43,209 nt of DNA from Bryobacteraceae bacterium (GTDB lineage: Bacteria; Acidobacteriota; Terriglobia; Bryobacterales; Bryobacteraceae): the NCBI GenBank assembly GCA_030038565.1, contig JASHSS010000035.1:1-43209 (forward strand). Direction: 5' to 3'. Made by a program: the position numbers and the translations under genes. Positions 1 through 43,209 of the stretch are shown in pieces (position 1 is the stretch's first letter; the number at the start of each line of letters is the position of its first letter). The notes under the pieces are model-generated. The model ran no database searches and was not told the DNA's origin. It saw nothing but the letters and a program-made list of their open reading frames with translations.

Positions 1-40
1 GTAATAGACATAGCATTGAAGTCGAAGGCGGGAATTTCAG

Positions 41-397
41 ATGAGACTGTCTTTTGTAACTGCGCTCCTGGTAGCCGCAAGCGTGGCGAGCTACGCACAG
101 CAGGCGATGCCTCGCATGGCCTCGGTGGACCCGGACAATGGCAAAGCTGGGGATGTCCTGGTCGTCACCGGGGAGAACCTGGCGAAGGACGCCGTTGGGA
201 AGGTATACCTGACCGATGGCAAGAACGACACCCAGGTAGAGATCGTGGAACAGACGGCCACCACCATCAAATTCAAGATTCCGGCGAAAATCGCCAACGG
301 CCGGTTTGCGTTGATGGTGCTGACCCTGGGTAAGGACGCCAAGTATATCGAACAGCCGGTGAAGGTCACTGTTGGAGAGCCGCCCACACAGCAGTAA
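41..397 (+). CDS. Small secreted IPT/TIG-domain protein
   Basis: The 118-residue product starts with a hydrophobic signal peptide (LSFVTALLVAASVASYAQ, likely cleaved after AYAQ near residue 20). One immunoglobulin-like IPT/TIG fold follows over about residues 25-112, with the typical opening 'VDPDNGKAGDVLVVTGENL' and later beta strands ending in 'QPVKVTVG'. Such domains bind partners or act as structural modules outside the cytoplasm; no catalytic residues are visible. It is exported, but its partner is unknown. The gene stands alone and converges on the TPR gene downstream. The ribosome binding site is weak (GGCGGGAA). The 16..333 ORF in another frame is a shadow. The domain call is firm; the role is not. 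Confidence 0.8.
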   Translation: MRLSFVTALLVAASVASYAQQAMPRMASVDPDNGKAGDVLVVTGENLAKDAVGKVYLTDGKNDTQVEIVEQTATTIKFKIPAKIANGRFALMVLTLGKDAKYIEQPVKVTVGEPPTQQ

Positions 398-400
398 GGA

Positions 401-449
401 CCAGGTGGGGAGGCCCATCCTGCTCCGCGGCCCAGGGGGATGCACCTGG
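401..449. repeat. Inverted repeat between convergent genes
   Basis: CCAGGTG at 401-407 pairs with CACCTGG at 443-449, and CATCC (416-420) with GGATG (438-442) nested inside. It sits between the convergent TIG and TPR genes, where a bidirectional terminator would be expected. There is no T-run, so it could equally be a dispersed palindrome. Confidence 0.4.
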
Positions 450-517
450 ACCGGCCGCCCCAGTAATTGGGCGCGCCGGGGCCGATGGTTGAGCCTTGTT
501 CTCCAGAACGAGGGGAC

Positions 518-1720
518 TTACATTCTCCGGTAGGGTTGCGAGAGATATTTCCTGGATTCCTGGGCGGCCTCGGCGTCGGGGGCATAGGCGATGGCCTTCT
601 TGTAAGCCGCCAGCGCCTGGGCGCGCTGGTGCTTCATATCGTAGATCTGGCCCATGCGCAGCCAGGCCGAGACCCCGGTATTGAGATCCACCTCTTCGGA
701 TGCCGAGGCAGCCGCCACCTTTTTCATATTCTCCAGCGCACGATCCAGGTCGTTGTACCAGAATTCGACGATACCCTCCTGAAAGTAAATCTTCTCCCAG
801 GGGACGCGGTCATAGCCGGCGGTGTGGCTGGTTTTCAATTCGCCAACCTCTTCCGCGGCTTCGAGGGCATGGGCTTTATCGCCCGCCATGCTGTACATTT
901 GCGATAGCTCCAGGCGCAGGATGTAGTTTCGCGGGAAGCGCCGGATGAGATCCTGGACCAGCGGGACGGCCAGGCGGGTGTGGTTTTCGCGGCGGTAGAG
1001 GGCGCACAGGAAGATGGTGGCGTCCAGGCGATTGTCGTCCCCGTGCGCGGCCACGTACTGCACGGTGCGGATGCCCTTTTCTTTGTCGCCGTGGATTCCC
1101 ACCAGGAAGCCCAGCGCGCGGTAGCCCCAAGGCAGGCTTCCGACGATGTAATCGTGGAGGCCCTGCACCAGGCGCGCATCCACGTTGGCCGGGTCGAGTT
1201 CGCTGACGCGGTTGTGCAGCCTGCGCGCGGCGGTGGCGTCGCGAAGCGAATCGCGCCAGGATTTCTTCACCACCCAGTAATAATCCGACCGCAGCCCGAA
1301 AGCGATACCTTCCGCGTAGAGGGCATGAGTATCGTTGGGGTTGGATTTCAGGCGCGTTTCGGCCAGGGAGATGGACTTGGAGACTTCGTCCAGGAAGCGC
1401 TTCTCGGTGGCGGGCGAGGGGTTCAGCTTGGGCCGGCGGAGAAAGGAGTTGGTGCCCGACACCAGCTCGCTTTCGAGCGCGCCGTTGCGATACATTTCCT
1501 GGAACACGATGGCCTGCGCCAGGTGGTTGTGCAATTCCGGATCGTCCGGATGAATCGCGACAGCCTGTTCGAAGTCGGCGATGGCCTGGGGGTATTCGAG
1601 GTTATAGAAATGGTCGTAGCCTTGGGCGACGAGGTCGCTTTCGGCGGCCAGAGGCTGCGCCGGCAACACCAGAAATAAAAAAACTGCGAACCGGGGGCAA
1701 TTCCGGTTTAAGATGCCCAC
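518..1720 (-). CDS. Exported TPR-repeat protein
   Basis: The 400-residue protein has an N-terminal signal peptide (FAVFLFLVLPAQPLAAES) followed by tetratricopeptide repeats. The first is clear at about residues 30-65 (YDHFYNLEYPQAIADFEQAV, then AIHPDDPELHNHLAQAI), others lie mid-protein, and a last one is near the C-terminus (ALAAYKKAIAYAPDAEAAQESRKYL). TPRs are protein-binding scaffolds, so it probably works in the periplasm as an adaptor; no enzymatic domain is visible. The start is GTG, three bases after the queG stop, so it is likely the last gene of a MutS-like/queG/TPR transcription unit. An ATG overlapping the queG stop lies in the wrong frame. The specific function is unknown. Confidence 0.8.
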   Translation of the reverse strand: MGILNRNCPRFAVFLFLVLPAQPLAAESDLVAQGYDHFYNLEYPQAIADFEQAVAIHPDDPELHNHLAQAIVFQEMYRNGALESELVSGTNSFLRRPKLNPSPATEKRFLDEVSKSISLAETRLKSNPNDTHALYAEGIAFGLRSDYYWVVKKSWRDSLRDATAARRLHNRVSELDPANVDARLVQGLHDYIVGSLPWGYRALGFLVGIHGDKEKGIRTVQYVAAHGDDNRLDATIFLCALYRRENHTRLAVPLVQDLIRRFPRNYILRLELSQMYSMAGDKAHALEAAEEVGELKTSHTAGYDRVPWEKIYFQEGIVEFWYNDLDRALENMKKVAAASASEEVDLNTGVSAWLRMGQIYDMKHQRAQALAAYKKAIAYAPDAEAAQESRKYLSQPYRRM

Positions 1721-1723
1721 TCT

Positions 1724-2827
1724 TCATGGTAACTGCCGGAGGGCCCACTGCGCATGTTCGGCGACCATGGCATCGGGCGATGCGGCGAGGCGCTCCAGAA
1801 CCGGGCGGTGCTCCGGACGTCGCTGGTTTCCCATGGCGATGGCCACGTTGCGCAGGAATCCGGAGTAGCGGGCGCGCGTGACCGGCGTTCCGCGGAACAT
1901 CCGGCGGAAATCGGCCTCCGAAAGGGCGGCCATCTGTTCCAGCGGCGGAGCGAACGAGCGCGGGGCAAAGGCCGGGTCGGCGGTGGAGGGCGCGCGGCGG
2001 TTCCAGGGACACACGTCCTGGCAGATATCGCATCCGAAGACGTGCGCGCCCATGCCGGCGCGGTGTTCCTCCGGGACTCGGCCGCGCAGTTCGATGGTGA
2101 AGTAGGAAATGCACAGCCGCGAATCGAGCGTGTATCCGCTGCCGGAGGGCACCAGGGCGGCGGTGGGGCAGGCGTCGATGCAGCGCGTGCAGGTGCCGCA
2201 GCGGTCGGGCGGAGGAGCGTCCGCTGGTCCCGGCTCGATTTCCAGCGATACCAGCAGTTCCCCGAGAAAGAACCAGGAGCCGCGCTGCTGATTGATCAGG
2301 CAGGTGTTCTTGCCAATCCAGCCGAGGCCGGCCAGCCGTGCGTAGGTGCGCTCCAGGAAGGGCGCGGTGTCTACCAGGATGCGGGTCTCGATGGCGCCGG
2401 GCCCAGGGGGCACCCCAGGGGGCACCCCAGAGGGCGCCCCTCCTCCCGTCCCGGCAAGTTCGCGGAGCGATTGTTCCAGGCGTTCGAGGCCGCGGCGCAT
2501 CTCCTGGTGATAGTCGCCGCCCCAGGCATAACGCGAGATCCAGCCGCGCCCGGCCTCGTCGAACCGGGTGGAATATGGCCACGGCGTGTGGTACAGCTTT
2601 CCCACCGAGATCACCGAGCGGGCCTGCGGCAGAAGCTGCCGCGGATCGTCGCGCAGCCCGGCGCGATGGTCCTGCAGGTAGCGCATCTCGCCGGCGTAAC
2701 CCTCCGCCAGCCATTGGTGATAGCGGCGGCGGTCGGCGGCGGGCTCGGCCCGCGCCACTCCGGCCAACTCGAAACCGCATTCCAGGGCCAGTTGGCGCAC
2801 GGTTTTGGAATTCAGAGCCGGGGCCAT
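1724..2827 (-). CDS. queG: Epoxyqueuosine reductase QueG
   Basis: QueG reduces epoxyqueuosine to queuosine in the wobble position of tRNAs with GUN anticodons, using cobalamin and two [4Fe-4S] clusters in the cytoplasm. The 367-residue product has the family order: an N-terminal DUF1730-type region (LALECGFELAGVA, then MRYLQDHRAGLRDDPRQLLP), the central 'FLERTYARLAGLGWIGKNTCLI' segment, ferredoxin-type cysteine clusters CGTCTRCIDACPTAAL and CDICQDVCPWNR, and a C-terminal HEAT-like stretch (RNVAIAMGNQRRPEHRPVLERL). A Gly/Pro-rich insertion near residue 140 (APSGVPPGVPPGP) comes from a 12-bp tandem repeat in the DNA. Neighbours are packed within 3-9 bp on the same strand. The identification is firm. 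Confidence 0.93.
   Translation of the reverse strand: MAPALNSKTVRQLALECGFELAGVARAEPAADRRRYHQWLAEGYAGEMRYLQDHRAGLRDDPRQLLPQARSVISVGKLYHTPWPYSTRFDEAGRGWISRYAWGGDYHQEMRRGLERLEQSLRELAGTGGGAPSGVPPGVPPGPGAIETRILVDTAPFLERTYARLAGLGWIGKNTCLINQQRGSWFFLGELLVSLEIEPGPADAPPPDRCGTCTRCIDACPTAALVPSGSGYTLDSRLCISYFTIELRGRVPEEHRAGMGAHVFGCDICQDVCPWNRRAPSTADPAFAPRSFAPPLEQMAALSEADFRRMFRGTPVTRARYSGFLRNVAIAMGNQRRPEHRPVLERLAASPDAMVAEHAQWALRQLP
2402..2437. repeat. 3 x 12-bp tandem repeat inside queG
   Basis: CCCAGGGGGCAC occurs twice (2402-2413, 2414-2425), followed by a third copy with two changes (CCCAGAGGGCGC, 2426-2437). It stays in frame and adds a Gly-Val-Pro-Pro linker to QueG between conserved segments. It probably arose by replication slippage. 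Confidence 0.85.
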
Positions 2828-2836
2828 AGGCGCGCG

Positions 2837-4672
2837 CTAAATTTCCAGCCCCACCTGGCGCATCAGCTCGATGGCGTTGCTTTTTCGCACCACGCCCGCG
2901 CGCATGCGGTAATCGAAATGGATCTGCCCGTTTTCGATCTGGTCCTCGAAGTGGACGTTGGCGGCGCGTTCGCCCAGCACGCCGGTGATATCGGCCAGGG
3001 CCAGGTCGTGGGTGGTGATCAGCCCGATGGCGCCGCGTTCCACCAGGCCGCGCACCAGGGCTTCGGCGCCGATGCGGCGATCATGGGAATTGGTGCCGTG
3101 CAGCACTTCATCGATGAGGAACAGGGCCGGGCGCCCGGACTGGGTCAGGTCCAGGATCTGGCGCAGGCGCAGAATTTCGGCATAGAATCGCGAGACGCCT
3201 TCCTGGAGCGAATCGATGACGCGAATGGAGGCCCCCACCGAGAGCGGCGAAAGGCGCAGCCGACGGGCGCGCACCGGCGCCCCCGCCTGCGCCAGCACGC
3301 AATTCACCCCCAGGGTGCGCAGCAAGGTGCTCTTGCCCGACATATTCGATCCGCTCACCACCAGCACGCGCGGGCCGTTCGCGCCGCCCAGGCAGACATC
3401 GTTGCGCACCAGGCGGCCGGCGGGGATCAGGGGGTGTCCGATGTCCGCGGCTTCCAGGGCGGGCGGTCCTTCGGTGAGTTCCGGATACGGATTGGCCGGG
3501 TTCTCGTAGGCGTGGCTGGCCAGCGAGCAGAGCGCTTCCATCTCGCCCACAGCGGTCAGCCAGCTTCGCACCGCCCGGCCCGAATGGCGGCGCCAATCCT
3601 CCACCGCCAGGGCCCCATGGGCCGTCCAGAGGATGAAGGGATCGGCCAAGCGGACGAAGAAGTTGTCCCGCGAGTCGAGGTTTTCGAGGATGCGTCCGAG
3701 CCGGGCGATGCGCGCCGAGGGCGGCGCGCCCTTGGAAACCAGCGAATCGCCCAGGGCGGCCAGGCGCGGCGAACGGAAGCGCTCGCGCTCCAGCCGCGCC
3801 AGGACGCCCGAAAGAAGTTGGAGTTCGTGGGCGGCATCTTCCACCGCGCCAACGACACGCTCCACCGCCGGACGGCGGCGATAGTAGAAAATGCCATTCA
3901 CCAGCAGGACCGCGATGGCATCGTCCCGCCAGAGCGCCGCGGCGCGCTCCGAAAGCCGCAACATACCGCCGAGGTTGAGGATGGTGGCGATAGCGCCCAC
4001 CAAACCGATTACTCCGACACAGGTGAACATCCACAACACCGGACGGATGGCCGGTGGCAGCAGGGCGGCCGCTTCTCCCCAGGCGGCCAGCGAGATGGGG
4101 TCCACGCCAGTGCGGGCTTCCTCCGCCACTACCGTCAGGTCTTCGCGCAAATCCAGGCGCGGGCGCAGTTCATCTACGGCCTGCTGGCGCCTGCCGATGG
4201 TGGCGGGATCGGCAGGGGCCAGCAGCCAGCGCGCCAGGGTATCCTCGCCGATGTGTGTGCGGGCGGTGGAAAGCAGTTCGAATAGCGAACCCTTGCCGAA
4301 GAGGTCGAGATCTTTGGCGTAGGGATGGGCGGGGTCGAGATAGCGGTCGCCGGTTTGGCCGTGGCCGGCCCAGTTGCCCTCCAGGCGCGCCAGGCCGCCC
4401 TCGAAAAAGCGCACCGCGCGGCGCAGCCGCTCGCCCTGCCGTTCGAGGCGGTTGTGGAACAGCATAAGGACCGTGAAGACGGCCGCGGGCGCCAGCACCC
4501 ACAGGATGGAGGAGGGCTGCCGGGCGAGCGCCAGCCAGACCACCGCCAGCGCGCCGGCCACCATGGCGAGGCGTGCGTAGGCCAGCCGGCGCTGCCTTGC
4601 TTCGAGCGACGCGATGGCGCGCAGCCGCTCGTCCCGCAGGGTTTGGTAGGCGGATTGGGCGGTTTCGGGCAT
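2837..4672 (-). CDS. Membrane-anchored MutS-family ATPase
   Basis: The C-terminal third is a MutS domain V ATPase: Walker A 'VVSGSNMSGKSTLLRTLG', the 'GASIRVIDSLQEGVSRFYAE' segment, Walker B 'PALFLIDEVLHGTNS', and the following His-containing 'GLITTHD'. The region before it resembles the MutS lever/core (FELLSTARTHIGEDTLARWLL). It lacks the N-terminal mismatch-recognition domain of MutS and instead has two hydrophobic helices near the N-terminus (about residues 33-49 and 56-72) and two more mid-protein (VLWMFTCVGVIGLVGAIATIL; DDAIAVLLVNGIFYY). This is a known but functionally obscure branch of MutS-related proteins. I chose the third ATG (4672) because GAGGG lies 7 bases upstream; starts at 4684 or 4702 remain possible. 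First gene of the queG/TPR unit. Confidence 0.85.
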   Translation of the reverse strand: MPETAQSAYQTLRDERLRAIASLEARQRRLAYARLAMVAGALAVVWLALARQPSSILWVLAPAAVFTVLMLFHNRLERQGERLRRAVRFFEGGLARLEGNWAGHGQTGDRYLDPAHPYAKDLDLFGKGSLFELLSTARTHIGEDTLARWLLAPADPATIGRRQQAVDELRPRLDLREDLTVVAEEARTGVDPISLAAWGEAAALLPPAIRPVLWMFTCVGVIGLVGAIATILNLGGMLRLSERAAALWRDDAIAVLLVNGIFYYRRRPAVERVVGAVEDAAHELQLLSGVLARLERERFRSPRLAALGDSLVSKGAPPSARIARLGRILENLDSRDNFFVRLADPFILWTAHGALAVEDWRRHSGRAVRSWLTAVGEMEALCSLASHAYENPANPYPELTEGPPALEAADIGHPLIPAGRLVRNDVCLGGANGPRVLVVSGSNMSGKSTLLRTLGVNCVLAQAGAPVRARRLRLSPLSVGASIRVIDSLQEGVSRFYAEILRLRQILDLTQSGRPALFLIDEVLHGTNSHDRRIGAEALVRGLVERGAIGLITTHDLALADITGVLGERAANVHFEDQIENGQIHFDYRMRAGVVRKSNAIELMRQVGLEI

Positions 4673-4807
4673 GGTCACCCTCATTCTCTCTCGGAAATGC
4701 AATCGTGCTGCACGCTGCGCGGACGGATCGAGTAGGCTACTGCCGGCTTCTCAAGATTGCGGCCATCACGCGCGGACTGTGCCGTCCGTGCGTCACAGCG
4801 GCAACCC

Positions 4808-4825
4808 CTAACGGTCTTCCGTTAG
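4808..4825 (-). terminator. Short perfect hairpin downstream of DUF1080 gene
   Basis: CTAACGG-TCTT-CCGTTAG forms a 7-bp stem with a 4-base loop, about 70 bp past the stop of the minus-strand DUF1080 gene. No T-run follows on either strand, so terminator activity is a guess from position. The rest of 4703-4891 shows no gene. Confidence 0.3.
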
Positions 4826-4891
4826 TCAGGCGCATACGCAATCAGATACTCTCCCGCACCACGTTGGCAGGTGCGCGGGACTTTAAGCGTC

Positions 4892-5632
4892 CTAGCGATC
4901 CGGCAGCACGCGGATTTTGACGTTTTGGAACCAGGCCTCCGAGCCGTGGTTCTGCAAGCTGATCGGGCTCGACTCCACCAGCGGAGTTTGGGGTGGCGAG
5001 CCTTTGGGCAGATCGTTGCGCAGGAGCGCCTGAACCGGTGCATCGTTCAGATCGAAGGTCACCACCTTCACGCCGTTCAGCCAGTGCTCGACATGCGTTC
5101 CCCGGACCAGCAGGCGCGAGTGATTGAACGCGCCGATGCGTGGCGGAATGTGCGGCACCGGGGCGATCAGGGAATACAGCGAGGCGGCCACCTTGCGCGG
5201 GTCGGAGGCCGCGTCGCGATCCGTATCGTCGGCCAACTGGTATTCCAGGCCGCGGGCGCGCGCCTGGCGTCCTTGGGCGTTGGTCCACTCGTCCACTTTC
5301 TGGATGCGATATTTGAGGCCGGAGTTGCCGCCCGCCAGGATCTTCCAATCGAATTCCAGATCGAAAGAACGGAAGGTTTGGGTGGTGCGGATGTCCTGAG
5401 CGCCATCGGTGCGGACGAGCGCCTTGAGCGAGCCATCGGCGACGGTCCAGCAATTGGCGGGGAACGGTTTGCCGGTGATCTCCTGCCAGCCCGAGGTGGT
5501 CCGGCCATCGAACAGCAACTGCCAGCCCTGCTGCCGTTCGGCATCGGTGAGGCGGTTGGAGTCGGCCGCGCGGGCCACGGTGAAGGCGATGAGGAGAAAG
5601 AGAGCGGTCCGGGCGGCCGGCGTTGTCATCAT
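4892..5632 (-). CDS. Secreted DUF1080 (3-keto-disaccharide hydrolase fold) protein
   Basis: The 246-residue product has a signal peptide (MTTPAARTALFLLIAFTVARA, cleaved near ADS) and one DUF1080/3keto-disac_hyd domain (PF06439 type): 'GWQLLFDGRTTSGWQEI' near the start, 'FRSFDLEFDWKILAGGNSGLKYR' in the middle and 'SPISLQNHGSEAWFQNVKIRVL' at the end. These jelly-roll proteins act outside the cytoplasm on glycosides; some characterised members cleave 3-keto-glycosides. The ORF track starts at 5728, but that overlaps the upstream HAD gene. The paired ATGs at 5630-5632 and 5627-5629 follow the HAD stop by 4 bp and directly precede the signal peptide. Probably cotranscribed with the HAD phosphatase. 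Substrate unknown. Confidence 0.87.
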   Translation of the reverse strand: MMTTPAARTALFLLIAFTVARAADSNRLTDAERQQGWQLLFDGRTTSGWQEITGKPFPANCWTVADGSLKALVRTDGAQDIRTTQTFRSFDLEFDWKILAGGNSGLKYRIQKVDEWTNAQGRQARARGLEYQLADDTDRDAASDPRKVAASLYSLIAPVPHIPPRIGAFNHSRLLVRGTHVEHWLNGVKVVTFDLNDAPVQALLRNDLPKGSPPQTPLVESSPISLQNHGSEAWFQNVKIRVLPDR

Positions 5633-5636
5633 TTCA

Positions 5637-6248
5637 TCAATCCCCCAGCCGCTCGCGCAGCAGCGCCGGGACGTCCGCCGGCCGCTCCACCGCCAGGACT
5701 TCGAATCCGGCGGCGCGGCCGCTGGCAATTCCGGCGGGCGAATCCTCCAGCACCAGCGCGCGGGTAACGCCCAGGCGTCCAGCGGCCAGCAGGTACGGGT
5801 CGGGCGCGGGCTTGTGGTGCTGAACCTGCTCGCCGCCGACCAGGGTATCGAAATACGTCCGCAAGCCCCCGGCCGTCAGCAGCGGCTCGACCTCGGCCGT
5901 GGAACTGGAACTGACCACCGCAAGGCGGTAGCGCCCGGCGAGGCGGGCCAGCAGGCCGTTCAGAGCAGGGTCGAAAGCGGGCTGCGCGATCATGCGCGCG
6001 CGGAAGCGCTCCTTCTTGGCCGGATAGAGCGCCCACAAGTCGCGCCAGTCGCGCGGCGGGTCGGATTGGGAGGCCATCATGCGGAGCATCTCGCGGTCGT
6101 CAATCCCGATGCAGTGACGGCTGTAAAAATCCCAGGTGAGGGTGACTCCCAGGCCGGCCAGTTCTTCGGCCCAGCAGGCGCAGTGGACTGGCTCGCTATC
6201 CAGCAAAACGCCGTCAAAGTCGAAGAGAATGGCCTGGAATTCGGGCAT
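5637..6248 (-). CDS. HAD-family phosphatase (beta-phosphoglucomutase-like)
   Basis: This 203-residue cytoplasmic enzyme shows all HAD motifs: motif I FDFDGVLLDSEP (nucleophile and acid Asp near residue 10), motif II VVSSSS, motif III Lys in HHKPAPDP, and motif IV LEDSPAGIASGRAAG. The cap is the small helical subclass I type, as in beta-phosphoglucomutase and phosphatases of sugar or glycolate phosphates. Motif and cap do not settle whether it is a mutase or phosphatase, nor the substrate. It lies 4 bp upstream of the secreted DUF1080 gene, which hints at a sugar-related role, but this is context only. Confidence 0.87.
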   Translation of the reverse strand: MPEFQAILFDFDGVLLDSEPVHCACWAEELAGLGVTLTWDFYSRHCIGIDDREMLRMMASQSDPPRDWRDLWALYPAKKERFRARMIAQPAFDPALNGLLARLAGRYRLAVVSSSSTAEVEPLLTAGGLRTYFDTLVGGEQVQHHKPAPDPYLLAAGRLGVTRALVLEDSPAGIASGRAAGFEVLAVERPADVPALLRERLGD

Positions 6249-6303
6249 GCCGGGGGAAAACTTAGCGTAGCACGGGCAGGGTGTGGTATCACTGAAACAA
6301 GTT

Positions 6304-6552
6304 ATGCCGTCTGAAGAAGAACTGCAAGCTGAGATTGAACGCCTTCGAGCCGAAAACGAGAGTCTGAAGAAGCCAACGGTGCGCGGGCAGATGTCGCTGA
6401 AGGTGAGCGAAAAGGGGGCCCTGTCGGTTTACGGGCTGGGCCGCTTTCCGGTGACCCTGTACCGCGAGCAATGGGAGAAGTTGCTGGGGATGGCGGAGGA
6501 AATCCGGCGCTTCATCCACGATAACGATCAACGCCTGAAGAAGAAGGAATAG
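6304..6552 (+). CDS. Small conserved-type coiled-coil protein, unknown function
   Basis: The 82-residue product opens with a heptad-rich helix (EELQAEIERLRAENESLKKP, residues 4-23), a short leucine-zipper-like coiled coil. A compact beta/alpha part follows (SLKVSEKGALSVYGLGRFPVTLYREQWEKLLGMAEEIRRFI). It has no signal peptide, so it is cytoplasmic and probably dimeric. I prefer the ATG at 6304 over 6283 because the helix starts there. I recall similar short proteins in acidobacteria but no assigned function. The gene is alone, divergent from the HAD gene. Confidence 0.7.
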   Translation: MPSEEELQAEIERLRAENESLKKPTVRGQMSLKVSEKGALSVYGLGRFPVTLYREQWEKLLGMAEEIRRFIHDNDQRLKKKE

Positions 6553-6580
6553 GCTCGGGACGCGTGCCGAAGTTTGCCCG

Positions 6581-6700
6581 GTGGAGCGCTCCACAGCGGC
6601 GCGGGAGACGGACGCCCTGCTCCGCCGGCCCCGCAGCCCGGGTGGACGGGGGCAGACTCCGTTGGCGAGGGTGTTCCGGTGGCCCGGAAGACCCGGGCTG
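6581..6700. repeat. Palindrome-rich intergenic segment
   Basis: Three independent palindromes lie in the gap before the hydrolase gene: GTGGAGC|GCTCCAC at 6581-6594 (perfect), CAGCCCGGGT (6634-6643) with ACCCGGGCTG (6691-6700, perfect 10-bp arms), and the nested TTCCGG-TGGC-CCGGAA at 6674-6689. This looks like a REP/MITE-type structured repeat rather than coding sequence, which argues against the long N-terminal extension of the ORF at 6574. Confidence 0.55.
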
Positions 6701-6708
6701 AAGCAAGC

Positions 6709-7335
6709 GTGGAGGAGCGTTTCCATTCCGGCGGAGTGAGCGGCGTTCTGGAACGCCCCGAAGAGGCGCGCGGGGACGCCATGGCGCTGACGCACGGGGC
6801 GGGGTCGAACCGCGACGCTCCGTTATTGGTGAGCCTGGCGCGCGGGTTTGCCGCGGCCGGATACCTGGTGTTGCGTTACGATCTGCCGTTCCGCCAGCAG
6901 CGGCCCAAGGGTCCGCCTTTTCCCGCCGCAGCGGCGCGCGACCGGCAGGGCGTCCGCGAGGCCGTGGCGGCGCTGCGGACTCTGGCGCCGGGCCGCATCG
7001 TGGCGGGCGGCCATTCCTACGGTGGGCGCCAGACGGCCATGGCGGCCGCCGAACAAAGCGGCCTGGCCGATGCGCTGTTGCTGTTCTCGTATCCGCTGTA
7101 TCCGCCGGGGCGGCCGCAGCAAAAGCGCACCACGTTCTTCGGCGATTGGCGGATCCCGGCGTTATTCGTACACGGGACCAATGACGCTTTCGGGGCGCCC
7201 GAAGAACTGCGCGAGGCCGCGGCGGCCATTCCGGCGCGAACGGATGTGCTGGTGGTAGAGGGCGCGGGGCACGACCTGAAGCGCGCGGCGGGCCTGGCGG
7301 GCGAGATTCTGGAGCGGCTGGCGGCGCTGATGTAA
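6709..7335 (+). CDS. Alpha/beta-hydrolase, KANL3/Tex30-like
   Basis: The product is about 208 residues and carries a full serine-hydrolase triad: nucleophile Ser in GGHSYGGR, Asp in VHGTNDAFGAP and His in GAGHDLKR. The oxyanion region is 'MALTHGAGSNRDAPLL', typical of the small Tex30/KANL3-like branch annotated as alpha/beta-hydrolase or dienelactone-hydrolase-like. The track start (6574) reads through a palindromic repeat, so I place the start at the in-frame GTG 6709, where the family's first strand begins (ERFHSGGVSGVLERPE). The start is uncertain, and no strong ribosome binding site is visible. Substrate is unknown; no signal peptide, so cytoplasmic. Confidence 0.8.
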   Translation: MEERFHSGGVSGVLERPEEARGDAMALTHGAGSNRDAPLLVSLARGFAAAGYLVLRYDLPFRQQRPKGPPFPAAAARDRQGVREAVAALRTLAPGRIVAGGHSYGGRQTAMAAAEQSGLADALLLFSYPLYPPGRPQQKRTTFFGDWRIPALFVHGTNDAFGAPEELREAAAAIPARTDVLVVEGAGHDLKRAAGLAGEILERLAALM

Positions 7336-7367
7336 GGCGGTGCACGGCGCGTGGTCGCGGAATGGGT

Positions 7368-7418
7368 GGTGGGCAGACCTTCCAGCCTGCCCTGGACAGG
7401 CGGAAGGACTGTCCCACC
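7368..7418. repeat. Long near-perfect hairpin (dispersed palindrome)
   Basis: GGTGGG (7368-7373) pairs with CCCACC (7413-7418). Inside, CCTTCC-A-GCCTG pairs with CAGGC-GGAAGG around a 7-base loop, giving a stem of about 20 bp. It lies between the hydrolase stop and trpE and may also act as a terminator. The organisation and edge sequence resemble the element at 26405-26494. The rest of the gap 7336-7513 shows no gene. Confidence 0.6.
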
Positions 7419-7513
7419 AGGCCCGCCGAGCAGTCGGCTGCCCAGGGGCTGTGGCCTCGCGGCGCCTGGATTTTGCGCATGTTATTCTGGACTAACCCAC
7501 AGGGGAAAATCCG

Positions 7514-9667
7514 ATGCGCGAAACAAGCTATACCACTCCCCACGGGATCAAGGTCACACGCAGCGTTTCCAAGGCCGGCTTCCGCCGCGGTTTAAAACAT
7601 CTGCTGCGTGATCTGGACCGCCACCGTGGCATCTATCTCTCTTCGGGATACGAATATCCCGGGAGGTATTCGCGCTGGGATATCGCCTCCACATGCCCCC
7701 CGCTGGAGATCGTGGCCTACGATCGCCAGGTGGAATTCCGCCCGCTGAACCAGCGCGGCCGGGTGATCCTGGAATTGCTCCGGCCGATACTGGCGGAGAA
7801 TCCCGCCTGGGCGGAGTTCGCCGCATCCGCCGGCGGCCTGCACGGCCGTCTGAAGCCGCTGCCCAAGCTGTTTCCGGAAGAGCAGCGCAGCAAGCAGCCT
7901 TCGGCATTTTCGATCCTGCGCGCGCTGATCGAGGAGTTTCGAGGCGAAGAAGAGCCGCGCCTGGGCCTGGTGGGCGCTTTTGGTTACGACCTGCTGTTCC
8001 AGTTCGAACCCATCGAAAAAAAACTGCCCCGCAGCGGCCCCAAAGACCTGCACCTGTTCCTGTGCGACGACATCTGGTTCATGGACCGCAAGAAGGAGCA
8101 GGTGGAGCGCTACCGTTTCGATTTCTCAAGCGAGGGCGTCTCAACCGCCGGCCTCGCGCGCGATGGCGCGGCCGTGCCGGAAGCAGCGGCGCGCGAGCCG
8201 GGCTCCATTGTTTCGGACCACACGCCGGAAGAGTACATGGCCAACGTGGAGAAGGTGCGCGAGGGCATGCGGCGCGGCGATTATTACGAAGTGGTGCTGC
8301 GGCAGACCTTCCGCACGCCGTATGCGGGGAAGGCTTCGGAACTGTTCGAGCGCGTGCAGCGCGCCAGCCCCAGTCCTTACGAGTTCCTACTGCAGTTCGG
8401 CGAAGAGCAACTGGTGGGGGCGTCGCCGGAGATGTTCGTGCGGGTGGAAGGGCACCGCGTCGAGACGTGTCCGATCTCCGGCACCGCCAAAAGGACCGGC
8501 GATCCGCTGCGCGACGCCGAGAATATTCGCGAGCTGCTGAAATCCACTAAGGAAGAATCCGAGCTCACCATGTGCACGGATGTGGACCGCAACGACAAAT
8601 CGCGCGTCTCCGAGCCGGGCAGCGTGCGGGTGATCGGGCGGCGGCTGATCGAATCCTACGCTGGAGTATTCCACACTGTGGATCACGTGGAAGGCTTTCT
8701 GAAGGAAGGCTTCGATTCGCTGGATGCCTTTCTCAGCCACATGTGGGCGGTGACCGTGATCGGCGCGCCCAAGAAGGCCGCGGCGCAGGCGGTGGAAGCG
8801 TTGGAACGCGACGCGCGCGGCTGGTACGGCGGCGCGGTGGGAATGATTTCGCTCAATGGCGATATCAACACCGGCATCCTGATCCGCACCACCTACCTGC
8901 GGGATGGCGTGGCGCGGTATCCCGTGGGCGCGACGCTGCTCTACGATTCGGTGCCCGCCATGGAGGAGCAGGAAACCAGGCTCAAGGCCACCGGTTTCTT
9001 CCGCACCCTGGGAGCGGGACTGGCGGAGCCGGCGGAAGCCGCGGGCGAGCGCGAAACGGTGGGCGCCGGCGCACGGCTGCTGCTGGTGGACAACGACGAT
9101 TGCTTCATCCACACGCTGGCCAACTACGCGCGGCAGACCGGCGCCGAAGTGGTGACCTATCGCGCCGGCTTTCCGGCCGAGTTGATTCGCGAAGTGGCCC
9201 CCAGTCTGATTCTGATTTCACCCGGCCCCGGACGGCCCGCGGATTTCGGCGTGCCCGAAGTGGTCCGGATGGCCGTGCGCCTGGGCGTGCCGGTGTTCGG
9301 CGTGTGCCTGGGCTTGCAGGGCATCGTGGAGGCGTTCGGCGGCGAACTGGGAGTGCTGGATTATCCCATGCACGGCAAGCCTTCCACCGTGCGGCATAGC
9401 GGGCGCGGCATTTTCGAAGGGCTGCCCGATGAATTCCAGGTGGGCCGCTACCATTCACTATTTGCGCGGCGCGAGACCTTCCCCGCTTGCCTGGAAGTGA
9501 CCGCCGAATCCACCGACGGGGTGATTATGGGCATCCGCCACCGCGAACTGCCGATCGAAGCGGTGCAGTTTCATCCCGAATCGATTCTCACCGCCGAGGG
9601 CGGCCACGGGTTGAAGCTGATGGCCAATGCGGTGCGGCTGGGCAAGGCCGTGCGCAGCGGGAAATAG
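7514..9667 (+). CDS. trpE(G): Fused anthranilate synthase TrpE-TrpG
   Basis: Catalyses chorismate + glutamine to anthranilate, the first step of tryptophan synthesis, in the cytoplasm. Residues 1 to about 500 are the TrpE chorismate-binding subunit (ISGTAKRTGDPLRDAENIRE; ELTMCTDVDRNDKSRVSEPG; GAPKKAAAQAVEALE). Residues about 525-710 are the TrpG class I glutamine amidotransferase, with nucleophile Cys in VFGVCLGLQG and the His-x-Glu pair in VQFHPESILT. The whole chain is 717 residues, the usual length for the single-chain form known from some alphaproteobacteria, Legionella and others. The ATG follows AGGGGAA by a normal gap. No other trp gene is adjacent, and I saw no leader peptide with Trp codons. 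Confidence 0.93.
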   Translation: MRETSYTTPHGIKVTRSVSKAGFRRGLKHLLRDLDRHRGIYLSSGYEYPGRYSRWDIASTCPPLEIVAYDRQVEFRPLNQRGRVILELLRPILAENPAWAEFAASAGGLHGRLKPLPKLFPEEQRSKQPSAFSILRALIEEFRGEEEPRLGLVGAFGYDLLFQFEPIEKKLPRSGPKDLHLFLCDDIWFMDRKKEQVERYRFDFSSEGVSTAGLARDGAAVPEAAAREPGSIVSDHTPEEYMANVEKVREGMRRGDYYEVVLRQTFRTPYAGKASELFERVQRASPSPYEFLLQFGEEQLVGASPEMFVRVEGHRVETCPISGTAKRTGDPLRDAENIRELLKSTKEESELTMCTDVDRNDKSRVSEPGSVRVIGRRLIESYAGVFHTVDHVEGFLKEGFDSLDAFLSHMWAVTVIGAPKKAAAQAVEALERDARGWYGGAVGMISLNGDINTGILIRTTYLRDGVARYPVGATLLYDSVPAMEEQETRLKATGFFRTLGAGLAEPAEAAGERETVGAGARLLLVDNDDCFIHTLANYARQTGAEVVTYRAGFPAELIREVAPSLILISPGPGRPADFGVPEVVRMAVRLGVPVFGVCLGLQGIVEAFGGELGVLDYPMHGKPSTVRHSGRGIFEGLPDEFQVGRYHSLFARRETFPACLEVTAESTDGVIMGIRHRELPIEAVQFHPESILTAEGGHGLKLMANAVRLGKAVRSGK

Positions 9668-9676
9668 AACCACCCG

Positions 9677-10129
9677 CTATAGATTCTCCAGCACCTCGGC
9701 GGCGTGCCCCTTGGCCTTCACCTTGCCGTAGATCTTTTCGATTTTCCCATCCGGGCCGATCACGAAGGTGGTGCGCTCGATGCCCATCACCTTCTTGCCG
9801 TACATGTTCTTCTCCTTCCAAACGCCGTAGGCGTTGGCCGCGGCCTTTTCCTCATCGGCCAGCAAGGCGAACGGCAGGCCGTACTTGGTTTTGAACTTCG
9901 CCTGGGCGGACGGCTTGTCGGGGGAGATCCCCACCACCACCGCGCCCTTTTTTCCAAACCCCTGAATGCCGTCGCGAAACTCGCACGCCTCGGTGGTGCA
10001 GCCGGGTGTATCGGCCTTGGGATAGAAATACAGCACCAGGCGCTTGCCCTTCAAATCGGCGAGCTGGAACTCCTCGCCCGAATCGGTGCGCAAGTGAATA
10101 TCGGGAGCCTGGTCGCCTTCTTTCAGCAT
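9677..10129 (-). CDS. bcp: Thiol peroxidase Bcp (peroxiredoxin)
   Basis: This 150-residue atypical 2-Cys peroxiredoxin reduces hydrogen peroxide and organic hydroperoxides, recycled by thioredoxin. The active-site loop 'YPKADTPGCTTEACEFRD' holds peroxidatic Cys44 and probable resolving Cys49, five residues apart as in E. coli Bcp. The later 'IERTTFVIGPDGKIEKIY' strand is also typical. No signal peptide, so cytoplasmic. Its start overlaps the gatB stop by 7 bp, so the two are probably cotranscribed, gatB first. It converges on trpE(G) with a 9-bp gap and no obvious terminator. Confidence 0.95.
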   Translation of the reverse strand: MLKEGDQAPDIHLRTDSGEEFQLADLKGKRLVLYFYPKADTPGCTTEACEFRDGIQGFGKKGAVVVGISPDKPSAQAKFKTKYGLPFALLADEEKAAANAYGVWKEKNMYGKKVMGIERTTFVIGPDGKIEKIYGKVKAKGHAAEVLENL

Positions 10130-11616
10130 TTCTCACCTCCTGCCAGATTGCGCTTCAAAAGCTCTGTGACAACCGTCACGTTGGCCTGCCCGCGGGTGGC
10201 GCGCATGGCCTGGCCCACCAGGAGATTCAGCACCGTGGTTTTACCGGCGCGGTACTGCGTCACCTGCTTGGGAAAGCCCGCGATCACCTCGGCGATGACC
10301 TTCTCCAACGCACCGGTGTCGCTGATCTGCTTCAACCCCTCGCGCTCGATGATCGCTCCGGCGGCTTGGCCCGAAGAAAACATTTTTGGGAAAATCTCCT
10401 TGGCCAGCTTGCCCGAAATCTCGCCCGCGGCGATGCGCTTCACCAGGTCGCCAAGGTGTTCGGCGCTCACCGGCGATTCGCCAATCTCCTTGCCCTCGGC
10501 CTTCAGCAGGCCCATCAAATCGCCCATCACCCAGTTGGCGGCGGTCTTGGGATCGCCCGAAACGCGGGCCGCGGTTTCGAAATACTCGCTCGACGCGCGC
10601 GTGGCGGTGAGCACCCCGGCATCGTACTCGCGCAGGCCGAATTCGCCGATGAAGCGCGCGCGCTTGTGCGCCGGAAGCTCCGGCATGACCCCCCGCACGC
10701 CGGCCAGCCACTTTTCGGAGATGCGCAGCGGCACCAGGTCCGGCTCGGGGAAGTAGCGGTAATCGTGGGCGTCCTCCTTGCTGCGCATGCTGAAGGTCTC
10801 GCCCACCTCGGGATTGTAGAGGCGCGTCTCCTGCACCACGCGGCCGCCCGATTCGAGCACCGCCACCTGGCGCGCGATTTCGTAATCCAGGGCCTGCTTC
10901 AGGAAGCGGAACGAGTTGAGGTTCTTTACCTCCGCCTTGACGCCGAACTTTTCCGCGCCCTTCAGCCGCACCGAGACGTTGGCGTCGCAGCGCAGGTGGC
11001 CCTTTTCCATGTCGCAGGTGGAGACTTCCACGAACTGGAGCGTCTGCTTGATCTCCATGAGGTAGGCGTAGGCTTCCTCCGAGCTGCGCATATCGGGCTC
11101 GCTGACAATCTCGATCAGCGGCGTGCCGGAACGGTTCAGGTCCACATAGGAGTAGCGGCCGGAATCGCGGAAGCCGTCGTGGATGCTCTTGCCGGCGTCG
11201 TCTTCCATGTGGACGCGGGTGACCCCGATGCGCCGCACCGCGCCATTGACCACGATCTCCACGTGGCCACACCCGGCCAGCGGCTCGTCGTACTGCGAGA
11301 TCTGGTAGCCCTTGGGCAGATCCGGATAAAAATAGTTCTTGCGCGCGAAACGGGATTGCGCCGGGATCTCGCACTCCAGCGCCAGAGCGGCCTTGAGGGC
11401 CAACTCGACGGCGGCGCGGTTGAGCACCGGAAGCGCCCCGGGCAGCCCCAGGCACACCGGACAGACATTGGTATTGGGCGGCGCGCCGAAGCTGGTGGGG
11501 CAGCCGCAGAAAATCTTCGTGGCGGTCGCGAGCTGCACGTGCACTTCCAGCCCGATCACCGGCTCGTAGCGGGCGATGCTTTCAGGCGAGGCCAGGTCAA
11601 TTGCCGAAGAGGACAT
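10123..11616 (-). CDS. gatB: Asp/Glu-tRNA amidotransferase subunit GatB
   Basis: GatB is the kinase/transamidase subunit of GatCAB, which converts mischarged Glu-tRNA(Gln) and Asp-tRNA(Asn) into Gln-tRNA and Asn-tRNA. The 497-residue product has the N-terminal signature 'YEPVIGLEVHVQLATATKIFCGCP', the cradle-domain motifs 'FARKNYFYPDLPKGYQISQYDEPL' and 'HMEDDAGKS', 'DLNRSGTPLIEIVSEPD', and the C-terminal YqeY-like tail (TVLNLLVGQAMRATRGQANVTVV). Full length. gatA and gatC are not adjacent. The following gene, bcp, overlaps by 7 bp. Confidence 0.96.
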   Translation of the reverse strand: MSSSAIDLASPESIARYEPVIGLEVHVQLATATKIFCGCPTSFGAPPNTNVCPVCLGLPGALPVLNRAAVELALKAALALECEIPAQSRFARKNYFYPDLPKGYQISQYDEPLAGCGHVEIVVNGAVRRIGVTRVHMEDDAGKSIHDGFRDSGRYSYVDLNRSGTPLIEIVSEPDMRSSEEAYAYLMEIKQTLQFVEVSTCDMEKGHLRCDANVSVRLKGAEKFGVKAEVKNLNSFRFLKQALDYEIARQVAVLESGGRVVQETRLYNPEVGETFSMRSKEDAHDYRYFPEPDLVPLRISEKWLAGVRGVMPELPAHKRARFIGEFGLREYDAGVLTATRASSEYFETAARVSGDPKTAANWVMGDLMGLLKAEGKEIGESPVSAEHLGDLVKRIAAGEISGKLAKEIFPKMFSSGQAAGAIIEREGLKQISDTGALEKVIAEVIAGFPKQVTQYRAGKTTVLNLLVGQAMRATRGQANVTVVTELLKRNLAGGEKC

Positions 11617-11661
11617 GGTGTGCTTTCATTGTAGAATCTCCGGGCCAGGCGGGGAATTCAC

Positions 11662-11747
11662 CACGGAGGCGCGGAGTCCACGGAGGAAGCACGGAGAAAA
11701 CCAGGAGGTCCAGCAAGGTTCTTCTCCCTGCTCTCCGTGCCTCCGTG
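11662..11747. repeat. CACGGAGG-type dispersed hairpin repeat
   Basis: The left arm CACGGAGGCGCGGAG (11662-11676) is complementary, with one mismatch, to CTCCGTGCCTCCGTG (11733-11747). The arms are flanked by TTCAC on the left and its partner TGAA on the right. Further GCACGGAGAA-type sequence lies in the loop. From memory, repeats of this kind recur in intergenic DNA of many large bacterial genomes. It fills most of the gap between the Gfo/Idh gene and gatB. Confidence 0.7.
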
Positions 11748-11771
11748 TGAAAACAGTGCCCACCCGTCCCC

Positions 11772-12779
<1,008 letters not shown>

Positions 12780-12860
12780 AGGACCAGTCTATGCTGGAAC
12801 GGAAGCGATATCCGTGGCCGATTCGGTGTATGCTGCGGTATTGCCGTCGCGGTTTCACTT

Positions 12861-14186
12861 TTGAGCCAACCAACCGAAAAGCTCATCCGCGGATTCGGAC
12901 CCCTGGAGGCCGTGGCGCTCAACATGAGCAACATGGTGGGGGCCGGACCGTTCATCACCATTCCGCTGATTATCGCGTCCATGGGCGGGCCGCAGTGCAT
13001 GCTGGGCTGGCTCCTGGGCGCGGTCCTGGCGCTGGCGGATGGTCTGGTCTGGAGCGAATTGGCCGCCGCCATGCCGGGTACCGGCGGCACTTACCTCTAC
13101 CTGCGCGAAACCTTCCGCCAGACCAGGCTGGGCGGCCTGCTGCCGTTCCTGTTCATCTGGCAGTTCATCTTCAGCGGTCCCCTGGAAATCGCCTCCGGGT
13201 ATATCGGCTTCTCCCAATACGTGAGTTATTTCTGGCGCGGCATGACGGCGGGCGAGGCGCGCATGGTGAACGTGGCGGTGGGGGCGCTGGTGATCGCCCT
13301 GCTCTACCGGCGGATCACCACGGTGGGCCGCATTACCGTCACGCTGTGGGCGGGGGTGCTGGTCACCATGGCGTGGATCGTGGTGAGCGGGGTGGCCCAT
13401 TTTCACGCCCGCGTGGCATTCGATTTTCCGGCCCACGCATTCACCTTCTCGCGGGGCTTCGCCGCCGGGCTCGGCTCCGCCATGCTCATCGCCATGTACG
13501 ATTTCATGGGTTATTACGACATCTGTTACACCGGCGGCGAAGTCCGTAACCCGGCCCGCACGATTCCGCGTTCCATCATCTACTCGGTGCTGGCGGTGGC
13601 GGCGCTCTACGCGCTGATGAACCTGAGCATCATCGGGGTGGTGCCGTGGCGGGAGGCCATGCAATCGAAGTTCATCGCTTCCCAGTTCGTCGAGACGCTC
13701 TACGGGCCGAAGGCCGCCGCGGTGGCCACCGCCCTGGTTCTTTGGACGGCTTTGGCCTCGGTGTTCGCGCTGCTGCTGGGCTACAGCCGCATCCCGTACG
13801 CAGCCGCCGCCGACGGGCACTTCTTCGGGGTCTTCGCGCGGCTCCATCCGGAGGGAAAATTCCCGCACGTGTCGCTGCTGGCAATCGGGCTGCTGGCGAT
13901 TGGCGCATCGTTTTGGAGCCTGGATGCAGTGATCTCCGCGCTGCTCACGTCGCGAATCCTGGTACAGTTCATCGCCCAGATCTTCGCCCTCGACCGGCTG
14001 CGGAGACACCGCCCTGAGATCCCGCGTCCGTTCAAGATGTGGCTGTATCCCCTGCCGAGCGCGCTGGCCTTTTTGGGGTGGGCGTACATTTTCCTGACCT
14101 CCGGCTGGATCTTCATTGCCTTCGGCCTGCTGACGCTGGCCATGGGTGTGGCGGCGTATGCCGTTTGGAGGCGTGTGGGGGCATAG
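12861..14186 (+). CDS. APC-superfamily amino acid permease
   Basis: About 441 residues with roughly twelve hydrophobic helices and the APC signature near TM1 'VALNMSNMVGAGPFITIPLII', where the glycine-rich unwound segment binds substrate; TM6 'MLIAMYDFMGYYDICYTGGEVRNPARTIPRSI' is also typical. It is an inner-membrane secondary transporter, most likely for amino acids or amines. The track ORF begins at 11910, but that part is antisense shadow over the Gfo/Idh gene. The only start that preserves TM1 is TTG at 12861 (then SQPTEKLIRGFGPLEAVAL). That start is inferred; no strong ribosome binding site is seen. Confidence 0.82.
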   Translation: MSQPTEKLIRGFGPLEAVALNMSNMVGAGPFITIPLIIASMGGPQCMLGWLLGAVLALADGLVWSELAAAMPGTGGTYLYLRETFRQTRLGGLLPFLFIWQFIFSGPLEIASGYIGFSQYVSYFWRGMTAGEARMVNVAVGALVIALLYRRITTVGRITVTLWAGVLVTMAWIVVSGVAHFHARVAFDFPAHAFTFSRGFAAGLGSAMLIAMYDFMGYYDICYTGGEVRNPARTIPRSIIYSVLAVAALYALMNLSIIGVVPWREAMQSKFIASQFVETLYGPKAAAVATALVLWTALASVFALLLGYSRIPYAAAADGHFFGVFARLHPEGKFPHVSLLAIGLLAIGASFWSLDAVISALLTSRILVQFIAQIFALDRLRRHRPEIPRPFKMWLYPLPSALAFLGWAYIFLTSGWIFIAFGLLTLAMGVAAYAVWRRVGA

Positions 14187-14224
14187 GCCAGGGATGTGGT
14201 AGTGTCATGGCGGAGGAGTAACTT

Positions 14225-15285
14225 GTGCCCATACCTACCGAACCGATCGGCAGTATTCCGCGGCCGGCAGAGCTGCTGGCTGCCCGGCAGGCGTTCGCGG
14301 AAGGCCGGATGACGGCTGCGGAATTCGCCCGGGCCGGAGAAGCCGCGCTGCGGGATACCATCCACCGCCTGGAGGAGACCGGCTCCCCGGTGATCACGGA
14401 CGGCGAACAGACCAAGCCCAGCTTTGCCACCTATCCGCTGGAAGGCATTTCGAACCTGGCGCCGGATGGCGTGGTGATTCCTTTTGAAGACGGCCACACC
14501 CGGCAATTGCCCCGGCTGACTGCAGGTCCGTTCCGCTACGGCACCCGCGCGTCCACCTACCTGGCGGCGGCTCGGCGTTTCACCGGGCTTCCGCTGAAGC
14601 AGGCGGTGATTTCGGCCTCAGCTTTGAGCCTGCTCTACCCCGGCACGGAGATTCCCGGTTACCCGCGCGAGCAATTTCTGGAGGACCTCGTCGCCGAAGC
14701 GGCAGCCGATATCCGCGGCTGCCTCGACCAGGGCGCCGATAGCGTGCAAATCGATTTCACCGAGGGCCGCCTGGCTCTCAAGCTCGATTCATCGGGAGGA
14801 TTGCTCGCGAGCTTCATCGCCCTGAACAACCGCGTGCTGGAGCATTTCTCCCCTGAAGAGCGCCGGCGCATCGGGGTGCACACCTGCCCGGGCGGCGACC
14901 GGGATGCCACCCACAGCGCCGCTGTGGATTACGCCGGGCTGCTGCCGGCTCTGTTCCAATTGCACGCCGGGCGCTTTTACATACAGTTGGCGAGCGAGAA
15001 AGATCCGGAGCGCGTCCTGGAGATCATCGGCCGCCACCGGCCGATCAGACCATCTTCGCCGGGGTGATCGATCCAATCGCGCCGGCCGTGGAAACGCCGG
15101 AGCAGGTGCGCGACCGCGTGCTGCTGGCCGCACGGCACCTGCCGGCGGGTCAATTCGGCACCACCGACGATTGCGGCTTCGCCCCCTTTTCCGACGACCT
15201 TTCGACCTCGCGGGAGATCGCCTTCGCCAAGATCCAGGCGCGGGTGGAAGGCACCCGGCTGGCCGCCCGGGAAATGCCGCAGTAA
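14225..15285 (+). pseudogene. MetE C-terminal-like methyltransferase, split by one frameshift
   Basis: Frame 14225 encodes a cobalamin-independent methionine synthase C-terminal-type barrel (QIDFTEGRLALKLD; GVHTCPGGDRDATHS; LASEKDPERVLEIIG). It then fails at residue 280 with 'RHRPIRPSSPG'. The natural continuation 'DQTIFAGVIDPIAPAVETPE' to 'FGTTDDCGFAPFSDD' is intact in another frame, read from 15043 to 15285. One missing base in the run CCACCGGCCGATCAG (about 15035-15047) explains it; restoring it gives about 353 residues, normal for this stand-alone family. Both halves show no other damage, so a recent mutation or sequencing error is likelier than old decay. Family members transfer methyl groups to thiols, and the Cys and His zinc ligands appear present. 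Lies 38 bp after the permease gene. Confidence 0.85.
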
Positions 15286-15396
15286 AGCGTCGCGCGTCCG
15301 CTTCCGAACCTGTTCGGCGGCCCCACGGCCCCCCGCCCCATCGGCAGGGCGATCATCGCGCAGCAGGCGTGGTCTCTGCCTGATCCGGGCCCCCTT

Positions 15397-16047
15397 TCAC
15401 ACCCTCCGCGTCGTGGCCAGCGAACCCTCCAGCGCAATGCGCACCAACTGGCTTCGCGTCCGCACGTGCGTCTTTTGGAATAACTGTTGCAGCGTGGCCT
15501 TCACCGCCCCTTCCGACACTCCAAGCTGTGCGGCGATCTCTTTGTTGGTGAGGCCTTCGAAGATCCCGCGGAGAACGCGCTGTTCGCGATCCGTCAACAG
15601 GGCCCGGAAGTTGGAATCCTCGCGCTGGTGGATGCCATCGGCCATTAACTGGATGACTTTCTGATCCAGCCACATCTCGCCGGCGGCTACCAGGCGGATG
15701 GCCTTGGCCAGCGTGCCCGGTGAGTTGTGCTTCAGAAACACGCCCGAGGCCCCCAACTGCAGCGCGATGGAAGATTCCGTGGCGGTCATTCCGGCGGTGA
15801 TCATCAGGAATTTGCCCTGGTAGCCGGCGCGCCGGGCGGAGCCGATGAACTGGCTGCCGTGGTCTTCGCCCAAATCGAAATCCAGCAGCACCACGTCCAC
15901 CGGCGTGCGGGCCAGGGCCTCCAACGCCTCCGCCGACGTCCCGCAGTTGCCGGCCATCTCAAAATCCGGCTCGGACGCCAGCAGGCGGCTCAGGCCTTCC
16001 CGGAACAGGATGTGGTCATCGAGCAATAAGAGTCGTATCGGGTTCAT
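15397..16047 (-). CDS. NarL/LuxR-type response regulator
   Basis: The 216-residue protein has a receiver domain (residues 4-120) with acidic pocket LLLDDH, phospho-acceptor Asp in VVLLDFDLGED and the switch Lys in GVFLKHNSP. A GerE/LuxR helix-turn-helix follows (about 150-210; LTDREQRVLRGIFEGLTNKEIAAQLGVSE). It is a cytoplasmic transcription regulator activated by phosphorylation. Its start overlaps the end of the histidine kinase gene by 32 bp, so the two are cotranscribed and form a cognate pair. The efflux operon lies just beyond the kinase in the opposite direction, which makes it a candidate regulator of that operon. Confidence 0.93.
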   Translation of the reverse strand: MNPIRLLLLDDHILFREGLSRLLASEPDFEMAGNCGTSAEALEALARTPVDVVLLDFDLGEDHGSQFIGSARRAGYQGKFLMITAGMTATESSIALQLGASGVFLKHNSPGTLAKAIRLVAAGEMWLDQKVIQLMADGIHQREDSNFRALLTDREQRVLRGIFEGLTNKEIAAQLGVSEGAVKATLQQLFQKTHVRTRSQLVRIALEGSLATTRRV

Positions 16048-17446
16048 GGGAGACGGCCTCGGCGGAGCCGGCGACGGCCAGATCGATCACGAACGAGCAT
16101 CCCGCGCGGGTGGGATCGTGGCGCAGTTCGCCGCGGAACGAGCGGGCGAAGGCGCGCGAAAGATACAGGCCCAGCCCCGTGGAAGCGGCGCCCCTCTGGA
16201 AGGGCTGGAACAGTGTTTCGGGAGAAGCGATGCCCGGCCCGCTGTCGCTCACCCGGATGGAAACCATGTGGGGTCCGGCGGTTACCGAGATTTCGATACG
16301 CTTCTCCCGGGCGCCCTCAAGGGCCCGCTCGCTGTTCTTGGTCAGATTGAGCAGAATCTGGAGCAGCCTGTGGCGATCGCCCCACACCGGGGGAAGCTCG
16401 CCCGGAACGTTCCAGATCACCTGGATATTGGCCTCCTCGCAATACGGCTCCAGCACGATGCGCAGCTCGTCCAGAATCTCTCCGATCTCGATGCCGCCGA
16501 TCGGGGAGTGGTCGCGCGACTGCTTCAGCTCGAGCGAAGCGATCCGGTGCAGCGTTTCGACCAGCGCGCCCAGCGCTTCGAAGTCCTTGTTGCCGCGCAG
16601 CGTGCCGCCGCGCACCAGGTTCTCGTGGACCACCGCGATGGCGCTGCACACATTGCGGATCTCGTGGGAAACCGCGCCTACCAGGATGCGCGATCCCGCC
16701 AGCAGTTGCTCCAGGTTGCTCTCCTCCCGCTCGCGCAAGTCTTCGGAAGCGTCCACCACCAGGGCCGCCAGGCGCGGTCCCATGGCCGTGCGGTAAGTGG
16801 AGAAGAAGACGTTGGCCAGGAAGACATCGCCGCGCTCGCGTTCGCCGCGGCACTGCATCTCGGTGCGGAAAGCCTGTGCCGACTGCTCGAGGGAGGGCAC
16901 CCGCGCGAGAGAGGGCACATAGCGCCGGATGTTGCGCCCCGGCAGTAGGCTGTCCGGCACGCCGAACAGGCGATGGGCCGCTCCGTTGGCCAGCAGAATG
17001 ACTCCCTCAGGGGTCATGGTGAGGATGGCGGCGGGGCTCGAGTCGATCAGAAACTCCAATTGCTCCTCGGCCTCGCGGCGGGCATCCACTTCGGCTTCCA
17101 CGCGCCGCAGCGCGGCGGCCTCCCGCAGCCGGCTGAGGGTGACTTCAAAGGCGAACAGTCCCGTTCCGGCCAGCGATGTGAAGACCAGGATATCCCCCGG
17201 CAGCGAATTGGCCAGTGTGAACGGGAATGGGTCGAAGAGATCCGAGAGCAGGGTACACAGTAATGCGCAGGCCACCACCTGCCAGCGCGGCAGCACGGTA
17301 CCCACCAGGAGCATGGGAAAAAGATATAGAAAGCCGAACGAAATGTTCAGATCGACGCGCCAATCGATCAAGGCGATGATCGCGATCAGCAACGCAGCCC
17401 GTAGCAGAACGGCGCGCGGCGTCCCTTGCAGAAACGGGACATCCAT
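16016..17446 (-). CDS. Membrane-bound PAS sensor histidine kinase
   Basis: The 476-residue kinase begins with about four hydrophobic helices (residues about 13-105: LLRAALLIAIIALIDW, FLYLFPMLLVGTVL, VVACALLCTLLSDLF, ILVFTSLAGTGLFAF). A coiled-coil linker and a PAS domain follow (about 130-240; EFLIDSSPAAILTMTPEGVI, then LANGAAHRLFG). The phospho-acceptor His lies in 'GAVSHEIRNVCSAI', and the HATPase has N-box 'QILLNLTKNSERAL', G1 'VSDSGPGI' and G2 'STGLGLYLSRAF'. It senses an unknown signal within or near the membrane and phosphorylates the overlapping response regulator. A strong GGAGAGGAG ribosome binding site precedes the ATG. Divergent from the RND efflux operon. Confidence 0.92.
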   Translation of the reverse strand: MDVPFLQGTPRAVLLRAALLIAIIALIDWRVDLNISFGFLYLFPMLLVGTVLPRWQVVACALLCTLLSDLFDPFPFTLANSLPGDILVFTSLAGTGLFAFEVTLSRLREAAALRRVEAEVDARREAEEQLEFLIDSSPAAILTMTPEGVILLANGAAHRLFGVPDSLLPGRNIRRYVPSLARVPSLEQSAQAFRTEMQCRGERERGDVFLANVFFSTYRTAMGPRLAALVVDASEDLREREESNLEQLLAGSRILVGAVSHEIRNVCSAIAVVHENLVRGGTLRGNKDFEALGALVETLHRIASLELKQSRDHSPIGGIEIGEILDELRIVLEPYCEEANIQVIWNVPGELPPVWGDRHRLLQILLNLTKNSERALEGAREKRIEISVTAGPHMVSIRVSDSGPGIASPETLFQPFQRGAASTGLGLYLSRAFARSFRGELRHDPTRAGCSFVIDLAVAGSAEAVSHEPDTTLIAR

Positions 17447-17465
17447 TTCAAGCTCCTCTCCTTAA

Positions 17466-17493
17466 ATTCTAGAAAAAACAAAACTTTTCGCAA
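17466..17493 (-). promoter_or_regulatory. Putative sigma70 promoter of the kinase/regulator operon
   Basis: On the minus strand TTGCGA (17493-17488) and TAGAAT (17471-17466) are 16 bp apart, about 20 bp before the kinase start. The region is markedly AT-rich for this genome. The first AAAAGATAG box of the divergent promoter begins 12 bp upstream of this -35 element. Confidence 0.5.
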
Positions 17494-17504
17494 AGCCTCT
17501 AGCC

Positions 17505-17570
17505 AAAAGATAGGTTTCTCCACACTAAAAGATAGATCCGCGGCGGAATGTGCGACAGCTACAGTAAAAG
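17505..17570 (+). promoter_or_regulatory. Double AAAAGATAG box plus GCTACAnTnAAAG promoter, copy A
   Basis: AAAAGATAGG at 17505 and AAAAGATAGA at 17527 are direct repeats exactly 22 bp apart, and GCTACAGTAAAAG begins 31 bp after the second. TACAGT (17560-17565) is a credible -10 element. There is no good -35 at the right distance; that place is taken by the second box, centred near -41 from the expected start, with the first near -63. This is the layout of an activator-dependent promoter. The same motif with identical spacing recurs at 20316-20381. Downstream, the leader to the outer-membrane gene is about 175 nt. The binding protein is unknown. Confidence 0.65.
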
Positions 17571-17747
17571 TACGGAAGACACTGGCGAGAGGCGTAGCGA
17601 TGCTTTCAGACGTCTTTCGGGACGACCGCGCTCCGAAGCCACGCCCCCCAGGGAGCTCCTGATCAGGGCGCCCCCGGCGGGTATCGTAAGGGAGCGGCTG
17701 GCGGCAAGGAGCCGGTGTTTTTCCGGCAGCGCTTTTCAGGAGGAATC

Positions 17748-19022
17748 ATGCGGCGCCTGCGGTGGCGTCTGTGGCTGGGAATGACAGCGGTGGTTTGGTT
17801 CGCCGGGGGCGCATGGGCGCAGCAGCCTCTCACCTGGCAGCAGGTGCGCGCGAAGTTCGAGGCAACCAACCCTACCTTGAAAGCGGCTGAACTCACCATC
17901 GATGAGGGCCGCGCCGCCGAAATCACCGCTTACCTGCGTCCTAACCCCGACTTCACTCTGTTGACCGATGGGAGTCAGATTGCCCCGTACCAGGGAGTGT
18001 GGCGTCCGTTCACCGGCACTGACATTTCCACCAGCTTCAGCTACCTGCACGAGCGCGCCCATAAACGCGAACTGCGTCTCGATAGCGCGCGAAAGGGCAC
18101 GGCGCTGGCCGTTTCCTCGCGTGACGACCAGGAACGCAACCTGCTATTCAACCTGCGCGGCGCCTTTGTCCAGGCGCTGGAAGCCAAGGCGGTGCTGGCG
18201 GAGGCCAACACCAACCTGGCCTACTACGATCGCCTGCTCGCCGTAAGCAACGACCGGTTCAGAGCCGGGGACATCGCGCAGGTGGACCTGGACCGTCTGG
18301 AACTTCAACGGGTGCAGTTCGAAACCGACGTGCAGACGGCCCTGGTAAATGTGCGCACCGCCAAAATTCAGCTTCTGCAACTGCTCGACGACCGCACGCC
18401 GGTGGAGCGGTTCGACATCACCGGTCCGTTCGAGTTCCCCGATACCCTGCCGCCGCTGGACGAAGTGCGCAGCGCCGCGCTGGCCACCCGGCCGGATTTG
18501 CGGGAGGCCCTTGAATCCGTCGATAAGGCCAATGCGGATTACAAGCTGGCCGTATCGAACGGCTCGGCCGATCCCACTTACAGCGCCTGGTGGACGCACA
18601 ACCCTTCGTTCAACAACCCGTACGACAACGAGACCCTGGGCGTCAGCGTCACCATTCCGCTGCGCATCTTCGACCGCAACCAGGGCGAGAAAGCACGCAC
18701 TCTCCTGGATATCCGCCGCAACCAGCGGCTGGCGGACGCTACCCGCGCCCAGGTTTTCAGCGACGTGGATTCGGCCTACGCCACGCTGATCGGTAACCTG
18801 GCCCTGCTGCGGCCGTATAAAGCCAAATATTTGCAGCTTGCCACGCGCGTGCGCGACACAGTCTCGTATGCCTATCAACACGGCGGCGCGTCGCTGCTGG
18901 ATTTTTTGCAGGCGCAGCAGGACTATCGCAGCGTGCAGGTGAATTATCTGAATCTGATTGGCGCCTGGTTAAGCGCCGCCAATCAACTCAATATGGCGGT
19001 GGGCCGTGAGGTGATCCAATGA
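17748..19022 (+). CDS. czcC: TolC-family outer-membrane efflux protein (CzcC-like)
   Basis: The 424-residue protein has a signal peptide (LGMTAVVWFAGGAWAQ) and two OEP repeats rich in long helices (LTWQQVRAKFEATNPTLKAAEL; GDIAQVDLDRLELQRVQFETDVQTA; ATRPDLREALESVDKANADYKLA). It forms the trimeric outer-membrane channel of a tripartite pump. I start at ATG 17748, seven residues of hydrophobic core after it, because AGGAGGA ends 4 bases upstream; the GTG at 17715 in the track lacks a ribosome binding site. The stop overlaps the adaptor start (ATGA). Metal specificity is not visible in this subunit; the czcC symbol is by role in the CBA set. Confidence 0.87.
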   Translation: MRRLRWRLWLGMTAVVWFAGGAWAQQPLTWQQVRAKFEATNPTLKAAELTIDEGRAAEITAYLRPNPDFTLLTDGSQIAPYQGVWRPFTGTDISTSFSYLHERAHKRELRLDSARKGTALAVSSRDDQERNLLFNLRGAFVQALEAKAVLAEANTNLAYYDRLLAVSNDRFRAGDIAQVDLDRLELQRVQFETDVQTALVNVRTAKIQLLQLLDDRTPVERFDITGPFEFPDTLPPLDEVRSAALATRPDLREALESVDKANADYKLAVSNGSADPTYSAWWTHNPSFNNPYDNETLGVSVTIPLRIFDRNQGEKARTLLDIRRNQRLADATRAQVFSDVDSAYATLIGNLALLRPYKAKYLQLATRVRDTVSYAYQHGGASLLDFLQAQQDYRSVQVNYLNLIGAWLSAANQLNMAVGREVIQ

Positions 19023-20158
19023 AACACGAAATCTATGCGGCCGGCCTGTGCGGGCTGGCACTGGTATTGGCGGGGTGCGGCGCCAAAGGCAGCACACGCA
19101 ACGACGAAAAGGGCGAAGCCCCTCCCCCCGCCCAGGTGGTGCAGGAGGCGGATGCCAGCCTGGTCAAAGTAGACCATCCGGAACAGTTCCCCCTGGCTAC
19201 CGCGGTCTCCCGCGCCGCCGCTCCCGAGCTCAATGTGACCGGTGTGGTGACCGCCGACGTTTCGCGCAACGTGCCGGTGATTTCGCTGGCTTCCGGCCGG
19301 GTGGTGGATATTCGCGCGCGTCTGGGCGACACCGTTCAGAAGGGCCAGATCCTGATGCGCGTGCAAAGCGCCGACCTCTCCGGCGCGTTTTCGGACTACC
19401 GTCACGCGCTGGCCGATGAAGTCCTGGCGAACGCGCAACTGGACCGTTCCAAGCTGCTCTACGAAAAGGGCGCCATCGCGCAGAAAGACCTGGAAGTGGC
19501 CGTGGATACCGAGGAGAAGGCCAAGGTGGATGTCGAGACGGCGCTCGAACACCTGCACGTGCTGGGGGCCGATCCGGACCATCCGTCGCCCATCGTGGAC
19601 ATCCCCGCGCCGGCTTCCGGGGTGATCACCGAGCAGAACGTGACCGCCGCGGCGGGCGTCAAGACCCTCGATAATTCGCCCAACCTGTTCACGATTTCGG
19701 ACCTCTCGGAGGTCTGGATCCTGTGCGACGTATACGAGAACAATCTGCCTGCCGTGCACCTGGGCGAATTCGCCGACATCCGCCTGAATGCCTATCCCGG
19801 GCAGGTGTTCCACGCGCGCATCGGCAACATCGGACCGATTCTGGATCCCAACATCCGCACCGCCAAGGTGCGCCTGGAAATCCACAACCCCGGCCTGATG
19901 AAGCTGGGGATGTTCGTCACGGCCACCTTCCACGGGCAGACCATCGAAATGCGGGCGGTGGTTCCGGCATCCGCGGTGCTGCACCTGCACGATCGCGACT
20001 GGGTTTATATGCCCGCGCCCAACAACGGTTTCCGCCGCGTGGAAGTAGTTGGTGGCAAGATGCTGCCACCCGACCGCCAGGAGATCGAAAACGGCGTGAA
20101 GCCCGGCGACCAGGTGGTGGCCAACGCCCTGGTTCTGCAGAACGCTGCTGAGCAGTAA
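19019..20158 (+). CDS. czcB: RND efflux periplasmic adaptor lipoprotein (CzcB-like)
   Basis: The 379-residue membrane-fusion protein joins the inner-membrane pump to the outer-membrane channel. A lipobox LVLAGC (Cys near residue 20) predicts lipid anchoring. The lipoyl/barrel-sandwich halves are 'SGRVVDIRARLGDTVQKGQILM' and 'PAPASGVITEQNVTAAAGV', with a helical hairpin between them (about residues 120-180). Beta-barrel and membrane-proximal parts follow (VWILCDVYENNLPAVHLGEFADI; GFRRVEVVGGKMLPPDRQEIENG). The start overlaps the upstream gene by 4 bp, so translation is coupled. No His-rich metal-binding extension of the classical CzcB kind is present. Confidence 0.9.
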   Translation: MKHEIYAAGLCGLALVLAGCGAKGSTRNDEKGEAPPPAQVVQEADASLVKVDHPEQFPLATAVSRAAAPELNVTGVVTADVSRNVPVISLASGRVVDIRARLGDTVQKGQILMRVQSADLSGAFSDYRHALADEVLANAQLDRSKLLYEKGAIAQKDLEVAVDTEEKAKVDVETALEHLHVLGADPDHPSPIVDIPAPASGVITEQNVTAAAGVKTLDNSPNLFTISDLSEVWILCDVYENNLPAVHLGEFADIRLNAYPGQVFHARIGNIGPILDPNIRTAKVRLEIHNPGLMKLGMFVTATFHGQTIEMRAVVPASAVLHLHDRDWVYMPAPNNGFRRVEVVGGKMLPPDRQEIENGVKPGDQVVANALVLQNAAEQ

Positions 20159-20238
20159 GAGGCGCCGCCTGGACGCCGGAACGAGGAGAACGAGCCTTTC
20201 CGCGTCTTACTCCAGGCCCCCAGCGCACCCCGCCCCCC

Positions 20239-20290
20239 GTGTCCGGGACTCTAAATTGCCCGCTGGCTTTTTGAACTGGTGGTCGGACAC
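20239..20290. repeat. Inverted repeat between adaptor and pump genes
   Basis: GTGTCCG (20239-20245) pairs with CGGACAC (20284-20290) across a 38-base spacer, in a 238-bp gap that separates czcB from czcA. It may attenuate read-through, which would fit the separate promoter directly downstream. No gene is seen in 20159-20396. Confidence 0.3.
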
Positions 20291-20315
20291 GCGCCTGAGC
20301 TGGCGGCCCGTTCCC

Positions 20316-20381
20316 AAAAGATAGGGCCAGGTGAATCGAAAGATAGGGCCACCCAGGGGGGGCCTGTCGCTACATTGAAAG
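20316..20381 (+). promoter_or_regulatory. Double AAAAGATAG box plus GCTACAnTnAAAG promoter, copy B
   Basis: AAAAGATAGGG at 20316 and GAAAGATAGGG at 20338 are 22 bp apart, and GCTACATTGAAAG begins 31 bp after the second box. The spacing is identical to copy A at 17505, while the sequence between boxes differs. The likely -10 is TACATT (20371-20376). It predicts a start near 20383, only about 14 nt before the czcA ATG, so czcA would have a very short leader. Confidence 0.65.
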
Positions 20382-20396
20382 CAGGCTTCAATTTCC

Positions 20397-23300
20397 ATGA
20401 TTCGCGGATTGGTCGATTTCGCGCTCCACAACCGTCTGCTGGTAATTGCTCTGGCCGTTATGCTGTTCGTATGGGGCGTCATCTCTTTTGAAAATCTGCC
20501 GATTGAAGCCTACCCCGATGTCGCCAACAACTATGTCCAGGTGATCACCCAGTGGCCCGGCCGGGCCGCCGAAGAGATGGAGCAGCAGGTCACCATCCCC
20601 ATCGAAATCGCGATGAACGGCCTGCCGCACCTGCAGCACCTGCGCTCCACGTCGCTGTTCGGCCTGTCCAGCGTAATGCTGGTTTTCGACGACGATTCGG
20701 AGGACGACTGGAACCGCCAGAAGGTGCTGGAGCGCCTCTCCATGGTCACGCTGCCGCAGAACCTCCAGCCGCAGATGGGCACCGACTACAGCCCGGTCGG
20801 CCAGATCTACTGGTATACCCTGCACAGCACCAATCCCGAATACGACCTGATGGAGCTCAAGTCGCTCGAAGACTGGTACCTGGAGAAGCAGTTCAAGTCG
20901 GTGCCCAACGTAGTGGACGTTTCCAGCTTCGGCGGGACCACCAAGGAATACCAGGTGCAGCCCGACCCCGACAAGCTGGTGGATTACGGGTTGAGCCTGT
21001 CGCAGGTGGAACAGCAGTTGGCCAACAACAACGTGAATGCCGGCGGCAGCTTCATCGAAGCCGGATTGCAGCAGATCAACGTGCGGTCGCTGGGGTTGGT
21101 GCAGCACGTCGGCGACATCGGCCAGATCGTCATCAAGGTGCAGAACGGCACGGCCATCCGGGTGGCGGATGTCGCCAACGTCGTGCAGGGTCCCAAGATC
21201 CGTCTGGGGCGCATCGGCAAGGCTATCCATCGGGCCGACGGCAAGATCCTCGACAACGATGACGTGGTGGAAGGAATCGTGCTTCTCCGCAAGGGCGCCA
21301 ATTCCGACGAAACGCTGGTGGCGATTCACAACAAAGTGGACGAGCTGAACAATGGCTTATTGCCTCCGGGAGTGAAGATCGTTCCGTTTCTGGACCGCAG
21401 CGAGCTGGTGCACTACACCACCCACACGGTACTCCACAACCTGAGCGAGGGCATCATCCTGGTAGCCCTGATCCTGTTCATGTTCCTGGGCAATGCCCGC
21501 GGCGCCCTGGTGGTGGCGATGACCATTCCGTTCTCGCTTCTGTTCGCGTCGATCTGCCTGGATTTGCGCCACATTCCGGCCAACCTGCTCTCGCTGGGAG
21601 CGCTGGATTTCGGCATGGTGGTGGATGGCGCGGTGGTGATGGTGGAGAACATCGTGCGGCACATGGGCCGCCGGGTGGATCCGCCGCGTCCCGTGCTGGC
21701 GCGCATCCGCGAGGCCGCCTTCGAGGTGCAGCGTCCGGTGTTTTACGCCATCGGCATCATCATTACCGCCTATCTGCCCATCTTCACCCTGCAAAGCGTG
21801 GAGGGCCGGCTCTTCAAGCCGATGGCCTGGACGGTGGCTTTCGCCCTGTTAGGAGCGTTGCTCTTCTCCATGGTCCTGGCGCCGGTGCTGTGCAGTTTCC
21901 TGTTCCGCGGCACCACCCGCGAATGGCGCAACCCGGTGCTGGTGTGGCTGATCGACCACTACCGGTCGGCGGTGCGCTTCGCCATTCGAGCACGATATCT
22001 GACCGCTGCTGTGGCGCTTGGCTCGGTGTGCGCGGCGGCCTGGCTGCTTTCGAGCGGCATCATCGGCTCCGAGTTCCTGCCGCACCTGGATGAAGGCGCG
22101 ATTTGGGCGCGCGGCACGCTGGCCCCCTCGACGGGTCCGGCGGAGGGCAACCGGCTGATGACTCAGGCGCGCCTGATCCTGGCTTCTTTTCCCGAGGTGA
22201 CCGAGGTGGTTTCGCAGGTGGGACGGCCAGACGACGGCACCGACACCACGGGCTTCTTCAATACCGAGTACTTCGTCGGCCTGAAGGACAAGGACCAGTG
22301 GCGGCCGGTGTTCCGGGAGCAGAAAGACGAGCTCATCGGCGCTATGGACCGCGAGCTGGAGAAGCTCCCGGGCGTGCTCTGGAATTTCTCCCAACCCATC
22401 GCCGACAACATGGAGGAAGCCGTCAGCGGCGTGAAAGGCGAGCTGGCGATTAAGATCTATGGCGACGATCTCAAGATCCTGGAGGAGAAAGGCGACCAGA
22501 TCGTCAACGTGATGCGCAAGATCAAGGGAGTGGAGGATCTCGGGTTGTTCCGCGTGATCGGGCAGCCCAACCTCAACTTCACGGTGGATTGGCGCCAGGC
22601 GGCGCGCTTCGGCCTCAACGCCGCCGACGTGCAGGACGCTGTACAGACCGCCGTGGGCGGCAACGCCCTGACGCAGGTGCTGCAAGGCGAGCGCCGCTTC
22701 GACCTGGTGCTGCGCTACCTGGCCCCCTTCCGCAACACCAAGGAAGCCATCGAGGCGGTGCGCCTGCTCTCGCCGACCAACGAGCGAGTTTCGCTGGAAC
22801 AGCTTTGCGACACCCAGGTGGCCGATGGCGCCTCCGAGATCTACCGCGAGGAGAACTCGCGCTACGTCGCTTTGAAGTACAGCGTGCGCGGCCGCGACTT
22901 GGGCAGCACGGTGGAAGAGGCCATCCGCAAGGTGAACGCGCAGGTGAAGCTGCCCACCGGCTACCGCATCGATTGGGCCGGCGAGTATGCCAGCCAGCAG
23001 CGCTCGCAACGCCGCCTCATGATCGTGCTGCCGATCACCATCCTGGTGATCTACATCATCATGTACACCATGTTCCACTCGTTCAAGTGGGCTACCCTGA
23101 TGCTGGCGAACATCGCCATGGCGCCTCTGGGCGGCCTGCTGGCGTTGCTCATCACGGGGACCCATTTCAGCGTGTCTTCAGGCGTCGGCTTCCTGGCGCT
23201 GTTCGGCGTTTGCGTGCAGACCGGCGTGATCATGCTGGAGTACATCAACCAGCTTCGCTCGCGCGGCCACTCGGTGCTCGATGCGGCGGTGGAAGGCGCG

Positions 23301-23534
23301 GTGCTCCGGCTGCGCCCCATCATGATGACCACCCTTGTGGCCACCCTGGGCCTGATTCCCGCCGCCATGTCCCACGCCATCGGCTCGGATTCGCAGCGCC
23401 CCTTCGCGATTGTGATTGTCGGCGGGCTGATGGTGGCCATGGTGATGAACGTCTTCCTGCTGCCCACGCTGTATGTCTGGGTGGCCGCGGACGACGATGT
23501 CCTGCCGACGCCGGAAGCGGACTTCGAAGAGTAG
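20397..23534 (+). CDS. czcA: Heavy-metal-type RND efflux pump (CzcA-like)
   Basis: The 1045-residue proton-driven inner-membrane pump has the complete RND plan: TM1 (LLVIALAVMLFVWGVISF), periplasmic loop 1, TM2-7, loop 2, TM8-12. The TM4 motif 'LGALDFGMVVDGAVVMVENIV' near residue 400 carries the Asp-Asp-Glu set typical of the CzcA/CnrA heavy-metal-efflux class (DFG..VDGAV..VEN), not the copper/silver CusA form. The exact ion cannot be assigned. The start at ATG 20397 keeps TM1 intact, though no clear ribosome binding site is visible, consistent with the short leader predicted from the adjacent promoter. Unlike usual CBA operons, it is separated from czcB by 238 bp and has its own promoter motif. 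Confidence 0.93.
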   Translation: MIRGLVDFALHNRLLVIALAVMLFVWGVISFENLPIEAYPDVANNYVQVITQWPGRAAEEMEQQVTIPIEIAMNGLPHLQHLRSTSLFGLSSVMLVFDDDSEDDWNRQKVLERLSMVTLPQNLQPQMGTDYSPVGQIYWYTLHSTNPEYDLMELKSLEDWYLEKQFKSVPNVVDVSSFGGTTKEYQVQPDPDKLVDYGLSLSQVEQQLANNNVNAGGSFIEAGLQQINVRSLGLVQHVGDIGQIVIKVQNGTAIRVADVANVVQGPKIRLGRIGKAIHRADGKILDNDDVVEGIVLLRKGANSDETLVAIHNKVDELNNGLLPPGVKIVPFLDRSELVHYTTHTVLHNLSEGIILVALILFMFLGNARGALVVAMTIPFSLLFASICLDLRHIPANLLSLGALDFGMVVDGAVVMVENIVRHMGRRVDPPRPVLARIREAAFEVQRPVFYAIGIIITAYLPIFTLQSVEGRLFKPMAWTVAFALLGALLFSMVLAPVLCSFLFRGTTREWRNPVLVWLIDHYRSAVRFAIRARYLTAAVALGSVCAAAWLLSSGIIGSEFLPHLDEGAIWARGTLAPSTGPAEGNRLMTQARLILASFPEVTEVVSQVGRPDDGTDTTGFFNTEYFVGLKDKDQWRPVFREQKDELIGAMDRELEKLPGVLWNFSQPIADNMEEAVSGVKGELAIKIYGDDLKILEEKGDQIVNVMRKIKGVEDLGLFRVIGQPNLNFTVDWRQAARFGLNAADVQDAVQTAVGGNALTQVLQGERRFDLVLRYLAPFRNTKEAIEAVRLLSPTNERVSLEQLCDTQVADGASEIYREENSRYVALKYSVRGRDLGSTVEEAIRKVNAQVKLPTGYRIDWAGEYASQQRSQRRLMIVLPITILVIYIIMYTMFHSFKWATLMLANIAMAPLGGLLALLITGTHFSVSSGVGFLALFGVCVQTGVIMLEYINQLRSRGHSVLDAAVEGAVLRLRPIMMTTLVATLGLIPAAMSHAIGSDSQRPFAIVIVGGLMVAMVMNVFLLPTLYVWVAADDDVLPTPEADFEE

Positions 23535-23560
23535 CTCCCGCTAATATATTCATACTACTG

Positions 23561-23621
23561 ACCCTCGCCCGCGACGGGATTAAGCTTGATCTACAACGAG
23601 GGTAACGGCCGACTTCGGCCG
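23561..23621 (+). other. Structured leader of the cytochrome gene
   Basis: Two hairpins fill the gap before the ATG at 23627. The first pairs ACCCTCG (23561-23567) with CGAGGGT (23597-23603) and encloses a small CCCG-CGA-CGGG stem. The second is CGGCCGA-CT-TCGGCCG (23606-23621), ending 5 bases before the start codon. They could terminate czcA transcription or hide the ribosome binding site. No known riboswitch class was recognised. Confidence 0.4.
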
Positions 23622-23626
23622 GGCAC

Positions 23627-26359
23627 ATGAAAATCCGTCTCGCGGGCGCCTTATTTCTGTTTCTGCTGGTCAACAGCGGCTATCTGGTGGCTTACCCCTC
23701 CGCCACTTTGTTCTACATGGCTAACGCGGTGGCGCACCTGGCGGCGGGCCTCGCGCTGATGGCAGTGGCGGCGTGGAGCCTGAAGCGCTATCCGCGGGAA
23801 GGCGGAGCGTTTCTGGTGGCCGGTCTGCCGGCGCTGTTTCTGGCAGTGCGGGGCAACACCTTCGATCATCGCGCCATCTTGTGGCTGCACATCGCGCTCG
23901 CGTCGGTCGCGGTGGGGCTGGTGGCATGGCGGGCCCGGAGGGTGCCCCGGCGCCGGATTCCGCTGGTCGCGCCGGCTTGCGCGGTCGCGCTGCTGCTGCC
24001 GGTCTCGGCGGCTGTATGGAACCGTGTCCATCCCTCGCCGGATGACCGCATCGTGAATCCGCCCTCTCCGCCCCTTTCCATGGATGAGGAGGGGTTGGGC
24101 GCGCATTCGCCCTTTGCCCCGTCCTCCGCGCGCACCACCACCGGACGCACCATCCCTTCGAACTTTTTCATGGATTCGGCAACCTGCGGCGAGTGCCACA
24201 AGGACATCTACGAGCAGTGGAAAGGCTCCATGCACCACATGGCCTCCTTCAACAACCAGTTTTATCGCAAGGCCATCGAATACATGCAGTCTGTTACCGG
24301 AACGCGTCCCAGTAAATGGTGCGCCGGATGCCACGATCACGCGGTGTTTTTCAACGGCCGTTTCGACCGGCCCATCTCCCAGCAGATCGATACTCCGGAG
24401 GCCCAGGCGGGCCTCGGTTGCATGTCCTGCCACGCCATCGTCCACGTGGGAAGCTCCATGGGCAACGCCGATATAGCGGTGGAATACCCTCCCCTGCATG
24501 AGTTGGCTTCCAGCCACAGCGGGCCGGTGCGGGCGGTCTCCTCGTTCCTCACCTATCTGAATCCCGCGCCGCATCGCATGACCTTCCTGAAGCCCTTCAT
24601 GCGCCAGGCGGAGTTTTGCGCCGCCTGCCACAAAGTGCACCTGGATGTGCCGGTGAACAGCTATCGCTGGCAGCGCGGCTTCAACGACTACGACAACTGG
24701 CAGGCCAGCGGCGTTTCCGGCCAGGGCGCGCGCTCGTTCTATTACCCCGACAAGCCCATGGCCTGCGCCGATTGCCATATGCCGCTGGTGGATTCGCGCG
24801 ACCCGGGCAACCGCCAGGGCAAGATCCACTCGCATCGCTTCGCCGCCGCCAATACGGCCGTCCCGTACGTCGATGGGGACAGCCGGCAGCTCGCGGAGAC
24901 CGAAAAGTTTCTCCAGTCGGGCTTCATCACGGTGGACATTTTCGCCGTCTCTCCGGTGGATGCCGCGCGCGGGCAGACTTCCATGCTGCGGCGCAACGAC
25001 GCGCCCCAGGCCAATTCCACGTTCGCGGTGGGGGAGGAAGCCGAACACTCCGCGCCGGCGATGGTGCGGGAAGTCGGCAAGCTGTCTGCGCCCGTGGGAG
25101 CGGCCGGCGCGTGCCTGGAACCCGGTACGACGTCGCGCGTGGACGTGGTGGTGCGCACCCGCAAAATCGGCCACTTCTTCCCGGCCGGCACGGTAGATGT
25201 TTTCGACACCTGGCTGGAATTGCAGGCCAAAGATGACGACGGCCGCATACTCTTCTGGAGCGGGATGGTGGAAGATGGCGGAAAGGGTCCGGTCGAGCCG
25301 GGCGCGCACTTCTACCGCTCCTTGCAACTGGATGCCGCCGGAAACCCCATCGACAAGCGCAACGCCTGGCAATCGCGCAGCCTGCTGTACGTCAGGCTGA
25401 TCCCGCCCGGCGCGGCCGATGTGGTGCATTACCTGGTGAAGACGCCCCGCGACGCCAAGGGACCGATCCATCTCACCGCGCGGCTGAATTACCGCAAGTT
25501 CTCCTGGTATTACACGCAATTTGCGTATGCCGGCGTGCCCCGGCCCGGACAGGATCCGGCCCTGCTCACGAAGGATTTCAACAGCCTGCAATACAGCTTT
25601 CTGCCGGCCTCCATCCCGCCCAACGTCTCTGGAAAGATTCGCGGCCGCATCCCCGACCCGCCCATCGTTACCCTGGCGGAAACGCACGCCACTCTGCCCC
25701 TGGGCCGGCCGGATTGGAAGCCGGTGGTGCGGAAACAGGATCGCGAGCGATGGAACGATTGGGGCATCGGGCTGCTGCTGCAGGGCGATCTCAAGGGCGC
25801 CGAGTACGCCTTCGAGCGCGTGACCGAGGCCGACCCGGCGTACGCCGACGGCTGGCTGAATGTGGCCCGCGCGCTGATACAGGAGGGCGAGACTGACGCC
25901 GCCAAGCCGTACCTGGCGAAAGCCCTGGGCCTGAGCCCGCGCCTCGGCCGCGCCGAGTTTTTCCAGGCCGCGGTAGAAAAAGCCGATGGCGATTACGCGG
26001 GCGCGCTCGCCTCGCTGGCGGTGGCGCGCGAGCAGTACCCGCGCGATCGCGTGGTGCTCAACCAGTTCGCCCGCATTCAGTTCCTCCAGCGGCGGTACGC
26101 CGAGGCCGTGGAGACGCTAAAGGCTGTAGATGCGGTGGACCCGGAGGATGTGCAGATGCACTACACCCTGATGCTGTGCTATCGCGGGCTGGGCAATGCC
26201 GCCTCGGCCGAGCGCGAGGAGCAGTTATTCCGCCGCTTCAAAGCCGACGAGGCCTCGCAGGCGATCACCGAAAAACGGCGGCAGCTCAGCCCCGAAGATA
26301 ACAACGAGCGCCAGCCAGTCCACGACCACGAGAGCGTGGCGCTTCCGGAGGGCAAGTGA
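23627..26359 (+). CDS. Membrane-anchored pentaheme cytochrome c with C-terminal TPRs
   Basis: The 910-residue protein begins with about five hydrophobic segments (residues 5-140), then a periplasmic part with five CxxCH heme-binding motifs: CGECH (about 187), CAGCH (232), CMSCH (265), CAACH (331) and CADCH (380). This region resembles the cytochrome c554/multiheme fold used for electron transfer ('SATCGECHKDIYEQW'). A beta-rich region follows (about 470-690), and TPRs occupy about 705-890 (LLLQGDLKGAEYAFERVTEADPAYADGWLNVARAL). It should carry electrons at the outer face of the inner membrane while docking partners through the TPRs. The stop overlaps the start of a CRTAC1 gene (GTGA). The electron donor and acceptor are unknown. 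Confidence 0.88.
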   Translation: MKIRLAGALFLFLLVNSGYLVAYPSATLFYMANAVAHLAAGLALMAVAAWSLKRYPREGGAFLVAGLPALFLAVRGNTFDHRAILWLHIALASVAVGLVAWRARRVPRRRIPLVAPACAVALLLPVSAAVWNRVHPSPDDRIVNPPSPPLSMDEEGLGAHSPFAPSSARTTTGRTIPSNFFMDSATCGECHKDIYEQWKGSMHHMASFNNQFYRKAIEYMQSVTGTRPSKWCAGCHDHAVFFNGRFDRPISQQIDTPEAQAGLGCMSCHAIVHVGSSMGNADIAVEYPPLHELASSHSGPVRAVSSFLTYLNPAPHRMTFLKPFMRQAEFCAACHKVHLDVPVNSYRWQRGFNDYDNWQASGVSGQGARSFYYPDKPMACADCHMPLVDSRDPGNRQGKIHSHRFAAANTAVPYVDGDSRQLAETEKFLQSGFITVDIFAVSPVDAARGQTSMLRRNDAPQANSTFAVGEEAEHSAPAMVREVGKLSAPVGAAGACLEPGTTSRVDVVVRTRKIGHFFPAGTVDVFDTWLELQAKDDDGRILFWSGMVEDGGKGPVEPGAHFYRSLQLDAAGNPIDKRNAWQSRSLLYVRLIPPGAADVVHYLVKTPRDAKGPIHLTARLNYRKFSWYYTQFAYAGVPRPGQDPALLTKDFNSLQYSFLPASIPPNVSGKIRGRIPDPPIVTLAETHATLPLGRPDWKPVVRKQDRERWNDWGIGLLLQGDLKGAEYAFERVTEADPAYADGWLNVARALIQEGETDAAKPYLAKALGLSPRLGRAEFFQAAVEKADGDYAGALASLAVAREQYPRDRVVLNQFARIQFLQRRYAEAVETLKAVDAVDPEDVQMHYTLMLCYRGLGNAASAEREEQLFRRFKADEASQAITEKRRQLSPEDNNERQPVHDHESVALPEGK

Positions 26360-28149
26360 CCCCGCCTGCGAAGGATCGGCAACGAGCCGGCGCCGCGCAG
26401 GGTTGGTGGGACAGGCTATTAGCCTGTCGAAAGACGGTCCCGCCATCCAAACTACGCGCGGCCTCGGTGAGGGGGCCCTTTGGCCTGCCCCACCTTCTGC
26501 TAGCCTCGATTGCCGTGGCCTCGATGGCCGTCCTCCTTGCGGCGGACCGGCTGCCCGGCGCGGGAGTGCAGTTTACCGACGTGACCGCTGCGGCCGGGAT
26601 ACACTTCACCCACAACGCCGGGCGCACGGGGCGGAAATTCCTGCCGGAGACGCTCGGCGCGGGCTGCGCCTTCTTCGATGCCGATGGCGACGGCTGGCCG
26701 GATATCCTGCTCATCAACGGCAAGGATTTCGTACCTCACGGCCGCCGCACGGTCGCTGCGCTGTACCACAACAATCACAACGGGACTTTCACCGATGTGA
26801 CCGCCGGAAGCGGCCTGGATGTCGAGATGTACGGCCTGGGCGTGGCCATCGCCGATTACGATAACGATGGCCGCGAAGACGTCTACATCACCGCACTGGA
26901 CGGCGACCACCTTTTCCACAACGAGGGCCACGGAAAGTTCCGCGACGTGACCGCGGCTTCGGGAATCCGCAATGCCAGCTTCGGCGCCAGCGCCGCGTGG
27001 CTGGACTACGACCGCGACGGCAAAGTGGACCTGTTCGTCGCCAACTACGTCCAGTGGAGCGCCAAGACGGACCTGTGGTGCTCACTGGATGGCTCGACCA
27101 AATCCTATTGCACCCCCGAATCCTACAAGGGCACGCGCTCGCGCCTGTTTCACAACCTGGGCAACGGCCGGTTTGAAGATGTCACCGAGAAGGCCGGATT
27201 GGGCGACCCCACCAGCAAGTCGCTGGGCGTTACGGTGCTCGACTACAACAACGATGGATGGCCGGACCTGTTCGTGGCCAACGATACCCAACCCAATAAG
27301 CTCTATCGCAACCTGGGCAACGGTACGTTCCACGAAGAGGGTATGGCGGCGGGAGTTGCATATGGCGAGGACGGCGTGGCGCGCGGAGCCATGGGCGCGG
27401 ATGCCGGCGACTACGACCGCAGCGGACGGCCTGGCCTGCTGGTGGGCAACTTCTCCAACCAGATGCTGGGACTCTACCACAACGAGGGCAACGGGCTGTT
27501 TGTGGATGAAGCGCCTTCCTCGACGGTGGGCCGATCGAGCCTCCTTTCGCTTTCGTTCGGGGTGTTCTTCTTCGACTACGATCTGGATGGCTACCCGGAT
27601 ATCCTGGCGGCCAACGGCCATATCGAGGACGAAATCGGGCGCGTGCAGCCCAAGGTGAGCTACCGGGAAACCCCGCTGCTTTTCCGCAATCTGGGGAATC
27701 ACCGCTTCGAAAATGTCAGCTCGCAGATGGGGCCGGCGTTTTCCAGACCCATGGTGGCGCGCGGCGCCGCTTACGCCGATTTCGATCACGATGGCGATCT
27801 GGACGTGCTGATCTCCAACAACAACGGGCCCGCCGTGCTGCTGCGCAACGACGGTGGCAACCGCAACCATTGGCTCAGCGTCCGGCTGGCGGGCGCGCGA
27901 TCCAACCGCGACGGCCTCGGCGCGGTGGTGCGGGTGGAAAGCCAGGGCGGAAAGCAGTGGAATATGGTCCGCAGCGGATCGAGTTACTGCTCCCAAAGCG
28001 ACCTGGCGCTGACGTTCGGGCTGGGCGCCGACACCACCGCCAATGTGGAGGTGGTCTGGCCCAGCGGCACGAAGCAGCAGTTTCGGAACGTGGCCGCCAA
28101 CCGGCGCGTGCTGATCGACGAAAATCGCGGGATCAGCGTTCTGCCGTAG
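26356..28149 (+). CDS. Exported CRTAC1-type FG-GAP/ASPIC-UnbV protein
   Basis: A signal-anchor-like helix (LPHLLLASIAVASMAVLLAA, about residues 44-63) is followed by FG-GAP/VCBS repeats with calcium-type Asp loops (FFDADGDGWPDILLINGKD; IADYDNDGREDVYI; WLDYDRDGKVDLFVANY; FFDYDLDGYPDILAANG). A C-terminal ASPIC/UnbV domain follows (about 505-590; RSGSSYCSQSDLALTFGLG). The fold is an extracytoplasmic beta-propeller; its ligand is unknown. The GTG start overlaps the cytochrome stop, suggesting translational coupling. However, residues 17-47 are encoded by a palindromic repeat, so the true start may be GTG 26467 or ATG 26524. It ends in a 17-bp convergent overlap with the amidase gene. Confidence 0.87.
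   Translation: MTPPAKDRQRAGAAQGWWDRLLACRKTVPPSKLRAASVRGPFGLPHLLLASIAVASMAVLLAADRLPGAGVQFTDVTAAAGIHFTHNAGRTGRKFLPETLGAGCAFFDADGDGWPDILLINGKDFVPHGRRTVAALYHNNHNGTFTDVTAGSGLDVEMYGLGVAIADYDNDGREDVYITALDGDHLFHNEGHGKFRDVTAASGIRNASFGASAAWLDYDRDGKVDLFVANYVQWSAKTDLWCSLDGSTKSYCTPESYKGTRSRLFHNLGNGRFEDVTEKAGLGDPTSKSLGVTVLDYNNDGWPDLFVANDTQPNKLYRNLGNGTFHEEGMAAGVAYGEDGVARGAMGADAGDYDRSGRPGLLVGNFSNQMLGLYHNEGNGLFVDEAPSSTVGRSSLLSLSFGVFFFDYDLDGYPDILAANGHIEDEIGRVQPKVSYRETPLLFRNLGNHRFENVSSQMGPAFSRPMVARGAAYADFDHDGDLDVLISNNNGPAVLLRNDGGNRNHWLSVRLAGARSNRDGLGAVVRVESQGGKQWNMVRSGSSYCSQSDLALTFGLGADTTANVEVVWPSGTKQQFRNVAANRRVLIDENRGISVLP
26405..26494. repeat. Palindromic repeat at the 5' end of the CRTAC1 gene
   Basis: GGTGGGACAGGC (26405-26416) is mirrored by GCCTGCCCCACC (26483-26494) with one mismatch. 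Inside lies ACAGGCT-ATT-AGCCTGT (26411-26427, perfect), then GGTCCCGCC, which can also pair with the left edge. The edges match the hairpin at 7368-7418 (GGTGGG...CCCACC). It resembles a small mobile palindrome of the REP or MITE kind. Confidence 0.6.
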
Positions 28150-29551
28150 GCGCGGCCGGTGGTTTCCACCCTCCGAAAACCTCCTCCAGCCAGAGCGCCA
28201 CGCGCAGCACGATATCTTCGCGCCACGGGCCGGCCGCTACCTGCACCGCGATCGGCAGGCCGGTGCTGGATTCTCCGCAGCGCACCACCGCGGCGGGCCA
28301 GCCCGCGACGTTGAACGCCATGGTGTGGCTGAATCCTCGAAAATTCTCGTCGAGGATGGATTCGCCGTGAGGGAGCGCGGGGTGGGTGTAAGCCGGGCAA
28401 AGAATTACGTCGTAGCGGCTCAGGAAGCGGGCCATCTCCGCGCGATACGCATCCAACTCGGCCCAGTACCGCGCAAAGCCGGCCAGATCGGTGCGGTACG
28501 GCTCCAGTTTGTCGAGCCAGCCGGTGAGCAGCGGATGCACCTGGGTGGACCCGAGCTCACGCAAGTAGGCCCTCAGCCCGTCGCCGCCATCCGGGCCGAT
28601 CAGCATCATTTCCAGATCGTAGGCCGCCTCCAGGCACGCCGGGCGGGTTTCCTCCACCGATCGGACCACCGAGTCCAGGGCCGCGCCCGCCGGCCATACC
28701 ACCCAAGTCACCTCGTCGTCCGCCGCGGCGATCCCGTTGTTGGTGTAGACTGCCACGCGCAATTCGGAGAGATCCACCTCGTGCGGATCGCGGAACGGCA
28801 CATGGGGAACCGTGGGATCGATGCCGTCGGGACCGTTCAGCAGGCGCATGGCCTCGATGAGGTCTTCCACCCTTCGGGCCATGGGTCCGATCTGCCATAC
28901 CGTTTCCAGCCAGCCGCCCGCAGGTGGGAAGTGGCCCGTGCGCGGCAGACGGCCGGAGGTCGGCTTGAGAGCGGCGATCCCGCAGAATGCCGCCGGCAGC
29001 CGGACGGAACCAGCCGCATCGCTGCCCAGCCCCAAAGGCGAGCCGCACGCCGCAATCAGCGCCGCTTCGCCCCCGCTGCTGCCGCCCGAAGTGCGCGTCA
29101 CTTCGTAGGGATTATTGGTTTGCCCGAAGATCAGGTTGGCGCTTTCGAAGGCGAAAAGCAGGTCTGGCAGATTGGTTCGGGCGATGGGGATGGCGCCGGC
29201 CGCGCGCAGCCGCGCGACCAGGGTGGCATCGGCGGTGGAAGGCGGTGCGTTTCGCCGGCCCCAGGTGCCCGCGGTCGATCGGGTTCCGGCTTGTTCGATC
29301 GAGTCCTTGACGCTGAACGGCACGCCGTGCAAAGGCCCGCGCAACGTTCCCGCCGCCAGTTCACGGTCGGCCGCATCCGCATCCGCGAGCGCCCGCTCGC
29401 ATTGCACCTCGACCGCCGCGTGGAGCAGCGGATCGATCGCCGCGATCCGCTCCAGATGCGCCGCGATCAACTCGCGCGATGAGAGGGCGCGCTCGCGTAC
29501 CAGGCGAGCTTGCTCCAGCGCCGGGAGCGTCAGGGGGTCGGGGTGAGGCAT
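28133..29551 (-). CDS. Amidase-signature family hydrolase
   Basis: The 472-residue enzyme belongs to the amidase-signature family, which hydrolyses carboxamides with a Ser-cisSer-Lys triad: Lys82 in GVPFSVKDS, cis-Ser near 158 in TSGGSSGGEAALIA, and nucleophile Ser182 in GLGSDAAGSVRLPAAFCG. No signal peptide, so cytoplasmic. It could also be labelled GatA-like, but no gatC neighbour exists and the C-terminal half ('LCPAYTHPALPHGES') fits general amidases better. The track ORF runs to 30085, but the extension overlaps the divergent TPR/FG-GAP gene in antisense; ATG at 29551 is the natural start, 12 bp from that gene. It overlaps the convergent CRTAC1 gene by 17 bp. Confidence 0.88.
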   Translation of the reverse strand: MPHPDPLTLPALEQARLVRERALSSRELIAAHLERIAAIDPLLHAAVEVQCERALADADAADRELAAGTLRGPLHGVPFSVKDSIEQAGTRSTAGTWGRRNAPPSTADATLVARLRAAGAIPIARTNLPDLLFAFESANLIFGQTNNPYEVTRTSGGSSGGEAALIAACGSPLGLGSDAAGSVRLPAAFCGIAALKPTSGRLPRTGHFPPAGGWLETVWQIGPMARRVEDLIEAMRLLNGPDGIDPTVPHVPFRDPHEVDLSELRVAVYTNNGIAAADDEVTWVVWPAGAALDSVVRSVEETRPACLEAAYDLEMMLIGPDGGDGLRAYLRELGSTQVHPLLTGWLDKLEPYRTDLAGFARYWAELDAYRAEMARFLSRYDVILCPAYTHPALPHGESILDENFRGFSHTMAFNVAGWPAAVVRCGESSTGLPIAVQVAAGPWREDIVLRVALWLEEVFGGWKPPAAPTAER

Positions 29552-29563
29552 ACTGTCATGTAG

Positions 29564-32500
29564 ATGCGCAGCAAATTTCGAGGGTTCCTTGGCGCGGCCG
29601 CATTGGCCGGAATGGCCGGCGCGGGCTGGCTGGTCTTCGGGCAGAGTTCCAACGACGACCGGCTTTGGCAGCACCGCAACCTGGGCAAAGCGTTTTATGA
29701 GAACCCCACCCTCCACAAGGAGGCGGTGGACGAACTGCGCCAGGCTCTCGCCCTGGCGCCCAATTCCGTCCGCGAGCGGTTGAATTACGGGCTGGCCCTG
29801 CTGCGGCTGGGCGATGTGGAAGCGGCCACCGCCGAATTGGAGCGGGTGCAAAAGACCGATCCCGGGCTTCCCCATACGTGGTTCAACCTGGGCATCGTTT
29901 ACAAGAAAGAAAATGAGGTGGACAAGGCCTTCACCCAGTTCCAGGAGATGGTCAGGCTGGTTCCCAACGAACCGATAGCTCACTACCAGTTGGGGGTGGT
30001 CGACAAGCTGAAGGGCGACACCGCCGCGGCGGTTGCGCAGTTCGAAGCCGCGCGCGATCTCAACCCGCTGCTGGCCGCGCCGCATTTCCAGCTCTTCGGA
30101 CTATACCGGCAGACCGGCCGCGACATGCAATCGGCGGAAGAGCTGCGCGTTTTCCAGGAGATCAAAAAGCAGCAGGAGGGAGCGGCGGTTCCGGAAGATG
30201 TCGAATGGTGCCAGTACGCCGAGTTGTACGATCCGATCGACGCGCCCTCGCTTCCCCTGGCCGCGCCGGTGTACCGCGAGGAGAAGGTGGCGGAAGGCTT
30301 CAGCGGGCCGGCTTCCGGGGTGACTTCGCTGGCCGGCGCTAACGGGCACGCGGACCTGATCGCCTGGTCATCGGGCCGCGTGGCATGGTTCCGCGGCGGC
30401 CGGACCCCGGTGGCGGATTCCGGCCTGGAGGCCCTCCGCGACGTGCGCTTCATCGCGCCCGGCGATTTCGATAACGATGGTTTGCCCGACCTCTGCGTGA
30501 TCACCGCCAAGGGCGCCACGCTTTATCGCAACACCGGCAGCCGGTTTGTGAAACACTCCGAGCTGGCCGCCGGATCCTTCCGCCAGGGCGTCTGGATCGA
30601 TTACGACCACGATTACGACGAAGACCTGATCCTGGTGGGGGACGATTCGCGCCTGTTGCGCAACAACGGGGAAGCTGGATTCAGCGACGAAACCAGGCGC
30701 TTTCCGTTTGTGCCAGGGCGGGCGCTGGATGCCGTGCGATTCGACCTGGAACCCGACACGCCGGGCTTCGACCTGGTGGTCTCCTATGCCGGGCGGCCCG
30801 GCGTGCTCTACCGCGACCACCTCGCCGGAAGTTACCAGGCGGTTCCGCTCGCGGCGCTGCCCCCGGACGCTCACGGCCTGACGGCGGCAGATGTCAACCA
30901 CGATGGCTTCACCGACCTGGAGTTCGAACCCGGACGCCTGCTCCTGAATCATGGGGGCCGTCTGGAAACCGCTCCGCGGCCCGAGCCCCGTCCGTTCCCC
31001 ACCACCTATGCCGCCGCGGATTTCACCGGCAACGGGAGGCTCGATTGGGCCGGCGTGAAGGGCGATGGAACCCTGGTGATCGAACGGGACGTCACCCCCA
31101 ACTATGGCCATTGGATCGAAGTGGCGCTCGCCGGCGTGAAGAGTCCGAAACTGGCCCTGAACTCCAAGGTTGAGGTGAAGGCCGGCTCCCGCTACGAAAA
31201 ACAGACCTACGCGGGCATACCGCTGGTCTTCCGCCTGGGCGGTCATGCCGCGGTGGATACCGTGCGCATCACCTGGCCGAACGGCCTCATCCAGAACGAA
31301 ACCAGTCCGCCCGTGGACCGCGTGCTGGCGGTGAAAGAAGCGCCGCGACTGTCTGGCTCCTGCCCCATGATCTTCACCTGGAACGGAGAGCGCTTCCAGT
31401 TTGTCACGGACGTGCTGGGCGTAGCGCCGCTGGGCGCCAGTTCCGGCGATGGACAATTCTTCCCCGTGGACCACCAGGAATACGTCGCCATCCCCGCCGC
31501 CATGCTCCAGGCGCGCGAAGGAGCTTACCAGATCCGCATGACCGAGGAACTGCGTGAGGTCTCTTATATCGATCAGATCAAGCTGCTGGCGCTGGACCAT
31601 CCCGCGGACATGGAAATCGTCACCAACGAGAAGTTCAAATCGCCGCCGTTCCCCGAATATCGCCTGTACGGAGCGAGCCGCAGAATTTATCCCGCCGCGG
31701 CGCGGGATAGCCACGGGGCCGACGTGCGCGCGGCCCTCCTGGAACGCGACCGGCGCTACCCGGATGCCTTCCGGCGCGATCATGCGGGCGTGGCGGAGTT
31801 GCACCATCTGGACCTGGATTTCGCTGGCGCGGCTGCCGATGGAAGAGCCGTTCTGGTGCTCTACGGCTGGGTGGATTGGGCCGATGGCAGCACCTTCCTG
31901 GCCGCCGCCCAGGCTCATCGCGACCTGGTGTTTCCGTACCTTCAGGTAAAAGATGCGCAGGGGAATTGGAAAACCGTGATCGAAGATATGGGCATGCCGT
32001 CGGGGAAGCCCAAGGCCATGGCGGTGGACCTCACCGGCAAGTTCCTCTCGCCGTCGCGCGAGGTGCGGATCGTCACCAACCTGTGCGTCTATTGGGACCA
32101 GATCTATCTGTTCGAGACCAATGCGCCGCCGCCCGCGCGGCTGACGGAAATTCCGCTGGCTTCCGCTGACCTGCATTTTCGCGGCTTCTCGCGGGCCACC
32201 ATCGATCCCCAGCGCAAACAGCCCGAATCCTTCGATTACCAGACCACCCGCGCCACTTCCATGTGGAACCCGACGCCCGGCAACTACACCCGTTACGGCC
32301 CCATCACGACCCTGCTGCGCGACGCCGACGACCGCATGGCGATCCTGGGATCGGGCGACGAAATCCGCATGACGTTCTCCGCTGGCGGCCTGCCGCTGCT
32401 TTCCCCCGGCTGGACCCGCGATTACCTGCTGCTGGTGGACGGCTGGGCCAAGGATGCCGATGCCAACACGGCCTTCTCGCAATCGGTGATGCCGTTGCCC

Positions 32501-32647
32501 TTCCACGCCATGAGCCGCTACCCGTACCCGGAGGGCGAGCGCTATCCGGACGACCCGGCCCACCGGTCTTACATCCGCGAGTATCTGACCCGCCCCGCTC
32601 TGCGGCTGGTACGGCCGCTCGCGCCAGCCGAACCCGGGACGCGGTAG
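29564..32647 (+). CDS. Large exported TPR/FG-GAP/ASPIC-UnbV protein with unknown C-terminal region
   Basis: The 1027-residue protein starts with a signal-like helix (FLGAAALAGMAGAGWLVFG). Residues about 40-200 are TPRs (LNYGLALLRLGDVEAATAEL; TWFNLGIVYKKENEVDKAFTQF). Residues about 235-490 form an FG-GAP/VCBS propeller (APGDFDNDGLPDLCVIT; DYDHDYDEDLILVGDD; AADVNHDGFTDLEF), and 520-575 an ASPIC/UnbV domain (SRYEKQTYAGIPLVFRLGGH). The last 430 or so residues, from 'CPMIFTWNGERFQFVTDVLG' onward, match no family I can name; I recall the same tail on related acidobacterial proteins. It shares the TPR and FG-GAP themes with the cytochrome and CRTAC1 genes upstream, suggesting a common envelope complex. 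Divergent from the amidase with 12 bp between starts. Confidence 0.85.
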   Translation: MRSKFRGFLGAAALAGMAGAGWLVFGQSSNDDRLWQHRNLGKAFYENPTLHKEAVDELRQALALAPNSVRERLNYGLALLRLGDVEAATAELERVQKTDPGLPHTWFNLGIVYKKENEVDKAFTQFQEMVRLVPNEPIAHYQLGVVDKLKGDTAAAVAQFEAARDLNPLLAAPHFQLFGLYRQTGRDMQSAEELRVFQEIKKQQEGAAVPEDVEWCQYAELYDPIDAPSLPLAAPVYREEKVAEGFSGPASGVTSLAGANGHADLIAWSSGRVAWFRGGRTPVADSGLEALRDVRFIAPGDFDNDGLPDLCVITAKGATLYRNTGSRFVKHSELAAGSFRQGVWIDYDHDYDEDLILVGDDSRLLRNNGEAGFSDETRRFPFVPGRALDAVRFDLEPDTPGFDLVVSYAGRPGVLYRDHLAGSYQAVPLAALPPDAHGLTAADVNHDGFTDLEFEPGRLLLNHGGRLETAPRPEPRPFPTTYAAADFTGNGRLDWAGVKGDGTLVIERDVTPNYGHWIEVALAGVKSPKLALNSKVEVKAGSRYEKQTYAGIPLVFRLGGHAAVDTVRITWPNGLIQNETSPPVDRVLAVKEAPRLSGSCPMIFTWNGERFQFVTDVLGVAPLGASSGDGQFFPVDHQEYVAIPAAMLQAREGAYQIRMTEELREVSYIDQIKLLALDHPADMEIVTNEKFKSPPFPEYRLYGASRRIYPAAARDSHGADVRAALLERDRRYPDAFRRDHAGVAELHHLDLDFAGAAADGRAVLVLYGWVDWADGSTFLAAAQAHRDLVFPYLQVKDAQGNWKTVIEDMGMPSGKPKAMAVDLTGKFLSPSREVRIVTNLCVYWDQIYLFETNAPPPARLTEIPLASADLHFRGFSRATIDPQRKQPESFDYQTTRATSMWNPTPGNYTRYGPITTLLRDADDRMAILGSGDEIRMTFSAGGLPLLSPGWTRDYLLLVDGWAKDADANTAFSQSVMPLPFHAMSRYPYPEGERYPDDPAHRSYIREYLTRPALRLVRPLAPAEPGTR

Positions 32648-32870
32648 AAAACACCGGCTATGGCGGCACACTCCTGTTGCGCCGGTTCGCTTTGCTGAGT
32701 GATGCCGGAGACGGGCGAGGCTGGCTCGCCGCCGGAATCTCCTCCACGCGATCGATGACCATCACCGGCGCCGGCACGCGACGTACGTCGGCTGTGCCGG
32801 GCTCCGAACCCTGCGCCTCGTGTTCTGAAGTAGACTGATCTTGGTGCTTCTCAACAGGAGGGCGATCGAC
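32648..32870. other. Intergenic gap without a gene
   Basis: No supportable ORF is seen in these 223 bp. A TAGACT hexamer at 32831-32836 may be the -10 of the following DUF1080 gene, without a convincing -35. Confidence 0.4.
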
Positions 32871-33563
32871 ATGGCGCGGGTGGCGGCATTTCTGTTTCTG
32901 GCGTTTTCTTTCAGCGTCGCGGCCTTCGCCGCCGGCGCGGAACAGAACGCCTGCACGGGCGATCCGAATCACTGGCGGCAACTCTTCGACGGCAAGGACC
33001 TTTCGGCCTGGAAGCACGTGGGGCCCGGCGGAATGACCGTGGAGGATGGCCTGATCCACACCCACGGCGGCATGGGATTGCTCTACTGGACGGGCGGGCA
33101 GATCGGCAATTGCGTCCTTCGGGTGGTCTTCAAAATGCGCGACGAGAACGACAATTCCGGCGTCTTCATTCGCATTCCCCTGGAGCCGCGCGAGGAGTGG
33201 ATGCCCGTGCATTACGGCTACGAAGTGCAGATCGATAACCACCCCGAACGCTCCAACCCGCCCGAGGACGAAGCCCATTCGACGGGCATGTTGTACTCCC
33301 TCACCAGGCCGCTCGCCATGGCCGGCAAGCCGGGACCGCAGTGGAATACCATGGAAATCACCCTCGATGGCCCCCGCACCATCGTGGCGCTCAACGGCGT
33401 AAAGGTGACCGATTACAAGGAAGGCGATCCGGTGCCGCCGCGCAAGTTCAGTTTCGAGCCGCAGCGCGGGCTGCGCCCCAATCTGGGGTATATCGGGCTT
33501 CAGAACCACAGCGATCACGACATCGTCTTCTTCCGCGAAGTGGCCATCAAGCCGCTGAAGTGA
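32871..33563 (+). CDS. Secreted DUF1080 (3-keto-disaccharide hydrolase fold) protein
   Basis: The 230-residue product has a signal peptide (ARVAAFLFLAFSFSVAAFAAGA) and a DUF1080 domain: 'HWRQLFDGKDLSAWKHVGPG', 'GNCVLRVVFKMRDENDNSGVFIR', 'HYGYEVQIDN' and 'GYIGLQNHSDHDIVFFREVAI'. The domain is a jelly-roll related to glycoside-binding lectins, and characterised members hydrolyse 3-keto-glycosides outside the cytoplasm. The start is ATG 32871, with GGAGGG 8 bases before it; the TTG at 32841 in the track has none. The next gene, 17 bp downstream, is a Tat-exported Gfo/Idh oxidoreductase, a pairing known from pathways that oxidise sugars at C3 and then cleave them. Confidence 0.9.
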   Translation: MARVAAFLFLAFSFSVAAFAAGAEQNACTGDPNHWRQLFDGKDLSAWKHVGPGGMTVEDGLIHTHGGMGLLYWTGGQIGNCVLRVVFKMRDENDNSGVFIRIPLEPREEWMPVHYGYEVQIDNHPERSNPPEDEAHSTGMLYSLTRPLAMAGKPGPQWNTMEITLDGPRTIVALNGVKVTDYKEGDPVPPRKFSFEPQRGLRPNLGYIGLQNHSDHDIVFFREVAIKPLK

Positions 33564-33580
33564 GGAAGGGAGGTTGGTCT

Positions 33581-34930
33581 ATGAAACTCGATTCATCGCG
33601 CCGCCAGTTCCTGCGCACGGGATCCGCGGCCGCCGGCAGCCTGCTGGCCGCCGCTACCGTGGACCTTGCGCCGATTGCTGTGGAAGCCGCCGCACAAGGG
33701 GACAAGGGCGCCACGGTGCGGTTCGGCATCATCGGCGTGGGCATGGAAGGCTCGGGATTGTTACGGGCCGCCCTCACCCTTCCGGGCGTAGAATGCGTGG
33801 CCGCCGCCGACCTCTACGATGGCCGCCATACGTTGGCCAAGGCCATCACCGGCAACGCCAGCCTGCCCACCACCCGCCGCTACCAGGAACTGCTGGAACG
33901 CCGGGACATCGACTGCATTCTCGCCGCGGTGCCCGACCACTGGCATAAACGCGTGGTGGTGGATGCCTGCAACGCGGGCAAAGACATCTACTGCGAGAAA
34001 CCCATGTCGCATGCCGTTCCGGAAGGTTTCGAAATGGTGGAGGCGGCGCGCCGGAACCACCGCATCGTGCAAATCGGTTCGCAGCGGGTCAGTTCGGCGC
34101 TCTGTGCTAAGGCTCGGGAACTCTACCACGGCGGCGCCATCGGCGACGTGGAGATGGTGGAACTCTCGCTGGGGCGCAACGATCCCACGGGAGCCTGGGT
34201 TTATCCGCCGCCGCCCGACCTTTCTCCCCAAAACCTGGATTGGGACACCTGGTTGAACGATGCCCCCAAGATTCCCTTCAACCCGGAACGCTTCGCCCGC
34301 TGGCGCTGCTGGAAGGAGTACGGCACCGGCGTGGGCGGCGACCTGATGGTGCACCTGCTCAGCGGGATGATGTTTACGCTCGGTTGGAACGAGATTCCGC
34401 GCTCGGCATCGGCTTTGGGCGGCATTTTCCGCTGGAAAGACGGGCGCAACATGCCGGACTTGCACGTGGTGCTGTTCGATTATCATGGGATTCCGGTCTA
34501 CGTCCGGCTGGGTCTGGGTACGGAAACCGAGGAAATGGCCCGCTTCTTGGGCCCCCAGGGCATCCTGGAAGCCGGCGAGTATCAGCTCCGCCACATACCG
34601 CAACCGGGCGTGGACACGGCGCCCAGCTACTACGCGGCCAGCTTCCCGCCCAAGCTGCATCAGGCATACGTGGAGCAGTGGCATGCCCAACACGACCCCG
34701 CGCCCGGAAAGGAACCCATTGCCGCCGAAGCGGTCTATCGCGGCGACGACTGGGACGACCTCCGCCCGCACCTGTGGACTTTCTTCCAGGCCGCCAAGAC
34801 CCGCCAGCCCGTAACGGAAGACGCGATGTTCGGCAACCATGCCGCCATCGCCTGCCACATGGCCAACGAATCGTATTTCCGGAAGAAGCCCGTTTTTTGG
34901 GATGAGGCTTCCCGCAGCATCGTGAGCTAA
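33581..34930 (+). CDS. Tat-exported Gfo/Idh/MocA oxidoreductase
   Basis: The 449-residue enzyme carries a twin-arginine signal (SRRQFLRTGSAAAGSLLAAA) and is thus exported folded with its NAD(P) cofactor. The Rossmann fold is 'VRFGIIGVGMEGSGLLRAAL', with the family motif 'DIYCEKPMSH'. The catalytic region includes 'GVGGDLMVHLLSGM' with a conserved His. Tat-exported family members oxidise or reduce sugars in the periplasm, often with a tightly held cofactor. The start is ATG 33581, preceded by GGAAGGGAGG; the 33341 ORF start is a shadow over the DUF1080 gene. It follows that gene by 17 bp, so the two form an operon. Substrate unknown. Confidence 0.92.
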   Translation: MKLDSSRRQFLRTGSAAAGSLLAAATVDLAPIAVEAAAQGDKGATVRFGIIGVGMEGSGLLRAALTLPGVECVAAADLYDGRHTLAKAITGNASLPTTRRYQELLERRDIDCILAAVPDHWHKRVVVDACNAGKDIYCEKPMSHAVPEGFEMVEAARRNHRIVQIGSQRVSSALCAKARELYHGGAIGDVEMVELSLGRNDPTGAWVYPPPPDLSPQNLDWDTWLNDAPKIPFNPERFARWRCWKEYGTGVGGDLMVHLLSGMMFTLGWNEIPRSASALGGIFRWKDGRNMPDLHVVLFDYHGIPVYVRLGLGTETEEMARFLGPQGILEAGEYQLRHIPQPGVDTAPSYYAASFPPKLHQAYVEQWHAQHDPAPGKEPIAAEAVYRGDDWDDLRPHLWTFFQAAKTRQPVTEDAMFGNHAAIACHMANESYFRKKPVFWDEASRSIVS

Positions 34931-34946
34931 GCGCCCGGCAACGGCG

Positions 34947-36875
34947 CTACATGTACTCCGGGATCGGGATTCCCAGAATCGCCGCCGTGCGCTCCAGTTG
35001 CTGCCGGAAGAAACTGGTCATCCACAGCAGAAAGACCTGCCGTTCGCGGTTCTGCTCGTGAATCACGGGATACTTCTGATAGAAATTGCTGAACGCCTGC
35101 GCGAGTTGGAAGGCGTATCGCGCCACGTGGGAGGGCTCGCCCGCGCTGACCGCGCTTTCCAGCGCCGATTCCGCCTTGGAGGCGGCCAGCAGCACCTGCC
35201 AGAAATCCTCGCTTTGCAGCTGCCGGGCCATCGCCGCGGCGTTCAGTTCGGCGGCAAAATCGGGCAGAGGCGCGCCGCGCTCCGCGAACTTCGCCAGAAT
35301 CTTGCGCGCCCGCACCGCGGCGTACTGTAAGTAAGGCCCGGTTTCGCCCTCAAAACTCAGCGCCTCCTGCAAATCGAAGGCAATCACCGTATTGCGCGTG
35401 AACTTGAGCAGGAAATAACGTAGCGCGCCGATGGCGATCCTGGTGGCCACGGCGCGATTCTGTTCGGCGCTGTCCTCGGGGTGGCGCGAGACCACTTCGT
35501 CCAGCGCTTTGCCAATCAGGCTGTCCAGCAGGTCGTCCGCTTTCACGCCCAGGCCCTTGCGCCCCGAAACTTCCACATACGGCCGCTTGCGATCTTCCTC
35601 CGAGAGCGGAATCCCCAGTTCGGCGCAGCAGCGGGGCGAAAGCGCCACCATCTCGTAGGAAAAGTGGATGGATCGGTCGGCTTGCTCGCGGTACCCCAGT
35701 CCCCGCAGCCCTTCCGCCACCACGTCCTGCAAATAGGACTGGCGTGAATCGATCACGTTGTACACCCGGGATCCATGCCCGAAGCGCACTCCGGATTCCA
35801 CGGGCTGATCGGTGGTGACCCACAGCATCCGCCCGTCCGCATAGGTCTTGAGCGGCCGGTAATAAAAATCCTTGCCGAGGAGTCCGAATTTCCAGAGTTG
35901 ATAGGCGATGTCCTTGCCGGTGTAAACCACCGTTCCGTCCGATCGCACGATCACCTTGCCCTCTTCGGAAAGCCCCGGCATCACCCAGCAGCCCGCGTGT
36001 TTGCCCTCGGTTTCGAAGACGATGGCATGGCGCTCTTTGAGCAGCTCGAAGGCCGCCGCCCAGAATTCCAGGTGCAGGATTTCGCTTTCCCTCGGCAGCA
36101 CGTCGTACTCCACGTCCAGCCGCAGCATGGTGGCCAGGTGGGCTTCCACAATCGCGTCCGCCACCAGGTGGGCCAGTTCCGCCAGTTCGCCCTCGCCCGC
36201 CTCGATGGCGTGCAGAGTTTGGGTGCGCCAGGCCAGCGCTTCCGGATGGTCGTGGTACCAGGCCGAGGTGCCCGCGTAGAGGTCCCAGCAGTAGTAATCG
36301 AAGCGCACCGCGGGGTCCGCGATCAACCCGCGCACCGCGGCGGGCGCCAGGTGCTCCAGGTAGTGGAAGCCCACTACCACGTCGGCCACCTGCACTCCGG
36401 TGTTGTCGATGTAATTCTGCACCTCCACCCGGTTGCCGCTGGCGCGCAGCATGCGCACGAAGGTGTCGCCGAGGGTGGCGTTCCTGAGGTGCCCGATGTG
36501 GGCCGCCTTGTTGGGATTGATGTTGGTGTGCTCGACGATGATTTTTTCGCCCGCCGGGGTTTCGGCGGCCGCATCCCCCGCGAGCAGGCTGGCCCCATAG
36601 GCGCCGCGGTCCAGCCGGATGTTGATGTAGCCGTTGCCGGCCACTTCGGTAGCCGCCACGCCGGCAATCGGGCCCAGTTCTTCCACCAGTTCCGCGGCGA
36701 TTTTGCGCGGCGCCTGCCGCAGTTGCCTGGCAAGCTGGAAAGCCGCTGGAACCGCCATCTCGCCGAAATCGCTCTGCCGCGGCTGTTCTACCGTAACCGA
36801 CAGATCGATTCCGTAGCGAATCCGGATATGCGTGTGAAAGGCGTCCGCTACTTGTTTTTCAATGGTATGGAACAC
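34947..36875 (-). CDS. argS: Arginyl-tRNA synthetase
   Basis: The class I synthetase charges tRNA-Arg with arginine. The 642-residue product has the N-terminal Arg-S additional domain (MFHTIEKQVADAFHTHI; ATEVAGNGYINIRLDR) and the HIGH-type signature in 'EHTNINPNKAAHIGHLRNATLG'. The catalytic core with 'YTGKDIAYQLWKFGLLG' follows, and the DALR anticodon-binding C-terminus ends 'VIHEQNRERQVFLLWMTSFFRQQLERTAAILGI'. No canonical KMSKS is visible; 'VSGRKGLGVKADDLLD' occupies that position, as in many ArgS proteins. Full length and apparently single-gene; it converges on the Gfo/Idh gene with a 16-bp gap. Confidence 0.96.
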   Translation of the reverse strand: MFHTIEKQVADAFHTHIRIRYGIDLSVTVEQPRQSDFGEMAVPAAFQLARQLRQAPRKIAAELVEELGPIAGVAATEVAGNGYINIRLDRGAYGASLLAGDAAAETPAGEKIIVEHTNINPNKAAHIGHLRNATLGDTFVRMLRASGNRVEVQNYIDNTGVQVADVVVGFHYLEHLAPAAVRGLIADPAVRFDYYCWDLYAGTSAWYHDHPEALAWRTQTLHAIEAGEGELAELAHLVADAIVEAHLATMLRLDVEYDVLPRESEILHLEFWAAAFELLKERHAIVFETEGKHAGCWVMPGLSEEGKVIVRSDGTVVYTGKDIAYQLWKFGLLGKDFYYRPLKTYADGRMLWVTTDQPVESGVRFGHGSRVYNVIDSRQSYLQDVVAEGLRGLGYREQADRSIHFSYEMVALSPRCCAELGIPLSEEDRKRPYVEVSGRKGLGVKADDLLDSLIGKALDEVVSRHPEDSAEQNRAVATRIAIGALRYFLLKFTRNTVIAFDLQEALSFEGETGPYLQYAAVRARKILAKFAERGAPLPDFAAELNAAAMARQLQSEDFWQVLLAASKAESALESAVSAGEPSHVARYAFQLAQAFSNFYQKYPVIHEQNRERQVFLLWMTSFFRQQLERTAAILGIPIPEYM

Positions 36876-37059
36876 GGGAACTTACGAGTATAACAAGCGG
36901 CTCCCGGCGGGCCGCCGGCGAGGGCGCGGTGCGCCAAAGCCCGGCCACAGCGCTGGTACCAGGGTGTAATGGGACCGGAGAACCATAACAAAGGCAAGCA
37001 TGTTACTGTTGCCCATCGGCGTTGCATACTCAGGGTGGATCGCAAGGAGGGCGACCGAT

Positions 37060-37308
37060 ATGTACATGCTGCTGAGATATCCAGCCGGGATCACCCTGGA
37101 AGCGTTGCTACTCGCCAGGAGGAAGAATCGGATGCGGGTGGTGGCGAAAGGCCTTTCCGACACCATCGAATTGAGGCGCTCAGGTACCCTGTGGCTAGAC
37201 CCCGACCGGCAGCCGGTCGAGTTCGATTTTATGATGTCCGCCGGCACTGAATTCGAGAGCCAGCCGGTGGCAAGTTCCGTCCGCGTGGCTGGTTTAGCCG
37301 CCGGATAG
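37060..37308 (+). CDS. Small conserved-type protein, unknown function
   Basis: The 82-residue product 'MYMLLRYPAGITLEALLLARRKNRMRVVAKG' reads as a compact beta-alpha-beta fold. It has no signal peptide and no cysteine motif. A strong AAGGAGG lies 9 bases before ATG 37060, which I prefer to the ATG at 37000 in the track. I recall similarly built 60-80-residue proteins ('ALLLAR..NRMRV') in acidobacteria, without known role. It stands alone between argS and the minus-strand 120-residue gene. Moderately sure it is real. Confidence 0.6.
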   Translation: MYMLLRYPAGITLEALLLARRKNRMRVVAKGLSDTIELRRSGTLWLDPDRQPVEFDFMMSAGTEFESQPVASSVRVAGLAAG

Positions 37309-37354
37309 CCGCGTGCGCAGCGGGCGCTTCCGGGGCTTGCCCACCGGGATTCTC

Positions 37355-37717
37355 TCAGGAAGCCGCCCGCACCTGCACGATCATCGAAGTGGTAATCGGC
37401 TCGAAGGCGGGATGATTGAATTCCAGGCACATGCCCCGCCCGATAAACCCCTGCTTGATCATCGAGCCGCCCCAGGTGGACCCCTGGATGGTCACCAGCA
37501 CTGGCTCGGGGCAAAACACCGGATGCCCCGAGATGAGCGCCTTGCCCATCCCCTCGTAGCGCAGCTTGTACGAGCGGTTCTGCGTAAGCACTTCCAGCAC
37601 CGTGCCGGGTTGCACATCGCGAAGGTGAACACCGCCTTCGATCTCCGACTGCACAATCCGGCTGTTCACAAAGTCGGCCAAGTGCGGGCTGGGCTGAAAG
37701 AGGACCGGACTCTCCAT
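37355..37717 (-). CDS. 120-residue conserved-type protein, unknown function
   Basis: The product is mostly beta-strand in character, with '[37 protein letters not shown]' and then '[25 protein letters not shown]'. It has no signal peptide or membrane helix and carries two cysteines. The pattern suggests a small barrel, but I cannot assign a family. An exceptionally good AAAGGAGG sits directly against the ATG, with no spacer, which is odd because 5-9 bases is normal; no alternative start lies close downstream. It converges with the 82-residue gene. Confidence 0.6.
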
Positions 37718-38035
37718 CCTCCTTTCAGCTTAATACACCTTCGCCGACCGGGTGGCGCGCCCGGGTTGCGAGGGTCTTAACCAGCACTCCGTAGCGGCCG
37801 CGGTTCGCTCAGGGAAGCCCCGGGGCCCACTCCGGTCACCGCCCTCTCGCAGATATTTCCACTGCTCTTGGGCGTCAAGAGAGAGATCCTGCCCGCCGAT
37901 CTTCCCGCGAGCACAGGCAACTGTTTTGGAGCGCTTGGCAGCGCGGCCGTGCGCTTCCATGCCGCAACCAGAAAGCCGAAACTAATCCAGCCAGATCCAT
38001 GAGTTCCAGAACTTGTAGGCATTTTCACAATTTGT
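37718..38035. other. Intergenic region without a supportable gene
   Basis: Short ORFs here (37730..37960, 37777..38067, 37752..37985) show neither family features nor ribosome binding sites. Nothing recognisable apart from the promoter-like sequence at its right edge. Confidence 0.5.
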
Positions 38036-38064
38036 TTGCAAACCGCGCCCTCGTCGTTTATCAT
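38036..38064 (+). promoter_or_regulatory. Sigma70-type promoter of the four-helix membrane protein
   Basis: TTGCAA (38036-38041) and TATCAT (38059-38064) are separated by exactly 17 bp in an AT-rich stretch, about 57 bp before the ATG at 38121. This is the most canonical promoter I see in the window. Confidence 0.55.
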
Positions 38065-38120
38065 CAACGTGAGATTCCGCTACCAGGCTCGGGTAACACC
38101 GAAAAGGAGGACACGTTTCG

Positions 38121-38648
38121 ATGGGAGGTGGCGATGGTCAGAGCGCGCCCAAGCCCTCTGAGAGGGCCGGACTCCATATCGTGGCCGCGGAACTTGCCTT
38201 TTTGCTTGTCCCTTTCGTAGTCGTTGGCCTCGCCTACTTTTACAAAGGTGACCTGGTTAACCTCCTTTACGTCCCATACTGGTCTATCGCGTCGAGCGTT
38301 CTGATCGGTCACGCCCTGATCCGGTTCATCATTCGTCTGCTCCAATCCAATGGGCACGATCCGGGCATTTCGTGGGAGAAAGTCACATTGATATTCTCCC
38401 TGCTCATCATTTTTGGGCTGATCCCTTCCCTTTTAGTGCTGCTGCTGGTGCTGATCTCCGCTCAGCCATCGATGTACCTGGGCGTGACTCAATTGGTTTT
38501 GTTCGTGTTCGCGCTGGGGCTTTACCTCTGGTTCGGCTCGATCGCGCAAGACATGCCGAATACCGCAGCCACCGAAGAATTCAGCGCCGGGTTGAATATC
38601 TCCACACCCAACGTCCCCCGCTCTTATAGGAAAGCCAGCGGAGAATAA
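38121..38648 (+). CDS. Four-helix membrane protein, unknown function
   Basis: The 175-residue protein has four predicted transmembrane helices (about residues 19-41 AAELAFLLVPFVVVGLAYFY, 48-73, 87-112 LIFSLLIIFGLIPSLLVLLL, 118-138 VTQLVLFVFALGLYLWFG). Its hydrophilic N-terminus and C-terminal tail are both probably cytoplasmic. A good AAGGAGG lies about 11 bases before the ATG. No family is recognised and no catalytic or transport motif is visible. Its position directly beside the tRNA remnant makes it the last gene of the host side, assuming the element starts at the tRNA. Codon use is like its left-hand neighbours. Confidence 0.7.
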   Translation: MGGGDGQSAPKPSERAGLHIVAAELAFLLVPFVVVGLAYFYKGDLVNLLYVPYWSIASSVLIGHALIRFIIRLLQSNGHDPGISWEKVTLIFSLLIIFGLIPSLLVLLLVLISAQPSMYLGVTQLVLFVFALGLYLWFGSIAQDMPNTAATEEFSAGLNISTPNVPRSYRKASGE

Positions 38649-38700
38649 CCGCGCGGCTGGGTCCAGCGCTTCCGGCAAGTTTTCGTAAGTTATTGATTTA

Positions 38701-38745
38701 TGGAGCGGGAGACGGGGATCGAACCCGCGACCAACAGCTTGGAAG
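38701..38745 (-). tRNA. Partial tRNA-Gly(TCC): 3' half, probable attachment site
   Basis: Read on the minus strand, this is the 3' part of a tRNA: anticodon loop CTTCCAA (anticodon TCC), stem AAGCTG, variable bases, T arm CGGGTTCGATCCCCG, and acceptor 3' strand CTCCCGCTCCA with encoded CCA. The 5' half (acceptor 5' strand, D arm, 5' anticodon stem) is absent. The sequence departs from tRNA exactly after TTGGAAG at 38745. Site-specific integrases commonly target tRNA 3' halves, leaving one such displaced fragment at the element end opposite the restored tRNA. By orientation, the inserted DNA lies to the right. Confidence 0.85.
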
Positions 38746-38776
38746 ATTACGTCTGTTTTGAAAATAAAGAACATAT

Positions 38777-38789
38777 GCGCCAATGGCGC
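38777..38789. repeat. Palindrome beside the tRNA remnant
   Basis: GCGCCA-A-TGGCGC is a perfect 6-bp inverted repeat around one base, 32 bp inside the presumed element end and next to an AT-rich tract (TTTTGAAAATAAAGAAC). It may be a recombinase arm or accessory site; this is inference from position. Confidence 0.35.
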
Positions 38790-38976
38790 TGAACTCTGGC
38801 CACCTAAACCACTGGGTTTTCAACCCCACCTTCGGCGGGCCTGCTTAACGGAGTAATCGGAGTAACGGCCCGCCCGACTTCACAGCCCGCCTAGTTGTGC
38901 TTCAACGCGACAGCCCCACAAACACGAAAACCGCCGGTAGCGCGGCGGCTCGCGAGAATCTTGAAAGGCGATTTGG

Positions 38977-39120
38977 ATGCCCAGCCCATTTGGGTCCCGT
39001 GGCGGCCTGAAGACAGTGGACCGCCGGAAGCTCGCAGCAAAATGGATTCTGGCCGGATTGGCCGCCGCCGCACGCATTTCAGCGAGTGGCCCGCTGACCG
39101 GCCGCGAGATTGGAGTTTGA
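38977..39120 (+). CDS. Possible 47-residue protein upstream of the zinc-finger gene
   Basis: An ATG at 38977 opens a 47-codon frame not in the track ('MPSPFGSRGGLKTVDRRKLAAKWILAGLAAA' region). It ends in TGA one base before the next gene's ATG (TGATATG), an arrangement favouring translational coupling. An amphipathic helix is predicted over about residues 15-35. GAAAGG precedes the ATG by 8 bases. No family recognised; chance cannot be excluded at this length. Confidence 0.35.
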   Translation: MPSPFGSRGGLKTVDRRKLAAKWILAGLAAAARISASGPLTGREIGV

Positions 39121-39121
39121 T

Positions 39122-39472
39122 ATGGCTGACATCCAGACGATCTACTCGATCCTGTTGGCCAAGAGCTACCAGGAGCAGCTTTTCTCAGATCTCATCGGTA
39201 TCCGCAAGAGAGAGGCGGGAGGACGGGAGACTCTGGTTACCTGTCCCTTCTGCCAGAAGGAGCGTCACTTTTCCTATAACCGCGACAAGCCCGTATGGAA
39301 ATGCTGGCATTGCGGTGAAGGTGGGGACTGGATCGCATACCTGCAGAAGGCTAAGGGCCTCGATTTCAAAGATGCGGTGCTGTGGCTGGCCCGGGATGCT
39401 CGATCCACGACTCGATTTGAGGTTTCCCTCCCGTCAAGAAGCGCTTTCGTAGGGGTGGATGGCGATCGATGA
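39122..39472 (+). CDS. CHC2-type zinc-finger protein (primase N-terminal-like)
   Basis: The 116-residue protein has a zinc ribbon of the DnaG primase type: 'VTCPFCQKERHFSYN' supplies two Cys and 'VWKCWHCGEGGDWIAYLQ' two more. 'KGLDFKDAVLWLARDA' follows, as in the zinc-binding domain that recognises template DNA. The TOPRIM/RNA-polymerase domain of DnaG is missing, so it is not a complete primase; stand-alone CHC2 proteins are typical of plasmids, phages and integrative elements. The start is ATG 39122, with GGAG 6 bases upstream (track start 39110). The stop overlaps the next start (ATGA), so the pair form a coupled replication-type module. It lies right of the tRNA remnant, consistent with an integrated element. 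Confidence 0.8.
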   Translation: MADIQTIYSILLAKSYQEQLFSDLIGIRKREAGGRETLVTCPFCQKERHFSYNRDKPVWKCWHCGEGGDWIAYLQKAKGLDFKDAVLWLARDARSTTRFEVSLPSRSAFVGVDGDR

Positions 39473-40947
39473 ACGGATTGCCCCAATCAAACAGTCCTCA
39501 CACCCCGCGGCTCCGATATCGGAAGCGTGTATACAGCTACCACCGCGAAAAGTTCAAATGCCAAACGCGAAGCCAAATCACAGAGCGGTGGTTGGCGGAC
39601 AAGACCTTCGCCATGATACCGAGACGATTCTTCCCGTATTTGTTTAGAATCACTGGATCTAAGCGCGAGTTGGCGGTCCTTCTCGCCGTTATCGATTTTA
39701 GTGTCTGCAGGCCAGCTCTCGATTTCAAGGGGCCGGAAAAGAATAAGGTGGAGCAGGCCCTTGAGGGAAGGTATTACACACCGCCGTTGGTAGGGCCGGA
39801 CATCGCCGGTATGTCCGACATCAATGAGAATGGGATCGCCGCGGCGTTTGAGGAAGAAGTTCGCAATGGTGTTATCGAGCGCAAATGTGGATGCAGCGCG
39901 GGCCGCATATGCGGCAACCAAGCGGACCATCACAGCTACCGCTGCCGGTTTGACAACTGGCCCAACATCAAACGCGAGGACATCTGGGAGGATCGCAATG
40001 GAGTCCATGACCCGGATACCGGCCGATTTGCGCCCAAGAAGCCAGTCTGCTCCGAAGGACTGGGAAGTGACAGTCCGATCCAGGCGGAACAGGATCAGTT
40101 AGTTACATCCGAGCCCGCAGCCGCAACTGGGTTCCGCCCATCGGATCCCGGCGCACAAGCGCATCCAGGCGATGGCAGTGAAGTTAAGGATTCTCACTGT
40201 GATGCAACAGGTTTCTCTGTCGATGAGTTGGCAAGTCAATCTCGTCCAATGGATCGAGTCACTCTGGCAATCCCCACGAAGCCCGTCGAGATTCAGGCTG
40301 GCCAAACCGTCATGATAGCCTCGAAGCCAATCCCGGTTCATTGTAAAAACGAGATGTCGGCTCCGACACTCGTCTCGGCCAGCATTCCGCCGAATGGGCA
40401 GGGCTTCTGCTTTCATATTCACCAAACTGCGGAGGCACTGTCCAGACACGGACCCTCGTTCGCCGCGCCTGCAGTTGACCTGCCAGCATCGTTTGCCGCT
40501 CCATCAGCTGGCAGTGATCCCTGCGCGCGAAGTAGTGGAGCGCCGCCATCCAAGGCCACTTCCACGTCGCGGGATGCTCTGATCGCGGGCCTGAGTGAGC
40601 GCAAGATCGCCTGTGAGCCGAGCTATGCCGACCAAGTCCTCCAAAACCTCGCACCTGCATCGCTGGCATATTTTTTTGAGTGCCTCGATGTTGAGGCCGC
40701 GGGCAAGCGCAAAGCTCGAAAGCCCTTTAATCCTGCCCGGTACCTCCACGTCATCGCCGAACAGGTATGCGTCAAGTGGAAGACTGCAGTTTTGCCACGC
40801 CAGCACGCCGAGGAAGCCGCGGCGCAGGACCGTCGGAAGGAGGAGATCACCGAGTGGCTGCGCATGCTGGCAGACCCGAAAATATCTAAGGAAGATCACC
40901 AAGTCGTCCGCGAGTGCCTCCACAAGGCTGGCCATACCTTCACGTAG
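39469..40947 (+). CDS. Putative element replication/initiator-type protein, unknown family
   Basis: The 492-residue product is coupled to the CHC2 gene by an ATGA overlap. The N-terminal 130 residues look like a winged-helix domain (FPYLFRITGSKRELAVLLAVIDF; NENGIAAAFEEEVRNGVIER). A Cys/His-rich knuckle follows ('CGCSAGRICGNQADHHSYRCRF'), then a long low-complexity region (about 185-375) and a helical C-terminus (SYADQVLQNLAPASLAYFFECLD; EEITEWLRMLADPKISKEDHQVV). No signal peptide or membrane helix. Base composition is less GC-rich than the chromosomal genes to the left. Replication initiation is suggested only by the winged-helix look and the primase-like neighbour; no named family was recognised. 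Confidence 0.65.
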   Translation: MNGLPQSNSPHTPRLRYRKRVYSYHREKFKCQTRSQITERWLADKTFAMIPRRFFPYLFRITGSKRELAVLLAVIDFSVCRPALDFKGPEKNKVEQALEGRYYTPPLVGPDIAGMSDINENGIAAAFEEEVRNGVIERKCGCSAGRICGNQADHHSYRCRFDNWPNIKREDIWEDRNGVHDPDTGRFAPKKPVCSEGLGSDSPIQAEQDQLVTSEPAAATGFRPSDPGAQAHPGDGSEVKDSHCDATGFSVDELASQSRPMDRVTLAIPTKPVEIQAGQTVMIASKPIPVHCKNEMSAPTLVSASIPPNGQGFCFHIHQTAEALSRHGPSFAAPAVDLPASFAAPSAGSDPCARSSGAPPSKATSTSRDALIAGLSERKIACEPSYADQVLQNLAPASLAYFFECLDVEAAGKRKARKPFNPARYLHVIAEQVCVKWKTAVLPRQHAEEAAAQDRRKEEITEWLRMLADPKISKEDHQVVRECLHKAGHTFT

Positions 40948-41422
40948 GTGTGTTCGGGTTTGTGCGGCCATGGCTTTGCTGTCCGTCATCGACCGGACAA
41001 ACGTCTCAAAAGTATTCGGCCGAAGTCACTGAAATTCAGCGCGAGCGTGCGCTGCTCGCGGGAACACCGTAGGGTGGGGCACCGTGGCCCGCTCACACAA
41101 TCCACCTGAAGGCACGCTTGGGCGCGAATGTTCGGCACGTCGCAAGCAGCCGAAGGGCTGGTGAAGCGCATTCAAACCTGGTGCATCCGACCACACCGAA
41201 CACGGGGCCGTGTAGCTGTCGCTCATCAGCTCATGGTGTGGGATAGTTTCTCTGCCCCAGGAATGGGTGAGCCGGTGGGCTGGCCTTTCTCGCCAGGCGC
41301 CCCACTCGGCCTCCGCCAATCTCCCGCCTCCCTTCTTTCGCGAGCATTCTAAGTAATATCTGATGCGCATCGCAGTATCTAACCCGCGCGTTCTCTTACA
41401 TATCCATTCGTGAAGCAGCTCC
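40948..41422. other. Non-coding or decayed stretch
   Basis: No ORF here has a ribosome binding site, a family motif or steady codon use. The 41026..41628 minus-strand ORF is rejected for these reasons. Nothing recognisable is left. Confidence 0.45.
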
Positions 41423-41468
41423 TTTGACGTCAGCGACTTGCTCCATTTGACATCAGCGACTCGCTCCA
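41423..41468. repeat. Two tandem 23-bp repeats
   Basis: TTTGACGTCAGCGACTTGCT at 41423 and TTTGACATCAGCGACTCGCT at 41446 begin two adjacent 23-bp units, each ending CCA, that differ at two positions. Tandem repeats of this length occur at the ends of IS21-type insertion sequences, so this may be an IS end without its IS. That reading is inference; no transposase ORF is nearby. Confidence 0.55.
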
Positions 41469-41590
41469 TTGCTTGTTGGCCAGTGGCTCCAATAGACGTT
41501 GCCACGGTAGCTTTACCCCCGAGGGCGCGAGGGGATGGGGAACATTGTCTTATCTCAACCGGGCGCGCGGCGCTGTAGCCGGAAGTACCT

Positions 41591-41782
41591 TTCGGGATTA
41601 TCAGCTCGACCGGGGGCAACGGGACCAACGGCTACTCCGGAGACAGGGGCTGGCGGCTGGCGCAACATCTTCCCGAAAGGGCAGCGTGGTTTGCTCGGGC
41701 TGATGGCACCGGGTTGGCGGCCTTGGCGGCCCCCGGAAGGATGTTTTCGAGCGTCAGGGGCTGGTTCGGCACGTATTTCTAG
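41591..41782 (+). pseudogene. Decayed NHL-repeat-type coding fragment
   Basis: Translated from 41591 to the stop at 41780, the frame contains 'GGNGTNGYSGD' (41615-41644). This is nearly the 'GNGTxGYSGDGGPA' loop of NHL beta-propeller proteins abundant in Solibacter-type genomes. After SGD the expected continuation shifts frame: 'GLAAGATS' appears in another frame of the same bases (compare GGPATSA). No start, ribosome binding site or further NHL blades are intact. It reads as a remnant of a larger gene. Confidence 0.4.
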
Positions 41783-41951
41783 ACGCGGATCAGGGCGGTC
41801 GGGCTACCAAATGTACGAGGAGAATTGGACTGTCGAAGTGCGCACCGATGAGTGAACAGGCTGCAATTTGCCCACGGCTGGTTATCTGTCAATCAGCCGG
41901 GGAAGAAGGCTGGAAAGAGAGGAACGCGCCCGCGAGCGCGACGTGAGGGTC

Positions 41952-42098
41952 GCCGAATGCGCGGCGGGGGATCAACGCGTCCGCCTGGTGGTGATCCCCG
42001 GCTCGGGCAAACCCGCCGCTGGCCGCGCGGGCACGGCGGGAGGGTCGCCGCATGCGCGGCCGGAGGATGAACGCGTCCGCCTGGCGGTCAGTTCCTGA
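41952..42098. repeat. Two diverged direct repeats
   Basis: A block starting GAGGGTCGCCGAATGCGCGG recurs as GAGGGTCGCCGCATGCGCGG about 95 bp later, and both run on to AACGCGTCCGCCTGG. More diverged copies begin at about 42870 (GAGGGTCGCTGCTGCGCG) and at the very end of the window (GGGAGGGTC). Frames are interrupted, so the repeats are probably decayed coding DNA. Confidence 0.5.
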
Positions 42099-42151
42099 CA
42101 ATGTGAGAAGACATCACCTGAGCAGGCACTATAAGCCCGAGGAAAGGCTTG

Positions 42152-42640
42152 ATGGCGAAAAAGAGTGTAGCGTGGTCGACAACAGGGATCAGGAGAATTC
42201 TTCGCAATCACGGCGCGGCCGTCGGAGGCCGGGTTACACGCCTGTTCTGCGTTGACGCGGTCACGTGTTGTGAGCTGGATAACGGCCTGCTTATTGGCGG
42301 TCAAGTCGCCAAACACGGTAGTATCGAATTAGTCGTGGCGCGCCCTGAACATTTGCCCGCCGAGTTCAGCACTGGCCGAAAAAGCGCACCCAGGGCTATG
42401 GAACTAATCCTGCTCGGCCGTACGTTTCGCGGGATAGTGGGACATCCTAAGAGCGGCGATGTGTCCTTCGATTTTGGACGCTACAGATTACGCTTCCATC
42501 GCCTTGAGTGTGGGATCTCCATCGAAATAGGCATCGATCAAACAGGATTCTACGACCTGACCGAGGATAGCCATTTGTCAATCGACGACCAGATAATGGC
42601 AGCACAAGACCTTGCGCGAGCCGAGCATAGGCCCTCTTGA
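42152..42640 (+). CDS. Orphan 162-residue protein, unknown function
   Basis: The product (MAKKSVAWSTTGIRRIL...) has no signal peptide or membrane helix. It mixes predicted strands (ELDNGLLIGGQVAKHGSIELVVA; DVSFDFGRYRLRFHRLECGISIEIGID) in a small beta-sandwich-like pattern. A GAGGAAAGG ribosome binding site lies 4 bases before ATG 42152, one codon inside the track start (TTG 42149). Base composition is lower in GC than the flanking repeats, and the frame is clean, so it is probably a real cargo gene of the element. No family recognised. No partner is adjacent. Confidence 0.55.
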   Translation: MAKKSVAWSTTGIRRILRNHGAAVGGRVTRLFCVDAVTCCELDNGLLIGGQVAKHGSIELVVARPEHLPAEFSTGRKSAPRAMELILLGRTFRGIVGHPKSGDVSFDFGRYRLRFHRLECGISIEIGIDQTGFYDLTEDSHLSIDDQIMAAQDLARAEHRPS

Positions 42641-42775
42641 CACGGGACTCTCGGAGCTCGCGCGTAAGGAATACCGGATACCTCTCCAGCCCACGGCATA
42701 CGGATCCGGACCTGCAACGCGATAGTCCCATCCCGGCGGGCCGCATACTCGCGCATCGCCCGGTTCCGCATCTCT

Positions 42776-42831
42776 ACCAATGTCTACCGTCCCTACGCGC
42801 GCGCGAGGGAAACACAGGAGTTACGGTCGGA
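42776..42831. repeat. Direct repeat, copy 1 (37-bp identical core)
   Basis: The block starts ACCAATGTCTACC and includes CGAGGGAAACACAGGAGTTA. Its last 37 bp (from 42795) are identical to copy 2 at 43131-43167, while the first 19 bp are diverged. The 336-bp distance between cores is too large for CRISPR. Confidence 0.8.
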
Positions 42832-43112
42832 TCCCGCGCCGCCCAACGTCTGGCTGCGGGGCAGGGGGGAGGGTCGCTGCTGCGCGTCCGTTCGCCGGAA
42901 AGCGGCCGGGACAATCGATTCGCCTGGCGGCGATCCACGGCTCGGGCACTGCGCCACCGGCCGCGCGGCCCGGCCCGACGTGACGGACGTTGGCGGTGGG
43001 CACGGCGACGAGACACTTTTCCCCCCAGCGCGCAGGGCCGAACACGAGCACGCTGAGGAACGCGCCTCCCAACGGCGGCGATGCCATCGCAGACGACGTC
43101 GTTCGGGCCGCG

Positions 43113-43167
43113 ACCAATGTCCACCCCTCCACGCGCGCGCGAGGGAAACACAGGAGTTACGGTCGGA
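43113..43167. repeat. Direct repeat, copy 2 (37-bp identical core)
   Basis: The block starts ACCAATGTCCACC and shares the 37-bp core ending TTACGGTCGGA with copy 1. The sequence after the core also keeps faint similarity to that after copy 1 (GCGGGGCA...GAGGGTC), so the whole unit, not only the core, may be repeated beyond the window. Confidence 0.8.
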
Positions 43168-43209
43168 GGATTCGCCCGCGCGAGTGCCGCGGGGCACTGC
43201 GGGAGGGTC

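Follow-up and report, generated by a model that had tools for sequence, protein, structure and literature searches.

Heavy-metal RND efflux is usually under OmpR-type control. CusRS, CzcRS and SilRS are two-component systems that control heavy-metal RND operons, and their regulators are of the OmpR/PhoB type. A NarL-type response regulator, EvgA of the EvgA/EvgS system, activates mdtEF and emrKY, including an RND pump; it acts through an inverted repeat and is paired with a hybrid kinase. LytTR regulators such as AgrA recognise direct repeats: two 9-bp copies, separated by about two turns of the helix, that lie within the -35 region or immediately upstream of it. Within the NarL family, ComA of Bacillus subtilis brings about class II (type II) activation from a direct repeat (TTGCGG-5nt-TTGCGG), which has an 11 bp period and lies next to an inverted repeat (PMC4797271).

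The window, the whole stretch of 43,209 nucleotides from a Bryobacteraceae bacterium analysed here, contains a CzcCBA-type heavy-metal RND operon divergent from genes for a histidine kinase and a NarL-type response regulator. Two copies of a double box, already assigned to an RND efflux locus in a preliminary description, both serve this one operon. Judged from sequence, the double box is very probably the operator of the adjacent NarL-type response regulator at a class II activated promoter, with the kinase as the presumed sensor. The features concerned are:

15397..16047, minus strand: NarL/FixJ-type response regulator (Response_reg + GerE), the proposed binder of the boxes
16016..17446, minus strand: histidine kinase with predicted membrane N-terminus, PAS and HATPase, overlapping the regulator gene
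17466..17471, minus strand: TAGAAT, predicted to be the -10 of the kinase promoter, which is divergent and also has a -35-like TTGCGA (16 bp)
17505..17513, plus strand: site 1, box 1, AAAAGATAG
17527..17535, plus strand: site 1, box 2, AAAAGATAG, 22 bp after box 1, centre about -41.5 from the predicted start
17560..17565, plus strand: TACAGT, predicted to be the -10 of the promoter of the efflux operon, with transcription expected to start at about 17572
17715..19022, plus strand: CzcC-like outer membrane efflux protein, whose translation likely starts at ATG 17748
19019..20158, plus strand: periplasmic adaptor, CzcB-like
20316..20324, plus strand: site 2, box 1, AAAAGATAG
20338..20346, plus strand: site 2, box 2, GAAAGATAG
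20371..20376, plus strand: predicted -10 TACATT of a second promoter before the RND gene, predicted start about 20383
20397..23534, plus strand: heavy-metal RND pump of the CusA/CzcA family, scoring above the cut-off of TIGR00914

The regulator combines the receiver (PF00072, 6.3e-15) and GerE (PF00196, 7.2e-15) domains of the NarL/FixJ type in Pfam, and its best NCBIfam model is NarL, yet with a score under the equivalog cut-off of that model. The pump reaches 933 bits with TIGR00914 (cut-off 701), as an HME-RND protein (CusA/CzcA, family 2A0601), and its residues 404-418 read DFGMVVDGAVVMVEN, the expected HME-RND motif being DFGxxxDGAVVxVEN. The kinase-regulator operon and the three-gene efflux operon are separated by 268 bp, where site 1 is found; site 2 occupies a space of 238 bp between the adaptor and pump genes. 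The corresponding space measures only about 0-20 bp in most orthologous loci, which makes the second promoter largely peculiar to this genome. In two other loci (L190 and L191), however, the pump gene by itself follows an array of three or four boxes of its own, adjoining a regulator gene. For the outer membrane protein, the probable start is ATG 17748, which follows AGGAGG, and not GTG 17715. A terminator-like hairpin with a T run (17697-17716) lies in the efflux leader, between the predicted start at 17572 and ATG 17748, although such structures are not more numerous than expected by chance. Genes for a multihaem-cytochrome/TPR protein, two FG-GAP/ASPIC-UnbV proteins and an amidase are found 3' of the pump (23627-32647).

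As with CusRS, CzcRS and SilRS, a two-component system, the proposed inducer, is located beside an HME-RND operon with divergent or nearby promoters. Unlike CusR and CzcR, which are OmpR/PhoB-type winged-helix regulators, the protein encoded in the window has a GerE domain and no Trans_reg_C match in Pfam, and its operator would be formed by two direct repeats 22 bp apart. Heavy-metal RND efflux would in this way be tied to a two-component system of the NarL type. The proposed control of efflux genes, including an RND pump, by a NarL-type response regulator recalls EvgA; however, the inverted repeat, the hybrid kinase and the multidrug targets belong to EvgA, whereas the pump of the window is a heavy-metal pump. 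Like LytTR/AgrA sites, the boxes are direct repeats about two turns apart near the -35 region, and a LytTR regulator was the first idea drawn from the 22-bp repeats. It was rejected for the adjacent regulator, which carries GerE and no LytTR domain; the consensus also differs. The proposed use of direct repeats at a class II position by a NarL-family regulator is shared with ComA, but the hexamer repeat with a 5-nt spacer is replaced here by AAAGATAG repeats 22 bp apart (20-23 bp over the wider family), with no conserved inverted repeat.

The steps of +22 and +31 bp within each site (17505/17527/17558 and 20316/20338/20369) agree exactly with the preliminary description, which erred in one letter of the boxes: the second box of site 2, at 20338, reads GAAAGATAG and not AAAAGATAG. 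The invariant core is therefore AAAGATAG, preceded by A or G, as relatives confirm. Owing to the initial G of this box, an exact search with the composite motif finds site 1 alone. When AAAGATAG-N14-AAAGATAG was searched with up to three mismatches in the 8.08 Mb genome, nine matches were obtained, of which the two sites have no mismatch and the other seven three each. Moreover, a 36-bp matrix built from 18 orthologous sites, with the window excluded from training, gives the two sites 40.7 and 28.7 bits and the next-best window position -2.2. Near-exact pairs in the genome being these two only, a genome-wide regulon is rejected; the regulon is local, with one or two promoters per genome. Comparison of sites 1 and 2 yields no significant alignment apart from the boxes and the -10. 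A recent copying of site 1 into site 2 is thus rejected as well, in keeping with the original suggestion of conserved spacing rather than recent duplication.

A search with the kinase (E <= 1e-50) in 250 genomes of the order found it in 123, and about 80 loci were examined. Wherever the kinase is at least 63% identical (20 loci, window included), the pair stands between the kinase and efflux genes, at a spacing of 22 bp, or 21 bp in one locus. The footprint of box 1 in these orthologues is GGCC(A/G)AAAGATAGG(T/C)TG and that of box 2 is CC(A/G)AAAGATAGG, followed by TAnAnT at +32. In some RND-linked loci with 48-53% identical kinases the boxes are degenerate or absent, and no boxes were found next to the kinase in L122-L124, where it is about 61% identical and has no adjacent RND gene.

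TACAGT and TACATT were first put forward as plausible -10 elements; TAnAnT is conserved at +32/+33 after box 2 in 15 of the 20 orthologous loci. In five loci AGGAG and an ATG come directly behind this element, so that transcription would most simply start just behind TAnAnT. No -35-like match was found for the plus-strand promoters of the window, nor a conserved -35 in the orthologous loci, and the 22 bp between box 2 and the -10 carry almost no information across them. A sigma factor site with the box as -35 was rejected in view of the two tandem copies and the distance of 24 bp to the -10. From the predicted start, the computed centres of box 2 and box 1 are about -41.5 and -63.5, respectively; sequence and the footprint of 20 loci, with starts predicted, thus give the class II layout, in which a site centred near -41.5 replaces the -35 and is followed by a -10. 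The activator-dependent layout proposed at the outset is borne out by this footprinting, which retains the boxes and the -10 and not the intervening base pairs. Class II activation fits the geometry, and it is from the geometry that we infer activation rather than repression. On the other side, 16 of the 20 loci have a -10 resembling TAGAAT for the divergent kinase promoter (ATTCTA, up to one mismatch), at a distance of 40-42 bp from box 1.

The box appears to follow the regulator and not the pump. Upstream of kinase relatives that are less than 60% identical and have no divergent RND gene, AAAGATA is the top 7-mer, present in 17 of 47 loci (expected 1.1 and maximum 5 in shuffles). L063 has three boxes 20 bp apart with no RND gene matched within the stretch examined, L203 has four boxes, L188 has boxes upstream of a lone regulator gene, and in L218 a -10-like TAAATA lies about 32 bp after box 2, before a kinase relative. 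Conversely, RND orthologues without an adjacent regulator of this NarL-type family mostly lack the pair; one of them (L230) keeps a single box at class II distance. Most members of the regulator family share an almost invariant recognition helix, VK[AS]..QQLF.KT. The candidate regulator is the NarL-type protein encoded next to the boxes, which belongs to a family that carries the box upstream of its own operons.

The exact double box, AAAGATAG-N12-15-AAAGATAG, gave 26 matches in 20 of the 250 genomes of the order, and all 26 adjoin either a member of the kinase-adjacent regulator family or the homologous RND operon. Some of these places (L186-L191) were not reached through the kinase. The reversed control pattern gave at least five matches in the same genomes, among the matches listed. 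Exact pairs in the order are thus confined to one type of locus and not scattered inside genes, with one or two promoters per genome; the preliminary description had named many hits restricted to promoters as support for a regulon. A longer-spaced match from a search of 41 genomes (L192) has no neighbour of the regulator family or of the RND type. Across the phylum, the composite pattern with three mismatches gave mostly chance matches, although those in L029 and L033 are upstream of related efflux genes. A stricter pattern applied to one genome for each of 84,980 species returned 29 stretches. Sixteen adjoin the kinase-regulator/RND system, 14 of them in records named Bryobacterales, Solibacter, Solibacteraceae, Sulfopaludibacter or Acidobacteria/Acidobacteriia; the 13 others, from other phyla, have no related gene nearby, and some are plain tandem repeats.

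Other explanations of the double box must be weighed against these observations. The boxes could be operators of the adjacent regulator that repress, or that repress the kinase promoter while activating the pump. The pair does sit between the kinase -10 and the efflux -10, but neither box overlaps a -10, whereas a repressor site would more often cover the -10 or the start; moreover, an efflux promoter without a conserved -35 and with box 2 exactly there is what activation predicts. Both forms of this reading are improbable. It is quite improbable that the boxes bind an unlinked regulator of metal-efflux operons, such as a metal-responsive repressor or a global activator. Pairs before RND operons without intact kinase-regulator neighbours (L186 and L033, and L187, where these are degraded) would suit such a protein, and an unrelated protein could in principle share the same site. 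However, the box is enriched upstream of kinase-regulator genes with no RND neighbour, and its presence before the lone regulator gene and the kinase relative of L188 and L218 ties it to the family. In L187 (G601:C246, 1811-2330) the kinase and regulator matches are short overlapping fragments, and the box pair and the adaptor gene remain. That the pair arose by chance or is a mobile repeat has a negligible probability: beyond the shortness of each box nothing speaks for it, and it is refuted by conservation of the position in many genera, with the sequence between the boxes not conserved and a count expected by chance far under that observed.

Under control by the adjacent regulator, the membrane kinase would sense a signal, probably a metal ion or envelope stress, and the phosphorylated NarL-type protein would bind both boxes, a tandem direct repeat with a step of 22 bp, on the same face of the DNA. 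With no -35 and box 2 in its place, the bound regulator would recruit RNA polymerase to a promoter that has only the TAnAnT -10; box 2 would thus mediate class II activation and box 1 strengthen it. Site 1 would drive the CzcCBA-type operon, and site 2 would be a second promoter for the pump gene under the same control. The position of site 1 between the efflux and the divergent kinase-regulator operons suggests that there is probably feedback on the kinase promoter too. A more tentative proposal, rather less likely than not, is that a whole family of NarL-type regulators in acidobacteria recognises two to four CC(A/G)AAAGATAGG boxes arranged head to tail, with a spacing of 20-22 bp, rather than inverted repeats. 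Same-facing units would assemble on the DNA, and array length and box quality would tune each metal-efflux promoter.

A literature search found no study of this double-box/kinase-regulator system, and the operator site appears to be undescribed. The regulatory assignment is sound, ordinary in kind and useful in detail, and involves no new kind of biology. It provides a well-defined predicted operator for regulators of a so far unstudied family; in the phylum as a whole, very few regulators are characterised. The prediction specifies individual base pairs and lends itself readily to testing.

Related arrangements occur elsewhere. In L121 a second exact box pair is located 834 bp from the kinase, before a different RND operon (pump 42% identical). 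The L218 pair, in a record named Candidatus Methylomirabilis, precedes a kinase relative cut by the end of the stretch; its contig is binned to another phylum, through either transfer or contamination. Finally, the genome of the window has a paralogous HME-RND operon (G000:C305, L239, about 4150-4280 in reverse complement) with a 69% identical pump and its own regulator (54%), preceded by a degenerate array of boxes (GGCCGAAAGATGC, GGCTGAAAGATTT and GGTCGAACGATTG) at roughly two-turn steps.
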